From Pseudomonas sp. HN11 (GTDB lineage: Bacteria; Pseudomonadota; Gammaproteobacteria; Pseudomonadales; Pseudomonadaceae): DNA of 64,000 bases. Positions 1-64,000 of this stretch are shown in pieces. The stretch lies in the NCBI RefSeq assembly GCF_021390155.1, contig NZ_CP089985.1, positions 3,049,001 through 3,113,000 of the forward strand. The letters run 5' to 3'. The notes under the pieces are model-generated. The model was not told where the DNA came from, ran no database searches, and saw nothing but the letters and a program-made list of their open reading frames with translations. Every line of letters starts with the position of its first letter. Positions within the stretch are counted from its first letter, which is position 1. The position numbers and the translations under genes were made by a program.

Positions 1-1
1 C

Positions 2-1486
2 CTGCCAGTGATCAATATCGGCTTCAACCAGCACGTGGCGTGGACCCACACCGTGGACACGTCCAAGCACTTCACTCTGTACCGCCTGACCCTGGATCCG
101 AAGGATTCCACGCGCTATATGCTCGATGGCAAATCCGTGGCCTTGGATAAAACCACGGTGACGGTGCGGGTCAAGCAAGCCGATGGCAGCCTCAAGGGCC
201 AGTCGCACATCGTCTATAGCTCGCAATTCGGCCCGGTGGTGCAATGGCCAGGCAAGCTCGATTGGAACAACCGCTACGCCTTCAGCCTGCGTGACGCCAA
301 CCTCGGCAACGACCGCGTGCTGCAACAGTGGTACGCGATGAACCGCGCCGGCAGCCTCGACCAACTGAAAACCTCGGTGCACACCCTGCAAGGCATTCCG
401 TGGGTCAACACCTTGGCCGCCGACGACCAGGGTCAGAGCCTGTACATGAACCAGTCGGTGGTGCCCAACGTCAGCGCGGCCAAGCTGGCGCAATGCAGCG
501 ACCCACGCGCCGGTCTGCAACTGATCATGCTTGACGGTGCCCGCAGCGCCTGCGCCTGGGACAACGACCCACGCGCGGCCCAGGCCGGCATCTTCCCGGC
601 CGACCAGTTACCCCAACTGGAGCGTACCGACTACGTGCAGCACTCTAACGACTCGGCCTGGCTGGCCAACCCCAAGGCCCCACTCACCGGCTTCTCCCCG
701 GTCATCAGCCAAGACCCCATAGGACTCGGCCCACGCGCGCGTTTTGCCCTGCAACGTCTGCAATCCCTGGATAAACCAATCAGCGTCACCGACCTGCAGA
801 ACATGGTCATGGACAACGAGGTATACCTGGCGGGCCAAGTCATGCCGGATCTGCTCGCGTTCTGCGCCAAACTTCTCGACGCCGATGCCACCACTCTGCA
901 ACCCCTGTGCACCAGCCTGAAAAACTGGGACCAGCACGCCAACCTGAACAGCGGCATCGGCCTGGTGCACTTCATCAACCTGGTGGAGCGCCTGCAGCAA
1001 ATCCCCGACGCCTGGCGCGTCGCCTTTGACCCGGCCCAGCCCCTTACCACCCCACGTGGCCTGGACACCAACCGCACCGATGTCGCCAAAGCCCTGCGCG
1101 AAGCCATGCTGGCGTCCACCGCCGACGTCGCCAAACTCGGCCTGACCGCCAACAGCACCTGGGGCGACCTCCAGGTCTCCGGCCAAACCCCGATCCACGG
1201 TGGCCCGCAGGAACTGGGGATCTACAACGCCATGCAAACCGTGCTCCGCGCCGACGGCAAGCGCGAAGTGGTCAGCGGCACCAGCTACCTGCAAATCGTC
1301 ACCTTCGACGACCAGGGCCCGCATGCCCAGGGCGTACTTGCGTTCTCCGAGTCCACAAACCCGACCTCCTTGCATTCCAAGGACCAGACCCAAGCGTTCT
1401 CCCAGAAAAAGCTCAGCCCGCGGCCCTTCACAGAAGCGCAAATCAAGGCAGACCCGCAGTACCAACAGCTGCACATCGAAGAGTAG
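2..1486 (+). CDS. pvdQ: Acyl-homoserine-lactone acylase PvdQ, 3' part
   Basis: The reading frame is open from the window edge, so only the C-terminal ~494 residues are present; the family is usually ~760-780 residues. It is an Ntn-hydrolase of the penicillin-acylase family. Known members act in the periplasm, removing the fatty acid from the pyoverdine precursor and from long-chain AHLs. The segment beginning INIGFNQHVAWTHT matches the beta-chain region that carries the oxyanion-hole Asn. The signal peptide, alpha chain, spacer and nucleophilic Ser lie upstream, outside the window. Family membership is confident. PvdQ is favoured over paralogous acylases such as QuiP by overall resemblance only. 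Confidence 0.85.
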   Translation: MPVINIGFNQHVAWTHTVDTSKHFTLYRLTLDPKDSTRYMLDGKSVALDKTTVTVRVKQADGSLKGQSHIVYSSQFGPVVQWPGKLDWNNRYAFSLRDANLGNDRVLQQWYAMNRAGSLDQLKTSVHTLQGIPWVNTLAADDQGQSLYMNQSVVPNVSAAKLAQCSDPRAGLQLIMLDGARSACAWDNDPRAAQAGIFPADQLPQLERTDYVQHSNDSAWLANPKAPLTGFSPVISQDPIGLGPRARFALQRLQSLDKPISVTDLQNMVMDNEVYLAGQVMPDLLAFCAKLLDADATTLQPLCTSLKNWDQHANLNSGIGLVHFINLVERLQQIPDAWRVAFDPAQPLTTPRGLDTNRTDVAKALREAMLASTADVAKLGLTANSTWGDLQVSGQTPIHGGPQELGIYNAMQTVLRADGKREVVSGTSYLQIVTFDDQGPHAQGVLAFSESTNPTSLHSKDQTQAFSQKKLSPRPFTEAQIKADPQYQQLHIEE

Positions 1487-1490
1487 GGCA

Positions 1491-1548
1491 GGCGTGCAAC
1501 CCCTTGATGCCAATACGAAATATTTTTGAAATCAAGGGGTTGCACGCC
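1491..1548. repeat. 18-bp perfect inverted repeat between pvdQ and tRNA-Cys
   Basis: The arm GGCGTGCAACCCCTTGAT (1491-1508) is repeated as its exact reverse complement at 1531-1548, with a 22-nt spacer. It starts 5 nt after the pvdQ stop. No T-run follows, so it is not a standard intrinsic terminator. The right arm contains the -35 element of the tRNA-Cys promoter. Confidence 0.8.
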
Positions 1549-1568
1549 TTCGCAAATACGTACATAAT
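1540..1568 (+). promoter_or_regulatory. Sigma70 promoter of tRNA-Cys
   Basis: TTGCAC (1540-1545), then 17 bp, then CATAAT (1563-1568), followed by a GC-rich GGCGCCC block of the kind seen after strong stable-RNA promoters. The tRNA begins ~130 nt downstream, so a long 5' leader would be processed. Confidence 0.6.
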
Positions 1569-1698
1569 GGCGCCCATCGAACGCAACGAAGCATTAAAAA
1601 CTTCTTTGTATTCAATGAGTTAGAGTAGAGGCAGGGTTTTATAGCCCACTCAAGTTTTTATGCGGTGAGTGTCAGCAGTCAGGACATTGATCGTTTGA

Positions 1699-1772
1699 GG
1701 CCGAGTAGCAAAATGGTTATGCAGCGGATTGCAAATCCGCCTACGCCGGTTCGATTCCGACCTCGGCCTCCA
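1699..1772 (+). tRNA. tRNA-Cys (anticodon GCA)
   Basis: This is a 74-nt cloverleaf. The acceptor GGCCGAG pairs with CTCGGCC, the anticodon loop ATTGCAAAT has GCA, the T-arm has GGTTCGATTCC, and the encoded 3' end is T-CCA. The discriminator base U73 is the one known for tRNA-Cys. Confidence 0.97.
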
Positions 1773-1779
1773 CTCTTAG

Positions 1780-1814
1780 AAACCCCGTAGATTAGCGTCT
1801 ACGGGGTTTTTTAT
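1780..1814 (+). terminator. Intrinsic terminator after tRNA-Cys
   Basis: The stem AACCCCGTAGA / TCTACGGGGTT with a 6-nt loop runs into a T-rich tail, 8 nt after the tRNA CCA end. Confidence 0.9.
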
Positions 1815-1864
1815 TGCCTGTGACAAGGTGGATTTACCAACGCGGTTCCAAACTCGCACAGCGA

Positions 1865-2135
1865 CTAGCGTTGTTTCTCAGCCCCAAACAATCGATCAGC
1901 TACCTGCCGACCTCGCTCAAGCCCTTCCGCCGTCAACCAAACCGATTTGTTCTTGTTGACTGGGTTACTGATGAAACCGTGCTCATGTAAATGATTCATT
2001 ATCGAAATCGAACCCTTTCCAAGCATTCCCGTCGTCGGAACTGAACGCTACCAGCAGGGCAGGTACAGCGTCTTCAATCAGCTTTTCGTCGTATTCCATG
2101 ATCACGCGCTCCACGTAGTGTGAATGCTGATTCAT
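1865..2135 (-). pseudogene. DUF6429-family gene, frameshifted
   Basis: Two minus-strand frames join into one DUF6429-like protein. The 5' frame (from 2135, RBS AAGGAA) encodes MEYDEKLIEDAVPALL and NAWKGFDFD, then runs into a premature stop at 1983. The 3' frame resumes at ~1999 with MNHLHEHGFISNPVNKNKSV and ends LTAEGLERGRQVADRLFGAE before the TAG at 1865. Two bases appear to be missing at the join near 2000, where the family has a short linker into an N-terminal MNRLHE-type helix. Function of the family is unknown. It lies just behind the tRNA-Cys, a common integration neighbourhood. The family match is from memory of the motif pattern. Confidence 0.7.
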
Positions 2136-2160
2136 TTTCCTTGTCTGTAAGCGAGCGCGT

Positions 2161-2415
2161 TTACAGAACGTCAGACCTGACGACCCTCTGGTCTTTGACC
2201 TCACCTGCATACGCTTCAATTCTCTCCTGTTGCGCCGTCAGCAAGGCGCATATTTTCATCAATGCTATCGCCTCATCCGGCGTCCTGCCGCTGGCCGCCA
2301 ACGTGGTCAATTCAACCACCGACCACCCGATCACCGCCGCCGCATCTTCCAGGTCATAGAACAATTCCTGCTGAGCCGTCCTGGGCCCGTCGAGGCCTTT
2401 TATCAACTCATCCAT
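2161..2415 (-). CDS. Small hypothetical protein
   Basis: The 84-residue product is not recognised. AAGGAG sits 5 nt before the ATG, which supports expression. The protein is soluble, mildly acidic and predicted largely helical, with a central DAAAVIGWSVVELTTLAASG segment. No signal peptide or membrane segment is visible. It ends about 25 bp upstream of the broken DUF6429 gene on the same strand, so the two may once have been co-transcribed. An origin as accessory or island DNA behind tRNA-Cys is inferred. Confidence 0.6.
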   Translation of the reverse strand: MDELIKGLDGPRTAQQELFYDLEDAAAVIGWSVVELTTLAASGRTPDEAIALMKICALLTAQQERIEAYAGEVKDQRVVRSDVL

Positions 2416-2477
2416 TTATGCTCCTTGCCGCTTCAGTTCAAGCGCCATCACATTTACCCCTATTGCGACATTCCCGC

Positions 2478-3020
2478 TTACGGAGCGAGATTATCATCGA
2501 AGTCTTCACGCTCGATGTTTGCATAAGCCTGCGCGCGAATCCCGCCTTCGGAATAGGTACAGAGTCGCCGTGTCGCTTTCTTTCCCTGTGGACGCACGAC
2601 TATTCCCTCGCTCATCTCGGGGTCGTTGGGCTCACCGGGTGTAAAGTTTGTGCGCACCATCCGGTCGAAAACGGCGTAGGTCACCCCATGATTGATAAAG
2701 CGCAAACGAGCTTCGCCTCCACCGGAGTAGGCCGTGGAACTAAGCCAGAAGTGACCCTTCGGTGGGTTAAGCGTCTCGGGATAGGACAACTCAATTTTGC
2801 CGGGCGTGCCGAATCGGTATTGCACATAGCCGGTTGTCGCTGAGAAACCTTGCGATGCGCAAACCGAGATCATCTTGGGCCCGGAGTCGCAGCCGAATAA
2901 CAGCGTTTCTTGCGTTTTACACAGATAGTTCTGTTCCGGCGTCTCGGCAAGCGCGTCGAGCGTTATGGCAGCCATCGTCAGGAAGCAAATTTCCTTTAGC
3001 GTCGTGACTTTAATTCCCAT
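2478..3020 (-). CDS. Hypothetical exported protein
   Basis: From the ATG at 3020 the 180-residue product begins with a hydrophobic leader ending LDALA, consistent with a Sec signal peptide. The mature part has three to four Cys (YLCKTQ, FGCDSG, SVCASQ, RLCTYS), compatible with periplasmic disulfides. An upstream in-frame start at 3104 would bury the leader, so the shorter start is preferred. It is followed, across the strand, by no obvious partner. Function is not recognised. Confidence 0.65.
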   Translation of the reverse strand: MGIKVTTLKEICFLTMAAITLDALAETPEQNYLCKTQETLLFGCDSGPKMISVCASQGFSATTGYVQYRFGTPGKIELSYPETLNPPKGHFWLSSTAYSGGGEARLRFINHGVTYAVFDRMVRTNFTPGEPNDPEMSEGIVVRPQGKKATRRLCTYSEGGIRAQAYANIEREDFDDNLAP

Positions 3021-3119
3021 CAGGGTTCCCGTTTTTTCATTGGAAAATGGATCAGTACTTATTCTGACTGGGTGCTTGGCAAGGCAGTGTGTCTTCCCCG
3101 TCACGCGTGTGTAAATACC

Positions 3120-3881
3120 TCACTTGCCCCCAGTCACATCCAGAAAAGTCCCGGTAATAAACGACGCCTCCGCCCCCGCCAACCACAGCACGGCCCGCGC
3201 CACTTCTTCGGGTTCGCCACCCCGGCCCATGGGAATGCTGTCCTTGACGCGGTCTACGCGATTCGGTTCTCCGCCGCTGGCGTGCATTTGGGTGTAGATA
3301 TGTCCTGGGCGAACGCAATTGACGCGGATGCCTTCGCGCGCGACTTCCTTGGACAGCCCGATGGTGAAGGTTTCCAGGGCACCCTTTGATGCAGCGTAGT
3401 CGACATACTCGTTCGGGCTGCCCAACCGCGCGGCGCCTGAGGAGACGTTGATCACGCTGCCACCCTTACCTCTGTGTCGAAACGACATGCGCTTCACCGC
3501 TTGCTGCGCGCAGAGCATTGGCCCTATGGCATTGATCGCGAAGATGCGCTGCATTCGGGCAAAGTCGAGGTCTTCGAATCGGGATTGAAGCGCAATGATT
3601 GCGGCGTTATTGACCAGAACGTCGATGCGGCCGAATGTTTCGTCGATGGCATTGAACAGATGCGCGACCTGTTCGGGGGCGGCACTGTCGGCGCATATAG
3701 CCAAGGCGCGTCGTCCCAGTGCTTGCACGTCAGCCACTACGCCGCGTGCGGCGGCCTCATTGTTGATATAGCTGATGGCGACGTCATAGCCTTGCGCCGC
3801 CGCGAGCCGCGCCGTTGCCGCGCCTACACCTCGGCTTCCGCCGGTGATCAGAATCAGGGGGGCTGAAGAGTCGGTAGCCAT
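3120..3881 (-). CDS. SDR-family NAD(P)-dependent oxidoreductase
   Basis: A 253-residue classical short-chain dehydrogenase, the usual length for the family. The N-terminal nucleotide-binding motif is TGGSRGVG, followed by NNAA (VLVNNAAI), the catalytic Ser in INVSSGAARLG and the YAASK active-site Tyr/Lys pair. The C-terminus ITGTFLDVTGGK is typical of glucose-1-dehydrogenase-like and 3-oxoacyl-ACP-reductase-like members. Substrate cannot be told from sequence. It is read in the same direction as the EamA exporter and 29 bp downstream of it, so co-transcription is possible. Confidence 0.9.
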   Translation of the reverse strand: MATDSSAPLILITGGSRGVGAATARLAAAQGYDVAISYINNEAAARGVVADVQALGRRALAICADSAAPEQVAHLFNAIDETFGRIDVLVNNAAIIALQSRFEDLDFARMQRIFAINAIGPMLCAQQAVKRMSFRHRGKGGSVINVSSGAARLGSPNEYVDYAASKGALETFTIGLSKEVAREGIRVNCVRPGHIYTQMHASGGEPNRVDRVKDSIPMGRGGEPEEVARAVLWLAGAEASFITGTFLDVTGGK

Positions 3882-3910
3882 ATCTTGAACCTTTTATGAG
3901 GGAGGTGAGT

Positions 3911-4738
3911 TTAGCCAATTAACATCGTGCCAGTGGCAATGACCGCGCACGCCAAGGCTTTGCGGACAGTCAGTGACTCGCCCAGGAAGAAATATCCGAT
4001 CAAGGCCGCAAAGACCACACTGGTTTCGCGCAGGGCCGAAACCGCTCCCATGGGCGATTCAGACATCGCGTAGATGACGATGCCATAAGCCAGCAGGGAG
4101 ACCAGCCCACCCATCAAGGCGGTGATGAGCCCTGGACGCGGGGCAAACAGGCTCCGTGCGCCGCGCAGGCCGATGTAGACCAATGGCATCAGTACACCCC
4201 ACAGGGCGCACATCCAGGCGGTATAGGCCAGCGGTGCACCGGAGAGACGCGCGCCTATGCCGTCGGTCACGCTGTAGGCTGCGATGAAAAAACCCGTGCC
4301 CAAGGCGTAAGGCAAGCTGGGGACGGCGAGCCTGCGCTGCCTGAAGGCCAGTGAAATAATGCCGCCCGACACCAGCGCAATGCCGAACAGGGCGCTGGCG
4401 CCAAGGGTTTCGCCAGCAAATGCCAAGGCGAATAACGTGATCAGAACGGGCGAAGAGCCGCGGGCGATCGGGTAGGTTTGCCCGAGATCACCCACTTTGT
4501 AGCTGCGCACCAGAAACAGGTTGTAGCCGACGTGCAAGACGCCCGAGAGCACGGCGTAAGGCCAACTGGCCGCGGCAGGCGCGGGGAGATACAGCGCAAA
4601 GCCAATGCTGACGATGGCGACCGACAGGCACATGACGGTCATCGACCAAAGCCTGTCGCTGCCGACACGCAACAGCGCGTTCCAGCTGGCGTGCAAGAGG
4701 GCAGCGAAGAGGACGAGTAATACGATAGGAAAGGGCAT
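3911..4738 (-). CDS. EamA/DMT-family transporter
   Basis: The 275 residues are almost entirely hydrophobic, with about ten predicted transmembrane helices in two related halves, the drug/metabolite transporter architecture. The second half carries the typical SALRETSVVFAALIGYFFLGE segment. It probably exports a metabolite or amino-acid-like compound across the inner membrane; the substrate is unknown. A LysR regulator lies immediately upstream on the same strand, and the SDR oxidoreductase follows. Confidence 0.9.
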   Translation of the reverse strand: MPFPIVLLVLFAALLHASWNALLRVGSDRLWSMTVMCLSVAIVSIGFALYLPAPAAASWPYAVLSGVLHVGYNLFLVRSYKVGDLGQTYPIARGSSPVLITLFALAFAGETLGASALFGIALVSGGIISLAFRQRRLAVPSLPYALGTGFFIAAYSVTDGIGARLSGAPLAYTAWMCALWGVLMPLVYIGLRGARSLFAPRPGLITALMGGLVSLLAYGIVIYAMSESPMGAVSALRETSVVFAALIGYFFLGESLTVRKALACAVIATGTMLIG

Positions 4739-4813
4739 GCCTCATGGTAAGCAAGCTGGCGGCCGGACAACAGCGAAGTTCCCTCATCCTGGCATGAGCC
4801 GTTACTCATACCA

Positions 4814-5719
4814 TCAACGATAATGCTGTTGGGCCTGAGTCGACTCCGCCAGCAGCCAGTCACGAAAGCTGATGATGTGAGGCTGTGTTTCGATCCCTTT
4901 GGGGCAGACAAAGTAATAGGCAACCGGAGAGGCGAACGGAATATCGAACAACCTTATCAGGCTGCCGTCGTTGATTTGGGCCTCAACGTGGCCGCTACGG
5001 GCCAAGGCAATGCCCTGGCCCAGCAAGGCGGCTTCTATGGTCATGTTGGTGTCAGCGAACCTGACGCTTTCCTTGAGTGCCGAAATGCCCACGCCGACGT
5101 GCTCGAACCAGGCTTCCCACTTGGGCACCAGGTCTGCGCCGTCACGCGTCAGTAGCGGGTAACGCAACAATTCGGCGGGCTCGTTTGGAGTGCCAAAACG
5201 GTAAAGCAGATCAGGGCTGGCCACCGGGAAAATCTGCTCCCTGAGCAAAAACTCCGAATGCAAGGCGGGGTAATGACCGTTGCCCAGGCGAATCGCGACA
5301 TCTGAATCCGTGCTGGAAAATTTGATCGCCTTATCACTGGTCTCCAGCGTGATCAGAATTTCCGGATGCTGCTGCGACAGGCTTGGCAACCTGGGCAGCA
5401 GCCATTTCAGTGCGAAAGAGTAGGTGGTGCTGACCTTGAGCCGGACCCTGCCTTTTTGCTCCCTGAGGTCCGTCAATGTGGCTTCCAGGTTCATGAAAAA
5501 CTCGCGCACGATGGGCGCCAGTGCCGCGCCGGCCGGTGTCAACCGCAAAGACTTGCCGCGTTGGAAGAGTTGTAATCCCCACAGGTCTTCGAGGTGCTTG
5601 AGCTGGTGGCTGACGGCGCTCTGGGTCACATGCAACTCTTCTGAGGCAGAAGTGAATGTCCCATGGCGGGTCGCGACTTCGAATGCGCGAAGCGTGGCAG
5701 TGGGGGGAAGATCTCTCAT
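4814..5719 (-). CDS. LysR-family regulator, GcvA-like
   Basis: About 301 residues from the internal ATG at 5719 (MRDLPPTATLRAFE). This start is preferred over 5758 because the winged-helix domain normally begins within a few residues of the start. The N-terminal HTH (FTSASEELHVTQSAVSHQLK) and the substrate-binding domain (ISTLETSDK onward) resemble the GcvA/AmpR-like subgroup. It could control the downstream EamA/SDR genes or the divergent gene at 5927. The effector is not predictable. Confidence 0.9.
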   Translation of the reverse strand: MRDLPPTATLRAFEVATRHGTFTSASEELHVTQSAVSHQLKHLEDLWGLQLFQRGKSLRLTPAGAALAPIVREFFMNLEATLTDLREQKGRVRLKVSTTYSFALKWLLPRLPSLSQQHPEILITLETSDKAIKFSSTDSDVAIRLGNGHYPALHSEFLLREQIFPVASPDLLYRFGTPNEPAELLRYPLLTRDGADLVPKWEAWFEHVGVGISALKESVRFADTNMTIEAALLGQGIALARSGHVEAQINDGSLIRLFDIPFASPVAYYFVCPKGIETQPHIISFRDWLLAESTQAQQHYR

Positions 5720-5926
5720 TGGTGCGTCCCGGCGAACCTTCTTGTGATCAGTTTCCATGAGCGGAGGCTCATGCTAGTCGAAAGGTATGCTTTCATCAAA
5801 GCCGGACAGCCCGGCGTTGTGAATTGTTGTGAAGCCAGCATTAATGGCCCATTGCCCATGCTAACGTCCGCTTCGGGCTATCGTCAGCACGACGATTTCA
5901 TTCGTTCCATCAGGGGAGCAGCGCCG

Positions 5927-6391
5927 ATGTCTACAACCGTAACGCCCGCCGGCAGCGGGGCAAACACGCCTAAAGCGTCACCGTCGGTGTTCGATGACAA
6001 GTTGAACATTGCCAAGTCCAGCAAGGTGATTGCCGACTACATGCGCCAGACCGGCAAGTCGGCCATTACCAAGCAGGAACTGACCCAACTGGCCAATAAC
6101 GCCTCGGGCAAAGTACCCACCGAGGTCTCCGATGCTGCCAAGTACATGGAGCGTCACCCCGATGTGTTCACCGCCATCGAAACCCACGACGTGCCCGGTG
6201 CCGATAACCTCTCGGGCGTGTGGAACTTCGATTGGGCGGCTAATGGTGGACTGAAAGGCACCGCCACCGATGCCATTGCCAAGATGCAGGATACATTCGA
6301 CTTTGCGATTGCAAAGTCTGCGCAAATCACCGAAATCAGCACCGCCAAAAAAGCCGAGCTGGACTCGACCAAGCAGCGGCCACAGAACTGA
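5927..6391 (+). CDS. Hypothetical protein, possibly type III secretion-related
   Basis: The start at 5927 is set by AGGGGAG 8 nt upstream, giving 154 residues. The N-terminus is rich in Ser, Thr, Pro and Gly with no charge bias or signal peptide. The rest is helical, with VFDDKLNIAKSSKVIADYMRQ and DVPGADNLSGVWNFDWAANGG. The disordered polar N-terminus and the overall look recall small type III-secreted or HrpK-like proteins, but this is an impression. No type III apparatus genes are in the window. It ends in a strong terminator, so it is probably monocistronic. Confidence 0.65.
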   Translation: MSTTVTPAGSGANTPKASPSVFDDKLNIAKSSKVIADYMRQTGKSAITKQELTQLANNASGKVPTEVSDAAKYMERHPDVFTAIETHDVPGADNLSGVWNFDWAANGGLKGTATDAIAKMQDTFDFAIAKSAQITEISTAKKAELDSTKQRPQN

Positions 6392-6424
6392 TGATGGCGG
6401 CCCGCGTTGACGTGTGAACACTGA

Positions 6425-6458
6425 AGGCAAGCCATATGCAATGGCTTGCCTGTTTTTT
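6425..6458 (+). terminator. Intrinsic terminator
   Basis: The stem AGGCAAGCCAT / ATGGCTTGCCT (6425-6435, 6441-6451) is followed by GTTTTTT, 34 bp after the stop of the gene at 5927. Confidence 0.9.
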
Positions 6459-6679
6459 GGGCCCAGAGAAATCCCAGGCAAAGAAAAGCCCGCGTGGGGA
6501 GCGCGGGCTAAAAAGGATGTTCATTAGGAGCTGGATTCACCATAGGCCTCTATCTGTGAAAGCTTTGTGAAAGCTTTGGCAAAAAAGTGTATGCCTCAAT
6601 CGTGAGGTGGCTGTACGGGGCAGGGCAGTCCATAACCCTTTACTGTCGCTGGCATACCCCTGCGTTTGGATGCCGCGTC

Positions 6680-7288
6680 ATGTCTATGTCTACCAGCCTG
6701 TTATCCGCCTTTGTGCTGTTCGCCTTTGTGTCCTCGATCACTCCGGGACCCAATAACACCATGTTGCTTGCCTCGGGCGTGAACTTTGGGTTTCGCCGAT
6801 CGATGCCTCATGCCCTGGGGATCAGCATTGGTTTCATGCTGCTGGTGATTTCAGTGGGCCTGGGGCTGGGCGAGGTGTTCAAGATCTTTCCGTGGGCCTA
6901 CACCGTGTTGCGCTACGTGGGTGCGGCCTATCTGTTGTACCTGGCGTGGAAGATTGCGACGGCGGGCGGCATGTCCGACAGTCCTGATGAGCAGGGCAAG
7001 CCCATGACCTTTCTCGGCGCGGCGGCGTTCCAGTGGGTGAACCCCAAGGCCTGGATCATGGCGTTGGGGGCGATCACCACCTATACACCAGCCGAAGGTT
7101 ACGTCACCAATGTGCTGGTGATTGCGCTGGTGTTCGCCGTGGTCAACCTGCCCAGCGTCTGTGTGTGGGTGGGATGCGGCAGCGGCTTGCGCAATGTGTT
7201 GCGTGAGCCGCGCTGGTTGCGGGTATTCAACTGGTCGATGGCGGGGTTGCTGGTGGCGTCGTTGTACCCGATGCTGTTTGCTGGCTGA
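6680..7288 (+). CDS. LysE-family amino-acid exporter
   Basis: From the ATG at 6680 the product is 202 residues with about six transmembrane helices, the normal size for LysE/RhtB exporters. The family signature lies near the N-terminus (FVSSITPGPNNTMLLASGVNFG), and WVNPKAWIMALG is typical of the middle helix. A longer frame opens at 6587, but its extra N-terminus is unlike the family. It likely exports an amino acid or related metabolite. The DJ-1/AraC regulator at 7630 reads in the same direction and may be functionally linked. Confidence 0.9.
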   Translation: MSMSTSLLSAFVLFAFVSSITPGPNNTMLLASGVNFGFRRSMPHALGISIGFMLLVISVGLGLGEVFKIFPWAYTVLRYVGAAYLLYLAWKIATAGGMSDSPDEQGKPMTFLGAAAFQWVNPKAWIMALGAITTYTPAEGYVTNVLVIALVFAVVNLPSVCVWVGCGSGLRNVLREPRWLRVFNWSMAGLLVASLYPMLFAG

Positions 7289-7291
7289 ATG

Positions 7292-7375
7292 TCAGACCGG
7301 CGAGATGGTTGCCAGTAGGCCGATACCGATGGTCAATACCAAAAAGCCGAACAGGAAAAGTGCCATCTTGGTCAT
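7292..7375 (-). CDS. 27-residue single-pass membrane peptide
   Basis: A short ORF with an excellent RBS (GGAGG, 5 nt before the ATG at 7375) encodes 27 residues: a basic start MTKMALF, then one continuous hydrophobic helix through FLVLTIGIGLLAT, ending ISPV. It converges on the LysE gene, with only 3 bp between the two stop codons. The strong RBS, clean helix and absence of alternative coding make it a credible small membrane protein, although too short for most gene finders. Function unknown; a modulator of a membrane protein is an inference. Confidence 0.65.
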   Translation of the reverse strand: MTKMALFLFGFLVLTIGIGLLATISPV

Positions 7376-7629
7376 GAGTCCTCCAGAGGGAAGGAAGTGG
7401 GGATGGCGCTATTGTCAGCCCAGGCGGCGTTTCGATACAGATGCAGGTAGTAAAGAAAAAACCGTATCAGATGCGGCTGGCCCTGTTAAGCCGGAGGCTT
7501 TGGTCGCTTACGGTTTTTTCAAGATCAGTGCCTGAGACAGCCAACGCATTTGCCCCTAAGATGGCGCCCACTGCATCAACAATAAGAGTGGGCCAACCCT
7601 CGATGGAAAGACGTCAATTCAGCGGTGGC

Positions 7630-8610
7630 ATGAAAGGCAAGAATCTGCGCTACCTCAACGAAACCCAGCAGCCGGCCTCGGTCACCCGCGTCGGCTTCCT
7701 GTTGCTTGAACATTTTTCCCTGCCCGCATTCACTCAGACCCTCGACACCTTCGTCACCGCCAACCTGCTGCGTCCCGACCTTTTTGCCTCGCGCACCTTT
7801 GGCTGTGACGATGGCGAAGTCATCAGCGACCTGGGTCTGGTGATCCGCCCGGATGCCCGTCTCGACGTGGCGGCTTTGCACGAATTGGAGCTGCTGGTGA
7901 TCTGCGGCGGCTTTCGCACGGAACTCAAAGCCAGCGAAGACTTTATCCACCTGCTGCGCACCACTGCCGAACACGGCATTGGCCTCGCCGGCTTGTGGAA
8001 CGGCGCCTGGTTTCTCGGTCGGGCTGGCTTGTTGCAGGGCTATCGCTGCGCCATCCACCCTGAGCATCGTCCGGCGCTGGCGGAAGTTTCAAAAGCCACC
8101 CACGTCACCAGCGAACCCTACGTGATCGACCGCGACCGCCTCACCGCCTCAAGCCCGTCCGGTGCCTTCCACATGGCGTTGGACTGGATCAAAGGCCTGC
8201 ACGACAAGGCATTGGTGGAAGGCATTGAAGACATCCTGGCCTTTGAAGAGTCCCGCTACCGACGCATCAAACCGACCGAAAACGTCAGCGTCAGCGCGCC
8301 CCTGCGGGAAGTGGTGAAACTGATGGACGCCAACCTCGAAGAGCCCCTGGAACTGGACCAGCTCGCCGTCTACGCCGGCCGTTCCCGGCGCCAGTTGGAG
8401 CGCTTGTTCAAGGAACAACTGGGCACCACGCCGCAACGTTACTACATGGAACTGCGCGTTACCGAAGCACGACGGTTGTTGCAGCACACGGAGCTTTCAC
8501 AGGTGGAAGTGCTGGTGGCGTGCGGATTTGTTTCGCCGAGTCATTTCAGCAAGTGCTACAGCTCCTACTTCGGATATCGCCCCTCGAAGGAGAAGCGGTT
8601 GGTCAAGTAA
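7630..8610 (+). CDS. AraC-family regulator with DJ-1/PfpI-like domain
   Basis: About 326 residues from the ATG at 7630; a start at 7603 is also possible, and the frame stays open back to 7441. The N-terminal ~200 residues are a class I glutamine-amidotransferase-like sensor fold (VGFLLLEHFSLPAF, LLVICGG, GIGLAGLWNGAWFLGRAG), with the nucleophile position reading W rather than C. The C-terminal ~100 residues hold two AraC HTH motifs (ELDQLAVYAGRSRRQLERLF and SQVEVLVACGFVSPSHFSKC). This GlxA/GbdR/ArgR-type architecture often senses amino acids or quaternary amines in Pseudomonas. The target is not evident; the neighbouring LysE exporter is a candidate. Confidence 0.85.
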   Translation: MKGKNLRYLNETQQPASVTRVGFLLLEHFSLPAFTQTLDTFVTANLLRPDLFASRTFGCDDGEVISDLGLVIRPDARLDVAALHELELLVICGGFRTELKASEDFIHLLRTTAEHGIGLAGLWNGAWFLGRAGLLQGYRCAIHPEHRPALAEVSKATHVTSEPYVIDRDRLTASSPSGAFHMALDWIKGLHDKALVEGIEDILAFEESRYRRIKPTENVSVSAPLREVVKLMDANLEEPLELDQLAVYAGRSRRQLERLFKEQLGTTPQRYYMELRVTEARRLLQHTELSQVEVLVACGFVSPSHFSKCYSSYFGYRPSKEKRLVK

Positions 8611-8645
8611 AGTGCTGACTGACTCATTTTTTTCAAGGAAGGCGG

Positions 8646-9572
8646 ATGTCTCTTACATTATTGGATCGTTATCGCGGCAGCCTGCTGGGCCTGGCTTGTG
8701 GCGACGCAGTGGGCACCACCGTTGAGTTCATGCCGCGCGGCACATTCACACCGCTCACCGATATGGTGGGGGGAGGTCCTTTCAACCTCAACCCGGGCGA
8801 ATGGACGGACGACACTTCGATGGCGTTGTGCCTTGCCGAAAGCCTGCTGCGTAAAGGTGGTTTTGATGCCGCTGACCAGATGGGGCGCTATCTGAACTGG
8901 TGGAAGTGGGGTCATCTGAGCTCCACGGGCGATTGTTTTGATATTGGTATGACGGTGCGTGCGGCATTGACTGCGTTTGAGCGACAGGGTGATCCATTTG
9001 CCGGTTCAACGGACCCCTTTTCCGCAGGAAACGGTTCGATGATGCGTCTTGCGCCAGTGGTATTGTTTTACTTTCCAGACGTTCAACGTGTCGACAAATT
9101 CTCTCGTCAAAGCTCCCTCACGACACATGGTGCCCAAGAGGCTGTCGAATGTTGCGTTGTGCTAGCGCGTGCAATCAGTAACGCCTTGAGTGGGGCGACA
9201 AAAGAGCAGATGTTGAAGGTTTCATGCGCCGGCCTTTCTGCGCCAAAGGTCGTGGCAATTGCCCAAGGGGATTATTGCAGCAAGAGGCTCGCAAAAATCA
9301 CTGCTTCCGGTTACGCAGTCGCCTCATTGGAAGCAGCACTTTGGTGTGTATTTCAAACGGACAGCTTCGCCGACGCCGTATTGGCGGCCGCGAACCTGGG
9401 CGATGACGCGGATACCACGGCCGCCATCGTTGGCCAATTGGCGGGTGCGCATTATGGTGTGCAGGGTATTCCGGAGGGATGGCTGGAGAAGCTTTGCATG
9501 CGTGATGCCATTGAGGAAATGGCCGACGCATTGTTCAAGGCCTCTACTGAAGATCACGTGTCTATCAACTAA
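8646..9572 (+). CDS. ADP-ribosylglycohydrolase-family protein
   Basis: 308 residues with the DraG/ARH metal-binding motifs in order. These are GDAVGTTVEF near the N-terminus, TDDTSMALCLAESLL (two Asp and a Thr for the first Mg), the central GNGSMMRLAPV, and the C-terminal GDDADTTAAIVGQLAGA carrying the remaining ligands. All expected acidic ligands are present, so it is probably active in removing ADP-ribose from a protein or nucleotide-derived substrate. No ADP-ribosyltransferase partner is nearby. The start follows AAGGAAGGCGG. It ends just before a REP pair. Confidence 0.9.
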   Translation: MSLTLLDRYRGSLLGLACGDAVGTTVEFMPRGTFTPLTDMVGGGPFNLNPGEWTDDTSMALCLAESLLRKGGFDAADQMGRYLNWWKWGHLSSTGDCFDIGMTVRAALTAFERQGDPFAGSTDPFSAGNGSMMRLAPVVLFYFPDVQRVDKFSRQSSLTTHGAQEAVECCVVLARAISNALSGATKEQMLKVSCAGLSAPKVVAIAQGDYCSKRLAKITASGYAVASLEAALWCVFQTDSFADAVLAAANLGDDADTTAAIVGQLAGAHYGVQGIPEGWLEKLCMRDAIEEMADALFKASTEDHVSIN

Positions 9573-9590
9573 GGGAAAACGAAGCTCCCT

Positions 9591-9722
9591 GTGGCGAGCA
9601 GGCTTGCCCTGCGTTGGGCCGCGAAGCGGCCCCAATACAGTCGCCCCGGTTCTTCAGTTAGAAATCGGCCGCCTGCGGTTAGGGCTGCTTCGCAGCCCGG
9701 CGCAGGGCAAGCCTGCTCACTA
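9591..9722. repeat. Paired inverted REP elements
   Basis: A ~23-bp sequence at 9591-9613 (core GAGCAGGCTTGCCCTGCG) recurs inverted at 9700-9722 with two mismatches. Between them are two small hairpins with TTCG-type loops (9614-9634 and 9682-9698). This is the pattern of Pseudomonas REP doublets. It sits between convergent genes. Confidence 0.8.
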
Positions 9723-9731
9723 CAAGGGATA

Positions 9732-12533
<2,802 letters not shown>

Positions 12534-12575
12534 TGTTCTAACTCCTTGGAACGTTCAGTACAAATGGAGGAGGGC

Positions 12576-13520
12576 TCAGATGCCCCAGGCAAAAGGATCG
12601 TGCTCGTCGATCAGCAAGGTGCTGTCGGCGGTCATGTACGCGCTGCCGGTGATAAAGGGCCGTATGAAGTCGCCGTCCCACTCGTAGCGGCCTCCGAATT
12701 GGCTGCCGGTGATGCTGGCTTGCGTCCAGGTTTCACCGGGCTTGAGCTGTCCGTCGGCGGCCAGGCAGGCCAGCTTGGCGCTGGTGCCGGTGCCGCAGGG
12801 CGAGCGGTCGTAGGCTTTGCCGGGGCACATGACGAAGTTGCGGCTGTTGGCCAGGTCGTCATCGGCGAACAGTTCGATGTGGTCGATCAGTGCGCCGTCC
12901 GCTCCGTGAATGCCTTGGTCCTCCAGGGCTTTGAGCATCGCCCAGGTGTAGTCGGTGAGCGCACCCACGTTGTCCATCTGCAAGCGTTGGCCGTGGTCCG
13001 AGACGAGGAAAAACCAGTTGCCGCCCCAGGCGATGTCGCCGTAAACCACGCCATGCCCCGGCACATCCACCGGCACCTGTTGCTGCAAGCGATAGGCGGG
13101 CACGTTGCGCAGGGTCACCGCGCCGTCCTCGTGCAGCGTGGCGGTGACCGGGCCGACGGGCGTGTCGATGCTGTGCACGCCCGGCGCGATGCGACCCAAG
13201 TGGTGCAACGACGTTACCAGGCCGATGGTGCCGTGGCCGCACATGCCGAGGTAGCCGGCGTTGTTGAAAAAGATCACGCCGCATACCGCGCCGGGGGTGA
13301 CAGGCTCGCAATACAGCGCGCCGACCAGTACGTCATTGCCACGCGGCTCCAGCAGGCACGCACGGCGCCAGTGGTCGTGCTCGGTACGCAGGTTGTGCAA
13401 CTGATCGGCAATAGTGACGCCGTTCAGCGTCGGGAAACCGCTCATGACCAGGCGCGTCGGTTCGCCGCCGGTGTGGGAGTCGATCACGTGCAGTTTCTTG
13501 AACTTGCCTTGAGCTGTCAT
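12576..13520 (-). CDS. lhpA: 4-hydroxyproline 2-epimerase
   Basis: 314 residues from the ATG at 13520; a longer frame to 13661 adds a non-family N-terminus. It belongs to the proline racemase family. The first catalytic Cys is in [14 protein letters not shown] (~residue 94) and the second in [17 protein letters not shown]. Both cysteines present distinguishes epimerases from the dehydratase branch, which has Cys/Thr. It interconverts trans-4-hydroxy-L-proline and cis-4-hydroxy-D-proline, the first pathway step. It is the first gene of the lhp operon and is divergent from the AraC-type regulator. Confidence 0.9.
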
Positions 13521-13706
13521 AGCGTCGCCTTCTTGTGAGTTATAGGACAGGCATGCGGTGGCCATACAGTGAACGCATGAAAGGCGGCGCGATTGATGTT
13601 TTTTGCCGGCATCGATGACGAAATCAGCACAGTTTTGCTTTCTCGACAGGGCGCGGGACATCGGGCAATCTGCTACGCGTCAGGCCACCAGCGGGGATCA
13701 ACCGTC
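13521..13706. promoter_or_regulatory. Divergent lhp control region
   Basis: This 186-bp gap separates the operon start (13520, minus) from the regulator start (13707, plus). By position it should hold both promoters and the regulator's operator. No convincing core promoter or palindrome was picked out by eye. Confidence 0.4.
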
Positions 13707-14462
13707 ATGATGCAGAGCGCGTTCGCGACCCTTTGCCAAGGGAGCAGCCCCCAAGACATCGAACAGTTATTGGCCAGTGTCGCGCAGCTATTGCCGATGC
13801 TGGACGTGATCCCCAATGCGGCGATTTTCATCAAGGACACCCAGGCCCGCTATGTGCTCGCCAACCGCACCCTGGTGCAGCGCTGCGGCCTCAAGCAGCT
13901 GCAACCGCTGCTGGGCAAGACCAGTGCCGAAGTCTTCCCCGCGCAATTGGGGCCGGGCTACACCGAGCAGGACCGGCGCGTGCTGGAGCAGGGCTTTGTG
14001 CTGGAAGATCAGTTGGAACTGCACCTGTACGGCACCCGCGAACCCGGCTGGTGCCTGACCCACAAGTGGCCGCTGTACAACCATTCGGGCGCGATCATTG
14101 GCCTGGCCGGTATCTCGGTCGACCTGCAAACCGCCAGCGAAAGCCACCCGGCGTACCAGCGCCTGGCCGCCGTGGACGCGCACATCCGCGCGCACTTCAA
14201 CCGCCGTGTCACGCTGGGTGAATTGACGCGCATCGCCGGGATTTCAGTGGCGCAACTGGAGCGCTACTGCAAGCGTGTGTTTCACCTCACGCCACGGCAG
14301 ATGATCCAGAAAGTGCGGCTGGAGCATGCGCACCGGCTGTTGCACACCGATCTGCCGATCACGGACGTGGCGCTGCAGTGCGGGTATACCGATCACAGTG
14401 CGTTCACCCGACAGTTCAAGGCGTCTACCGGCTTCACACCCCGGCAATACCGAGACACCTGA
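13707..14462 (+). CDS. AraC-family regulator with PAS domain, probable lhp regulator
   Basis: 251 residues from the ATG at 13707. The N-terminal ~135 residues look like a PAS sensor (MLDVIPNAAIFIKDTQARYV and GLAGISVDL). The C-terminal ~100 residues form a double-HTH AraC domain (TLGELTRIAGISVAQLERYC and PITDVALQCGYTDHSAFTRQ). It is divergent from the hydroxyproline operon, the arrangement seen for the pathway-specific activator in Pseudomonas, so hydroxyproline-responsive control is inferred. It remains intact although the last structural gene of the operon is broken. Confidence 0.88.
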   Translation: MMQSAFATLCQGSSPQDIEQLLASVAQLLPMLDVIPNAAIFIKDTQARYVLANRTLVQRCGLKQLQPLLGKTSAEVFPAQLGPGYTEQDRRVLEQGFVLEDQLELHLYGTREPGWCLTHKWPLYNHSGAIIGLAGISVDLQTASESHPAYQRLAAVDAHIRAHFNRRVTLGELTRIAGISVAQLERYCKRVFHLTPRQMIQKVRLEHAHRLLHTDLPITDVALQCGYTDHSAFTRQFKASTGFTPRQYRDT

Positions 14463-14486
14463 GGTGAGCGGGCAAGCCCTCACTAC
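14462..14486. repeat. Partial REP element
   Basis: GTGAGCGGGCAAGCCCTCAC resembles the stem of the Pseudomonas GAGCGGGCTTGCCCGCTC REP family. It follows directly on the regulator's stop codon. Confidence 0.5.
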
Positions 14487-14580
14487 GCTAGTCGGTGGCG
14501 GCCTTCAGGACCTCTTTGATGGGTCAAGTTACGGGTTGAGAGTATCGTGGTCGGGTCTTCAACGGTTTCGGAGAACCCCA

Positions 14581-17500
14581 TCAAACGTTGATGGTTTCGG
14601 CCGGGGGTAACGGCCGTGGCACCGGAACAACAGGCACTGCCGCCGCTTTGGGTTTGGGCTCGGCCTTGTAGCCATGGGAGTAGGGCTCTTTCGGCTCGCG
14701 AATCAGCGCATCTAGCCATTTTTGGTTCGTCGGGCTCATGGCTTGGTCTGTACCGATTCGAATCACCCAGCCGTCTGCGGCCCATTTGCTCATGATTTGC
14801 TGCAGCTTCTGAGTGTATTCGGACGCCGGACAAGCAATGCCTGCCCACGGGTCGACCACCCACGCGTCTGCCCACTGCGGCTCTGTGAAGTTGATACTGC
14901 CCTTGGGTTTTACCGGAGGGCCGCCGACGACAGTAAAAACATGACTGTCGCCCGCGTACCAATCGTAGGCAGATCCGCCGCTATTGATGATGGTTTCCCT
15001 AGCGAGCGCCGCCATTTCTCCGCAATTGCCGGCGCCTGCCTTTATCACGATGTTTCCAGAAATGAGCGCATTGGGGTTGCGGGTTTCGCGCAGCCAGTTG
15101 TTCACACTGTTGGCGGCATCTGCCCGCGCGCGGTCAGCCGCCGAACGCACCAAGTTGCCAGGCCCCAGGCCGGTCGCCTGCATATCGTCATGTACGGCCT
15201 GCAGGGTCTGCTCTGCGTAGAACCTGTTCTGTTGTGCCAGTGTGAACGCGTTGAAATTTGCGGGCTTGACCAATGTGCGCACTTCACCAGGGTGCAATGC
15301 AATAACGGTCTTGCCGGTCGCACCGCGTCGCTGCAACTGGTAGGCAACTTCACGTTTTTGTTCGGCAGTCATGTCGGCACACCGGGCTTTCAGCGCGTCG
15401 ACATCTGTTTTGGCATAACCGGCCTTTTCCAGGTCCTTGTACACATCCTCAAGTTTGGGCAGGGCCACGAATTTATTGTCCATGGCGGTACCTGCAGGCC
15501 TCTGACGCGTGTACAACTTGTTGCGATAACTTTTGGCGAGGGCGACGTCGAATTTCTCGGGCGTACATTTTAAAAATACAGCGTCAGGGTGTTTCAGGCT
15601 GTCGAGTGTGGCGTAATAGAATTCGCCCACGTCGGCTTCAATGACCAAGTATTTGGTCGAGGAACCCTTGCGCGGGCTGGCAACCACCACGCCGCGCACG
15701 TCACGACTGTCGTTGCACAGGTCGCTGATGGGGCCAAGCTTGACCACGCGGGTTTCCGTGTCAATGAAGGGGTTGCTGGTGCCGTCATAAAAGCCAAAGT
15801 TCTTATCGTTGACCACGCTCCCGCGTATGGTGCTTTTATAGGTGACGGGATCTTTACGGGCAACCGAGACCAGCTTTTCACCATTGACTTTGTAAAGGCG
15901 CCGTTCAAATACGGTGAAGCGTTCACGCTGTAGCAGTCGTTTGGCGCTCGGGTACAGGCGCACATGCTCAAGGGCTTGCAGCTCCTGTTGCAGCTCGCCC
16001 TGCACCTCGTTGACGGTGCGTACAAAGCAGGTATCACTGTCGCCACGCTTGACTCTGCCGGAAGACGGTGCGGGGCAATAGGCTTCGAATTGTTCCAGCT
16101 CCTTGTATTCATCCGCGGCTTGCAGGTCGCTCATCACGCCGGGGGTCTTTGGATCGTAGCGATAAACCCGGTCATCATCGATCACGTCGAAACCGTTGGC
16201 GCGGGGCAGGGTGTAGGCGTGCTCCGACATTGGGGTTTCGGTGGTCAGGGCGCGGGTACCGTCGGCGAAAGTCTCGGTACGTAACGGCAGCGTGGGCTTC
16301 ACCGGTTGGCGGGTAAGCCCTGTAGTGGCCGGCGGCGTTTCAAACGGCAGTGCGAAAGGGTCCTCGGCGACGCGTTCGCTCGCACCTGTGATGGAAAACA
16401 GCGTATTAACGGCGCCGTCGATGGCCGCCGAGACGCCTTGTTGGCGCTCCGTGGAGGTGTCGCCGGACGCGGCTTTCTCGGTGCCCAGCGCAAATTCGGC
16501 CAGACCCGTGCCTGCAGCCGCCGCCAGCACCAGTGGTTCCCCAACCGGCGCAAATTTGGCTAACAGGCCCGCTGCGGCAGTCATGTCGTTCAGCCAGGTA
16601 TCGCGGGTGATTTCGCTGTTGGACTTGATGGTCACATCCGCGTCGCTGGTCATGCGCTCTTCGGCAATGTCGGTCAAGGCGCTGAATACATCACCTCTGA
16701 GCTTTATATTCTCATCATCGATAACCACATGTTCTCGGTTGCTCCAGTAGCCGGAACCGATGTTTTTCAGAGCAGTGTCCACCCCTCTGCCGGTCTTCTC
16801 ACTGCGGCCGAAGAACACGCCGACATCCCGCCAGAAACTGTCGTTATCCTGGCGGTCGATGAGGCGAAAATGCGACGCGAATTGTTTGCGTTTTTCGGGA
16901 TCTTTACCCTGTTCTGCAATCCACTGATCCATTTGCGCGACGGAATTGAAATTGAGAAATGCCGGCTGACTACCGGGGATATATAGAATCTGCTGCCCAC
17001 CCTTGAGCTTGTTCAACCGCAGAATATCGCTGGAAATTGCGCCGTTGATGACCAGTGCATGCACGGATGCATGGGACGCTTCGACGGGGGCTTCGGCCCT
17101 CAATTGGTCGAGGTTCAGTGGTTGTGTTTCATCCAGCGGCAGGTTGGCAGCCACCGCCGACAGGATGTGACGGTAGTCATCTCGAGTCAGTCTGTGTTCC
17201 ATCGGGATTGCTTGTCGCTCTTCAGGCGTCGCGCTTTCGTAAGCCTTGAGCTGTTGGCGTGCCTGGTTGACGAATTCGCCTTTGAGGGTGGCGCGATAGT
17301 CGAGATTGTGGTCTTCCCAGAACCTTTCCAGTTGCTCTGTGAACTGGGCCTGGAAGTCGGTGTTTAAGGCAGCCTTCATCAATTTCGAGGGCGCCAACGG
17401 GAACTGGTTGTGGGCACCGTAACCCTCTTTGCCATGGCCTTTACCAACGGTGTACAGGCCCGAGAGCAAGTCCAGGTCGCCGGGAACCCGGTCCTTCTCG

Positions 17501-19488
17501 TTAAAGTTCTTCAACAGTGCATCCGGCAGTGCAAGGGATGAGGAGGGCTCCTGTTCGGTGTGCTCCCAGCCGGTCGCTGTGGGGGCTAATGTGGCTGTTC
17601 CTTCGAAGCGGTTGAGAAAAATCTTATCCGCGTCTACGGTCTGGCCGGTTTGTTCAAGGATAATTTTTTCGGCCCACTTTTTGGCTTCGTTGCGTAGCAC
17701 CGGCAGGGCCTGGCCGGTGTTGAGCATCAACTTGAGATAGCGTTCCTTTTCTCGGTTGGCACGGGCTTTTGCCACTGCCGCCTTGTTCTGCACTTCGTAA
17801 TGCGCAGTTGCAAGGTGTTCATGCCGCTCAAGGGATTTGAGCGAGCGTGAGGTCAGTTGCGCGGCTGTGTCTGGGGCAGGGAAGTCAAATCCGCCCTGAG
17901 CCTTCAACGTGGCAAGCCTTGCCGCGTCGGGGTTGGGGCCTTCGCCATAAAACGCGCCGATCTGATCTGGCGTGGCGGTGAATCCAGGGTTGCCCACAGG
18001 GCGAGCGAGCTGCTGCTCAGGGCCAGGAGCGATCACCTTGGCTGCGGCGATCAACGGGCTGGCAAGGGGGCGCCATCCGGAATCATCGTCCAGGGTGAAC
18101 TGTTTGACCTGGCCCTTCACTTTTGCCGATAGGACACCCGTTGCCGGGGTAATGACCACTGTTGACGGGTCGATACCTTGGTCACGCATCCATTGCGTCA
18201 CCACCGGTTGTTCCAGATGGGATCGGTAAAGCGTCAGCCAAGCGCCCATCACCGAGTGTGCGGGTACTTCGATCCGCGGCGGCATGGAGGGTTTCGGTTG
18301 CTGCTGTACCGCGCGGCTGTATCCTTCGGCGAGCATTGCGTCTGCAAGCAGAATGTCCGGGCTCCCGCTCATTTGCTGTTGAAGATCGAGTAATGCTTCA
18401 CGGGTATTTGGCAGGGCCCTGCCCGTGGCATGGATGAACTGCGCGAGGCTGACGGTGGAACCTGCTGGGCTATGGTGCGCCTGGCTGTAGGATGAGCCTG
18501 GGCTGAGGGGCATCCGGGTATCTTCGAGCGATTGCTGTAGGGTGTATTCGCTGAGTTGACCTGCATCCATGCGGCCGATCAGGACCTGAAGCTGATTGCC
18601 CAGGTGTTGGCGGTCGTAGGTATCACCCACTAGTCGCTGATGATTCAGTAGGGTGCGTGTGCCACGGGCCTTATCCGACTGAACAGCACGCGGGGAAGTG
18701 ATGGGTGCGAATGTCTTGTCTCGTCCCAGGGCGGCAATAACGTCGGGGTCATTGCGGTCCACACCATAGAACGCCAAGACCGTTGCCAGAGGTAGTGTGG
18801 TCTTGTCGGCGTCGGCGGCAGACAATCCCCGGTTCATACCGCTGTCGATAACTGTTGCGGCGGCCATGACCAAGCCAAGGATCGCCGGTTGGTCTTCACT
18901 GCCGGTGAGCTTGATTTCTTTATTCTGATTGGCGTTTGTGCTGTTGACTAGTTTGACTAACGACTTGAATAGGGCACGGAATGGAGACTCCTCTTCATTG
19001 TCTGCAGGTTCGATTGACGGGTGCAGTTCAACCTCAATGCCGACTCCATGAGCGCTGCTACGGAAGTTAAGCTGGGTCTGTTTGGCATGATCAACCGGAC
19101 GCCAGGTGATGCTGCTGTTGCCCGTATGAAAATCGACTTCACCCCCGTCAAACTGCTGGCTCTCAAGCCACGCCTTGAATGCCGGGCTGTGTACCGCCTG
19201 CTTGAATTGTTCGAACCACATACCCAGCGTGGAGTGCGGCGAAATGTGCAGCGGTTTGTCGTTGTGCCGGTCAAGCAGTGCCTTATGGACCTCGACGGCC
19301 AGGTCGCCGTCCGCCTTTGCGGTGGCGGCGCGGTTGTCGGCCTCAGGCTGCTTTTGGAGGTTACGATCTGGCGTGGAGGCCAAACGATAAATGCCCTGGG
19401 CCTGTCCGGATGACTGCTCAGGGGCTGGGGCTCGGGCATCGTTCGAGAGTGGTATGAATATTGTTTGTAACGACGGGGTGATGCTCAT
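14581..19488 (-). CDS. Large putative toxin, DUF6543-like with C-terminal Cys-His-Asp domain
   Basis: A 1635-residue protein with no Sec signal peptide, started by ATG 19488 with AGGTG 8 nt upstream. The middle contains an ILYIPGSQPAFLNFNSVAQM-type segment and a following helical part resembling the DUF6543 (dermonecrotic/Mcf-like toxin) module. A hydrophobic stretch (WLNDMTAAAGLLAKFAPVGE through EPLVLAAAAGTGLAEFALG) could insert in membranes. The C-terminal ~150 residues carry Cys1489 (AGNCGEMAALA), His1516 (AGDSHVFTVV) and Asp1546 (WVVDPWAG). This arrangement matches a papain/transglutaminase-like cysteine protease or deamidase, as in PMT C3-like toxin domains. The tail ends in a Pro-rich segment. 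No immunity gene or secretion gene is adjacent. Toxin role is inferred. Confidence 0.75.
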   Translation of the reverse strand: MSITPSLQTIFIPLSNDARAPAPEQSSGQAQGIYRLASTPDRNLQKQPEADNRAATAKADGDLAVEVHKALLDRHNDKPLHISPHSTLGMWFEQFKQAVHSPAFKAWLESQQFDGGEVDFHTGNSSITWRPVDHAKQTQLNFRSSAHGVGIEVELHPSIEPADNEEESPFRALFKSLVKLVNSTNANQNKEIKLTGSEDQPAILGLVMAAATVIDSGMNRGLSAADADKTTLPLATVLAFYGVDRNDPDVIAALGRDKTFAPITSPRAVQSDKARGTRTLLNHQRLVGDTYDRQHLGNQLQVLIGRMDAGQLSEYTLQQSLEDTRMPLSPGSSYSQAHHSPAGSTVSLAQFIHATGRALPNTREALLDLQQQMSGSPDILLADAMLAEGYSRAVQQQPKPSMPPRIEVPAHSVMGAWLTLYRSHLEQPVVTQWMRDQGIDPSTVVITPATGVLSAKVKGQVKQFTLDDDSGWRPLASPLIAAAKVIAPGPEQQLARPVGNPGFTATPDQIGAFYGEGPNPDAARLATLKAQGGFDFPAPDTAAQLTSRSLKSLERHEHLATAHYEVQNKAAVAKARANREKERYLKLMLNTGQALPVLRNEAKKWAEKIILEQTGQTVDADKIFLNRFEGTATLAPTATGWEHTEQEPSSSLALPDALLKNFNEKDRVPGDLDLLSGLYTVGKGHGKEGYGAHNQFPLAPSKLMKAALNTDFQAQFTEQLERFWEDHNLDYRATLKGEFVNQARQQLKAYESATPEERQAIPMEHRLTRDDYRHILSAVAANLPLDETQPLNLDQLRAEAPVEASHASVHALVINGAISSDILRLNKLKGGQQILYIPGSQPAFLNFNSVAQMDQWIAEQGKDPEKRKQFASHFRLIDRQDNDSFWRDVGVFFGRSEKTGRGVDTALKNIGSGYWSNREHVVIDDENIKLRGDVFSALTDIAEERMTSDADVTIKSNSEITRDTWLNDMTAAAGLLAKFAPVGEPLVLAAAAGTGLAEFALGTEKAASGDTSTERQQGVSAAIDGAVNTLFSITGASERVAEDPFALPFETPPATTGLTRQPVKPTLPLRTETFADGTRALTTETPMSEHAYTLPRANGFDVIDDDRVYRYDPKTPGVMSDLQAADEYKELEQFEAYCPAPSSGRVKRGDSDTCFVRTVNEVQGELQQELQALEHVRLYPSAKRLLQRERFTVFERRLYKVNGEKLVSVARKDPVTYKSTIRGSVVNDKNFGFYDGTSNPFIDTETRVVKLGPISDLCNDSRDVRGVVVASPRKGSSTKYLVIEADVGEFYYATLDSLKHPDAVFLKCTPEKFDVALAKSYRNKLYTRQRPAGTAMDNKFVALPKLEDVYKDLEKAGYAKTDVDALKARCADMTAEQKREVAYQLQRRGATGKTVIALHPGEVRTLVKPANFNAFTLAQQNRFYAEQTLQAVHDDMQATGLGPGNLVRSAADRARADAANSVNNWLRETRNPNALISGNIVIKAGAGNCGEMAALARETIINSGGSAYDWYAGDSHVFTVVGGPPVKPKGSINFTEPQWADAWVVDPWAGIACPASEYTQKLQQIMSKWAADGWVIRIGTDQAMSPTNQKWLDALIREPKEPYSHGYKAEPKPKAAAVPVVPVPRPLPPAETINV

Positions 19489-19673
19489 GGATTCGCACCT
19501 TTGCTCAGCTATTGAGTGCGCACACCAGTCGACAGTAGGACCGGCAAGGCGCTAGCTGAGTGGCGGCGGGGTGAGGATGGTTCCCTGCCTACAGTTACAT
19601 TGCGATGCAACGAATGGCACCTGTGCCCCTCATATGTCTACAAGCAACTTTTCACGATCTCGGGGCAAGGCAT

Positions 19674-21737
19674 ATGACGGCGGCTGAAAACAACCATGTG
19701 AACTGGCTGGTGGAACAATCGATGCTGCACGCGGCCCGCCAGCGGGCCAAGCTCTATTCCGGGCAGGGGCGGTTGTGGCAGCAGCCATACGCACAGACCC
19801 GGCCCCGCGATGCCTCGGCCTTGTCGTCGGTGTGGTTTACCGCCTACCCGGCGTCGATCGTGACCCGCGAGGGCGGCACAGTGTTGGAGGCGTTGGGGGA
19901 TGAAGCGCTGTGGCAGGCCTTGTCGAAAATCGGCATCCAGGGCATCCACAACGGCCCGCTGAAAAAGTCCGGCGGCTTGAGTGGCACGCAGCACACGCCG
20001 ACCATCGATGGCAATTTCGATCGCATCAGTTTCGAGATCGACCCTCAGCTGGGCACTGAGGCGCAGTTGCAGGCGTTGACGCGCATGGCGGCGGCGCACA
20101 ATGCGGTGATCATCGATGATGTGATCCCATCCCACACCGGCAAAGGGGCGGACTTTCGCCTGGCCGAGATGGCGTACGAGGACTATCCCGGCCTTTACCA
20201 CATGGTGGAAATCCGCGAAGAGGACTGGCCGCTGCTGCCCGACGTCGCCGAGGGCCGTGATGCACAGAACCTCAGCCCCGTGCAGGTCGATGCGTTGCGA
20301 GACAAGCACTACATCGTCGGTCAATTGCAGCGGGTGATCTTCTTCGAGCCTGGCGTCAAGGAAACCGACTGGAGCGCGACGGACATAGTGCTGGGCGTGG
20401 ATGGCAAGCCACGCCGTTGGGTGTATCTGCATTACTTCAAAGAAGGCCAGCCGTCGCTGAATTGGCTGGACCCGACCTTTGCCGCGCAGCAGATGATCAT
20501 TGGTGATGCGCTGCATGCCATTGACGTGATGGGCGCGAAGATCCTGCGCCTGGACGCCAACGGTTTCCTCGGTGTGGAGCGCAAGCTGGACGGCACGGCG
20601 TGGTCCGAGAGCCATCCGCTGTCGATCACTGGCAACCAGCTGCTGGGCGGGGCGATTCGCAAGGCGGGTGGTTTCAGTTTTCAGGAGTTGAACCTCACCG
20701 TGGACGACATTGCCTCGATGTCCCATGGCGGTGCCGACCTGTCCTATGACTTCATCACCCGGCCCGCGTACCAGCACGCGCTGCTGATGGGCGATGCCGA
20801 GTTCCTGCGCCTGATGCTGCGCGAAATGCACCGCCAGGGCATCGACCCAGGCTCGCTGATCCATGCGTTGCAGAACCACGATGAGCTGACCCTGGAGCTG
20901 GTGCATTTCTGGACCCTGCACGCCCATGACACGTTCCTGTACCAGGGGCAGACCTTCCCCGGCAATATCCTGCGTGAGCACATTCGCGAGCAGATGTATG
21001 AGCGTCTGGCCGGTGAGCACGCGCCCTACAACCTCAAGTTCGTGACCAATGGGGTGTCGTGTACCACCGCCAGCATCATCACGGCGGCGTTGGGTATTCG
21101 GGAACTGGATGCGATCACCGCTGCGGATATCCAGCAGATTCGCCAGATCCATCTGCTGCTGGTGATGTACAACGCCATGCAGCCCGGGGTGTTTGCCTTA
21201 TCGGGATGGGATCTGGTGGGCGCACTGCCGCTGGCGGGCGAAGAGGTCGAGCACTTGATGCAGGATGGCGATACTCGCTGGATTCATCGCGGGGCTTATG
21301 ACCTGGTGGACCTGAACCCGGATGCGGAGCTTTCGGCGGGTCACATGCCGCGCTCGAAAAGCCTGTATGGCAGCTTGAACACCCAGTTGCAGGACCCGGA
21401 ATCCTTTGCCTCGCAACTGCAGAAAATCCTCGCGGTGCGTCGCGCCTATGACATCGCCGCCAGCCGCCAGATTTTAGTGCCGGAGGTTGAAAACTCGGCG
21501 CTGCTGGTGATGGTCCATGAATTGCCGGCCGGCAAAGGCACACAGATCACCGCGTTGAATTTCGGTGCTGCGCCTATCACTGAAACCCTGCATTTGACGG
21601 ATATTGCCGCTGGGATGGTGGTGGACATCATCAACGAGAGGGTGGAGGGGGACCTGACGGCGGAGGGCGAATTCACCATCACCCTGGATGGGTACGAAGG
21701 GTTGGCATTGCGGGTGGTCAGCAGTTCACCACTGTGA
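19674..21737 (+). CDS. GH13-family glucosyltransferase/trehalose synthase-like enzyme
   Basis: From the ATG at 19674 (AAGG upstream) the product is 687 residues; a longer frame opens at 19605. The alpha-amylase barrel is recognised by [20 protein letters not shown] (first conserved region), [13 protein letters not shown] with the nucleophilic Asp, [12 protein letters not shown] with the acid/base Glu, and [14 protein letters not shown] with the transition-state Asp. All three catalytic acids are present. The layout resembles the divergent Pseudomonas trehalose-synthase-like group rather than standard TreS. Alpha-glucan or trehalose metabolism is likely; the exact reaction is uncertain. It converges on ppk2. 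Confidence 0.8.
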
Positions 21738-21751
21738 CCACCCCCACTACA

Positions 21752-22669
21752 TCAATAGAGCTGGGGCACGATCAACTCTGGCGGGGTCGGGTTACGCGAG
21801 TAATCCTCCTGCCGTACGCGCTGCGGCAGTTCGATCACCGGTAGCTCGACTTCTTCATACGGCATCTGCCCAAGCAAGTGGTGGATGCAGTTGAGCCGGG
21901 CTTTCTTCTTGTCATCGGCCTGCACCACCCACCACGGTGCTTCGGCAATGTGGGTGCGCTCGAGCATGATCTCCTTGGCCTTGGTGTAGGCTTCCCAGCG
22001 CCGACGCGACTCCAGGTCCATTGGGCTGAGTTTCCACTGCTTGAGCGGGTCGTGAATGCGACTGAGAAAACGCAGGTGCTGCTCCTGGTCAGAGATGGAA
22101 AACCAGTACTTGATCAGTTGAATGCCGGAGCGAGCGAGCATGCGCTCGAACTCCGGGACGGTGCGGAAGAACTCCTCGTACTGCTCGTCGTTGCAAAAAC
22201 CCATGACTTGCTCGACACCGGCGCGGTTGTACCAACTGCGGTCGAACAGCACAATTTCGCCCGCGGCCGGCAAGTGCGAGACGTAGCGCTGGAAGTACCA
22301 CTGGGTCTGTTCGCGGTCGTTTGGAGCGGGCAGGGCGGCGACCCGGCAGACCCTGGGGTTGAGGCGCTGGGTGATGCGCTTGATCACACCGCCTTTACCG
22401 GCGGCATCGCGCCCCTCGAACAGGATCACCACCTTGTGGCCGGTCTTGACTACCCAACTCTGCAATTTCACCAGTTCGCCCTGCAGGCGGAACAGCTCGC
22501 TGAAGTAAACCCTGCGCGCGGCTTTCTCGGCGCTTTCACCAACGTGCTCGTCAAACAGGGTGTTGAGATCGTGTCCATCTTCGGATAATTCCAGTTCCAG
22601 CTCTTCGTCACTGTGATCCAGCAATTCACGGTGGATGCGTTGCATCAAGGCGTCTTCTACTGATGACAT
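21752..22669 (-). CDS. ppk2: Polyphosphate kinase 2
   Basis: 305 residues of the PPK2 family, a P-loop fold. Walker A is GRDAAGKGGVIKRITQRLNP, Walker B is EIVLFDRSWYNRAGVE, and a lid module follows (IHDPLKQWKLSPMDLESRRR). It transfers phosphate between polyphosphate and nucleoside diphosphates. A single PPK2 domain plus an acidic N-terminal extension of ~70 residues fits the one-domain class that phosphorylates NDPs. It is divergent from pstS across a short region with Pho-box-like sites, tying it to phosphate starvation. Confidence 0.93.
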   Translation of the reverse strand: MSSVEDALMQRIHRELLDHSDEELELELSEDGHDLNTLFDEHVGESAEKAARRVYFSELFRLQGELVKLQSWVVKTGHKVVILFEGRDAAGKGGVIKRITQRLNPRVCRVAALPAPNDREQTQWYFQRYVSHLPAAGEIVLFDRSWYNRAGVEQVMGFCNDEQYEEFFRTVPEFERMLARSGIQLIKYWFSISDQEQHLRFLSRIHDPLKQWKLSPMDLESRRRWEAYTKAKEIMLERTHIAEAPWWVVQADDKKKARLNCIHHLLGQMPYEEVELPVIELPQRVRQEDYSRNPTPPELIVPQLY

Positions 22670-22715
22670 GGGCGGAACTCGCGTGGTGGGGATGGCAAAG
22701 TCTTAGTCGCATTTT

Positions 22716-22733
22716 GTTACTAAGCAATGACAT
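22716..22733 (-). promoter_or_regulatory. Candidate Pho box for ppk2
   Basis: The minus strand reads ATGTCAT-TGCT-TAGTAAC, two half-sites close to the PhoB consensus CTGTCAT-N4-CTGTCAC, about 47 nt upstream of the ppk2 start codon. Confidence 0.5.
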
Positions 22734-22787
22734 CAAAAACCCAGATTGCGGCGGGAGAGGGGGACAACCGGGCGTTTTGCCACTGCA

Positions 22788-22805
22788 CGTTCATAAAACC
22801 GTAAC
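22788..22805 (+). promoter_or_regulatory. Candidate Pho box for pstS
   Basis: CGTTCAT-AAAA-CCGTAAC, with 13-14 of 18 positions in agreement with the PhoB consensus including the AAAA spacer, about 48 nt upstream of the pstS start. Confidence 0.6.
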
Positions 22806-22853
22806 AAGATTGTTGCAGAGTTGCCGAGCCCGAAATCACAAGGATTTTCCTTA

Positions 22854-23882
22854 ATGAAACGTCTGATGAAGTCTGCTGCACTCGCCGTTGCGGTTTCTCT
22901 CAGTGCCACCTCGGTGTTTGCTGCCGAGAGCATCCGCCTGACCGGTTCCGGTGCGAGTTTCCCAGCGCCGATCTACCTCACTTGGTTCAAGGATTTCAGC
23001 AAGAAAACCGAGGGCGTCACCGTTGACTACCAATCCAAGGGTAGCGGCGCGGGTGTACAAGACTTCCTGAACAAAACCGTCGACTTCGCCGCCAGCGACT
23101 CGGCGATGAAAGACGAAGACATCGCCAAGGTTGCCGAAGGCGCACAACTGCTGCCGATGACGGCCGGTGAAATTGTGTTGGCGTTCAACTTGCCAGGTAA
23201 TCCTAAAGAGCTGAAATTGCCGCGCGACGTGTACTCCAACATCTTCCTGGGCAAGATCACCAAGTGGAACGATCCGAAGATCGTCGCGGCCAACCCAGGC
23301 GTGAAACTGCCTGACATGCCGATCACCGTGGTCGTGCGTGCAGACTCCAGCGGCACCACTGCCGTATTCACCAAACACTTGGCCGCGATCAACCCTGAGT
23401 TCCAGAAAGACTTGGGCGAAGGCAACACCGTCAACTGGCCTGCCAGCGACAAGTTCATCAAATCGCCGAAAAACGATGGCGTGACCGCCACCGTACGCCA
23501 GACCCCAGGCGCAATCGGCTACATCGAATACGGCTTCGCCAAATTGGCCAAGGTTGACTTTGCTCAACTGCAGAACAAGGCCGGCAAGTACGTGGTACCG
23601 AACGCTGAAAGCGGTGCCGAAGCCCTGGCTGCGGTGAAAATGCCGGAAAGCCTGGTGGCCTGGCTGCCGGATCCGGATGGCGCCAAGTCCTACCCGATCA
23701 CTTCCTACACCTGGATGATTTTCCGCAAGGACAACGGCAACCCAGCCAAGGCCAAGGCCATGCGCGAAATGGTTGAGTACAGTTTGACCGAAGGTCAGAA
23801 AATCGCCGACTCGATGGGCTACATCCCGCTGCCGCCATCGGTTGTTGATCAAGTTCGCAAAGCTTCCGCCAACATTCAGTAA
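22854..23882 (+). CDS. pstS: Phosphate-binding protein PstS
   Basis: 342 residues from the ATG at 22854 (AAGGATT upstream). The upstream part of the frame is discarded because the signal peptide MKRLMKSAALAVAVSLSATS, cleaved after VFA, begins here. Family signatures are GSGASFPAPIYLTWF, YQSKGSGAGVQDFLN and ADSSGTTAVFTKHL, all phosphate-contacting loops. It captures periplasmic phosphate for the PstCAB transporter and is the first gene of the operon. Confidence 0.96.
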   Translation: MKRLMKSAALAVAVSLSATSVFAAESIRLTGSGASFPAPIYLTWFKDFSKKTEGVTVDYQSKGSGAGVQDFLNKTVDFAASDSAMKDEDIAKVAEGAQLLPMTAGEIVLAFNLPGNPKELKLPRDVYSNIFLGKITKWNDPKIVAANPGVKLPDMPITVVVRADSSGTTAVFTKHLAAINPEFQKDLGEGNTVNWPASDKFIKSPKNDGVTATVRQTPGAIGYIEYGFAKLAKVDFAQLQNKAGKYVVPNAESGAEALAAVKMPESLVAWLPDPDGAKSYPITSYTWMIFRKDNGNPAKAKAMREMVEYSLTEGQKIADSMGYIPLPPSVVDQVRKASANIQ

Positions 23883-23956
23883 GGCTTGCCAGGCCGCTTC
23901 CGGCATGGGCTGTCCGCCATGCCGGGAGCGTTCCCCCCTTGTTCCGGAATTAGCCA

Positions 23957-24922
23957 ATGAACACACCTTTTGTCGTACCGGTTAACCCGGACTCTGCGTG
24001 CCAGCCACCCTCTACGAAGGACTTCCTGGTTGATCGCACCTTCCGTGCACTTGCACGCATTGGCGTGGTGCTGGTGCTGGCGCTGGTTTTCGCGCTGGTC
24101 TTCGAAGTAGGGCGCAAGGCACTTCCCGGCATGGAAAAGCACGGTTTTGACGTGCTGTTCGGCAGTGTCTGGGACGTTAACCAAGGCAAATACGGCATTC
24201 TGCCAGCTATTTGGGGCACGCTTTACAGCGCCCTTATCGCGCTGCTGATCGCAGGCTTTTTTGGCGTCAGCATGGCGATTTTTCTCACCCAGGATTTCCT
24301 GCCAGCCAAACTGGCGGCGGTGTTTCGTACCATCGTCGAATTGCTCGCCGCTATTCCCAGCGTGGTCTACGGCCTCTGGGGCATTTATGTGGTGATCCCG
24401 GCCATCCGCCCGCTGACGGCGTGGCTGAATACTGAACTTGGCTGGATCCCTTTTTTCGGCACGTCCCTCAGCGGGCCTGGCCTGCTGCCGGCCGCGCTGG
24501 TGCTGGCCATCATGATTCTGCCGACCATTGCTGCTGTTTCACAGGACGCCCTCACCGGTGTGCCGATGAAAACCAAGCAAGCCGCCTACGGCATGGGGAC
24601 CACCCACTGGGAAGCGATTCTCAAGGTGATGGTGCCCTCTGCCGCTACCGGCATCTTCGGTTCGCTGGTACTCGGCCTGGGCCGCGCACTGGGTGAAACC
24701 ATGGCCCTGGCGATGCTGGTGGGTAACGCCAACAACATTTCTCTTTCCCTGTTCGCGCCGGCCAACACGCTGGCGGCCTTGTTGGCGCTGAACTTCCCCG
24801 AAGCCGGCCCGAACGAGATCGAAGTGTTGATGTACGCCGCACTGGTCCTGATGTTTATCACGCTGCTGGTAAACGTCATCGGTTCGATGATCATGGTCTA
24901 CGCCCAGCGGGGTACTAAATAA
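23957..24922 (+). CDS. pstC: Phosphate ABC transporter permease PstC
   Basis: 321 residues with about six to seven transmembrane helices. The binding-protein-dependent permease motif is near the C-terminus (KQAAYGMGTTHWEAILKVMV and LGLGRALGETMALAML). The N-terminal ~35 residues are cytoplasmic. The stop codon shares a base with the pstA start (TAATG), giving tight coupling. It forms the inner-membrane channel with PstA. Confidence 0.95.
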   Translation: MNTPFVVPVNPDSACQPPSTKDFLVDRTFRALARIGVVLVLALVFALVFEVGRKALPGMEKHGFDVLFGSVWDVNQGKYGILPAIWGTLYSALIALLIAGFFGVSMAIFLTQDFLPAKLAAVFRTIVELLAAIPSVVYGLWGIYVVIPAIRPLTAWLNTELGWIPFFGTSLSGPGLLPAALVLAIMILPTIAAVSQDALTGVPMKTKQAAYGMGTTHWEAILKVMVPSAATGIFGSLVLGLGRALGETMALAMLVGNANNISLSLFAPANTLAALLALNFPEAGPNEIEVLMYAALVLMFITLLVNVIGSMIMVYAQRGTK

Positions 24923-25815
24923 TGACTGATCTCTCTACGCCTATCACGGCCATGCCGAGCCTGCAGCGCCGGTTCGAAGGCCGTGCCCTGCGCAGCCTGG
25001 TGCTGACTACACTGGTGTGGTTCGGCGCGCTGCTGGCCAGCGTACCGCTGATTTCCGTGCTCTACATGCTGATCACCCGGGGTGGTGCGCGCTTGAGCCT
25101 GGAAGTGTTCACCGAGCTGCCACCCACGGGGTTCGAGACTGGCGGTGGTTTCGGCAACGCCATGGCCGGTACGTTCGTCATGGTCGGTATCGCTGCCGCC
25201 ATCGCCGTGCCGGTCGGCATCCTGGCTGCAATCTTCCTCGCGGAGCTGGGTCCGGACAGCAAACTGGCCAACGCCTCGCGCTTTGCCGCCAAGATGCTCA
25301 CCGGCTTGCCATCGATTCTGGCGGGTGTTTTCGCCTACGCCCTGGTGGTGATGACCACCGGGACCTACTCGGCCCCGGCCGGTGGCGTGGCGCTGGCGGT
25401 GCTGATGCTGCCGATCGTGGTGCTGACGGCTGAAGAGTCGATGAAAATGGTGCCCAAGATCATGAAAGATGCGGCCTACGGCATGGGCTGCACCCGCTCG
25501 CAGGTGATCTGGAAAATCGTCTTGCCCACCGGCATGCCCGCGATCCTGACCGGCGTGATGCTCGCAGTAGCGCGTGCCGCCGGCGAAACCGCCCCTCTGT
25601 TGTTTACCGCGCTGTTCAGCAACTACTGGATCTACCACGACGGCAGCCTGGCGGTCATGAATCCGACGGCGTCCCTCGCCGTGTTGATTTACAACTTCTC
25701 CGGCATGCCTTTCGACAACCAGCTCGAGCTCGCATGGGCGGCCTCGTTGGTGCTGGTAATGATCGTGCTGGTTGTGAATATCGTGAGCCGTATTTTCGGC
25801 AAGCCCAAGTACTAA
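24922..25815 (+). CDS. pstA: Phosphate ABC transporter permease PstA
   Basis: 297 residues and about six membrane helices. The conserved EAA-type loop is KDAAYGMGCTRSQVIWKIVL, followed by the RAAGETAPLLFTALFSNYW segment typical of PstA. It starts on the last base of the pstC stop and pairs with PstC in the membrane. Confidence 0.95.
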   Translation: MTDLSTPITAMPSLQRRFEGRALRSLVLTTLVWFGALLASVPLISVLYMLITRGGARLSLEVFTELPPTGFETGGGFGNAMAGTFVMVGIAAAIAVPVGILAAIFLAELGPDSKLANASRFAAKMLTGLPSILAGVFAYALVVMTTGTYSAPAGGVALAVLMLPIVVLTAEESMKMVPKIMKDAAYGMGCTRSQVIWKIVLPTGMPAILTGVMLAVARAAGETAPLLFTALFSNYWIYHDGSLAVMNPTASLAVLIYNFSGMPFDNQLELAWAASLVLVMIVLVVNIVSRIFGKPKY

Positions 25816-25834
25816 GAACGGGAGCACCTGAATT

Positions 25835-26653
<819 letters not shown>

Positions 26654-26680
26654 CCCATGCACCGTTTTTCAGGATTGCCA

Positions 26681-27379
26681 ATGCCTGCAACACATCGTCT
26701 TGACCTGGCCGCGATTGAACGCGCACTGCGTGAGGTACAGGCCCGTTTTGCCCAGCTCAGCCAGGACTTTACCGAGCCGCGCGACCCACTGACAGACGAA
26801 GTGCTGCAGAATGTGCTTGAAGGCTACGCCCTGATTGACGACTATGTTGCGCGCGGTGTCGACCTGTTCGACCTCCAGCAACTGAACCTGATGCTGGAGA
26901 TCAATGCCACTGTGCTCTGTGGCAAAGACCCGGTACGCCGGCAGGAATACGCCCAGCACCTGGCGGCTACCGAGGTGCACTTTTTCAACAATGTCGAAGG
27001 TGGCATCAAGGACTTGTATAACTGGTATTGCAAGCACCATAACGAATCCGTTTGGAAGCGAGCTGCCGGTGTCTATGTGCGAGTTCTCAGCAAGCCGCAG
27101 TTGTTCATTGAAGGCAATCACCGCAGTGGGTCGCTGATCGTCAGTTACCTGCTGATGCGCGAGGGGTTGGCGCCGTTCGTGCTGACGCTGGACAACGCCG
27201 AGGGCTACTTCAACCCGTCCTCGGTGATACGCAACTCCGCCAAGCATGGCGTCATGGCGTTGTACGAGTTGCCCAAGATCAAGAAAAAATACGCAGCGTT
27301 CCTGGAAGATAACGCCGCTGATCCGACAGGTTTTTTTCTGAGCGACACACCCGCGCCCGCCCACCAGGGGGCCCATTGA
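26681..27379 (+). CDS. Fic-like protein lacking the catalytic histidine
   Basis: 232 residues; the start at 26681 is chosen for AGGA 6 nt upstream. Residues ~140-160 read PQLFIEGNHRSGSLIVSYLL, which lines up with the Fic motif HPFxxGNGRxxR. Gln replaces the His base and His replaces the second Gly, while Phe, Glu, Gly, Asn and Arg are kept. The rest is helical, as in Fic domains. Canonical AMP transfer is therefore doubtful. It is 27 bp behind pstB and its stop overlaps the next gene, so it is in the pst operon, where phoU would be expected. A regulatory role in phosphate uptake is only inferred. Confidence 0.7.
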   Translation: MPATHRLDLAAIERALREVQARFAQLSQDFTEPRDPLTDEVLQNVLEGYALIDDYVARGVDLFDLQQLNLMLEINATVLCGKDPVRRQEYAQHLAATEVHFFNNVEGGIKDLYNWYCKHHNESVWKRAAGVYVRVLSKPQLFIEGNHRSGSLIVSYLLMREGLAPFVLTLDNAEGYFNPSSVIRNSAKHGVMALYELPKIKKKYAAFLEDNAADPTGFFLSDTPAPAHQGAH

Positions 27380-27969
27380 TGGGAAGGTACCCAGTGCTAG
27401 ACACGATCAAGCGTGTGTTCAAGCGTCAGCGAATCCGTATTTCGTTCGACATCGATGACACACTGGCCTGCCAGCTCCACCACAGCGCGACCGAGCACAG
27501 CCGCTTGCCGGCGTGTGTGCACCGTTGGCTGGGCGAACCGCTGCGCAGTGGCACCCGTGCACTGACCCGCGAACTGCGTCGCCAGGGCTGCAGCGTCTGG
27601 GTCTACACCTCGTCTGGCCGCACCCCGTCCTACATCCGTCGTTGGTTGCTGCTGTATGGTATCCACGTCGACGGCGTGGTCAATAGTGTGCGGCATAACC
27701 AGGCACTCACGGAGCGCGGGTTGGCCAGCACCCCGTCGAAATTTCCGCCGGCCTTCGACATTGACTTGCACGTCGATGATTCTGAAGGCGTTCAACTTGA
27801 AGGTTTCGATCACGGGTTTCGCGTGGTGGTCGTGGACCCGGAAGACGAGCAGTGGGCGCAGCGTGTGCTGGAGGCTGTTGCGCAGGTTCAGTCGCAACTT
27901 GCGCGGCAGCAACCACAGCGACACAAGGTGCCGGTGCCGGCTTATCCGGGGCTGACGTTGAACGGTTGA
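27379..27969 (+). CDS. HAD-superfamily-like hydrolase
   Basis: 196 residues from the ATG overlapping the previous stop (TGATG); a TTG one codon earlier is also possible. HAD motif I is ISFDIDDTLAC (both Asp present), motif II is VWVYTSSGRTPSY and motif IV is DIDLHVDDSEGVQ. No large cap domain is visible in the spacing. It probably removes phosphate from a small molecule or protein, with translation coupled to the Fic-like gene. Being in a pst operon suggests phosphate scavenging or signalling. The substrate is unknown. Confidence 0.75.
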   Translation: MGRYPVLDTIKRVFKRQRIRISFDIDDTLACQLHHSATEHSRLPACVHRWLGEPLRSGTRALTRELRRQGCSVWVYTSSGRTPSYIRRWLLLYGIHVDGVVNSVRHNQALTERGLASTPSKFPPAFDIDLHVDDSEGVQLEGFDHGFRVVVVDPEDEQWAQRVLEAVAQVQSQLARQQPQRHKVPVPAYPGLTLNG

Positions 27970-28072
27970 GCGCATTGATTGTTGCCACTCGTCTAATGCT
28001 TGGCACTCTGGCTGTGGTGCTGTCTCTCACAGGTAAGCGCGGACAAACCGAGCGTACGAATGGAGAGCCAGT

Positions 28073-28270
28073 ATGGACATCAATGAAAACGCCCCAGGCA
28101 ATATTTCGCAGCAGGAAGTGACCCGCGGCACAGACAACGAGACCGGGCATGATCCAAAGCGCAACGAGGATAATATCCCGCTACCGCCAGACGAAGAGGC
28201 ACCGCTTGAAGAGGACATGTCTGACGTAGAGGCTGCCGATTCAGTCGCGAGCGAGCATCCTGACAACTGA
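28073..28270 (+). CDS. Small acidic hypothetical protein
   Basis: 65 residues, very acidic, Pro/Glu/Asp-rich (PLPPDEEAPLEEDM), with no hydrophobic core, so likely disordered. RBS GGAG 7 nt before the ATG supports translation. It lies 103 bp behind the HAD gene and just before a strong terminator, and may be the last gene of the pst transcript. Function not recognised. Confidence 0.65.
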   Translation: MDINENAPGNISQQEVTRGTDNETGHDPKRNEDNIPLPPDEEAPLEEDMSDVEAADSVASEHPDN

Positions 28271-28285
28271 TAAGCCTCCAGGTAC

Positions 28286-28316
28286 AAAAATCCCGACCTT
28301 TGCGTCGGGATTTTTT
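28286..28316 (+). terminator. Intrinsic terminator
   Basis: AAAAATCCCGAC, a short loop, then GTCGGGATTTTTT. The symmetrical A and T tracts allow termination in both directions, serving the pst-side transcript and the convergent gene at 28346. Confidence 0.9.
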
Positions 28317-28345
28317 GTTGGGGAAGGGTGAAGGCCATTCAGGCG

Positions 28346-28627
28346 TCAGTCATCCACGGTAAACGTCACCCAGCCAGGGCCATCGGTTGATTTTTCAATG
28401 TCGGCGATCACACCGCCGACCGACGAGCCGTCCGGCAAGTTGACCGTCACATAGTTAGGGTGGGGAGGCCATTGAAGAGGGTCGTCGAAACTCAAACGGG
28501 CGAGTGTCGGCTTGCCGCTGCTGGTCAATTGAATATTCGCCGATTCATTCAGCTGTTCATCGGGGGGCGTACCCATGTGCCGGGAGGCAGTGATGACGCT
28601 GGCAATACCCTGGTAATCGTAAGACAT
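28346..28627 (-). CDS. Hypothetical protein
   Basis: 93 residues from the ATG at 28627 (MSYDYQGIASVI); the frame continues upstream to 28777 without a better start. The C-terminal half forms likely beta strands (NYVTVNLPDGSSVGGVIADI and GPGWVTFTVDD). It has no signal peptide. I know it only as the type of conserved small protein found in Pseudomonas; no function can be given. It converges on the terminator at 28286. Confidence 0.6.
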   Translation of the reverse strand: MSYDYQGIASVITASRHMGTPPDEQLNESANIQLTSSGKPTLARLSFDDPLQWPPHPNYVTVNLPDGSSVGGVIADIEKSTDGPGWVTFTVDD

Positions 28628-28849
28628 GACGGCTGACCTTTCATGAGTAGGGCGCGGACTCATCCGCATGGGGTGTCCTGGCAAATGCAGCGGATGCGGT
28701 CTGGGCATTTGGCTGCTGATTGAGTAGAGGGTGAAGGGCTGCACATCGTTCCCTTGCGCAGCTCTGCACATCTTCATTTAAGCAGCGAGAGGCTTTGACG
28801 ACGCCTATAACGCCACCACGGGCAATGTTCGAAGCCAGCGAGGAGGCAT

Positions 28850-28873
28850 AAAAAAGCCCGCAGTCGCGGGCTT
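28850..28873 (-). terminator. Intrinsic terminator
   Basis: On the minus strand AAAGCCCGC, loop GACT, GCGGGCTTTTTT, about 18 bp after the stop of the gene at 28891. Confidence 0.9.
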
Positions 28874-28890
28874 TCACGGGCCTTTGCGGC

Positions 28891-29265
28891 CTATTTGAAA
28901 AGGCCGCCAATTGCATTGATGGCGTCTGCTGCCTTATTCACGTTTTGCTGGCGCTGGGGGTTAGTGTCTACCTGTGCCTGGGCGTTGTAGCTGGGCGAGC
29001 CACAGCTTTTGTTGGTCTGCGTCAGGGCCGCTTGAAAGGCAGTAGCGCGTAGCGTATCGCCTTTGGCATTGGCCGCATTGATGTTTGCCTGCAGGTCACG
29101 GATCTGCTGCTGACAGGAGGCGGAGTTGGCGTTATTGGTGTTGTTGTTTGCTCCACCCAGCGCAGCTGAAAGAGCACCCGTCAGGGCAGTCAAGTCAGCG
29201 GCATGGGCCGACAAGGACATCAGGCTAAGGAGCGCGGCGGATGGAGCGAGCTTGGAAAGACGCAT
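28891..29265 (-). CDS. Small exported Asn-rich protein
   Basis: 124 residues from the ATG at 29265, chosen over 29277 because GAGG lies 6 nt before it. The N-terminus MRLSKLAPSAALLSLMSLSA is a Sec signal peptide, cleaved after AHA. The mature part has an Asn-rich stretch (GGANNNTNNANSASC) and two Cys (SCQQQIRDL, NKSCGSP), then helices with Gln and Ala. It is probably periplasmic and monomeric in its transcript, with its own terminator. Function unknown. Confidence 0.75.
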   Translation of the reverse strand: MRLSKLAPSAALLSLMSLSAHAADLTALTGALSAALGGANNNTNNANSASCQQQIRDLQANINAANAKGDTLRATAFQAALTQTNKSCGSPSYNAQAQVDTNPQRQQNVNKAADAINAIGGLFK

Positions 29266-29479
29266 GGCAAACCTCAATGTTTTATCGTCTGCACACGGAC
29301 GGAACCCGAGCTGGTGCAGAACAATATCCGTATAAAAGGTGGGTGCTCGGTTGCGACAAAATATTATTTGGTCATTTTTTGAGCTTCAACATTCGATTTC
29401 TCTAACTGTGAATGCCTTCACGTTGTGCGTCGATTTCCAGGCGTGAGGATCGAACGTGCCTTGGGTGGGTCAGCGTTTT

Positions 29480-29716
29480 TCAACAACGACTCGCTGCTGG
29501 CGCGTTCTCACCACCCACGGGTGCGCCGCTGACGCTGACGCGCTCGCGAATGCTTTTTTCGACGAGTGACGTGTCTAGCTCAATGGTTCTGTGAATATTG
29601 GGGTTGTCACCTCCACTTTTGGCGTCTACCCTGAAAATGTATGAATTATTACGAATTATTTCGAAGGCGCCTGTTTTCGAGGTGCGATACTCCAGGACGA
29701 GGAACGAAACATGTTT
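29480..29716 (-). other. Orphan minus-strand reading frame without start
   Basis: This 78-codon open stretch looks protein-like (GAFEIIRNNSYIFRVDAKSGG, then HRTIELDTSLVEKSIRERVS, ending APAASRC) but contains no ATG, GTG or TTG start. It may be the 3' fragment of a decayed gene at the left edge of the prophage remnant. The rest of 29,266-29,710 shows nothing else I can support. Confidence 0.35.
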
Positions 29717-29869
29717 TCACACGAAGGTCCCGCAATAGAGCTGTTGGTGTTCGTTTTTGGTTTGGCTGGCGTACTTCTGGTTGCTTGGTTTATTCACCAT
29801 CAATACGAACGCAAAGCCGGGAAAGGCGTAAAAAAACAACAAAATCGTAACGAAGGTCGCTCAGCCTGA
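29711..29869 (+). CDS. 52-residue single-pass membrane protein
   Basis: ATG 29711 preceded by GAGGAACGAAAC. It has a short acidic lead, one hydrophobic helix (LLVFVFGLAGVLLVAWFI) and a basic, Gln/Asn-rich tail ending GRSA. Its 3' end overlaps the tail of the truncated methyltransferase on the other strand. After its stop the same frame continues with a protein-like sequence to a TAA inside the left 17-bp repeat. Function unknown. Confidence 0.5.
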   Translation: MFSHEGPAIELLVFVFGLAGVLLVAWFIHHQYERKAGKGVKKQQNRNEGRSA

Positions 29870-30790
29870 GCTATCTACAAGACCGATGGCGACTTGGCGG
29901 AGGTTGATCGGGTCGACATCGCGTTGTCCGCGGAGAGTTTTGAGGTCAAAAGCCTCAGCAATGCGCTTTCTGTCAACTCGGTGGGACCGACTGACAAGCG
30001 GAAAAGATAAGGGCCTGCCCAGGTTTCCCAAGGGCCAGGAACTTTCCTCTCGATCTGGCCGGTGTGTTCCCAGTGACTGCCCAGGGATAGGTTGCTCTCG
30101 CTTTGAATCATCGCGCTTGAAACTATCCCGCTTGCTGCGCACCACTTTCATTGGGCCGTTCGACTTTCCGGGCACGCGATCACTCCCGCGCTGTTGCTCG
30201 AGATCCTGCGCCATTCGCACTATAGAGCTGAGCGCTGCAGGTTCCTTGATCGCATTCTGGTCGTAGTAATAACGTGGTGACTTGCTCAGAAGAAACAGGT
30301 ACTCGTGCGACTTTGTGCACCGGTCCTTGGTGGATTCAGGCATGGGATTCGGCTTGCTCCAGATAATGTCCTGGCGCAGATACCAACCATCATTTTGAAG
30401 GACAAAGGCCAGGCGCCACGGCATGCCCATCAGGTTTTTATCCGGGAGGCCAGTGCGTGTCCGAGTCCTGCCGATGCTGCCATCGCCATGAAGGGCTTTG
30501 ACGTGCTTGCCACCTGTCGATCCTCCCCACTTACTGTCGGTTGCATAGCTGTCGCCCATGTTGACCCAGGCTGTACCGTCATCCTGTAGTACTCGTCGCA
30601 CCTCGCGGAACACCTCGACCAGTCGCCCGATGAACTCCGCTGGTGTTTCCTCCAGGCCAATCTGGCCGTCGACACCGTAATCCCGCAACCCATAATAGGG
30701 CGGGCTGGTCACGCACATATGAACCGATTTGTCTGGCAGCGTCCGCATCGACTCAATGCAGTCGCCGATCAAGACACGATGCTGTTTCAT
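29861..30790 (-). CDS. Prophage DNA methyltransferase, C-terminally truncated
   Basis: The N-terminal ~250 residues are a site-specific amino-methyltransferase of the N4-cytosine/N6-adenine class. Visible are VTSPPYYGLRDYG (catalytic motif IV, SPPY), VNMGDSYATDSKW, the MGMPWRLAFVLQ region and IIWSKPNPMPES. Family members then have a C-terminal DPFGGSGTT SAM-binding motif. Here the sequence departs after LGNLGRP near 30,018, and the last ~50 codons look unrelated. Without motif I the product should be inactive. The start overlaps an 18-residue ORF (ATGA). The break coincides with the left 17-bp direct repeat. Confidence 0.8.
   Translation of the reverse strand: MKQHRVLIGDCIESMRTLPDKSVHMCVTSPPYYGLRDYGVDGQIGLEETPAEFIGRLVEVFREVRRVLQDDGTAWVNMGDSYATDSKWGGSTGGKHVKALHGDGSIGRTRTRTGLPDKNLMGMPWRLAFVLQNDGWYLRQDIIWSKPNPMPESTKDRCTKSHEYLFLLSKSPRYYYDQNAIKEPAALSSIVRMAQDLEQQRGSDRVPGKSNGPMKVVRSKRDSFKRDDSKREQPIPGQSLGTHRPDREESSWPLGNLGRPLSFPLVSRSHRVDRKRIAEAFDLKTLRGQRDVDPINLRQVAIGLVDSSG
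30002..30018. repeat. Left copy of 17-bp direct repeat (attL-like)
   Basis: AAAAGATAAGGGCCTGC, identical to 42239-42255 beside tRNA-Leu. It lies exactly where the methyltransferase loses homology, so it may mark the left boundary of the prophage. Confidence 0.6.
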
Positions 30791-30843
30791 GGCCTGGGCC
30801 CTCGGTAGATGAAGATGTAGGCGAACCAGAGGGTCGCGATCAT
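30787..30843 (-). CDS. 18-residue hydrophobic peptide
   Basis: ATG 30843 overlaps the stop of the upstream gene (ATGA), and its own stop overlaps the methyltransferase ATG. The peptide MIATLWFAYIFIYRGPRP is hydrophobic with a basic tail. The exact two-sided start-stop overlap suggests a genuine coupled mini-gene. Unknown function. Confidence 0.4.
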   Translation of the reverse strand: MIATLWFAYIFIYRGPRP

Positions 30844-31166
30844 GGCGTCACCTCGCGGCGTGCCCACCAGCAGACAGGGCCGTCGTCGGTGTCGTGAATG
30901 GCCAGGCAGAACCAGCCTTCGCCATCAGGCCGATCCGGCTCCCAGTAGCTGCAATCGGGGTCGCCAGCCTCGAAACGCTCAGAGACCGCTTCGTCGCTGT
31001 GGTATTCGAGTTGCACCATCTTCACCTGCAAGCCCTGTTCAGCGATCCAGGCCTTGCACTTATCACCGTCGCCCTCGTCGAAGGGCGGCATATCGGGATG
31101 AGCGAACATGCCGTATTCATCGCGCGCGACTGGAGCTGGCTGGATCAATTTGATTTCTTCAGGCAT
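30840..31166 (-). CDS. Prophage hypothetical protein
   Basis: 108 residues, acidic, with a DPDCSYWEPDRPDGEGWFCL segment and aromatic C-terminus. This kind of small acidic early protein is common in Pseudomonas prophages, but I cannot name a function. It heads a three-gene overlapping chain (this gene, the 18-residue ORF, the methyltransferase), so all three are probably translated from one message. Confidence 0.65.
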   Translation of the reverse strand: MPEEIKLIQPAPVARDEYGMFAHPDMPPFDEGDGDKCKAWIAEQGLQVKMVQLEYHSDEAVSERFEAGDPDCSYWEPDRPDGEGWFCLAIHDTDDGPVCWWARREVTP

Positions 31167-31229
31167 GACTTCGTCCTTGCCGCTATAGCGGCTGACTTTG
31201 AAGGGGGAGGGGGGCGAAAGAGTGAGGCG

Positions 31230-31430
31230 CTAATTCCAGCGAACGTTGAGTTCTGAAATTTGTTCGTGCAGCTGCTCTATGAGTTCAAACCAAGAATCGA
31301 AACCATTTGATTCGTTCTGGATCAGGAACAGGTAATAACCTCCGGTTTCACCTGCGCGGTCATCCCGAATTTCTATCGCCCAACCGGCGTATTCGCCAGT
31401 CAAAACTGTTCCAGTACGAATGATCAGCAT
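31230..31430 (-). CDS. Small prophage hypothetical protein
   Basis: 66 residues beginning MLIIRTGTVLTGEYAGWAIE, with a mixed alpha/beta appearance and an acidic C-terminal helix. It lies among minus-strand early phage genes and 64 bp before the next gene. No family is recognised and no strong RBS stands out, so the confidence is moderate. Confidence 0.55.
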   Translation of the reverse strand: MLIIRTGTVLTGEYAGWAIEIRDDRAGETGGYYLFLIQNESNGFDSWFELIEQLHEQISELNVRWN

Positions 31431-31476
31431 GGGTTGGTCGGAATCCAGTGAATGTCTTAAATGGCAGCTGTACTTT

Positions 31477-31815
31477 TTACATCAGCTTGGAAAATGTTGG
31501 TACTGCGGCATTCTCCCTCGTTACCAGTTCATGGGCATTCACAACCGTCATGCCGAGGCGTTCGGCGATCATGACTTCCAGGCGTGCACCCTTTGAATGC
31601 TCCCACCCTGGGAGAGTGGCCACGGTGTCACAGTCCATCAGCGCCGCAATGTCGCGCCGCATGCAGTCGTTCCAAGTGCCGCCGTCGGTGTTGATCTCGG
31701 CGGGGTTGGTAACGGTGTTGCCGCCGGCGCGCAGGTTGGTGGTCATGGCGTGGAAAGCGGCTAAGTTGAGGCCGGGCAGTCCGGTCATGGGACCACTGAG
31801 GTAGATGCGCTTCAT
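31477..31815 (-). CDS. DUF4406-family phage protein
   Basis: 112 residues starting MKRIYLSGPMTGLPGLNLAA, the hallmark of DUF4406 (nucleoside 2-deoxyribosyltransferase-like fold), with the later CDTVATLPGWEHSKGARLEV segment carrying the conserved GWE..SxGA motif. Members are frequent in phage early regions and are thought to act on nucleosides or nucleotides. Its start overlaps the stop of the upstream gene by 4 bp. Confidence 0.85.
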   Translation of the reverse strand: MKRIYLSGPMTGLPGLNLAAFHAMTTNLRAGGNTVTNPAEINTDGGTWNDCMRRDIAALMDCDTVATLPGWEHSKGARLEVMIAERLGMTVVNAHELVTRENAAVPTFSKLM

Positions 31816-32453
31816 GCGGCCACCTGCTGCTGTTCCTGGCGCAGCGCGTCCTGAACGGCCTCAACAACGCGGCGCAGGTATGTGAATTCGTGGTTTTCCT
31901 CGATCGCCTTTTCGTCGACTGGGTAATGCCATTCATCACCAAACAACTCGGTCAGCAGCCTGCTCTGATGCCAGCACTCATTCGGGCTTTCGATACTGCG
32001 CAATGAGTCGATGTCGTGCCAAAACTCGCGGGCCTCGCCCTTACTCAGTTCGCCCAGTTCCCAGTCGTGTCGCCCGGTCTGTTGCCGGCGGCGCTGGACG
32101 ATGCACTTCTTGGCGAAGGCATGGAGCGCGTCCCCGCTGAACCGCGTGCTACTGATCCCGCGATCCAGGCAGTTCAGAACATAGGGCCAATCGCACTTGG
32201 CCACAAACTCGGCAACCGTGCGAGGTCCCATTCCACCCCAGTAGGCGTTCCAGCTCTTGTCCCAGCAGTTGATCGTGATCTTGCCCTGGGCAGTCTGGTA
32301 GTTTGGGTCGAATTCAGTCGGGCAGTCGCGGCGACCGAAGTCCTCGAGGAAAACCGTTATCGGGTCGAGCCGCGCCGTGCCGGTGATCACCAGCTTCGTT
32401 ACTGTCGAGCGCTCAACCTTCAGCGGCTCGGCCGTTTTGTTTCCTGTGGGCAT
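31812..32453 (-). CDS. Conserved prophage hypothetical protein
   Basis: 213 residues with LDPITVFLEDFGRRDCPTEF, a WGGMGPRTVAEFVAKCDWPY segment and an acidic C-terminal helix. The INCWDKSWNAYWGGMG part is reminiscent of proteins seen in Pseudomonas siphophage early regions. Function unknown. It is translationally coupled to the DUF4406 gene (ATGA-type overlap). Confidence 0.7.
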   Translation of the reverse strand: MPTGNKTAEPLKVERSTVTKLVITGTARLDPITVFLEDFGRRDCPTEFDPNYQTAQGKITINCWDKSWNAYWGGMGPRTVAEFVAKCDWPYVLNCLDRGISSTRFSGDALHAFAKKCIVQRRRQQTGRHDWELGELSKGEAREFWHDIDSLRSIESPNECWHQSRLLTELFGDEWHYPVDEKAIEENHEFTYLRRVVEAVQDALRQEQQQVAA

Positions 32454-32516
32454 GGGAATTCTCCATGTAGCGACAAAGCTACGATTGGGATAACGTTTCG
32501 TCTTTTGGAGGTGGGA

Positions 32517-33062
32517 ATGTTCGGGATAACCGCTGAGCAGTGGGGAATCATTAACGGATTTGCAAATTGGCTGGCTGCGATTGGAACCATCTCTGCCGTA
32601 GCTGTTTCGCTCTATCTGTCCATGAAATCTGGAAAGAGGACAGCCAAGTTATCTGCGCGACTAATGCTGATGGCAGAAATTGGATCTGAATATCATCCAG
32701 AACACATAATTTTTAGTTTGGTAAATACGGGTGATCGGACGATCAATACTGATTCTATCGGTTGGGTTGTGGGGAAAAAGACAAAGCAATATTTCATACA
32801 GTTATGGGATCGTACTCTTAGTCATCCAATGCCATTAATGCAGGCTTCCGGAGTTTCGGGGAAGTGGCTATTTAATGTCGATGATGGAAGATGGTTTTCC
32901 CAAATGGCTGAGTCGTTGGGTGCGAATTGGAAAAAAGACATAAAAACATTAAAAGCTCTGGCTACAACCACTACAGGCGAAGAGTTCTTTGCTACCCCAA
33001 GCAAAGAACTTTTTGAAAAGCTGAAAGTTGCGTGCGAGCTTCGAGCCACTACTTCTGCGTAA
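32517..33062 (+). CDS. Single-pass membrane protein, probable moron
   Basis: 181 residues; RBS GGAGG before ATG 32517. One N-terminal membrane helix (FANWLAAIGTISAVAVSLYL) is followed by a cytoplasmic domain of likely beta strands (HIIFSLVNTGDRTINTDSIG). It is AT-rich and on the plus strand, inside a minus-strand early region between a DUF4406/hypothetical pair and a cytosine methyltransferase. The orientation, composition and own RBS fit an independently acquired cassette. Function unknown; superinfection exclusion or defence is conjecture. Confidence 0.75.
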   Translation: MFGITAEQWGIINGFANWLAAIGTISAVAVSLYLSMKSGKRTAKLSARLMLMAEIGSEYHPEHIIFSLVNTGDRTINTDSIGWVVGKKTKQYFIQLWDRTLSHPMPLMQASGVSGKWLFNVDDGRWFSQMAESLGANWKKDIKTLKALATTTTGEEFFATPSKELFEKLKVACELRATTSA

Positions 33063-33065
33063 TAA

Positions 33066-33989
33066 TTAGGCGGCCTTTCTTAGAGCCTCGATGATGCGCT
33101 GGCCCGCAAGCGGTGGAACTGCATTGCCAGTCATGTGCATGGTCAGCCGATGGTTGTCTGGGCGCTGCGTGTCTTTCGGGAAGGATTGCGCGGCCATGGC
33201 CTCATCGGCGGTGATCATGCGCATCCGGTCACCGTCGACCACGGCCCAGCGATCGAGGGTAGTTATGGTGCCGATAGGGCGGTCTAGGCTGCGGCCTGTG
33301 AGGCCTGACCCTGAGCCGTAATAAGGCATCACGAATCGCTCGCCGAACCGTTCCCGGCCATTCTTCACGCGGATCAGCGTCGATTCGGCACGGCCTGGCT
33401 TGATGATCGGCGACCACTTGCCGGCGTTGAAATCGATAATGTCGCTGGCCGGCACATGCTGGTGCTGCTGGAGCTGCAGGTGGAGCGGTGCCTTGCTGCG
33501 AGAGCAGACCATGAAGAGGCGCACCCGGTGCTGAGGCACGCCGAGGTCTGCACAGTCCACGATGTGCGGAGCCAGCGAGTAACCCAGGCGCTGCATCGCG
33601 TCGGCCCAGGCCGGGTAGAGAATCCAGTCCATGAACTCCGGCACGTTCTCGATGATTGCGAAGTCGGGCCTGTTGACCTCTGCATTCGCCACCGGCGCCC
33701 AGGTCGTCAAGCGCGAGTTGTCGTGCTGAGGATTGCCGGCAGCCTTGCCGCGTGCCTTCGCGTGGCCCTGACAGCAAGGAGAAGCCAGCATCACATCATG
33801 CTTTGGGACCTGCGACCAATCCGCCTGGTGCAAGTCCTGGCAGACGTGCTGTGTGTCCGGGTTGTTCCTAGTGTGCCACTCTACGGCAGCGGGCCAGTGG
33901 TTTGCAGCCCATAGAACATTGAGGCCTGCTGCCTTTCCGCCAGCAGTCCATCCGCCGAAGCCGGCAAATAAATCGATAGCTGTGAGCAT
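33066..33989 (-). CDS. DNA (cytosine-5-)methyltransferase
   Basis: 307 residues of the C5 methyltransferase family. Motif I is AIDLFAGFGGWTAG, motif IV is ASPCCQGH with the catalytic Cys in the Pro-Cys pair, motif VI is IIENVPEFMDW, motif VIII is QHRVRLFMV, and the target-recognition part is followed by MTGNAVPP (motif X region). It appears complete. No partner restriction enzyme is seen, so a phage self-protection role is likely. Confidence 0.92.
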   Translation of the reverse strand: MLTAIDLFAGFGGWTAGGKAAGLNVLWAANHWPAAVEWHTRNNPDTQHVCQDLHQADWSQVPKHDVMLASPCCQGHAKARGKAAGNPQHDNSRLTTWAPVANAEVNRPDFAIIENVPEFMDWILYPAWADAMQRLGYSLAPHIVDCADLGVPQHRVRLFMVCSRSKAPLHLQLQQHQHVPASDIIDFNAGKWSPIIKPGRAESTLIRVKNGRERFGERFVMPYYGSGSGLTGRSLDRPIGTITTLDRWAVVDGDRMRMITADEAMAAQSFPKDTQRPDNHRLTMHMTGNAVPPLAGQRIIEALRKAA

Positions 33990-34059
33990 GTGATTTCCTT
34001 TGTGATGGCGAATTGGTATCTTTTGTCTTTTATCGAACTGGATTTCAGACGTGGGTGTA

Positions 34060-34494
34060 ATGACTTTTTTCGCGGATCCGTCGTGGTGGGTCTCAGTGGT
34101 GGTCGTTGGGATAGCAATTAACTTTTTTTCCTCTTACTCTAAGGGGTGGATTGATACCGGCCTGGGAAAGCTTTCTGAGAAATGGAGGAGTTCGTCCGAT
34201 AGGAGAAAGCAAGCCCAGCAGCGCAAGATTGAAGAGCTGGCGCACAGTGAGTACTTACGAATGAAGGCTATGGGGACCGCGACTTATGTACTCATTCGAG
34301 GTGTCAGCTTTCAGGTATTGGCTCTTATTGCAATTTATATGTCCGTATCTGCAGAAAAAATGCTCGCTAAAGAGCTTTTTTTAGGAATCGGGTTTGTAGC
34401 GATAGTGTGTCTGTCCATGTCCATGGCCTCGGTAGTGACTGCTGCAAGCATTAGGAAAAATATCGAATCTGCAGATAAGATCAATCGAAGCTAA
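34060..34494 (+). CDS. Membrane protein, probable moron
   Basis: About 144 residues from the ATG at 34060; GTG 34051 is an alternative, and neither has a good RBS. Three hydrophobic segments: WWVSVVVVGIAINFF, SFQVLALIAIYMSV and LFLGIGFVAIVCLSMSMASV. Between them is a charged, Arg/Lys/Gln-rich helical cytoplasmic part. It is AT-rich and oriented against the phage early genes. Unrecognised. Confidence 0.65.
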   Translation: MTFFADPSWWVSVVVVGIAINFFSSYSKGWIDTGLGKLSEKWRSSSDRRKQAQQRKIEELAHSEYLRMKAMGTATYVLIRGVSFQVLALIAIYMSVSAEKMLAKELFLGIGFVAIVCLSMSMASVVTAASIRKNIESADKINRS

Positions 34495-34594
34495 GTGTTA
34501 TTTGTGACCTGTACTCTGCTGTTGCAGACTGGCTTGATATGGTTGATATGGGTTATTTGTTAAAGCCTCTACATGCAACTATATGGGGAACTGA

Positions 34595-35194
34595 GTGACC
34601 ATTGAAAATGTAATGCTGACCCTCAACAGAGTTCCTGAAATCGCTCTGAATACCGGCACTGATTACAAAGTGCTTGGGGGATTTTTTTTGACGGCGTTCG
34701 CGGTAGCAATCGGTTCGTGGGCCACTATCTATACGTTCAAACGTACTGTCAGGAGCCAAGAAAAAATCGCTACAGCTGGGGCCATCCGAGCAAGCAGGCA
34801 GGCTTGGATCAATGAGTTGAGAGATTGCAGTGCTAGCTATGTAGCTGCGGTATTGCAAATTTCTGACTTGCGCGGGAAGCGAACTAGGTGGTTGAAAGCA
34901 AAAAATATCCACATGGAAGAATGGCGGGCGTTTCAGTATTTTGAAACTGAGAATCCTGCTTGGGTTGAGCTATCACTAAGCGCGGTCAATGAGGCGAGGA
35001 TTTATCGTGCAAAAGTTGAGATGCTTTTAAATCCTGGGGAGGAAGCAACGGTCAATCTTCTCAAAGCAATGGATGTGGCTTACGAAAGCGAGGGGCAAAG
35101 CACCAATAATTTGCCCGATTTATGTGACGAAATTGTCAGTAGCGCCCAGAAAATACTCAAGGCTGAATGGGTTATTACAAAGCAGGGTAGATAA
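34595..35194 (+). CDS. Membrane-anchored hypothetical protein, probable moron
   Basis: 199 residues from GTG 34595 (GGGGA upstream). One N-terminal membrane helix (VLGGFFLTAFAVAIGSWATI) is followed by a long soluble helical domain (SQEKIATAGAIRASRQAWIN, then a Trp-containing middle). This resembles the many phage and island proteins with one helix and an RQAWI(N/D)xLR motif. AT-rich. Upstream is a degenerate copy of the E1 repeat (about 34,529-34,558). Function unknown. Confidence 0.7.
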   Translation: MTIENVMLTLNRVPEIALNTGTDYKVLGGFFLTAFAVAIGSWATIYTFKRTVRSQEKIATAGAIRASRQAWINELRDCSASYVAAVLQISDLRGKRTRWLKAKNIHMEEWRAFQYFETENPAWVELSLSAVNEARIYRAKVEMLLNPGEEATVNLLKAMDVAYESEGQSTNNLPDLCDEIVSSAQKILKAEWVITKQGR

Positions 35195-35248
35195 GATTTG
35201 CCCCTCAGATGCCTGATAGTTTCTATTGTTGGCAGCTTTCTCAATAGC

Positions 35249-35275
35249 CTGGCGTGATTCGTTGATATGGGGTAT
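35249..35275. repeat. Intergenic repeat E1, copy 1
   Basis: 27-bp sequence beginning CTGGCGTGATTCGTTG, perfectly repeated at 36213-36239. A diverged form lies at about 34,529-34,558. Confidence 0.9.
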
Positions 35276-35283
35276 CACGGGTA

Positions 35284-35303
35284 ACCGGCATGGAGCCGGA
35301 TCA
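35284..35303. repeat. Intergenic repeat E2, copy 1 (hairpin)
   Basis: ACCGGCATGGAGCCGGATCA, identical to 36824-36843. The core CCGGC-ATGGA-GCCGG can fold as a small hairpin. Confidence 0.9.
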
Positions 35304-35314
35304 AGGAGGAAAGA

Positions 35315-35545
35315 GTGGACAGAAAACCTTCTAATAAGCTGCTAGCAGAGCAAAGTGGACTGACCGTGGCTGAAGTCGGCACGTACTTGACGGAGCTAGT
35401 GTTGCAGCCTGACGGAAGCTGGATTGCTTACTTCGGCGCTGAAATCGAACGCTCACCAGATGCCAGCACAAAGTTGGATGCATCGCGAACGCTGTTGATT
35501 CCAGCCTGGCTTGCCAAGCACTGGGTGGATCGAGATATTGGGTAG
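35315..35545 (+). CDS. Small soluble hypothetical protein, probable moron
   Basis: 76 residues from GTG 35315 with a near-perfect RBS (AAGGAGGAAAGA). The N-terminus NKLLAEQSGLTVAEVGTYLT looks like a helix-turn-helix-type segment. It is bounded on the left by repeats E1 and E2 and on the right by repeat E3, which overlaps its stop codon. E2 and E3 are the same modules that flank the minus-strand gene at 36841. No hydrophobic segment. Function unknown. Confidence 0.7.
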   Translation: MDRKPSNKLLAEQSGLTVAEVGTYLTELVLQPDGSWIAYFGAEIERSPDASTKLDASRTLLIPAWLAKHWVDRDIG

Positions 35546-35594
35546 GCGCCGCCCTTCAGTGTCCGGTGGTGGCGATTTGGTTTTGGTTGGGGTA
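35544..35594. repeat. Intergenic repeat E3, copy 1
   Basis: A 51-bp segment beginning AGGCGCCGCCCT matches 37459-37509 without gaps at 44 of 51 positions. It overlaps the stop codon of the gene at 35315 and is followed by an E2-like hairpin variant. Confidence 0.85.
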
Positions 35595-35644
35595 TTACGG
35601 GTGAACCGCGTGGAGTCGCGCTGAATCTAAATAGGGACTGCTGA

Positions 35645-36184
35645 ATGAAATATCTTGCAGAAGTGCTTACAAAGAACCCTCTGATAGTCGTAGCAATGTT
35701 TCTGATTACATTGCTTGCCTCGATTGTTGGTCTATTAGTCAGCTGGGAAGTTCTCTATAGAGACTATCTTTCAAAAACATTTACGGTTCCGTCTTGGCTG
35801 GTGCTGCTGATTATCCCAATCGGTTTCTTCGGATGGATATTATATAGCACTCGCAAGAAGAACCAGAACGACGGACCTTTAGAGCTAATAGCCGATAGAG
35901 AATACGGTGTTGAAAGGATCTATGCGTGTGGAAAAAGGTTTTTGAACTGCAAGTTTAGCGGCACTGAAATTGTAATCGACGCTAGCTCTGGATTGAGTTT
36001 TGAGGCCTGCAATTTTGAAAATCAAAGATTCACATTTGATGGCTCTGCTGCTAGGACACTCGCTCTTTTAACCGGGATGTACAAAGATCCAAGTTTTCGG
36101 CCTATGGTCGACAGAACAATACTAAATATGAAATCTGGAGATATGCCTGTTTCCAAAGCTCCTTACTCCGGTTCTGCTCGTTGA
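35645..36184 (+). CDS. Two-helix membrane protein with Cys-Phe repeat domain, probable moron
   Basis: 179 residues; ATG 35645 with AGGGAC upstream. Two N-terminal membrane helices (LIVVAMFLITLLASIVGLLV and WLVLLIIPIGFFGWIL) precede a cytoplasmic domain with short beta repeats (KRFLNCKFSGTEIVI, then FEACNFENQRFTFDGSA). These recall pentapeptide-like right-handed coils with N/A-C-x-F turns. A conserved ARTLALLTGMYKD stretch follows. The layout of paired helices plus a sensor-like domain is seen in many phage and island proteins. Function unknown. Confidence 0.75.
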   Translation: MKYLAEVLTKNPLIVVAMFLITLLASIVGLLVSWEVLYRDYLSKTFTVPSWLVLLIIPIGFFGWILYSTRKKNQNDGPLELIADREYGVERIYACGKRFLNCKFSGTEIVIDASSGLSFEACNFENQRFTFDGSAARTLALLTGMYKDPSFRPMVDRTILNMKSGDMPVSKAPYSGSAR

Positions 36185-36212
36185 GAGTATTTGCCAGTTA
36201 GTCAAACGATGT

Positions 36213-36239
36213 CTGGCGTGATTCGTTGATATGGGGTAT
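36213..36239. repeat. Intergenic repeat E1, copy 2
   Basis: Exact copy of the 27-bp repeat at 35249-35275, 38 bp before the gene at 36277. Confidence 0.9.
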
Positions 36240-36276
36240 TAGGTAGGGTTATTTTGAGCGCTATTAGGGACAAGTC

Positions 36277-36768
36277 ATGCAGGCGCTAACGGATAATCTG
36301 TATAAGTTTCTCTCGATTGTAGGGATGATATGTTTTGTATTTTTCTTTTTTGATTTGAATAAGAGATCAGATGATCTTGAATTGAAAATTGATAGTTTAA
36401 CCATTCAACAGGTCGAGTTCTTAGCGACTCTAGACGCGATTAAGACAGATTCGAATCGCCTTTCTAAGGTTATTGCTGACCTGAATTCTGGAACGACAAC
36501 ACTCAAGAAGCTAATGGGGGCTATGCCGAGCCTGGAGGCGACTAGAGATAAGATACAGTCAAGATTTGATGAGGCAAAATTAGTAAATGCAAAACTTAAT
36601 GCTAATCTGGAATTGGTCAAAAGCTACTTTGAAAAGCTTAAAGGTCTGGCTTATCTATACGGCTGGCTGCAGTGCGTTTCATTAATAGTTGCATTTGTTG
36701 GTATGCTGTTGTGGTATTACAGAACCCAAAGATATCTAGACTTAAAGGACAAACAGTCTGTCATTTGA
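36277..36768 (+). CDS. Membrane protein with central coiled coil, probable moron
   Basis: 163 residues; ATG 36277. An N-terminal membrane helix (FLSIVGMICFVFFFFDL), a ~95-residue heptad-rich region (DLELKIDSLTIQQVEFLATL through SRFDEAKLVNAKLNANLELV), then a C-terminal helix (VSLIVAFVGMLLWYY). Both ends are in the membrane with a coiled coil on one face. The gene is very AT-rich compared with its neighbours. Function unknown; a spanin-like or exclusion role cannot be excluded. Confidence 0.75.
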   Translation: MQALTDNLYKFLSIVGMICFVFFFFDLNKRSDDLELKIDSLTIQQVEFLATLDAIKTDSNRLSKVIADLNSGTTTLKKLMGAMPSLEATRDKIQSRFDEAKLVNAKLNANLELVKSYFEKLKGLAYLYGWLQCVSLIVAFVGMLLWYYRTQRYLDLKDKQSVI

Positions 36769-36823
36769 TTGAGTGTCTTCACGGAAACAGTTATCGTATT
36801 TTCATACTGATTTATTTTGATTG

Positions 36824-36843
36824 ACCGGCATGGAGCCGGATCA
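36824..36843. repeat. Intergenic repeat E2, copy 2
   Basis: Identical to 35284-35303. Its last three bases (TCA) form the stop codon of the minus-strand gene that follows. Confidence 0.9.
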
Positions 36844-37443
36844 GGCGGTGAGGCGTTCGCCAATCACCGTGGTTGTGAACTGAATGGTGTACTCGGTGAC
36901 CAGCTCGAACGCGCCGCCGCAGGTATCGCACGTCATCTTCTTGTCACCGTAATCTTCAGACTCGATGTGGATGACCGTGGCGCAATGCGGGCATTTGCAT
37001 TCGTCCTGGCTGCGATAATCCCACTCGTCATAGTCTGTCTCGGCGACCTTGGCCAGCGCTTCGGCCTTCGCAGCGGCGTCTTCTGCGGCCTGAAAAGGCT
37101 TACAGGTGAACCCGTCAGGATGTCCCCACGGTGTTTCCGTGAGCTTCGAGCGGTGGGTGCTGCACAGGCGGCAAACGTTGTGCTTATCGCACACCACGTA
37201 GCTGTACTTCTCACCGGTTCCATTGCACTTGGCACAACCAGAAACCCAGTACCATGAGCCATCGATTCGCTCGGCGTACAGGCCGTTTTCCGGTGGCCGA
37301 AGGCTGACTTCAGGCAGGTCAGTAGTGGTTCGGTGAAATCTGTGATGATCCGCCCCGTTCCACACGTTGAGGCTGCCATTGCGCTCGCGCTGGGTCCACT
37401 CTCCCGGGATCTCCGTGATCAGGATCTTGGTGTTTTTGTCCAT
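36841..37443 (-). CDS. Zinc-ribbon-containing prophage protein
   Basis: 200 residues with several Cys pairs: CAKCNGTGE, VCDKHNVCRLC, CKCPHCAT and MTCDTCGGAF. At least two likely zinc ribbons, the last one C-terminal, are joined by an Ala/Glu helix (AAEDAAAKAEALAKVAETDY). This is a typical phage early protein that may bind nucleic acid or a host protein. It is flanked by repeat E2 on its 3' side and E3 on its 5' side. Confidence 0.75.
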   Translation of the reverse strand: MDKNTKILITEIPGEWTQRERNGSLNVWNGADHHRFHRTTTDLPEVSLRPPENGLYAERIDGSWYWVSGCAKCNGTGEKYSYVVCDKHNVCRLCSTHRSKLTETPWGHPDGFTCKPFQAAEDAAAKAEALAKVAETDYDEWDYRSQDECKCPHCATVIHIESEDYGDKKMTCDTCGGAFELVTEYTIQFTTTVIGERLTA

Positions 37444-37458
37444 GGATTATCTCCAGTC

Positions 37459-37509
37459 AGGCGCCGCCCTACGGTGGCCGGTGGTGGCAATTTGGCTTGG
37501 GTTGGGTTA
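37459..37509. repeat. Intergenic repeat E3, copy 2
   Basis: 86% identical to 35544-35594, placed between the minus-strand zinc-ribbon gene and the plus-strand gene at 37553. Confidence 0.85.
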
Positions 37510-37552
37510 AACAGGTGTCGGCAATTTGCCACTAACAGATGGAGCTGAAAGC

Positions 37553-38023
37553 GTGGAAAAAGCAGATTTTGACTACGACTATGACCAATTTCGTGGTGAG
37601 TTGAACAAGGTGACATATGCGTACAAACGCATAAAAGACAAACTTATGCAGAATTTTGAGCATTGGAAGGAGCTCGGCCCAAAATTTCTCAGCGATCAAC
37701 TCTCTGTAGAGGTCGGAAAGGATGGTGAAAGTGTCGCCGGCGTCGTCGTCGGCAAGCGTTTCTCCATCTCTTTAACGCCTCTAGCGATAGAAAATGATAA
37801 CTACGCTCTTGCCGTTCTAACCACTGTCAATTTAGTAAGTAAGCTTCCTGTAGAGATTGATCGTTTCCTCGTATCGATAAACGGGGATGTTCTATCTATG
37901 GAAAGAGAGATGCTTTTGGACTGGGATAACGAATATCAGAGCCTAAAGCTGTTGGTCGCTGTGGCTCGGCGCGTCATTCGAGCCGATTCGGTGCCTGTAC
38001 AGTCTCGTCTCCCGGCTCCCTAA
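37553..38023 (+). CDS. Hypothetical soluble protein, probable moron
   Basis: 156 residues from GTG 37553 (GGAG upstream); a TTG at 37526 is less likely. An acidic aromatic start (ADFDYDYDQFRGELNKVTYA) leads into helices, then beta-rich sequence (KRFSISLTPLAIENDNYALA, LPVEIDRFLVSINGDVLSME). No membrane segment. Its 3' end overlaps the opposite-strand gene at 37974. AT-rich; unrecognised. Confidence 0.65.
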   Translation: MEKADFDYDYDQFRGELNKVTYAYKRIKDKLMQNFEHWKELGPKFLSDQLSVEVGKDGESVAGVVVGKRFSISLTPLAIENDNYALAVLTTVNLVSKLPVEIDRFLVSINGDVLSMEREMLLDWDNEYQSLKLLVAVARRVIRADSVPVQSRLPAP

Positions 38024-38312
38024 TCAACTCGCGCATACTATCGCTGTAGAATTTACGCGCCACGTTTTCGCTAATAACGATTTCGTGGCGCGGATAACGT
38101 AAGAACGCGATCAGCTCGTCGTCGGGCATCAAGTCCATCTTCATGATGGCGATCTGCAGGACCTCGCTGATGATCGGCACCTGGCCGCGAAGCCGGATAC
38201 GCTCCATGGCCTGCTCGATTCCGGGCCTGACCTTGTGCCGCAATTCCTTCTCGGCGACCGCCAGCCGCTTCTGCGCAGCCTTGGCCGATCTTTCCTGCAC
38301 AGTCTTGGCCAT
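37974..38312 (-). CDS. Prophage hypothetical protein
   Basis: 112 residues, strongly basic N-terminus (AKTVQERSAKAAQKRLAVAE), then ISEVLQIAIMKMDLMPDDEL and a C-terminal helix. The pattern suggests a small nucleic-acid-associated early phage protein. No family assigned. The last ~50 bp overlap the 3' end of the plus-strand gene at 37553. Confidence 0.65.
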   Translation of the reverse strand: MAKTVQERSAKAAQKRLAVAEKELRHKVRPGIEQAMERIRLRGQVPIISEVLQIAIMKMDLMPDDELIAFLRYPRHEIVISENVARKFYSDSMRELIREPGDETVQAPNRLE

Positions 38313-38381
38313 GACCTACCTCTTCTATTCCGCTGGCCGGCAGTGCTAGCCAGGTTTGTCGTTTGCGTTGCTGGATACGGG

Positions 38382-38975
38382 CTATGCGACGCATGAGGTG
38401 CTTCCACGCCGCGCTTTTGGGTAGTCGATGCCGTGGGTGGTGATGATCCGCTCGAAGGCCTTATTGCCGATCGCCAGCTTCCCGCAGCACTGGCGCCGGG
38501 TAATGCCCAGCTCCAGGAAGGCCTTGATTCGCTCGGCGAGCTTGGCGTCGCGCGCTTCGTCAACTTCCTTGCGCACCAGGTTCCGTGCACCTCCGCGGGT
38601 TGGCGCCTTGAACGTGATGTCGTACCGCGCGGCGTAGTTGTAGATCAGCCGCCGACTGACACCAAGCTCGGCGGCCACCTCGGTCTGGGTGAGTGTTACG
38701 CCCAGCTGGCGTATCTGCTCAGCCAGCTCAAGCCGGTCCTGTGATCGGATGTCGGTCTTGTCGAGGGGGAGGGGATTCGCTTCAACCTTGCGCCGAACGA
38801 ATGGCTTCGGCGGTGGCGGCATATGGTTGCTGTAGGTGATGGGCTTGGGCTTATAGTGGTATGGCTCGGCTACTTCGATCTTGCCGCCGGCCGCAACAAA
38901 CTCAGCGATCTGATCGGCCAGCTCATTGGATTTTGGCCGAAGCGCCTCTACCAGGCTTAGGTGGTTGCTGATCAT
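38382..38975 (-). CDS. Phage protein with HTH domain
   Basis: 197 residues with an N-terminal helical part, a Pro/basic linker (HMPPPPKPFVRRKVEANPLP) and a central helix-turn-helix (GVTLTQTEVAAELGVSRRLIYNYAARYDI). A second HTH-like unit (LELGITRRQCCGKLAIGNKAFE) follows. It is probably a DNA-binding regulator or replication accessory. Its start overlaps the stop of the ATPase fragment by 4 bp. Confidence 0.75.
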   Translation of the reverse strand: MISNHLSLVEALRPKSNELADQIAEFVAAGGKIEVAEPYHYKPKPITYSNHMPPPPKPFVRRKVEANPLPLDKTDIRSQDRLELAEQIRQLGVTLTQTEVAAELGVSRRLIYNYAARYDITFKAPTRGGARNLVRKEVDEARDAKLAERIKAFLELGITRRQCCGKLAIGNKAFERIITTHGIDYPKARRGSTSCVA

Positions 38976-39529
38976 GCTGACTGCCTCGCTTTGTTCAGTT
39001 CAGCCTTACGGATATCCTTCGCGGCGACCAGTGCCGGCTTGAGGCTGTCGAATCCGTGAACGATTACGCGGCCGGCGTTGTAGGCCGACTCAAGTGCCGC
39101 CATGTCCACCGCCTGATGGATATCGGCGATAGCATCCACCAGCAGTTCTTTGGCGCGATCCTCTGGATTCAAACCGGAGTTCAGCCACGCCAGAAGGCGG
39201 CGACCGGTGTCAGCGCTGATCAGCTCAGGTTGATCGAACAGCTTCGTCCGGTCCTTGCTGGCCGTGGCTGTGTGGCCGTCATGGGTCAGGTCCAGCACCA
39301 CGGTGAATTCGTAGTCGGTGCCGTCGCGCTGCTCGGACTTCATGCCCAGCTTGAGGATCTTCTTGCCCTCGCCTTGAACCGTCTCAGTCTTGCTGCGCAT
39401 GGTGCAGATGATGTGCATCGAGCTGGTGAGGATCTTGTCCGTCAGCTTCCGGTGGCGCGGCGTGGTCTCGTTCCAGGCCGCCCAGGTGTTGCCCCGGAAC
39501 TTCTGGTGGGCCACGGTCTCATTCTGCTC
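38972..39529 (-). pseudogene. Phage recombination-type AAA ATPase, 3' fragment
   Basis: About 185 C-terminal residues of a RecA-like phage ATPase (Sak4-like/AAA_24). Visible are NTWAAWNETTPRHRKLTDKI, HIICTMRSKTETVQ and GTDYEFTVVLDLTHDGHTA, then SKDRTKLFDQPELISADTGR. The N-terminal Walker A and B portion is missing. Homology stops at EQNET (39,529), where an opposite-strand head-tail adaptor fragment begins. Confidence 0.8.
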
Positions 39530-39532
39530 TAG

Positions 39533-40003
39533 GCATCCCCCGGAAGCTACGCGAGCGCCGAGGACCTGGCCCTGTATGCCGTGAAGTTCGGCACGGTCAT
39601 CCCTGCGGGCGCTCCCGAGCAAGAGGCGTTGCTGCGCCGGGCCGCCTTGGTGATGGATGGCATGACCTGGAAGGGGCGCAAGACCCGCAGCGAGCAGGCC
39701 TTATCCTGGCCGCGCCGGGAAGTTCTGCTGGATCAGGAGATCAAACCGAACAACTACCTTCCGGCGCGCATCCAGTACGGCCAGATGGCCCTGGCCGCTG
39801 AGATCCATCAGGACGACATTGACCCCATCGACAAGCGAAAGGGTGCTGTGACGCTGGAGCGCGTCGAAGGTGCTGTAACCCGCGAATACGCGACGATTTC
39901 CAACACCAGCAATCGGCTATTGCCAGCGGCACCTGATCGACCGAGCGCTACGCAGTTTGCCGACTATCTGCAAAAGCGCGGGCTGTTCGCAGTGCGCGCG
40001 TAA
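39533..40003 (+). pseudogene. Head-tail adaptor (DnaT-like), 5'-truncated
   Basis: The frame reads PGSYASAEDLALYAVKFG, then EALLRRAALVMDGMTWKGRK and ALSWPRREVLLDQEI, the pattern of phage DnaT-like head-tail connector proteins. The first ~10 residues are missing, and an in-frame TAG stands at 39,530-39,532 at the deletion junction. A GTG at 39,581 could start a shortened product of 140 residues. Confidence 0.75.
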
Positions 40004-40038
40004 TGGTAGCTTTGTGCCTTCATCAAGTGGAGGTAATT

Positions 40039-40245
40039 ATGGCGACGATGCTTTTTGGCAATGACACGGGTACTTGGGATGAGTTTGCAGCTTCTGCACT
40101 CAATGCTCTGATCATTAAGGGGGACTATTCATTGGCGCAAGCCGCAGCGAAGGCCGCCGAGGCAGCTGACCAGTTGCTGCTTGAGCGTAAAGCACGAACT
40201 GATGCCGCCAATGAGTACCAGTTCGGTAAGTCTGCGTCACGCTAG
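40039..40245 (+). CDS. Small phage structural-region protein
   Basis: 68 residues from ATG 40039 (GGAGG 5 nt upstream). Ala-rich and helical (LAQAAAKAAEAADQLLLERK). It lies between the adaptor fragment and the next head-tail gene; small proteins of this kind are common at this place in lambda-like siphophages. Function unknown. Confidence 0.7.
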   Translation: MATMLFGNDTGTWDEFAASALNALIIKGDYSLAQAAAKAAEAADQLLLERKARTDAANEYQFGKSASR

Positions 40246-40268
40246 CCATTATTAAAATTGGAGCCACC

Positions 40269-40637
40269 ATGGCCTTTTACGATGAAATGGCCGTGATGGC
40301 TCTGGAGATGATCACAGAGTTCGGCCAGCCCGTGACCATCAGCAAGACGGTGCCGGGCGAGTACGACCCTGAGACGGGCGGCGAAGCGCCGGGCGCAACC
40401 GTCGAGCAAACAGCCCAAGGCATCCTGCTCGACTTCACCGGCATCGAATTCCAAAACAATAGTCTCATCAAGCAGGGCGATAAGAAGCTCAAGATCGCCG
40501 CGCAGGACATGGCCTGGGTGCCGGATCTGCTCGACAAGGTCGTTGCCCAAGGCCGCATCTGGTCAATCGTCCCTCCACTGAAAGAGATCAATCCCGCCGG
40601 CACGCCGATCCTGTATGAGCTGCAGGTGCGGTCGTGA
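40269..40637 (+). CDS. Phage head-tail joining protein
   Basis: 122 residues, a typical size for head closure/stopper proteins. It has the MALEMITEFGQPVTISK start and the DLLDKVVAQGRIWSIVPP and TPILYELQVRS end typical of Pseudomonas siphophage head-tail proteins. Position between the adaptor and the gp10-like gene fits. The stop overlaps the next start. Confidence 0.8.
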   Translation: MAFYDEMAVMALEMITEFGQPVTISKTVPGEYDPETGGEAPGATVEQTAQGILLDFTGIEFQNNSLIKQGDKKLKIAAQDMAWVPDLLDKVVAQGRIWSIVPPLKEINPAGTPILYELQVRS

Positions 40638-41230
40638 GCCGCGCAGCCGCCGGACAGTCCGGAAGTTTCGCCCTAAGCCTGGCCGAGTTCGCCGCCCAAA
40701 CCAGCGAAGCCATCGACACCAGCGTGCGCGAGATCATCATCGAGGTCGGCAGCAGCCTGATTCGGATGTCTCCCGTGGGTAATCCGGAGATCTGGGCGCA
40801 GAACGCTGTAGCTACTGAGTACAACAAGGCTGTCGACGAGCACAACAGCACGCTGCGCAGCGATCCCGCTAACCTGACCAAGGGCGGCAGGCTCAAGAAG
40901 GGCCGCAAGCTCAACGACGGCATGGATATCGTCGCGCCGGAAGGCTACGTAGGCGGCCGGTTCCGTGCGAACTGGCATATCTCGCTGGGCGTTGTCGAGA
41001 GCGTCACCTTCGACGAGGTGGACCCAAGCGGTGCTGAAACTACCGCTGCGCTAGTCGCCGCGATGAGCGATTTCACTGCCGGCCAGATGGCCTACATCAT
41101 CAACAATTTGCCCTATGCGATTGAACTGGAGTTTGGTCACTCGACCCAGGCGCCCGGCGGCATGGTTCGGGTAACCGTGGCTCGCTTTCAGCAGATCGTG
41201 CTGGAGGCCATCAGGAACAACCAGGTATGA
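40634..41230 (+). CDS. HK97 gp10-like phage protein
   Basis: 198 residues. The N-terminal helix (LAEFAAQTSEAIDTSVREII), SSLIRMSPVGNPEIWAQNA and RFRANWHISLG, and the final LPYAIELEFGHSTQAPGGMV are the recognisable features of gp10-like neck proteins. It overlaps both neighbours by 4 bp, so head-tail genes are translated together. Confidence 0.85.
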   Translation: MSRAAAGQSGSFALSLAEFAAQTSEAIDTSVREIIIEVGSSLIRMSPVGNPEIWAQNAVATEYNKAVDEHNSTLRSDPANLTKGGRLKKGRKLNDGMDIVAPEGYVGGRFRANWHISLGVVESVTFDEVDPSGAETTAALVAAMSDFTAGQMAYIINNLPYAIELEFGHSTQAPGGMVRVTVARFQQIVLEAIRNNQV

Positions 41231-41643
41231 GTCACGCAATCATCGCCTCGATTTACGAGGCAAAGCTCATCGCCTGGAACGCTGCCAGGTCGGAGAAGCT
41301 GAAGATCGTGTTCGAGAACACGGCCTACGCGCCCGCTGAAGGCGAAACATACCTGCGTGCCTTCACCATCCCTGGCGATACCGCTAGCAACACGCTCGGC
41401 GGTGATCACCGGCTGTACACCGGCGTGTTTCAGGTGAGCATCATCGCGCCGGCGGGAAGCGGCAAGACCAAAACAAACCCGGTTGTGGCCGAGTTGACGG
41501 CCCTGTTCCCGCTATACGCCCATGACACGAAGGCTACGCTCACCGTGGTAACCATGTCGCCAGTTGACCCTGGGCCAGGCATCACCGGCGATTCCACCTA
41601 TGCCGTCTCGGTCTCGTTCTTATATCGAGCCGACACCAATTGA
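41227..41643 (+). CDS. Phage tail terminator-like protein (DUF4128)
   Basis: 138 residues; YLRAFTIPGDTASNTLGGDH followed by YTGVFQVSIIAPAGSGKTKT matches the DUF4128/tail-terminator pattern. It follows the gp10-like gene in the normal head-to-tail order. It is the last clearly complete virion gene in the remnant. Confidence 0.85.
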   Translation: MSHAIIASIYEAKLIAWNAARSEKLKIVFENTAYAPAEGETYLRAFTIPGDTASNTLGGDHRLYTGVFQVSIIAPAGSGKTKTNPVVAELTALFPLYAHDTKATLTVVTMSPVDPGPGITGDSTYAVSVSFLYRADTN

Positions 41644-41695
41644 GCGGCATCGCGCTAGAATCGATGCACGTATATGGGTAGGTAGGGGGGATACC

Positions 41696-41956
41696 ATGGA
41701 TGAAGATACAAAGGCACGATTGCAGTGGCTGGATGAATCTGCCGACGATCACGGCTGGAACAACCGAGACGAGATTAGTGCCAGCGAAAGGTGCATCTGC
41801 ACTGCCTGCGGACAATGGTCTACTCCGAGTCAAATTACGAGGTGGTATCTGGAAAAGCATGCCTGCTGCCCTTCCTGCGGCCTTACCGGCGTAGTTGTTG
41901 GTTCCAAGTCTGGGCTGCCGCTTGAGGCTTACGAAAACTGTCGTATTCCTGAGTAA
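41696..41956 (+). CDS. Zinc-ribbon small protein
   Basis: 86 residues from ATG 41696 (GGGGG upstream). Two Cys pairs (CICTAC and CCPSCG) about 30 residues apart form a probable single zinc ribbon. It lies between the tail terminator and the tail-tube fragment with its own terminator downstream. Possibly a moron or regulatory protein; unrecognised. Confidence 0.65.
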   Translation: MDEDTKARLQWLDESADDHGWNNRDEISASERCICTACGQWSTPSQITRWYLEKHACCPSCGLTGVVVGSKSGLPLEAYENCRIPE

Positions 41957-41986
41957 CTAAAAATTCGCCCATTGGGCAACCCCAAA

Positions 41987-42010
41987 GACCCGCCATCGAG
42001 CGGGTTTTTT
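41987..42010 (+). terminator. Intrinsic terminator
   Basis: ACCCGC, CATCGA loop, GCGGGTTTTTT, 31 bp after the zinc-ribbon gene and before the tail-tube fragment. Confidence 0.85.
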
Positions 42011-42034
42011 CATATCTGCAAAGAGGAAATACCC

Positions 42035-42172
42035 ATGGGCTACAAAATCCCGAACGGCGGTACTTTTCAGCACGCCGCCACGTACGCTGCGGCTCTGCCA
42101 TTTGGCCTGGAGGCGCCCAGGCGTCTCTCGATAGAGCATTGCCGGGTTAGTGGAGTTCGGTTGGAGTTATGA
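42035..42172 (+). pseudogene. Phage tail tube protein, 5' fragment
   Basis: ATG 42035 has a good RBS (GAGGAAATACCC). The first ~20 residues (MGYKIPNGGTFQHAATYAAA) match the start of Pseudomonas siphophage major tail proteins, then homology is lost near 42,095 and the frame ends after 45 residues. The rest of the tail module is absent. Confidence 0.65.
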
Positions 42173-42237
42173 GCGGTTAACTATCGGCAGGACGCCGGAG
42201 ATGGGAATTGCGGAACAACTTACAAAAATTGCGGAAC

Positions 42238-42277
42238 AAAAAGATAAGGGCCTGCATGAAGTTCATCATGCAAGCCC
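42238..42277 (-). terminator. Intrinsic terminator of tRNA-Leu
   Basis: On the minus strand the stem GGGCTTGCATGA / TCATGCAGGCCC (12 bp with one wobble) is followed by TTATCTTTTT. Confidence 0.85.
42239..42255. repeat. Right copy of 17-bp direct repeat (attR-like)
   Basis: AAAAGATAAGGGCCTGC, identical to 30002-30018. It lies in the 3' half of the tRNA-Leu terminator. Two ATTGCGGAACAA copies sit just to its left (about 42,207 and 42,229). Confidence 0.6.
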
Positions 42278-42287
42278 TTGATATCGT

Positions 42288-42374
42288 TGGTGCCCGAACC
42301 CGGAATCGAACCGGGACGCCCTTACGAGCGGGGGATTTTAAGTCCCATGCGTCTACCAGTTTCGCCATTCGGGC
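42288..42374 (-). tRNA. tRNA-Leu (anticodon UAA)
   Basis: 87-nt type II tRNA. The acceptor GCCCGAA pairs with TTCGGGC, the anticodon loop CTTAAAA has TAA, there is a long variable arm (CGCTCGTAAGGGCG), and the encoded end is A-CCA. Confidence 0.96.
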
Positions 42375-42399
42375 GGTAGCGCCGTGTTGCAGGGTTGGG

Positions 42400-42428
42400 A
42401 ATATATAGACCCGCACGCTTGGATGCAA
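42400..42428 (-). promoter_or_regulatory. Promoter of tRNA-Leu
   Basis: Minus strand TTGCAT, 17 bp, TATATT, about 25 bp upstream of the tRNA 5' end. Confidence 0.7.
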
Positions 42429-42622
42429 GGTCGCAGAGGGGCTTTATTACATTCGGTGGCGGGCGAAAAAGCTTGTCAGATCAGCGATCTAGGAAGGTTT
42501 TAGCGGCTGACCGGAGGTTCCTCATTGTCCCGATAAGCCGTGCCGCCCGGCGGTCATGGTGTTCCGGCAGTGGCGGGCTATGGTTGTTAGACGCCAACGT
42601 TGCGCCCTCGGAGGGTGACACC

Positions 42623-43312
42623 ATGAACACCAGTGATTTACTCGAACAACTCTTGCGCGCCGGGCAAGGCGGCAGTACCTCATCCGGCGGACTGGGTGGG
42701 CTCCTCGGCGGATTATTGAAAGGCTCTCGCCCTGGCAATGCATCGGCCGGTGGCGGTCTGGGTGATTTATTGGGAGGGCTGGGTAGCATGTTGGGTGGCA
42801 CAACGGGTACTCGTCCCACGCAAGGGCGTTCCGGCGGCATGAACTACGCGGCGTTGGCTTCTCTGGGAATGGCGGCATTCCAGGCCTATCAAGCCTGGCA
42901 GCGCCAGCAAACCAATGCGCCGCAGCAAGCGTTCCACACAGTGGATCAGCTCGACGGCCCCGCAGCCGAAGCCCACAGCCACGCCGTACTGCGCGCCTTG
43001 ATCGCCGCCGCCAAAGCCGATGGCCGCATCGATGAACAAGAACAGCAGTTGATTTCCAGCGAGCTGGGCCGCCATACCGACGACCCGCAACTGCAACAAT
43101 GGCTCGACGCCGAAGTCGCCAAGCCCCTGGATGCCGCGGATTTCGCCGAGTTCTCCAGCGACCCGGCCGTGGCGGCCGAGGTGTACCTGGCCAGTGTGAT
43201 GTTGGTGGACGATCAGCAGGACGCCGAACGCAATTACCTGGATGACTTGGCGGGGCAGTTGCAAATCGACCCGCAATTACAACTGCACCTGGAACAACAG
43301 GCCAAGGCCTAG
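42623..43312 (+). CDS. DUF533-family (TerB-like) protein
   Basis: 229 residues from ATG 42623 (GGAGGGTG upstream). The N-terminal ~100 residues are low-complexity Gly/Leu (GGLGGLLGGLL repeats). The C-terminal half is a TerB-like helical domain (AVLRALIAAAKADGRIDEQE, typical DxDGxxxxxE-like spacing, and VYLASVMLVDDQQDAERNYL). Homologues such as YebE are inner-membrane or envelope-stress associated; the role is unknown. It overlaps the convergent gene by 4 bp. Confidence 0.85.
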   Translation: MNTSDLLEQLLRAGQGGSTSSGGLGGLLGGLLKGSRPGNASAGGGLGDLLGGLGSMLGGTTGTRPTQGRSGGMNYAALASLGMAAFQAYQAWQRQQTNAPQQAFHTVDQLDGPAAEAHSHAVLRALIAAAKADGRIDEQEQQLISSELGRHTDDPQLQQWLDAEVAKPLDAADFAEFSSDPAVAAEVYLASVMLVDDQQDAERNYLDDLAGQLQIDPQLQLHLEQQAKA

Positions 43313-44130
43313 AACCGCAGCGTGGCCCCGGTAGTGAGCCAATGCGGGCGGTCACCGATCAGGCTGCGCCCGACCACCAGATCCACGTCGATCAGCTCGC
43401 CGACATGAAACCTGGGCCCTGCCTGCCAGGCCTGGTCGCCGCCACCCTGGCCGTAACGCTCGGCGACCAGCGTCAATGAACGCGCCACCTGGTATTCAAG
43501 ACCGGTACCCCAGGTCAACCGGTGTTTCTGATTACCGTCGTTGTAGGCATGGGACCAGCCGGCATTCAGGTTCAACCGCAGGGGCTCCATGGGTTGCCAC
43601 GTCAACGGAATGTTGAAGTCTGCGCCATCAAATCCATGTCGGCGGTCCAAGGCAAAGTGCGCACCGGCAGACAGGGCCAATTCGAGCCCGAGGTCTTCTC
43701 GCGACCACGCCTGCGCCTTGAGCTGCGGGTTCACCTGGGTTTCACCCTTGTCGGCACTCATGGCGCGGGACAGGGCCGCGCCCCATTGCACCGAGGGTAG
43801 CGCGGCAAAGGTGCACGCGGGCGACAGCGTTTCATTATGGGTGCTGCCATCATGACGGTTGGCGGTGTACCAGGCGTCGACGTTGCACTCGCCGGGCGCA
43901 TTGATCGCGCCGTCGTCAACCACATAGGATCCACCGGCTGCGTTGGCCTTGGACAGCAAAGCAATCGTCAACAGGATGCCCAGGGCCAACCCGATAAAGA
44001 TCAGGTTGCGCTGTAACGCGCGACGCTTGGCGGGTGGCAGCAGCAACAGAGTGTGGCGTGCGCCGCGGTATTGGCGCGCACGGTACTTGGCAAACCCATC
44101 CTGGCGGAGTGGGGTGTGTTTTTTGTGCAT
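43309..44130 (-). CDS. Putative outer-membrane beta-barrel protein
   Basis: 273 residues. A long basic N-terminus precedes a hydrophobic helix (LIFIGLALGILLTIALLSKA) ending in ANA-AGG, consistent with an extended signal peptide or anchor. The mature part alternates polar and aromatic residues, with periodic strands ending LTTGATLRF, whose terminal Phe is typical of outer-membrane barrels. Two Cys (GECNVD, SPACTF). No specific function recognised. Confidence 0.65.
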   Translation of the reverse strand: MHKKHTPLRQDGFAKYRARQYRGARHTLLLLPPAKRRALQRNLIFIGLALGILLTIALLSKANAAGGSYVVDDGAINAPGECNVDAWYTANRHDGSTHNETLSPACTFAALPSVQWGAALSRAMSADKGETQVNPQLKAQAWSREDLGLELALSAGAHFALDRRHGFDGADFNIPLTWQPMEPLRLNLNAGWSHAYNDGNQKHRLTWGTGLEYQVARSLTLVAERYGQGGGDQAWQAGPRFHVGELIDVDLVVGRSLIGDRPHWLTTGATLRF

Positions 44131-44148
44131 GATGCACCTCGCATGAAT

Positions 44149-44496
44149 TCAGCTTTCTACGGTCAGCACCGAAATACCGCTGGCTTTGGCCTGGCAAACC
44201 AACTCGCAGGTGTCGTCGCCGCCGGGTAGGGCGATGACCACGTCTGGGCGGCTGTCGGTCAGCATGAAATGGTTGCGCTGGCGTTCCGCCTGTTTGCCGT
44301 GGCGTTGCCAGTTGGGCGGGTAGCGCACCACATCGATGCCCAGTTCCCGTGCCCAGTCCTCGACGTCGCTGCCGAGGAATTGGTTGCCGCCGTGGATCAA
44401 AACCTGCACCGGGCGCAGGCGGTGGTAAGCGTCCAGCACTTGGCGGGACATTCTGGTGTCGGCGTAATGACGACCTGCACAGATCAAGACGCGCAT
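44149..44496 (-). CDS. SLOG-domain protein (DUF2493, YspA/YpsA-like)
   Basis: 115 residues from ATG 44496 (AAGGAG upstream). MRVLICAGRHYAD at the N-terminus, VLIHGGNQFLGSDVEDWARE in the middle and VVIALPGGDDTCELVCQAKA near the end are the glycine-rich loops of the SLOG nucleotide-binding fold. It probably binds or senses a nucleotide-derived ligand. The start is set by the RBS; a longer frame opens at 44649. Confidence 0.85.
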   Translation of the reverse strand: MRVLICAGRHYADTRMSRQVLDAYHRLRPVQVLIHGGNQFLGSDVEDWARELGIDVVRYPPNWQRHGKQAERQRNHFMLTDSRPDVVIALPGGDDTCELVCQAKASGISVLTVES

Positions 44497-44561
44497 AAGG
44501 TGACTCCTTGTGTTGCACGGTGGCGGCCGGGCGACCGCCACCGCTTGAACGGCGGGAGAGA

Positions 44562-47276
44562 TCAGTACCACTGCTTGAAGCGGCGGATGTAGATCGTCTT
44601 CATCAGTTGGGCCACACAGCAGTAGCTGAGCAGGGTGCCCACCAGCCATGGGAAGTACGCCAGCGGCAGCGGCTGCAAGCCCACCAGGGTGCCCAGTGGC
44701 GAGAACGGCACGTAGATCCCCAGCACGATCACCACACAGGTCATCATCAACACCGGCCAGGCGGCGGTGCTCTGGAAGAACGGGATCTTGCGGGTGCGCA
44801 GCATGTGCACGACCAGGGTTTGCGAGAGCAACCCCTCAATGAACCAGCCGGACTGGAACAGGGTCTGCATTTCCACACTGTTGGCCGCGAATACGTACCA
44901 CATCAGCGCAAAGGTGGTGATGTCGAAGATCGACGAGGTCGGCCCGATCCAGATCATGAAGCGGCCAATGTTTTTCGCATCCCACTTACGCGGTTTGGCC
45001 AGGTACTCCTTGTCCATCTTGTCCCACGGCAGGGCCAGCTGGGAGATGTCGTACATCAGGTTCTGCAGCAGCAGGTGGATCGACAGCATTGGCAGGAACG
45101 GAATGAACGCACTGGCCACCAGTACCGAGAACACATTGCCGAAGTTGGAACTGGCGGTCATGTTCAGGTACTTCATGATGTTGCCGAAGGTTTCGCGGCC
45201 CTTGAGCACGCCTTCTTCCAGCACCATCAGGCTCTTTTCCAGCAGGATGATGTCGGCCGATTCCTTGGCGATATCGGTGGCCGTGTCGACCGAGATACCC
45301 ACGTCAGCGTCGCGCAGTGCCGGTGCATCGTTGATCCCGTCACCCAGGAAACCCACGGTGTGACCGTTGGCTTGCAGCGCCTTGAGCACGCGGGACTTCT
45401 GAAGCGGCGTCAGCTTGGCGAACACGGTGCGTTCTTCCACACGGCGCAGCAGCGTCGCGTCGTCCATCGCTTCAATTTCAGCTCCCAGCAGCGGCAGGCC
45501 TGGATCGAGTCCGACCTGGCGGCAGATCTTGCTGGTGACCACGGCGTTGTCGCCGGTCAGCACTTTGATCGCCACGCCGATCTGTTGCAGTGCCGCAATC
45601 GCGGGGCCGGCAGTTTCCTTCGGTGGATCGAGGAAGGTCAGGAAACCCTGGATCACCAGGTTGCGCTCATCAGCCGTGGTGTACTGCTGGCGCGCCATCG
45701 ATTTAGGGATGTGACGGGTGGCCACCACCAGCACGCGGAAACCGTCTTCGTTGTAGTCGTTGGCAATCGCCAGCAATTCTTCGCGGCGACGCTCATCCAG
45801 GGGCACGGCAGCGCCAGCCTCCATCATATGCGTAGAGATGCTCAGCATTTCTTCCACGGCGCCTTTGCACACCAGCAGTTGGTCGTCGGCGGCATCCTTG
45901 ACCACGATCGACAGGCGACGGCGGACAAAGTCGAACGGCAATTCATCGACCTTGCTGTAGGCGAACGGCAGCTTGAACTTGGGGTTCTGCTCCGCAAACT
46001 GCACCACGGCCTGGTCCATCAGGTTTTTCATGCCGCTCTGGTGGTAGCTGTTGAGCCAGGCCAGGGACAGTACCGCCTCATCACGCTGGCCGAAGGCGTT
46101 GACGTGATGTTCGAGGATGATCTTGTCCTGGGTCAGGGTGCCGGTCTTGTCGGTGCACAGCACGTCCATCGAGCCGAAGTTCTGGATCGCGTTGAGACGC
46201 TTGACCACCACTTTGCGCTTGGCCATGGCGGTGGCGCCCTTGGCCAGGTTGGCGCTGACAATCATCGGCAGCATTTCCGGGGTGAGGCCGACGGCAACCG
46301 CCAGTGCGAACAGGAACGCATCGCCCCAGTCGCCTTTGGAGAAACCATTGAGGAAGAACACGATCGGCACCATGACCAGCATGAAGCGGATCAGCAACCA
46401 GCTGACGCTGTTCACCCCGCGATCAAAAGCGGTTTGCACCCGCGAGCCGACAATCGCCTTGGCCAGGGAGCCGAAGTAGGTGCGCGGCCCGGTAGCCACC
46501 ACCACGGCCTTGGCACGGCCGCTGACCACGTTGGTGCCCATGAAGCAGATATTCGGCAGGTCCAGCAGGTTGCCTTGGTCGGCAGCCACCGGCCCGGCAG
46601 ATTTGTGCGTGACATCACCGAGGGTGTCGTACTTCTCCACCGGCAAGGCTTCGCCGGTCAGCACGGCTTGGCTGATGAACAGGTCGCGGGACTCGATCAG
46701 GCGGATATCGGCGGGGATCATGTCACCGGCCGACAGCTGCACGATGTCGCCCGCTACCAGATCGCGCATCGGCACTTCGCGCAGGGTGGGTTGCGAACCG
46801 ACTTGCTCACGGCGCAGCACGGTCGCCGTGGTGCGCACCATGGCTTTCAGCGCTTCGGCGGACTTGGCCGAGCGGTGCTCCTGCCAGAAGCGCAGCAGGC
46901 TGCTGAGCAGCACCATGGTCATGATGATGATGACTTTGGTCGGGTCGGCGTCTTCACCTTCCTGCATTGGCAGCCAGCAATCGGTGAAGAAGCTGATGCC
47001 GCCGAGGGTCAGCAGCACATAGATGAACGGGTTGTTCAGTGCCTGCAGGAACTGGACGATGGCGTGAGGTGGCTTGTCATGGGCAACTTCGTTGTAGCCT
47101 TCGCGTTGCAGCCGGGCGCTGGCATCCAGTTCGGTCAGGCCGTCCTGGGTGGCACGCACGTTGGCCAGGGTGGCCGACAGGCCGTTATGGGCTTCGCGGG
47201 CGGCACGCATCGACAGCTTGGTGTCGGCGTCGGTGCCATTCTTTTTGTGCAGCGGCGGGTTTTTTACGGCGCTCAT
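44562..47276 (-). CDS. mgtA: Magnesium-translocating P-type ATPase
   Basis: 904 residues from ATG 47276 (AGGAGT upstream). The phosphorylation motif is MDVLCTDKTGTLTQDKI, the ATP-binding part includes VCKGAVEEML, and the hinge is VGFLGDGINDAPALRDADVG. About ten membrane helices include the C-terminal six-helix bundle. A charged N-terminal extension is typical of MgtA/MgtB. It imports Mg2+ under limitation, in related bacteria under PhoPQ control. A short possible leader ORF lies ~140 nt upstream. Confidence 0.95.
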   Translation of the reverse strand: MSAVKNPPLHKKNGTDADTKLSMRAAREAHNGLSATLANVRATQDGLTELDASARLQREGYNEVAHDKPPHAIVQFLQALNNPFIYVLLTLGGISFFTDCWLPMQEGEDADPTKVIIIMTMVLLSSLLRFWQEHRSAKSAEALKAMVRTTATVLRREQVGSQPTLREVPMRDLVAGDIVQLSAGDMIPADIRLIESRDLFISQAVLTGEALPVEKYDTLGDVTHKSAGPVAADQGNLLDLPNICFMGTNVVSGRAKAVVVATGPRTYFGSLAKAIVGSRVQTAFDRGVNSVSWLLIRFMLVMVPIVFFLNGFSKGDWGDAFLFALAVAVGLTPEMLPMIVSANLAKGATAMAKRKVVVKRLNAIQNFGSMDVLCTDKTGTLTQDKIILEHHVNAFGQRDEAVLSLAWLNSYHQSGMKNLMDQAVVQFAEQNPKFKLPFAYSKVDELPFDFVRRRLSIVVKDAADDQLLVCKGAVEEMLSISTHMMEAGAAVPLDERRREELLAIANDYNEDGFRVLVVATRHIPKSMARQQYTTADERNLVIQGFLTFLDPPKETAGPAIAALQQIGVAIKVLTGDNAVVTSKICRQVGLDPGLPLLGAEIEAMDDATLLRRVEERTVFAKLTPLQKSRVLKALQANGHTVGFLGDGINDAPALRDADVGISVDTATDIAKESADIILLEKSLMVLEEGVLKGRETFGNIMKYLNMTASSNFGNVFSVLVASAFIPFLPMLSIHLLLQNLMYDISQLALPWDKMDKEYLAKPRKWDAKNIGRFMIWIGPTSSIFDITTFALMWYVFAANSVEMQTLFQSGWFIEGLLSQTLVVHMLRTRKIPFFQSTAAWPVLMMTCVVIVLGIYVPFSPLGTLVGLQPLPLAYFPWLVGTLLSYCCVAQLMKTIYIRRFKQWY

Positions 47277-47414
47277 TGTGTGTACTCCTGTCGCCAATTT
47301 TCGACAAAACATACCCGGTACTTACCTGCAAACAGGCGAGCGAAAGCATGCCGAGTCGCTAACTTCGCGATCGGTTTAAATAAGGTGCTTACATAACGTT
47401 TACTGCGGCGTTAG

Positions 47415-47453
47415 TTAAAACGCGCGCAGCGAGTTACAACTGGAAGTGTTCAT
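47415..47453 (-). CDS. Possible 12-residue leader peptide upstream of mgtA
   Basis: ATG 47453 follows CTGGAGTTCTTT and encodes MNTSSCNSLRAF, then TAA. It lies in a ~140-nt untranslated region before mgtA, where leader peptides occur in other bacteria. It lacks the Pro codons of known mgtA leaders. Its 5' end is close to the end of the gene at 47499. Confidence 0.3.
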   Translation of the reverse strand: MNTSSCNSLRAF

Positions 47454-47498
47454 AAAGAACTCCAGGTTTTAATGGAGAAGTTGCTGTTTCCAGCCGGT

Positions 47499-47792
47499 TC
47501 AGGCGGCGCGAGCGCTCAGGTAAAGACCGAGCAGCAGGCCGGCTTGGGCCAGTCTGGAAACCTGCGGTCTTTGTGGGTCTTGAGGGTCGGCGTGATCCCA
47601 CTGCTGCACCAGGTGGCCGGTGGCAGGGCAGACACGCCAGTGCGCCAGCGGAGGGGCCGGGCGCACTTGGGGGGAGGGTGCAGCAAAGGCTGAACGAGTT
47701 GGCGAAAAGCCAACAGGCTCGCGGCACAGCTTGGCGCGCAGGGCGGCGGCCAGGGTGCGTACATCGGGCAAAGCAAGGGTTAGCAAGGTCAT
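47499..47792 (-). CDS. Small hypothetical protein
   Basis: 97 residues; ATG 47792 with GAGGTG 5 nt upstream. Central LAHWRVCPATGHLVQQWDHA is the most conserved-looking part, followed by a Pro/Gln-rich stretch and a C-terminal hydrophobic LAQAGLLLGLYLSARA. An overlapping ORF in another frame (47434-47799) is rejected for its poor composition. It may be transcribed towards mgtA. Function unknown. Confidence 0.6.
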   Translation of the reverse strand: MTLLTLALPDVRTLAAALRAKLCREPVGFSPTRSAFAAPSPQVRPAPPLAHWRVCPATGHLVQQWDHADPQDPQRPQVSRLAQAGLLLGLYLSARAA

Positions 47793-48110
47793 AACACACC
47801 TCGGGACCGGACGGGCGACCGGCGAGGCAGTTACGGTGGAGCGTCGAGCTCTAGCGCAGCTTACCGGACCGGGGAGGCGAGTCCTGTCATATTCTGGGTT
47901 TGGCGCCCGATGCCCGCGTAAGCGGTGCTCGGACAGCGACTAGATACTGTGTCCATTGGCTTCTTTTGTGAGGTTTAAAAAAGGCCCCAGTTGCGGGCAC
48001 GGGCAATCTACTCAGACGGTTACAAAATGTCAACGCATGATTAATCAAATTCTCCGGTGTTCAGAGTTTATTCAGGCAAGAGGCACTCGGAAGTTGGTGG
48101 GTATATAACT
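47793..48110. other. Intergenic region, nothing recognised
   Basis: This 318-bp gap lies between the small gene at 47499 and the LysE exporter. It contains A/T-rich patches near 47,960-48,060 that could hold a promoter for the 47499-mgtA direction, but I see no clear element. Confidence 0.4.
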
Positions 48111-48722
48111 TTATATACCCTGTGCGGCCAGAACTGCCAGATAGATCAATACTGCCCCGCACGCGCCGTAACTGATACGTTGCCACAACGGTGAGGCGTT
48201 CTGGCGCAACACGTTCACCAGCCCTGCAATCAGGAAGCATGACACCACCGAGGCGAGCATGAACCCGGCAAAGAACATCAGCGTCTGTCCGTGGCTGGGC
48301 GTGGTGCCGACGATGCCTGACAGCGCGCTGCCCAACGCTCCCCAGTAAACGATGTTTTTCGGGTTGGCCAGTGAAATCGCTGCGCCAACCACCAGCGCAT
48401 TTTGCCGGGTGCTGGCGGGTGCATCGTCCGATTCGGGTAACTTCCAGGCGTCGATCAGGCTGCGAATGCCGAGCCAGGCCAGGTACACCGCACAGACCAC
48501 CGTCAGCGGCATGCGCACGGCATCATGCTGGATGAGCAGGGCAATGCCAGTCAGGCCAATCACCGCCCACACTGCATCGCCCACCAGTGAGCCAAACTGC
48601 ACCAGCAAGGCCGGTGTGAAGCCATGCAGCAAGCCACGGCGCAGGGTCTCCGCCAGCACCGCGCCGGGGGATAGACAAAACACGAAACCGAATACCAGCG
48701 CGTAAAAGAAGATCGTCAGCAT
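48111..48722 (-). CDS. LysE-family transporter
   Basis: 203 residues, about six membrane helices. The family start FFYALVFGFVFCLSPGAVLA and the central SLANPKNIVYWGALGSALSG, with the conserved NPK, are clear. It probably exports an amino acid. This is the second LysE-type gene in the window and is unlike the one at 6680 in sequence. It is read in the same direction as the ars operon but separated from arsH by ~48 bp. Confidence 0.9.
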   Translation of the reverse strand: MLTIFFYALVFGFVFCLSPGAVLAETLRRGLLHGFTPALLVQFGSLVGDAVWAVIGLTGIALLIQHDAVRMPLTVVCAVYLAWLGIRSLIDAWKLPESDDAPASTRQNALVVGAAISLANPKNIVYWGALGSALSGIVGTTPSHGQTLMFFAGFMLASVVSCFLIAGLVNVLRQNASPLWQRISYGACGAVLIYLAVLAAQGI

Positions 48723-48770
48723 GCCCGCGTCCTTTCAGGAAAGTGCGAGAGCATACGCTGGCAAGCGGGC

Positions 48771-49457
48771 TCAGATCGACCGTTGATTGACGCGTTGCGA
48801 GAGTTCGTCGGCGCTTTCCTTGCGCTCCGAATAGCGGTCCACCAGGTCCGGACGTTCGCGCAGCAGCAGGGTGAACTTCACCAGTTCTTCCATCACGTCG
48901 ACCACGCGGTCGTACAGGGCCGAGGGCTTCATGCGGTCCTGATCGTCGAACTCCATGAACGCTTTGGGCACCGAGGATTGATTCGGGACGGTGAACATGC
49001 GCATCCAGCGTCCCAGCACGCGCAACTGGTTAACCGTATTGAAAGACTGGGAACCGCCGGACACCTGCATCACCGCCAGGGTTTTGCCTTGGGTCGGGCG
49101 CACCGCGCCAAGGGCCAGCGGCACCCAGTCGAGTTGTGCCTTGAACACCGCCGACATCGAACCGTGCCGCTCGGGCGAGCACCACACCTGGCCTTCGGAC
49201 CATTGCATCAGTTCCAGCAGCTCTTGCACCTTGGGGTGATCGCCCGGCGCGTCATCCGGCAGCGGCAAACCGCTGGGGTTGAAGATGCGCGTTTGTGCGC
49301 CAAAGTGCTGCAGCAGGCGCGCGGCTTCTTCCACCAGCAGGCGGCTGAACGAGCGCTCCCGGGTCGAGCCGTAGAGCAGCAGGATGCGCGGTGGTTGGGC
49401 CAAACCGTCCGGTTTTGACGGGATCAGGGACAGATCCAGATTGGGCAGGGTGGTCAT
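48771..49457 (-). CDS. arsH: Arsenical resistance protein ArsH
   Basis: 228 residues of the NADPH-dependent FMN reductase family. [20 protein letters not shown] is the FMN-binding loop, [20 protein letters not shown] is the ArsH-specific segment, and [20 protein letters not shown] follows. It oxidises trivalent methylarsenicals in known cases. It is the last gene of arsRBCH, 11 bp after arsC. Confidence 0.93.
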
Positions 49458-49468
49458 GGAGCCTCCGA

Positions 49469-49939
49469 TTACAGCTGGGCGATACGAGCAAGTTCTACCT
49501 TGAGTTCGGCAGGGCTGAGCTCGGCAAAAGGCAGGATGAAAAACGCCCGACAGCGTGTGGCAATGGTCTTCAGCGTGGCATCGAATGCCGCTTGCACACT
49601 CGCGTCGTCACCCTGGACATCCGAAGGATCTTCCAACCCCCAGTGCGCCTTCACCGCCAGCCCGAAATACACCGGGCAAGCTTCGCCGGCCGCCTTGTCG
49701 CACACGGTGATCACCACATCCGGCGGGCTGCCTTCGAAGGCGTCGTTGCCTTTGCTATACAGGCCTTCGATGTTGATACCGGCAGCCTGCAACGTGCTCA
49801 GGCTGCGCGGCAGGACCTGGCCCTTGGGAAAGCTGCCGGAGCTGATCGCTTCGAAACCTTGCGGCGCCAAGTGGTTGAACATCGCTTCGGACAAGATGCT
49901 GCGACAGCTGTTGGCGGTACACATGAACAGGACTTTCAT
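49469..49939 (-). CDS. arsC: Arsenate reductase ArsC (thioredoxin-type fold)
   Basis: 156 residues of the low-molecular-weight phosphatase-like ArsC class. The active-site loop [18 protein letters not shown] contains the CX5R motif, and later Cys ([14 protein letters not shown]) correspond to the redox cysteines. It reduces arsenate to arsenite for ArsB export. It starts 2 bp after the arsB stop. Confidence 0.93.
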
Positions 49940-49941
49940 CG

Positions 49942-51225
49942 TTAGATACTCAGGCGCAAGGCAAGGGCGGCGAGGGTGATCAACAGCACCGGCAAGGTCA
50001 GCACAATGCCGACCTTGAAGTAGTAGCCCCAGGTGATGGTGATGCCCTTGCGCGCCAGGATGTGCAGCCACAGCAAGGTGGCGAGGCTGCCGATAGGGGT
50101 GATTTTCGGGCCCAGGTCGCTGCCGATCACGTTGGCGTAGATCATCGCGTCCTTGACCACGCCCACGGCATGGCTGGACTCGATGGACAGCGCGCCGATC
50201 AATACGGTCGGCAGGTTGTTCATCGCCGAAGACAGCAGTGCGGTCAGCACCCCGGTGCCCATGGCCGCGCCCCACACGCCATAAGTGGCGAAGGTGTCGA
50301 GCCAGGTGGCCAGGTAGGTGGTGAGGCCGGCGTTACGCAAGCCGTAGACCACCAGGTACATGCCGAGGGAAAAGATCACGATCTGCCAGGGGGCTTCCTT
50401 CAGCACTTTACGCGTGGAGATCGTGTGGCCCTTGGCGGCGATCACCAGCAGGAGCACGGCACACACGGCGGAAATTGCGCTGATCGGAATGCCCAACGGC
50501 TCAAGGGCAAAACAGCCCACCAACAGGATGCCCAGCACCCACCAGCCGGCGCGGAAGGTGGCGCGGTCGTGGATCGCGCTGGCAGGATCTTCAAGGTCGG
50601 CGGGGTCGTAGGTCTGCGGGATGTCACGGCGGAAGAACCACAACAGCACCGCGAGCGTGGCCGCGACGCTGACGAAGTTCACCGGCACCATGACGGCGGC
50701 GTATTCGTTGAAGCCGATTTTGAAGTAGTCGGCCGAGACGATATTCACCAGGTTCGACACCACCAGCGGCAGGCTTGCGGTGTCGGCGATAAAGCCTGCG
50801 CCCATGACGAAAGCCAGGGTCGCCGCCGGGGAAAAGCGCAGCGCCAGCAGCATCGACATCACGATCGGCGTCAGGATCAGCGCCGCTCCGTCGTTGGCGA
50901 ACAGCGCCGACACCAAGGCGCCGAGCAACACCATATAGGCAAACAACCGTCGGCCGCGCCCTCGTCCCCAGCGCGCCACATGCAGGGCAGTCCAGGCAAA
51001 GAACCCGGCCTCGTCCAGCAACAGGCTGATGATGATCAGCGCGACAAAAGTCCCCGTGGCATTCCAGATGATGTGCCACACCACCGGGATGTCCGCCAAG
51101 CTGATCACGCCACAGGCCAAGGCCAGGATCGCGCCCATGGTTGCGCTCCAGCCGACGCCCAAACCTTTGGGCTGCCAGATGACCAGGACGATGGTGAAGA
51201 TAAAAATGGCAATTGCGACAAGCAT
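49942..51225 (-). CDS. arsB: Arsenite efflux permease ArsB
   Basis: 427 residues from ATG 51225 (GGAG upstream), about 12 membrane helices, the standard ArsB length. Signatures are [40 protein letters not shown] and [17 protein letters not shown]. It pumps arsenite or antimonite out of the cell. The frame continues upstream, but the RBS and family start define this ATG. Confidence 0.95.
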
Positions 51226-51244
51226 GAATAAAGGCTCCGATGGC

Positions 51245-51601
51245 TCAGCAGCAGGTGCCGGCCCGTTGTGGTCTGTCGCCCATTGCATCCAGACGCTGTG
51301 CGTCGCTGTGCAACCATGGCTGGTTGGCTTGCAGGGTGATGTGCAGCACCTGTGTCGCCCACTCGGGCAACGCAGGATTGATGCGGTAGTAGATCCATTG
51401 ACCCTGACGACGATCCAGCAGCAACCCGCCACTGCGCAGTTGCGCCAAATGCCTGGAGATTTTCGGCTGGCTGTCGTCCAAGGCATGGATCAGTTCGCAC
51501 ACGCAAAGTTCGCCTTCACGCAGGATCAGTAATGTCAGGCGTGCGCGGGTGGCATCGGCCAGGCATTTGAACAGGGCGGGTGGAGAGAGGGAGTCCGACA
51601 T
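51245..51601 (-). CDS. arsR: Arsenic-responsive repressor ArsR
   Basis: 118 residues from ATG 51601; longer starts are not family-like. The winged HTH is [20 protein letters not shown], and the metal-sensing Cys pair is in the helix [12 protein letters not shown]. It is first in the arsRBCH operon and should bind the palindromic AT-rich region just upstream, released by arsenite. Confidence 0.94.
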
Positions 51602-51616
51602 GGCCAAGGCCTGCAT

Positions 51617-51652
51617 ATATATGGTTATACGAATATACGTATTTCCATATAT
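51617..51652 (-). promoter_or_regulatory. Candidate ArsR operator
   Basis: ATATATGG (51617-51624) and CCATATAT (51645-51652) form an inverted repeat around an inner palindrome ATACGTAT, 16 bp upstream of the arsR start. Confidence 0.6.
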
Positions 51653-51778
51653 TACAGTCAAACCTTGTTTCAATTGACATGGATCAAATGCCTTGAAACT
51701 CGCCACAAGTGTTTGAAATTAAAATGAAACACGAATGTCCTAAAGTGCCTGTCCATTGCTGACGAAGGAAGAACCCGC

Positions 51779-51994
51779 GTGACCCGTGCCACTCGCAACC
51801 TGCGCAAGACCCTGGATTCCGTCGCGGAAAATAACGAAACCGCGGCGTTCGACCTGATGCGCGCCGTCGAAAAACTCGGTGACGAGGTGCTGCGCCAACG
51901 GCTGCTCAATACCATTCACCGGCTCAATCAGGACGCCTACGAACTGCGCGAAGCGCGTGATTCGGTGGAGCAGGTGTCGGTCAGGCTCGCCTGA
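51779..51994 (+). CDS. Small hypothetical helical protein
   Basis: 71 residues from GTG 51779 (AAGGAAG upstream). Almost entirely helical and charged (LRKTLDSVAENNETAAFDLM, LLNTIHRLNQDAYELREARD). No known motif; similar short helical proteins are common beside core genes in Pseudomonas. It is divergent from arsR and read towards azlC. Confidence 0.65.
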   Translation: MTRATRNLRKTLDSVAENNETAAFDLMRAVEKLGDEVLRQRLLNTIHRLNQDAYELREARDSVEQVSVRLA

Positions 51995-52065
51995 GCAAGA
52001 TCGTTCAAGACAAGTCCGTTGTTGCGCTGGCATGCTTGTCGACTGTCTGTCGACGAGCCGTTTCC

Positions 52066-52761
52066 ATGCCTACCGCCTTACCTCACTACGCCTTCGTTCG
52101 CGGCGCCATCGCCGTCATCCCCTTGTCCCTGGCCTGTGCGCCCTGGGGGCTGTTGGCCGGTTCCATGGCCATCGATGCGCAATTCAGTCCGTTGCAAGCC
52201 CAGGGTTTGTCCGCCATCGTGTTTGCCGGTGCGGCGCAACTGGTTGCTATCGGCATGGTCAAGAGTGGCGCCAGCCTGATTTCCATCGTGCTGACCACCT
52301 TGCTGCTGACTTCCCAGCATTTACTGTACGGCATGCACCTGCGGCCGATCCTTTCGCCGCTCAAGACCCGCTGGCGCATCAGTCTGGGCTTTCTGTTGAC
52401 CGACGAATTCTTCGCCCTGATCAGCCACCATGACCGCGAAACATTCAATCGCTGGTATGCCCTTGGTGTTGGCTTGACGTTCTATATTGTCTGGAACCTG
52501 TTCACCCTGGCCGGCATTGTGCTCGGCAAGAGCATTCCAGGCCTTGACCAGCTCGGCCTGGAGTTTTCCATTGCCGCCACGTTTATCGCGCTGATCACGC
52601 CGGTGGTGCGGGACATTCCCACGGTGGTCTGCGTGGCGGTGTCACTGCTGTTTTCGGTATGGCTGAGTTTTCTGCATTGGGAATCGGCGGTGGTGGTGTC
52701 CGGCTTGCTGGGCATGAGCGCGGGTTATGCCTGCAAGCGACTGGGGGTAGGGCAGCCATGA
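52066..52761 (+). CDS. azlC: AzlC-family branched-chain amino acid exporter subunit
   Basis: 231 residues, about six to seven membrane helices. IPLSLACAPWGLLAGSMAID and the IVFAGAAQLVAIGMVKSGAS segment are AzlC hallmarks. With AzlD it exports branched-chain amino acids or analogues in known examples. ATG 52066 is chosen; the next gene starts within its stop (ATGA). Confidence 0.92.
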   Translation: MPTALPHYAFVRGAIAVIPLSLACAPWGLLAGSMAIDAQFSPLQAQGLSAIVFAGAAQLVAIGMVKSGASLISIVLTTLLLTSQHLLYGMHLRPILSPLKTRWRISLGFLLTDEFFALISHHDRETFNRWYALGVGLTFYIVWNLFTLAGIVLGKSIPGLDQLGLEFSIAATFIALITPVVRDIPTVVCVAVSLLFSVWLSFLHWESAVVVSGLLGMSAGYACKRLGVGQP

Positions 52762-53069
52762 TCTACATCATGATTGTGGCCATGGGCCTGGTGGTATTTT
52801 TCAACCGTTACCTGTTTATCGAGCCGCGCCTGCCAGTGCGCCTCAACCGCGGGGCGCGGGAGTTTCTGGGGTTTGCAGTACCGGGCATGCTCACGGCGAT
52901 TTGCGGGCCGATTATTTTCCTGGCAGACCATCATCTGAACCTGAGCCCTGCCAACCCCTACCTGCTGGCGGGTATCAGCGCCGTGGGCCTGATGTTCTGG
53001 ACCCGCAATGTGCTGGTTACCGTACTGCTGAGCATGACGCTGTTCTATCTGTTTCGCTGGTTGCTCTGA
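52758..53069 (+). CDS. azlD: AzlD-family protein
   Basis: 103 residues, three to four membrane helices. The start FFNRYLFIEPRLPVRLNRGA and the VPGMLTAICGPIIFL part are typical of AzlD. It overlaps azlC by 4 bp, the usual coupling of the two-component exporter. Confidence 0.9.
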   Translation: MIYIMIVAMGLVVFFNRYLFIEPRLPVRLNRGAREFLGFAVPGMLTAICGPIIFLADHHLNLSPANPYLLAGISAVGLMFWTRNVLVTVLLSMTLFYLFRWLL

Positions 53070-53121
53070 CAGTGAAAGCAGTGGCAATGATACAGTCGCG
53101 TTTTTTCAACGGAGCAATGGC

Positions 53122-53475
53122 ATGCACAAGGTGGTAATAGGCGCACTGGTACTGGCGGCCCTTTCCGGTTGCGCAGGTTCGAAGATGAAAGAGGCGCGCG
53201 CAGGCACGCCCTACAAGACCCTGGCTTCGGACAAGGCCACCCTGGTGGTTGCCGAATGCGTGCAATTCGGCTGGCAGGACGAAAGCGTATTCGGTGTTGA
53301 CGCCGGCGGCTTCAAGGAGTCGATCGAGGCGGGCGGTTATACCGTCTACACCACGGCTGGCGACTACTTTGTCGATGTGCAAAGCGCGGGTGCCGGTTCT
53401 ACCATCAAGTACTACGCCGCAGAAGACAACATGCCGGCCAAGCGTCGTTTGGCCGCACTCGCGACCTGCCTGTAA
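53122..53475 (+). CDS. Putative lipoprotein
   Basis: 117 residues. The signal peptide ends in the lipobox LSGC (residues 14-17), so lipidation at Cys17 is expected. The mature part is a small beta-rich domain (ATLVVAECVQFGWQDESVFG, YTVYTTAGDYFVDVQSAG) of a type found in several Pseudomonas lipoproteins. Its position in the envelope is inferred; Ala/Gly after Cys favours outer-membrane sorting. Function unknown. Confidence 0.8.
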   Translation: MHKVVIGALVLAALSGCAGSKMKEARAGTPYKTLASDKATLVVAECVQFGWQDESVFGVDAGGFKESIEAGGYTVYTTAGDYFVDVQSAGAGSTIKYYAAEDNMPAKRRLAALATCL

Positions 53476-53617
53476 TCCATTGCCTTAGCCGATTTAGGAA
53501 TTGCCTGGCACGACAGCCGCCAGGCATTAGCTTATGATTCATCCGCTCGCCCGGCATGATGGCTCTTTGCCAGTACACGGATGTCGAGGCCTGAACGTCG
53601 GGCGAGCATCCTCTTTC

Positions 53618-54322
53618 TCAGCGCGGCATATAACCCAAATGCCAGCGACGAGGGATCTTCAGTGACACCAACCCCAGCACTCCCGCCAGTACGCCGCTGA
53701 CCAGCAGCGCCTTCAAGCCCATCTGTTGCTCGAGCAGCGCGCCAATCACCGCGCCTACGAACATGCCTGCCCACGGAATCAACTGCACGCGCCAGCCGCT
53801 GCGGCGTTCCCCCAGCAACCAACGTCCCAGTCCGCGACCAAAGCGTGAAAGCGCGCCGGTGACGTAAGTCAGCCCCACGGGCAAGCCGTTGACCTCTTCC
53901 ACGGCGGCATTGAGCATGCCCATTGCGATGATAGCCGCCAGCAGCGCGGGCAACGTATCAGCGAACGGTAGCCATGCCGCGCCGCACAACAAAGCGGCAA
54001 TACACAGCAGTAAGGGCAGGGCATGGCGACGGCTCAGCCGACTGACTACCACGCCCAAGGCGTTACCCATCACAAATGTCGCGACCAGCAACAGCAGGCG
54101 CCCGGTCAGTCCAAGGTCCCCCGCGCTGATCGCCACCGCCAGCCGTGTGGTGTTGCCACTCATGAACGAAACGAAGTCACCACTCGCCATGAAACCGATG
54201 GCATCGGTCATCCCTGCCAGCACCGACAGGCTGGCTACCAGCATCAGCCCGACACGGCCACGCCAGCGCTGTCGATGGGCCAATACGGCATTGGCGTAAG
54301 GCTTGCGGGGCGAAGGCAACAT
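53618..54322 (-). CDS. DUF1275 (YoaK-family) membrane protein
   Basis: 234 residues, about six membrane helices. VLAGMTDAIGFMASGDFVSF with the following SFMSGNTTRLAVAISAGD is the family signature. Function unknown, with a probable transport or sensory role in the inner membrane. It is convergent with the lipoprotein gene. Confidence 0.88.
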   Translation of the reverse strand: MLPSPRKPYANAVLAHRQRWRGRVGLMLVASLSVLAGMTDAIGFMASGDFVSFMSGNTTRLAVAISAGDLGLTGRLLLLVATFVMGNALGVVVSRLSRRHALPLLLCIAALLCGAAWLPFADTLPALLAAIIAMGMLNAAVEEVNGLPVGLTYVTGALSRFGRGLGRWLLGERRSGWRVQLIPWAGMFVGAVIGALLEQQMGLKALLVSGVLAGVLGLVSLKIPRRWHLGYMPR

Positions 54323-54391
54323 GGGGCCGGGCTCCTCGGTGAGATTATCCGGCCACTACCGTAGGACGCTTTCAGCGTGCGCGCAATGACC

Positions 54392-56014
54392 TCAGGCAGG
54401 CTTCAATGACCAGCCTGTACGATGCCAATCCAGGTAATGCGTTGGCTTGATTGATTGAATGAACGCCGCGTCATGGGACACCACCAGCATTGCCCCGGTA
54501 AAACCGCGCAGCGACTGTTCAAAGGCCATCACCGATTCCAGGTCCAAATGGTTGGTCGGTTCGTCCAGCAACAGCAGTTGCGCCGGCACTTCGCGCCATA
54601 AGGCAATCGCCATCGCGGCCTTCAGGCGTTCGCCACCACTGAGCTGCCCAGTGGGTTGAGTCACGCGCAAGGCGTCCAGCTGCAGCAAGGCCAGGCGCGT
54701 ACGCAATTGGCCTTCGGCCAGCGGCGTGTCGAGCAGGCTCAGTTGTTCGATGATGGAGCGTTGATCGTCCAGCAGCGCGAGGTGCTGGTCGATGTAGGCG
54801 CTGGGCAGGTGCACATTGCATTCGCCCTTTGCAGCGTACCATTCGCCAGCGAGCACCTTGAGCAGCGTGGACTTGCCGCATCCGTTAGGCCCACGCACGG
54901 CGACGCGCACGGGACCTGCCAGATGCATAGTGAGGCGGGTCGACGGCAACCATGGCAGCTGTGCGTCGACCATCGATAGCACCTGTCGGCCGTTGGGCAC
55001 CGCAGACGCGGGCAATGCCAGCAGCGTCGGTGTTTCGTCCTCGACCCGCTCATAGGCCTGACGCACTTGGGCATCCAGTTCGTGTTTGTGCTGCCAGTGC
55101 GCACTGCGCACAGTGCTGACGATCTGCGTGGCGGCGCCTTTCCAGCGCGCCTTGGTGAAACGGTCGACGTTGGCGGTTTCTGCGTGTTTGCGGGAGCGCG
55201 CGGCGTTGCGTTGCAGGCTGTCGTGGTCCTTTTGCAGGCGCCGCCGTTCGCGGCTGCGCTCCAGTCGTGCATGGTCCAGCGCAGCGATAGCGGCTTGTTG
55301 TTCGGCATCGCGCTGCAGGCGATAGGCATCGTAATTGCCGCCATACAGGTTTACGCCGAGGGGCGACAGTTCGATGATGCGCCCCATGGCGTTGAGCAAT
55401 TGGCGATCATGGCTGACGACTACAAGACCACCAGGCCAATCATCGAGTACACGCAACAGCCAGGCGCGGCCGTCGCTGTCGAGGTGGTTGGTGGGCTCAT
55501 CGAGCACCAGTAATTGTGGCGAGGCCAGCACCGCGCCGATGACCGCGACCCTTGCCAATTGGCCGCCGCTGAGTTGGTCGGTTGGAGTCTCAAAAGACAG
55601 CCGGGACAATCCGGCTACGTCCAGGGCGCTGCGCAAACGCTCGGCCAGGTCCCAGCGATCATCGATCAATGCCAGGTCATCGACCTGCGCTGCGCCTTCG
55701 GCCATACGGTCAAGGGCGGCCAATATCGCAGCAGTGCCAGTGAGAGTGGCGACCGTTTCCCCCGGCGCAACCACGACGCTTTGCGCTACATAGATCGTAT
55801 GAGTGGGGCCAGTCAGTGAGCCAGAAGAGGGAGACAGCAGGCCGGCGATCAATTTGGCCAGGATACTTTTACCGCGGCCATTACGCCCTACGATACCGGT
55901 AGGCGTGTGATCGATGGACAGGGTCAGGTCATCCAGCAGGATCTCGCCATTGGCGAACTGGAAACTCAGGTGTTGCAGGGAAACAAGCGTGGGCAGCCGG
56001 TTGACGACAGTCAT
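54392..56014 (-). CDS. ABC-F family ATP-binding protein
   Basis: 540 residues from ATG 56014 (GGAGG upstream). Two ABC ATPase domains: Walker A GRNGRGKSILAKL and GPNGCGKSTLLKVLA, signatures LSGGQLARVAV and LSGGERLKAAM, Walker B LVLDEPTNHLD and LLLDEPTNHLD. The linker between them is helical and Arg-rich, and no membrane domain is present. This is a ribosome-associated ABC-F factor (Uup/EttA-like or antibiotic-protection type); the subgroup is unclear. Confidence 0.9.
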   Translation of the reverse strand: MTVVNRLPTLVSLQHLSFQFANGEILLDDLTLSIDHTPTGIVGRNGRGKSILAKLIAGLLSPSSGSLTGPTHTIYVAQSVVVAPGETVATLTGTAAILAALDRMAEGAAQVDDLALIDDRWDLAERLRSALDVAGLSRLSFETPTDQLSGGQLARVAVIGAVLASPQLLVLDEPTNHLDSDGRAWLLRVLDDWPGGLVVVSHDRQLLNAMGRIIELSPLGVNLYGGNYDAYRLQRDAEQQAAIAALDHARLERSRERRRLQKDHDSLQRNAARSRKHAETANVDRFTKARWKGAATQIVSTVRSAHWQHKHELDAQVRQAYERVEDETPTLLALPASAVPNGRQVLSMVDAQLPWLPSTRLTMHLAGPVRVAVRGPNGCGKSTLLKVLAGEWYAAKGECNVHLPSAYIDQHLALLDDQRSIIEQLSLLDTPLAEGQLRTRLALLQLDALRVTQPTGQLSGGERLKAAMAIALWREVPAQLLLLDEPTNHLDLESVMAFEQSLRGFTGAMLVVSHDAAFIQSIKPTHYLDWHRTGWSLKPA

Positions 56015-56138
56015 CAGCACCTCCAAAAAAATGTCAGAAAGGCCAACAAGCGCGCTGGGCGGCCTGTTGCAGATACATTTTGGAAGGCTTAGTTGTTCAC
56101 GTCGGCGGTCGTCCCGTTAGTCAGAAGGGAGGCACAGC

Positions 56139-57176
56139 CTAACCCGTCTTGGCTTTTTTCGGCAAGTCTGCCGCCAGTTGTTCAAGGAACATTGCCAAGG
56201 CCACTTCTTCGGCCTTGAGCCCCTTGCGCATGCGCGGCTTGGGCAATTTGGAAAGTTCGCCCAGGCTGAAATGCTCCAGCACGGCGGGGTGGATGTAGCA
56301 CTTGCGGCACACGGCTGGGGTATTGCCCAACTGCTTGGCGACGTCCTTGACCATCGCCACCACGTGCCTTTTGGCATCGGACTCGGGCTGCCACTCCAAT
56401 TCGCGCAATACCGCCAGCGCCATGGCGGTGCCGGCCCAGGTGCGGTAGTCCTTGGCCGTGAAATCGGCGCCGGTGAGGCTGTGGAGGTAGTCGTTAACGT
56501 CGCTGGAGCTGACGGTGTGCCGTTCGCCGTCTTCATCCAAGTACTGGAACAGGTTTTGCCCCGGCAACTCCAGGCAGCGCTTGACCACCGTGGCCAGGCG
56601 CCGGTCCTTGACGCTGATCTGATGCTCGACGCCGCTCTTGCCGCGAAACTGGAACTGGATCTCGCTGCCTTTGACGTCCACATGGCGGGTGCGCAGGGTG
56701 GTCAGCCCATAGGACTTGTTGTCGCGCGCATACTGGGTATTACCGACGCGGATCAGCGTTGCGTCCAGCAACATCACCACGGTGGCCAACACCTTTTCAC
56801 GGGTGAATCCCGGCTCGGCGATTTGCGCTTCCAGCTGCTTGCGCAGTTTTGGCAGGGCTTTGCCAAACTCTTGCAGCCGCGAGTATTTATCCGTATCACG
56901 CACTTCGCGCCAGCGCGGATGATAGCGGTATTGCTTGCGGCCGCGCGCATCGCGTCCGGTGGCTTGCAGATGGCCGCGCGGGTCGGCGCAGATCCACACA
57001 TCGGTGTAAGCCGGCGGTACGGCGAGAGCATTCAGGCGCTTGATTTCGTCGGCATCGGTGATGCGCTCGCCTTTGGGGTCGAAGTATTGGAACTTGCCCC
57101 GCAGCGTCTTGCGGCGGATGCCGGGCTGTGTGTCGTCAACGTAGTGCAGGTCGCGGGGCAGTGCAGAGTCGGACAT
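56139..57176 (-). CDS. DNA topoisomerase IB
   Basis: 345 residues of the poxvirus-like bacterial class. The N-terminal part has GKFQYFDPKGERITDADEIK, the catalytic core has TLIRVGNTQYARDNKSYGLT with the conserved Arg, and the nucleophilic Tyr is in TPAVCRKCYIHPAVLE. It relaxes supercoils through a 3'-phosphotyrosyl intermediate. Uncommon among bacteria but well known in Pseudomonas. Confidence 0.92.
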   Translation of the reverse strand: MSDSALPRDLHYVDDTQPGIRRKTLRGKFQYFDPKGERITDADEIKRLNALAVPPAYTDVWICADPRGHLQATGRDARGRKQYRYHPRWREVRDTDKYSRLQEFGKALPKLRKQLEAQIAEPGFTREKVLATVVMLLDATLIRVGNTQYARDNKSYGLTTLRTRHVDVKGSEIQFQFRGKSGVEHQISVKDRRLATVVKRCLELPGQNLFQYLDEDGERHTVSSSDVNDYLHSLTGADFTAKDYRTWAGTAMALAVLRELEWQPESDAKRHVVAMVKDVAKQLGNTPAVCRKCYIHPAVLEHFSLGELSKLPKPRMRKGLKAEEVALAMFLEQLAADLPKKAKTG

Positions 57177-57254
57177 GGGGCGATTTCCTTGGCAACAAAT
57201 CAGGCCGGTATGTCTGATGGACCGCAGCCGTTTGCGGTCGTGCCAAAAGGTTGC

Positions 57255-58340
57255 TTACGCCAATACAGCGACAGCCTTGATCTGTGCCCACAGCGTCTGG
57301 CCGGGGTGCAGTTGCAACTGGTCGCGGGAGAAACGTGTGATGCGGGCTAGCAATGGCGTGCCAGCGGCGTCCAGGCGCACCAGCACGTGGGCACTGTTGT
57401 CCGCCGCAATCTCCTGGGTGACCGTCACCGGTAAGCGGTTGAGGATGCTGCTGTGTTCCTCCGCTTGCAGACTGAGGCTCACGTCACGTGCCTGCACCTT
57501 GATACGCAACGCTTTGCCTACTGTCAGCGGCGCATGGGCCACGCGCATATGCAGGGTGCTGGCGGGCAGTTGCAGGGTGAGCAATTGATAGTGATCGTCA
57601 TAGGCACTGACCGTACCGTGGATAACCACGCCCGCGTCGTCGCCCAGCGCCAGGGGCAGGTCGAGCCGCGCCAGGGTTGCAGCGATGGGGCCGCTGGCCA
57701 GGGCCTTGCCGTCGCTGAGCAAGACAACGTGATCGGCCAGGCGCGCCACTTCATCCTGGGCATGGCTGACGTACAACAGCGGGATATCCAGCTCATCGTG
57801 CAGGCGTTCTAGGTACGGCAGGATCTCGCCTTTGCGCTGGCTATCGAGCGCGGCCAGGGGTTCGTCCATCAGCAGCAGGCGGGGGCTGGTGAGCAAGGCG
57901 CGGGCGATGCCGACGCGCTGGCGCTCACCGCCGGAAAGGCGCTGGGGATGTCGGTCAAGCAAGTGCCCGATGCCAAGTAATTCGGTGGCCTGGGCCATAT
58001 CCACACGGCGCTGCTGGCGGGGAATACGCTTGAGGCCAAACGCCAGATTGGCCTTAACTGACAAATGTGGAAACAGGCTGGCTTCCTGAAACACGTAACC
58101 CAGGGCGCGTTTATGGGGAGGTACGAACAGCCCGTTGCGGCTGTCCTGCCAGACTTCGTCATTAATCTGGATAAAGCCGTCTTCGGCGCGCTCCAACCCC
58201 GCGATACAGCGCAGGCAGGTGGTTTTGCCGGAGCCGGAATGCCCGTAGAGCGCGGTCACGCCGCGACCTGGCAAGTGCAGGTCCACATCCAGTGCAAAGC
58301 CCGAGTACTTGAGGTGCAGGCGTACATCAATCATCGACAT
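57255..58340 (-). CDS. modC: Molybdate ABC transporter ATPase ModC
   Basis: 361 residues. The ATPase has Walker [20 protein letters not shown], signature [14 protein letters not shown] and Walker [13 protein letters not shown]. The C-terminal ~130 residues form the TOBE (molybdate-sensing) domain. Last gene of modABC. Confidence 0.93.
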
Positions 58341-59020
58341 CAGCTCCAGCCCATCCTGGTTTTACGGCTGGAATAGAGCGCCAGCAACACCAGGAACGCG
58401 AACACCACCATGGAGCCTGCCAGCCAGTGGGCCTGGGCATATTCCATGGCTTCCACATGGTCGTAGATCTGCACGGACACCACCCGGGTCTTGTCCGGGA
58501 TATTGCCGCCGATCATCAGCACCACCCCGAACTCACCGACGGTGTGTGCAAAACCCAGGATGGAGGCGGTGACAAAACCTGGCCGCGCCAACGGCAGAAT
58601 CACCGTGAAGAACGTGTCCCAAGGATTGGCGCGCAAGGTCGCGGCCACTTCCAGCGGGCGAGTGCCGATGGCGCAGAAAGCGTTCTGCAACGGCTGCACC
58701 ACAAACGGCATGGAATAGATCACCGAGCCGATGACCAGCCCGGCGAAGCTGAAGGTGAGGGTGCCCAGGCCCAGCCATTGGGTGAACTGGCCGAAGTAGC
58801 CATTGGGACCCATGGTCAATAACAGGTAGAAGCCGATCACCGTCGGTGGCAACACCAACGGCAAGGCGACGATGGCGCCGATCGGGCCGCGCCACCAGGA
58901 GCGGGTATGCGACAGCCACAGGGCAATTGGAGTGCCGATGACCAGCAGGATCGCGGTGGTCAGTGACGCCAGTTTGATGGTCAACCAGATAGCGGAAAAA
59001 TCGGCACTCGATAACGGCAT
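58340..59020 (-). CDS. modB: Molybdate ABC transporter permease ModB
   Basis: 226 residues, five membrane helices, with the permease loop [20 protein letters not shown]. The stop shares a base with the modC start. It moves molybdate across the inner membrane. Confidence 0.94.
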
Positions 59021-59809
<789 letters not shown>

Positions 59810-59826
59810 TTATAGGTAAAAGGCCT

Positions 59827-59856
59827 AACCGCTATGTATGGGAATATATAGCGGTA
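59827..59856 (-). promoter_or_regulatory. Candidate ModE box upstream of modA
   Basis: ACCGCTAT (59829-59836) and ATAGCGGT (59849-59856) form an inverted repeat, close to the ModE consensus CGCTATATA-N6-TATATAGCG, ~50 bp before modA. No modE gene is in the window. Confidence 0.65.
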
Positions 59857-59892
59857 GGCCATTGCCGGTACAGTGCAAAGTTGCCACGGGTT

Positions 59893-60954
59893 CTACGGGT
59901 TGAGTTTGGCCAGTGCCTGCTCAGCCAGTTTGCGGGTTAACGCATAGGTGGTGGTGTCTTTGCCCAGGCGCAGCGCCTGGCCAGCCCACAGGTTGCTGAA
60001 GCCCGCTTCATCCTTGGCCTTGAGCGGTATCAGCGCACCACCGGCGGTTGGGAATGCGGGAGCTGCCGGGTTGATGGCACCCAACTCACGCATCACGCGG
60101 TTGACGATACCCCGTGCCGGGCGACCGGTGAACAGGTTGGTCAGCGCGGTTTCGCTGGCCTGGGCATGGCGCAACGCATGGTGGTGGGACGGGGTGACAT
60201 TGGCTTCAGGGGTAAACAGGTAAGCCGTGCCGATCTGCACTGCCGATGCGCCCAAGGCAAAGGCCGCGACAATCCCGCGCGCATCACCGATACCCCCGGC
60301 GGCAATCACCGGCACGCTCACGGCGTCGACCACTTGCGGCAGTAGAGCGAACAGGCCGATCTGGGTATTGAGGTCATCGCTGAGAAACAAGCCGCGATGC
60401 CCGCCCGCTTCACTGCCCATGGCGATGATTGCATCGCAACCCTGTTGCTCAAGCCAGATGGCTTCTTCCACCGTGGTGGCCGAGGACAACACTTTCGCCC
60501 CGGTAGCTTTCACCCGATCCAGCAACGATTTTTCCGGCAGGCCGAAGTGGAAGCTGACGACCTCGGGGCGGAACTCTTCGACGACCCGGCAAGCCGCTTC
60601 GTTGAACGGCTCACGGTTGGACACCGGCGTTGGGGCTTCAAAATCGGCACCCAATTCGCGGTAGAAGGGTTCCAGCAGGTCCTTCCATCGGCGGTCCCGC
60701 GCGGCGTCGGGTGCTGGCGGTTGGTGGCAGAAGAAATTGACGTTGACCGGGCGGGGGCTGGCCTCGCGGATGGCTGCCAGCGCTTCGCGCAGTTGCTCAA
60801 TGCTAAGCGCGGCTGCCGGCAATGAGCCCAGCGCTCCGGCTTTACTGGCCTCGATGACCATCGCCGTAGTAGTGCCCACGGCCATGGGTGCCTGGATGAT
60901 GGGCAGTTCGATCCCCAGCAGGTTGATAATGCGGGTGTCTGGCCAGGTGCTCAT
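59893..60954 (-). CDS. Nitronate monooxygenase
   Basis: 353 residues from ATG 60954 (GGAGAG upstream). A TIM-barrel flavoenzyme of the NMO/2-nitropropane dioxygenase family: IQAPMAVGTTTAMVIEASKA at the N-terminus, CDAIIAMGSEAGGHRG with the conserved FMN-phosphate loop, and VIAAGGIGDARGIVAAFALG. It oxidises alkyl nitronates such as propionate-3-nitronate to the carbonyl compound. Confidence 0.92.
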   Translation of the reverse strand: MSTWPDTRIINLLGIELPIIQAPMAVGTTTAMVIEASKAGALGSLPAAALSIEQLREALAAIREASPRPVNVNFFCHQPPAPDAARDRRWKDLLEPFYRELGADFEAPTPVSNREPFNEAACRVVEEFRPEVVSFHFGLPEKSLLDRVKATGAKVLSSATTVEEAIWLEQQGCDAIIAMGSEAGGHRGLFLSDDLNTQIGLFALLPQVVDAVSVPVIAAGGIGDARGIVAAFALGASAVQIGTAYLFTPEANVTPSHHHALRHAQASETALTNLFTGRPARGIVNRVMRELGAINPAAPAFPTAGGALIPLKAKDEAGFSNLWAGQALRLGKDTTTYALTRKLAEQALAKLNP

Positions 60955-61063
60955 GGAATGTCTCTCCAGCGTTAGTGAGGCTTTTCGCTGTTTTAACAGG
61001 GCCCATGACACCCGGCCACTCTGTTTTATTCACTGGACGAACGGCGCGTTTCGTGGTGTGCCA

Positions 61064-61906
61064 TCAGTTGATGGCGTCTCCCAGTACCGCGTGAATCCGT
61101 TCGGCAATGTGGGCCGCATGGGTTTCCAGGGCGAAGTGGCCAGTGTCGAGCAGTTCCACCACGGCGTTCGGGTTGTCGGTTTTATAAGCGTGGGCACCCG
61201 GCGGAATGAAAAATGGATCGTTCTGACCCCAAATCACCAATGTCGGCACTTGCTTGGCGCTGAAGAAGGCCTGAAACGCCGGGTACAGCGTCAGGTTGTT
61301 ACGGTAGTCGAGGAACAGGTCGAGTTGGATCTCGTCGTTGCCCGGACGCTGCATGAGCAGTACATCGAGCATGTAGGACTCCGGCGCCACCCACTCGGGC
61401 TGATTCACTCCGTGCAGGTACTGATAGCGCGTGCCTTCCAGGCTGATCACCGCAGTGCGGATCACTTCGCGGTTGGCCTGGCTTGGTTCGGCCCAATAAG
61501 CACGGATGGGGTCCCACGCATCTCCCAGACCTTCCAGGTAGGCGTTACCGTTTTGCGACACCAGCGCACTGACCCGTTCAGGGTGAGCCACAGCCAGGCG
61601 CAGACCGACGGGAGCGCCATAATCGAAAACATAAAGCGCATACCGGCTCAGTTCCAGCGCCTCGACAAAATGCCCGACGGTGATCGCGAGGTTATCGAAG
61701 CTGTAGCGGTAATCACGTTCGGCCGGTACTTCGGTGAAACCGAAACCAGGCAAATCCGGCGCGATCACTCGAAAGCCTGTGGCAAGCAAGGGGATCAGGT
61801 CGCGGTACATGTGCGACGAACTGGGAAAGCCGTGCAGCAGTAAAATCACGGGGGCAGAGGGTGCGCCGGCTTCGCGATAGAAGGTCGCCGAGTTTCGCAA
61901 GCGCAA
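61064..61906 (-). CDS. Alpha/beta hydrolase (haloalkane dehalogenase/epoxide hydrolase-like)
   Basis: 280 residues. HGFPSSSHMYRDLI is the oxyanion-loop region, YVFDYGAPVG holds an Asp nucleophile instead of Ser, and VIWGQNDPFF and LDTGHFALETHA supply the acid and His. The only upstream start is TTG 61906, which stands 9 bases after the ada stop in the same frame. The protein begins at ATFYREAG, about 12-15 residues shorter than is usual, with no RBS. Possibly a truncated or read-through product. Confidence 0.8.
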   Translation of the reverse strand: MRLRNSATFYREAGAPSAPVILLLHGFPSSSHMYRDLIPLLATGFRVIAPDLPGFGFTEVPAERDYRYSFDNLAITVGHFVEALELSRYALYVFDYGAPVGLRLAVAHPERVSALVSQNGNAYLEGLGDAWDPIRAYWAEPSQANREVIRTAVISLEGTRYQYLHGVNQPEWVAPESYMLDVLLMQRPGNDEIQLDLFLDYRNNLTLYPAFQAFFSAKQVPTLVIWGQNDPFFIPPGAHAYKTDNPNAVVELLDTGHFALETHAAHIAERIHAVLGDAIN

Positions 61907-61912
61907 GCTGGG

Positions 61913-62959
61913 TTAAACCTTGTTTTCTCGCTCCAGCAATCGTTGCTTACGCTCTACGCCCCAGCGGTAGCCCGAGAGTTCGCCATTACTGCGCACCACG
62001 CGGTGGCAGGGGATGGCTACCGCGATGCTGTTAGCACCACAGGCCTGCGCCACAGCACGGAAAGATTTCGGTGCGCCAATTCGCTCTGCGATTTGCGCGT
62101 AGCTGGCCGTACTCCCCGGTGGAATCTCGCGCAACGCTTGCCAAACGCGCTCCTGGAACACTGTGCCGCGTAGATCCAGTGGCAAGTCCAGGCCAAGCGC
62201 AGGTGCTTCGACAAAACCGACGACCTGCGCAACCAGTTGTTCGAAACGCTGGTCGGCGCCCACCAGTTCGGCCTTGGGAAACTGATCCTGCAGGTCATGT
62301 ACCAATTGATCGGGATCATCTCCCAACAGAATCGCGCACACGCCACGGGCGCTTTGTGCCACCAGGATCGCCCCCAGCGAGCATTGCCCGACGGCGAACA
62401 GGATCGCAGTGTTGGAGCCGCCGGCTTTGTAGTCGCTGGGTTTCATGCCGAGAAGCTGGTCGGCCGACTCATAGAAACGGCTGTTGGAGTTGAAGCCTGC
62501 GTCATACAGCGCATCTGTAACCGAGTGCGATCCCTTGAGCCCATCCCGTACTTTGCGCGAACGGTGGGCCCCGGCGTAGCCCCTGGGTGTCAAGCCGGTA
62601 ATGGCTTTGAACACGCGGTGAAAGTGAAAGGGGCTCAGCTTGGCTCCCGTGGCCAGTGTGCTCAGGCTGGGGGGCGTGTCAGCCTGTTCGATGTGTCGGC
62701 AGGCGTCTGCCACCAGTTGCGCGTAGTGCGCCGCCAGTTGGGTCTGGTCCCCGGCGGCGCGCTTGCTGGCGCGATAACCCGCGGCTTCGGCCTGCGCCGG
62801 AGTGTCGAAGAACTCGACGTTTTCCGGGCGCGGCAAACGCGAAGCGCTGCTGGGGCGGCAGTACACACCGGTGGTCTTTACACCGTAGACGAACAGCGCA
62901 TCAGCCTTGGAGTCACGGGCGAGAATGGCGGCCCAGCGGGGGTCTTGTTCGGTAGTCAT
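61913..62959 (-). CDS. ada: Ada: alkylation response regulator/methyltransferase, N-domain zinc site degenerate
   Basis: 348 residues from ATG 62959. The N-terminal phosphotriester domain has Cys34 (GVYCRPSSASRL), but the three other zinc cysteines (E. coli 42, 69, 72) read Ser38, Ser65 and Ala68 (RASKRAAGD). A DNA-binding AraC unit follows (SLSTLATGAKLSPFHFHRVF). The C-terminal O6-methylguanine methyltransferase is intact (ACGANSIAVAIPCHRVVRSN with the PCHR active site, and SGYRWGVERK). Repair of O6-methylguanine is likely kept while the triester-activated regulatory function may be lost. alkB lies just upstream. Confidence 0.9.
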   Translation of the reverse strand: MTTEQDPRWAAILARDSKADALFVYGVKTTGVYCRPSSASRLPRPENVEFFDTPAQAEAAGYRASKRAAGDQTQLAAHYAQLVADACRHIEQADTPPSLSTLATGAKLSPFHFHRVFKAITGLTPRGYAGAHRSRKVRDGLKGSHSVTDALYDAGFNSNSRFYESADQLLGMKPSDYKAGGSNTAILFAVGQCSLGAILVAQSARGVCAILLGDDPDQLVHDLQDQFPKAELVGADQRFEQLVAQVVGFVEAPALGLDLPLDLRGTVFQERVWQALREIPPGSTASYAQIAERIGAPKSFRAVAQACGANSIAVAIPCHRVVRSNGELSGYRWGVERKQRLLERENKV

Positions 62960-63034
62960 GGTCGGCACTCTTGACGGATCCTGGCCAGATTAACCCTGCC
63001 ACGAACGCCTGGCACTCTGAAGCTTGCGGTCAAA

Positions 63035-63700
63035 TCAGCCGGCGGTGCGAAACGTGAGATTGATACGTTGCGGGCCCATGATCGGATGCACACCTTCCTT
63101 GATCGGCATCACTCCGTGAAACCGCAGGCGATCCACGCCGCCCCAGACCACCACGTCGCCATGGAACAGCGAGACTTTCTGGGGCTTGTCACTGCGCTTG
63201 TGGCCGCCAAACTGGAAAGTCGCCGGCAAGCCAAGTGACACAGATACCACCGGTTCGCTATAGCGGCGTTCATTCTTGTCTTGGTGCAGCGACATTTTGG
63301 CGCCGGGCACATAGCGGTTGATCAGGCAGGCGTCAGGGACAAAGTCGGGAAAACCGGCCTCTGCCGCCGCGAGTACAGCCAGTTGGCGCAATATGTCTGG
63401 CATCTGCGGCCATGGCTGCTGGCTGCGTGGGTCAAGCGGCGAGTAGCGGTAACCGGAGGTGTCGGTGGTCCAACCAAGATCGCCACAACTGCTCAATGCC
63501 GCCGACATGGTAAAGCCACCGGGCGTCACCATCTGCCGAAACGGTGATTGCGACAACACCCGCCGCAGTTCCGGTAGAAGGCGCTCAATCCAGGGCAGGG
63601 CGTAGCCTCGTAACACATATGACTGCTCGCCAATTTGCTCACGCCCTGCAGGTTGCCGCAGGGCGTCGTCGGCGAACAGGTCAGCGGTGGGGCCTGGCAT
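63035..63700 (-). CDS. alkB: AlkB, DNA oxidative demethylase
   Basis: 221 residues of the Fe(II)/2-oxoglutarate dioxygenase AlkB family. The iron ligands are in MSLHQDKNE (His, Asp) and the distal His in DRLRFHGVMP, with RINLTFR holding the 2-oxoglutarate Arg. It repairs N1-methyladenine and N3-methylcytosine. It precedes ada by ~75 bp on the same strand, forming an alkylation-repair pair. Confidence 0.93.
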   Translation of the reverse strand: MPGPTADLFADDALRQPAGREQIGEQSYVLRGYALPWIERLLPELRRVLSQSPFRQMVTPGGFTMSAALSSCGDLGWTTDTSGYRYSPLDPRSQQPWPQMPDILRQLAVLAAAEAGFPDFVPDACLINRYVPGAKMSLHQDKNERRYSEPVVSVSLGLPATFQFGGHKRSDKPQKVSLFHGDVVVWGGVDRLRFHGVMPIKEGVHPIMGPQRINLTFRTAG

Positions 63701-63704
63701 CGGC

Positions 63705-63869
63705 TTACAGCGCCTTGCTCACATTGATGTCGGTGATTTCATCACTGGCATCGTGAATTTTCGCTAGGGCTTGCATGGCTTCTTCCACGCTATTGGTGTG
63801 CAGTTGGGCGAACTCAAAGCGGCGTTCGCCGTTGAGCTTGTACTTGATCACGTATTTGGTGGTAGTCAC
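63705..63869 (-). CDS. 54-residue hypothetical protein
   Basis: GTG 63869 has AGGA 8 nt upstream. The product MTTTKYVIKYKLNGERRFEF continues through VEEAMQALAKIHDASDEITD and ends VSKAL: a small beta-beta-alpha-beta-like unit. It is 4 bp upstream of alkB and may be co-transcribed. Unrecognised. Confidence 0.6.
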   Translation of the reverse strand: MTTTKYVIKYKLNGERRFEFAQLHTNSVEEAMQALAKIHDASDEITDINVSKAL

Positions 63870-63894
63870 GGCTATTTCCTGTGAAGTGTTCCAA

Positions 63895-64000
63895 TCAGCT
63901 CAGTTTGGAGCTGGTACGACGCACAATGCGGATCTTGTGGGACAACGCGGGCTTGCGGGTCACGCTGATAGCGCGGCGGGTGACGACATCCAGGGTGATG
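63895..64000 (-). CDS. 3' end of a gene running off the window
   Basis: The minus-strand frame is open from the edge to TGA at 63895. The last 34 residues are basic (ISVTRKPALSHKIRIVRRTS) and end SKLS. Too little is present to name it. Confidence 0.45.
   Translation of the reverse strand, partial: ITLDVVTRRAISVTRKPALSHKIRIVRRTSSKLS

Follow-up and report, generated by a model that had tools for sequence, protein, structure and literature searches.

A shared leader module in front of variable small genes in temperate Pseudomonas phages

The gene array

The window analysed here is a stretch of 64,000 nucleotides from Pseudomonas sp. HN11 (contig NZ_CP089985.1), to which all coordinates refer. 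Five plus-strand open reading frames are located at 34595, 35315, 35645, 36277 and 37553, where the first-pass annotation had placed them; the frame listed for 37553 begins upstream, at 37526. The array is AT-rich, as had also been claimed, with a GC content per kb of 0.43–0.53 between 34 and 38 kb, compared to 0.52–0.65 elsewhere in the window. The repeats between the genes, E1, E2 and E3, all belong to the same module, a leader about 61 bp long in which a left half (type A or type B) is followed by a 15-bp core, a 5-bp hairpin, a Shine-Dalgarno sequence and the start codon.

To the left of the array lies an early-operon gene for a C5 cytosine DNA methylase (33066–33989, minus strand, Pfam E 9.7e-36). 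Two plus-strand frames near the array, 32517–33062 and 34060–34494, have no module visible upstream. The array starts with a diverged type-A left half (34530–34556, plus strand), the third E1 copy, which can be recognised by eye (TGGCTTGATATGGTTGATATGGGTTAT) as first reported, but is absent from the profile search output at E 0.5. This is followed by a cassette gene for a putative membrane protein of 199 amino acids (34595–35194, plus strand), with 19 homologues, of which the named ones are hypothetical proteins. A complete type-A module comes next (35248–35308, plus strand, profile match E 2.2e-19, fold z -1.83). It contains TGGCGT (35250–35255), a 17-nt spacer, TATCAC (35273–35278) and the hairpin (35285–35299), after which a Shine-Dalgarno sequence precedes the GTG codon at 35315. 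The gene starting there (35315–35545, plus strand) encodes a soluble protein of 76 amino acids, from a family of five present behind A and B modules, and gives a weak helix-turn-helix hint (Pfam HTH_36, E 0.028, below the cut-off).

Next comes a nearly complete type-B module with a variant hairpin (35567–35621, plus strand, profile match E 4.6e-11), the first E3 copy starting at 35544; its folding is no better than that of shuffled sequences. Behind it, a 179-residue protein is encoded (35645–36184, plus strand), the C-terminal part of which matches phrog_26297 (function unknown, E 5.9e-10). A type-A left half (36213–36241, plus strand, E 6.5e-5) precedes a gene for 163 amino acids with a 5' leader of its own (36277–36768, plus strand); its homologues in loci L010 and L062 are preceded by an A and a B left half, respectively. 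Membrane helices had been assigned to three genes: a hydropathy script predicts two transmembrane helices each for those at 35645 and 36277, and an obvious hydrophobic stretch can be seen by eye in 34595.

A type-A right half, the second E2 copy (36822–36847, plus strand, E 4.7e-5), abuts the 3' end of an early-operon gene inside the array (36841–37443, minus strand, 200 amino acids, phrog_27543 of unknown function, E 4.9e-63). As a correction to the first description, this copy does not precede a plus-strand gene. At the distal end, a diverged type-B module containing the second E3 copy (37459–37528, plus strand; profile match 37482–37528, E 1.1e-4) precedes a gene for a soluble protein of 156 amino acids (37553–38023, plus strand), whose family is also found behind modules of L057, L069, L119, L127 and L140. 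The end of this gene is overlapped by the early-operon gene at the right (37974–38312, minus strand, phrog_5439, E 1.2e-25). A scan of the window with Rfam at gathering thresholds returned two tRNAs and nothing else, and terminator-like sites between 32 and 38.6 kb are no more frequent than in shuffles.

Architecture of the leader module

All three repeats were recovered with the lengths and identities first reported. E1 is 27 bp long, with identical copies at 35249 and 36213; the 20-bp copies of E2 (35284 and 36824) are likewise identical, and the two of E3, at 35544 and 37459, agree at 86% over 51 bp. The repeats are real, but each belongs to the same leader, which has promoter-like, hairpin and Shine-Dalgarno elements, so they are more than the borders they were first interpreted as. 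Conserved in the module are TGGC, a 17-nt spacer and TATTAC, and the core TGGGGTATTACGGGT is common to type A and type B modules. Of 127 unique right halves, 89 can form a hairpin of at least five pairs, compared with 7.2% after shuffling. After the stem comes GATCAAGGAG, a Shine-Dalgarno sequence, and a start codon is located 4–8 nt past the module end in 88 of 111 modules; the module consensus contains no T run after the stem. The reversed sequences of 106 loci gave no profile matches, so the module matches are not due to chance.

The stem is an inverted repeat at the DNA level too, and in 11 of 134 cases a full module meets the 3' end of a minus-strand gene and starts no cassette; a leader there would be cargo-free. 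Both observations would fit a module that is mainly a phage operator, a palindromic regulator-binding site, with exchange of the adjacent gene as a by-product. We consider this quite unlikely: loop and stem lie at a fixed distance before the Shine-Dalgarno sequence and start codon, which suits a leader better.

The module may act as a promoter and be expressed in the lysogen. A sigma-70 scan between 32 and 38.6 kb gave three promoter-like sites, compared with a shuffle mean of 5.7. One of these, at 36226, overlaps the half-module at 36213, with hexamers that differ from the TGGC/TATTAC reading; at the TGGC-17-TATTAC hexamers themselves, the sigma-70 consensus is not matched. Sigma-54 and heat-shock sigma patterns, judged by eye, do not fit the module. 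The AUGGA loop and the CAAGGAG Shine-Dalgarno sequence, which we take to be motifs of the RsmA/RsmE type, might form a double site that places the array under Gac/Rsm control. Of 114 hairpins, 67 carry an ANGGA loop and 41 carry both motifs, counts that are too loose for an RsmA/CsrA leader, and we judge such control very unlikely.

Distribution and genomic position

Among Pseudomonas genomes, one module query matches 104 of 298 and another 136 of 398; the two samples overlap and include the genome of the window. The type-B query gave no match in 273 genomes of other genera, nor did the type-A module in plasmids. In a profile search, modules were present at E 0.01 or better in 103 of 106 loci, which is not a frequency, as these loci were fetched around matches, and in 159 viral loci. 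The modules are neither confined to the window nor always followed by one and the same gene, which supports the exchange array proposed by the first-pass annotation.

The carriers are temperate Pseudomonas phages with integrases, and the array strand is opposite to the phage int-exo/ERF operon. The integrase is on the opposite strand in 38 of 39 loci, as are exonuclease homologues (23 of 23) and ERF homologues (9 of 9). An ERF homologue was found in 9 of 103 loci only, so that an annealing recombinase cannot be taken as a companion of most arrays. In one locus, L165, modules occur on both strands.

Genes behind the modules

Clustering of 144 open reading frames behind modules of the loci gave 90 families, and 137 frames from viral contigs gave 69; both sets combined comprise 119 families. 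These counts are upper bounds, because very short proteins of one family may be separated by single linkage at E 1e-4. The frames were picked by a rule (start near the module) and not by a gene finder, and some are antisense to a minus-strand gene, for instance in L081 and L118; the 144 include frames lacking a rule-defined Shine-Dalgarno sequence and frames behind half modules, those shorter than 40 amino acids or classed minus3 having been dropped beforehand. The variable gene content between fixed modules that was to be looked for in related Pseudomonas prophages is thus present. More than half of the multi-member families (31 of 54) occur behind both A and B left halves. The mean GC content of the cargo is 0.505, against 0.549 for the left flank, and is lower in 81 of 111 cases (Wilcoxon p 8e-8).

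Most of the cargo, including all of that in the window, has no assigned function. Among relatives, TIR, AbiP-like, NYN, DUF2971 and RelA/SpoT proteins are found. PADLOC, run on 94 cassette proteins, matched ten families with one protein each; nine of these trace to five cassette proteins and the tenth, PDC-S67, is a weak match. For the left-neighbour genes, 46 (of 47 representatives) have matches in 116 families of PADLOC, and the 25 matches listed are all methyltransferases. Given 116 families for the left neighbours and ten for the cargo, no enrichment of defence genes in the cargo is claimed. For five cargo genes of relatives, an anti-phage function is suggested by the families that they match, and exclusion or defence may be the more general role of the cargo.

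Where similarity breaks

Sites were compared in pairs, 161 of 170 being left after deduplication, with some of the named loci duplicating genomes of the sample. When the left flank is common (205 pairs), the right flank is also common in five pairs and differs in 200. Similarity ends at +10 to +49 in 178 of these 200, with 68 breaks at +10 to +19, after the -10-like box, and 104 at +30 to +49, around the end of the Shine-Dalgarno sequence. When 3 kb on each side are compared, 102 of 113 left-sharing pairs end at +10 to +49, and in 56 left-sharing pairs the similarity returns within 3 kb on the right. In the bin that contains the module, 237 of 316 alignments entering from the left come to an end (rate 0.75), against a pooled rate of 0.076 and a maximum of 0.218 in 97 other bins, a comparison that includes alignments in which overlapping windows come from the same locus. 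Conservation of the module may lengthen alignments by some tens of bases, which shifts ends but does not create them. Among 92 pairs that share the right side only, the match starts within or close to the module in 27; in the remaining 65 it starts at +140 or further on, the downstream gene being common to both but not the cassette. When the same cargo follows unlike left types, nine of nine pairs begin to match where the shared core starts, at +4 to +11.

Break points in two functional groups would also be produced by selection on signals. In such a scenario, without homologous exchange, the leader would be under purifying selection while illegitimate recombination replaces the genes behind it, and breaks would gather at the leader since inserts losing it fall silent and get lost. 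We consider this less likely, though still plausible: in all nine pairs, identical cargo has had its entire left half exchanged, and tandem cassettes with full modules between them (the window and L010) arise more simply via recombination between modules. The same tandem single-gene units, with a hairpin inside the module, could recall site-specific, integron-like insertion at the hairpin. That is extremely improbable: integron cassettes have an attC site at the 3' end and an IntI integrase, and here the hairpin belongs to the 5' leader; break points range from about 0 to +50, and the integrase near the arrays, homologous to that of phage phiAH14a, is about 6 kb distant.

By comparison of the loci, then, there is one module with a preferred strand and place, variable genes behind it, breaks within it and a maintained hairpin. 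It probably serves both as a portable expression leader and as a recombination border for small accessory genes, which would make it a temperate-phage analogue of the PeSLs of T4. Each copy, with promoter-like TGGC-17-TATTAC, a 5-bp GC hairpin near the presumed mRNA start and a Shine-Dalgarno sequence ahead of the start codon, would start a single small accessory gene, encoded on the other strand from the leftward int-exo/ERF early operon. Since many prophages carry the same leader, it would offer a stretch of shared sequence as border, and homologous recombination inside it, the likely agent of swapping, would exchange or stack the gene behind while the adjoining phage genes stay; phage annealing recombinases probably assist. 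Counting against this reading are the sigma-70 scan with fewer sites than shuffles, the full modules without a cassette, the two plus-strand genes near the window array without a module, the window's type-B leader that folds no better than shuffles, the small number of loci with an ERF homologue, and L165.

More tentatively, the region could be a recombinase-fed docking platform in the early left operon, with two slots on the opposite strand (usually A, then B) from which captured genes are expressed immediately in the lysogen. If so, more than 100 families pass through it, and undescribed genes for superinfection exclusion and anti-phage activity could be read off from the slots as from a catalogue. 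Searching for the leader and reading the next gene would be a simple handle for finding such genes. Whether a shared expression signal drives mosaic evolution could likewise be asked of this array, a tractable example from beyond the T4-like phages.

Comparison with known systems

In the literature searched, the stem sequence was not found and none of the titles and abstracts describes the module. The promoter and repeat passages of the phiAH14a and PseuP_222 papers do not describe it either. The closest likeness is to a repeated intergenic regulatory cassette, with promoter(-like) sequence and stem-loop, at which related phages shuffle genes, as happens at the module. Such promoter early stem-loops (PeSLs) of T4-like phages were reportedly described by Arbiol in 2010 and Comeau in 2014. 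They are gene-shuffling intergenic cassettes of a promoter and a stem-loop that acts as a terminator, and are cited in PMC4503421. The stem of our module differs in being located in the 5' leader before the Shine-Dalgarno sequence, without a T run and thus no terminator; the phages are temperate Pseudomonas phages and not T4-like myoviruses, and the cassettes lie opposite to the early operon.

The morons of lambdoid phages are extra genes of unlike base composition between conserved phage genes, with their own expression signals. The cargo resembles them in its base composition, different from that of its neighbours, and in that a common left flank is so much more often kept with a different right flank than with the same one. 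Use of a single leader by unrelated genes, or action as repeated slots, is to our knowledge not reported for morons and sets the module apart.

In cluster K mycobacteriophages, the SAS/ESAS repeats lie beside the start codons of different gene families; SAS is 13 bp long (GGGATAGGAGCCC), contains AGGAG and is mostly in one orientation, while the inverted repeats of ESAS are not thought to form RNA hairpins, in the passages on these repeats (PMC3203893). Judging from those passages, the module shares with SAS/ESAS its position adjacent to the start codon, AGGAG, varied gene families and a mostly single orientation; the SAS sequence is not the module consensus, and SAS/ESAS are confined to a mycobacterial phage group. 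The boundary sequences of lambdoid phages are short conserved stretches at gene borders that serve as sites of mosaic exchange. The module is likewise a short conserved border where mosaic exchange occurs, but here an entire leader forms the border, and it is tied to the gene behind it.

One shared repeat module

The first-pass annotation described three repeat blocks between the plus-strand genes of 34500–38023, namely E1 (35249 and 36213), E2 (35284 and 36824) and E3 (35544 and 37459). All are present at these positions, and the array stretch is AT-rich, as had been claimed. The repeats are real, but they are not separate blocks: E1, E2 and E3 are fragments of a single module, a leader of about 61 bp with a left half of type A or B, a 15-bp core and a right half made up of a 5-bp hairpin and a Shine-Dalgarno sequence, after which the start codon follows. 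Searching relatives for E1, as the first-pass annotation had proposed, gave matches elsewhere in Pseudomonas, with different genes behind. Among genome contigs, exact E1 is found in 17 stretches, every one from Pseudomonas; in 13 of them TACGGG comes next, mostly with the hairpin CCGGC-ATGGA-GCCGG and then a start codon after it, and different genes follow. Alignment of 49 matches, taken from 40 fetched regions and the window, contains 24 left halves of type A, 17 of type B and eight others, two of which resemble chance matches. The A and B consensus sequences have TGGC and the core TGGGGTATTACGGGT in common, at identical spacing.

A Watson-Crick stem of at least five pairs is present in 89 of 127 unique right halves, versus 7.2% of shuffled sequences, and in fixed register all five positions are paired in 75 of the 127. 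The 64 stems that deviate from the consensus have 176 of their 320 cells paired, against a shuffle mean of 140; 0 of 2000 shuffles reach the observed value, uncorrected for kinship. The fold of the consensus leader has a z-score of -2.59 and that of the window type-A leader -1.83; the window type-B leader (+0.49) shows no improvement over shuffles. The start codon lies 4–8 nt past the module end in 88 of 111 cases.

Break points of similarity

After deduplication, 161 sites were left, among which 200 pairs share only the left flank, 92 only the right and five both. For 178 of the 200 left-sharing pairs, identity stops between +10 and +49, mainly in two groups: 68 pairs lose it immediately past the -10-like box and 104 near the end of the Shine-Dalgarno sequence. 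When 3 kb per side were compared, 113 pairs could be judged; similarity stops at +10 to +50 in 102, and the median run, counted from -80, is 831 bp leftward and 117 bp rightward. As a control, we calculated for 50-bp bins the share of entering alignments that stop within the bin. This rate is 0.75 (237/316) for the module bin, 0.36 (178/493) for the bin preceding it, 0.22 (22/98) for the bin following it and 0.076 for 97 other bins pooled (maximum 0.218). In all nine pairs with the same cassette and different left types, similarity starts at +4 to +11, where agreement between A and B begins; this is to be expected given the differing left halves, but it shows left halves exchanged whole and not as hybrids.

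Genes behind the modules

The 134 full modules are followed by an open reading frame with (104) or without (16) a Shine-Dalgarno sequence, scored by our own rule, by the 3' end of a minus-strand gene (11) or by neither (3). Clustering of frames of at least 40 amino acids gave 90 families for 144 frames, including 63 singletons; a transmembrane helix is predicted in 34 of the 144. In the viral set, 159 of 168 stretches contain 211 unique modules: 137 with a Shine-Dalgarno-preceded frame (69 families), 58 full ones without and 16 left halves. Pooling yields 281 frames in 119 families, 37 of them common to the genome and viral sets, which are incompletely independent because IMG/VR includes prophages of sequenced isolates. 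Of 54 multi-member families in the pooled sets, 31 occur behind both left types. In phages phiAH14a (L118, 5718–5943) and UFJF_PfDIW6 (L120, 7769–8001) the module meets the 3' end of a minus-strand gene, and about 200 bp to its left carry no annotation; such sites are possibly empty slots.

Most cassettes lack a known domain. A Pfam scan of 94 cargo proteins (90 family representatives and four further window proteins) matched 13 families, with one protein each. Single proteins account for putAbiC and AbiP (locus L055), NYN (L138), DUF2971/PDC-S31 (L057) and RelA_SpoT/PDC-S33 (L067); a TIR protein in L139 is recognised by PADLOC as TIR-TM (E 3e-56), its Pfam score being just below cut-off. For the window's cassettes (34595, 35315, 35645, 36277 and 37553), Pfam and PADLOC searches gave no convincing match. 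Homologues of three of them are nameless or named hypothetical protein, except for one relative of 36277, labelled an antiporter by one source.

Location and orientation

Position was analysed in the 103 loci, phiAH14a not among them, whose modules reach E 0.01 or better. An integrase homologue is found in 39, on the opposite strand in 38 of these and at a median of 6 kb to the left, while an exonuclease (23 loci, median 2.2 kb) and an ERF protein (9 loci, median 2.8 kb) lie to the right, always on the opposite strand. The array therefore sits within the early left operon, opposite to it. All modules of a genome locus have the same orientation, apart from L165, the sole locus with opposed modules (7667–7725 and 10230–10291); in the viral set, modules on both strands occur in 0 of 159 loci. 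Two-module loci have the order AB (21), BB (5), BA (3) and AA or aA (2), and the highest count among the 103 loci is the window's five modules (ABAaB).

Judged by its strand, its distance from the start codon, its hairpin and its conserved upstream boxes, the module is compatible with a 5' leader whose promoter is either weak or activated. A gene on the strand facing the early operon would be able to act unhindered in the lysogen and would meet opposition upon induction. Phage annealing proteins are credited with relaxed recombination, for which the short patches of shared sequence would be suited; such proteins are a possible agent of exchange, with an ERF homologue seen in just 9 of the 103 loci.

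The gene most often found next to the modules on their left (14/100) encodes a nucleoid-associated NdpA/YejK-family protein (PF04245, E 9e-84; L054, 8704–9732, and relatives), which is unexpected in an early operon of a phage. In phage Cruim01 (L122, 6001–7434), a type-B left-half match adjoins a reverse transcriptase of retron type and a misc_RNA, both annotated on the minus strand. In the window, two further AT-rich plus-strand frames (32517–33062 and 34060–34494) lie among the minus-strand early genes, with no visible module upstream; their relatives are in L065 and L010. The window prophage, about 29000–42300, looks truncated: early-left genes pass straight into a few plus-strand frames resembling, by eye, head-tail genes (39581–41643), downstream of which lies a tRNA-Leu (42288–42374).

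Known systems and distribution

The nearest concept is that of the PeSLs of T4-like phages, like which the module may work; it is not classed as a PeSL, because the terminator part and host group of PeSLs are not matched. The inserted cassette genes are covered in a general way by the term moron. The SAS of cluster K mycobacteriophages, as described in PMC3203893, are like the module only in their position.

Matches to the type-A query occur in 104 of the 298 Pseudomonas genomes sampled, and to the type-B query in 136 of 398; the two samples overlap and include the window's own genome. The type-B query matched none of 273 genomes of other genera of the same class, and a plasmid search with type A gave no match. 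Phage records number seven for type A and 20 for type B, many of the latter matching its left half only and some phages being present under two accessions; each belongs to a Pseudomonas phage or is an unnamed phage entry. In IMG/VR, 50 stretches match a 25-base type-B pattern and at least 120 match a 19-base core.
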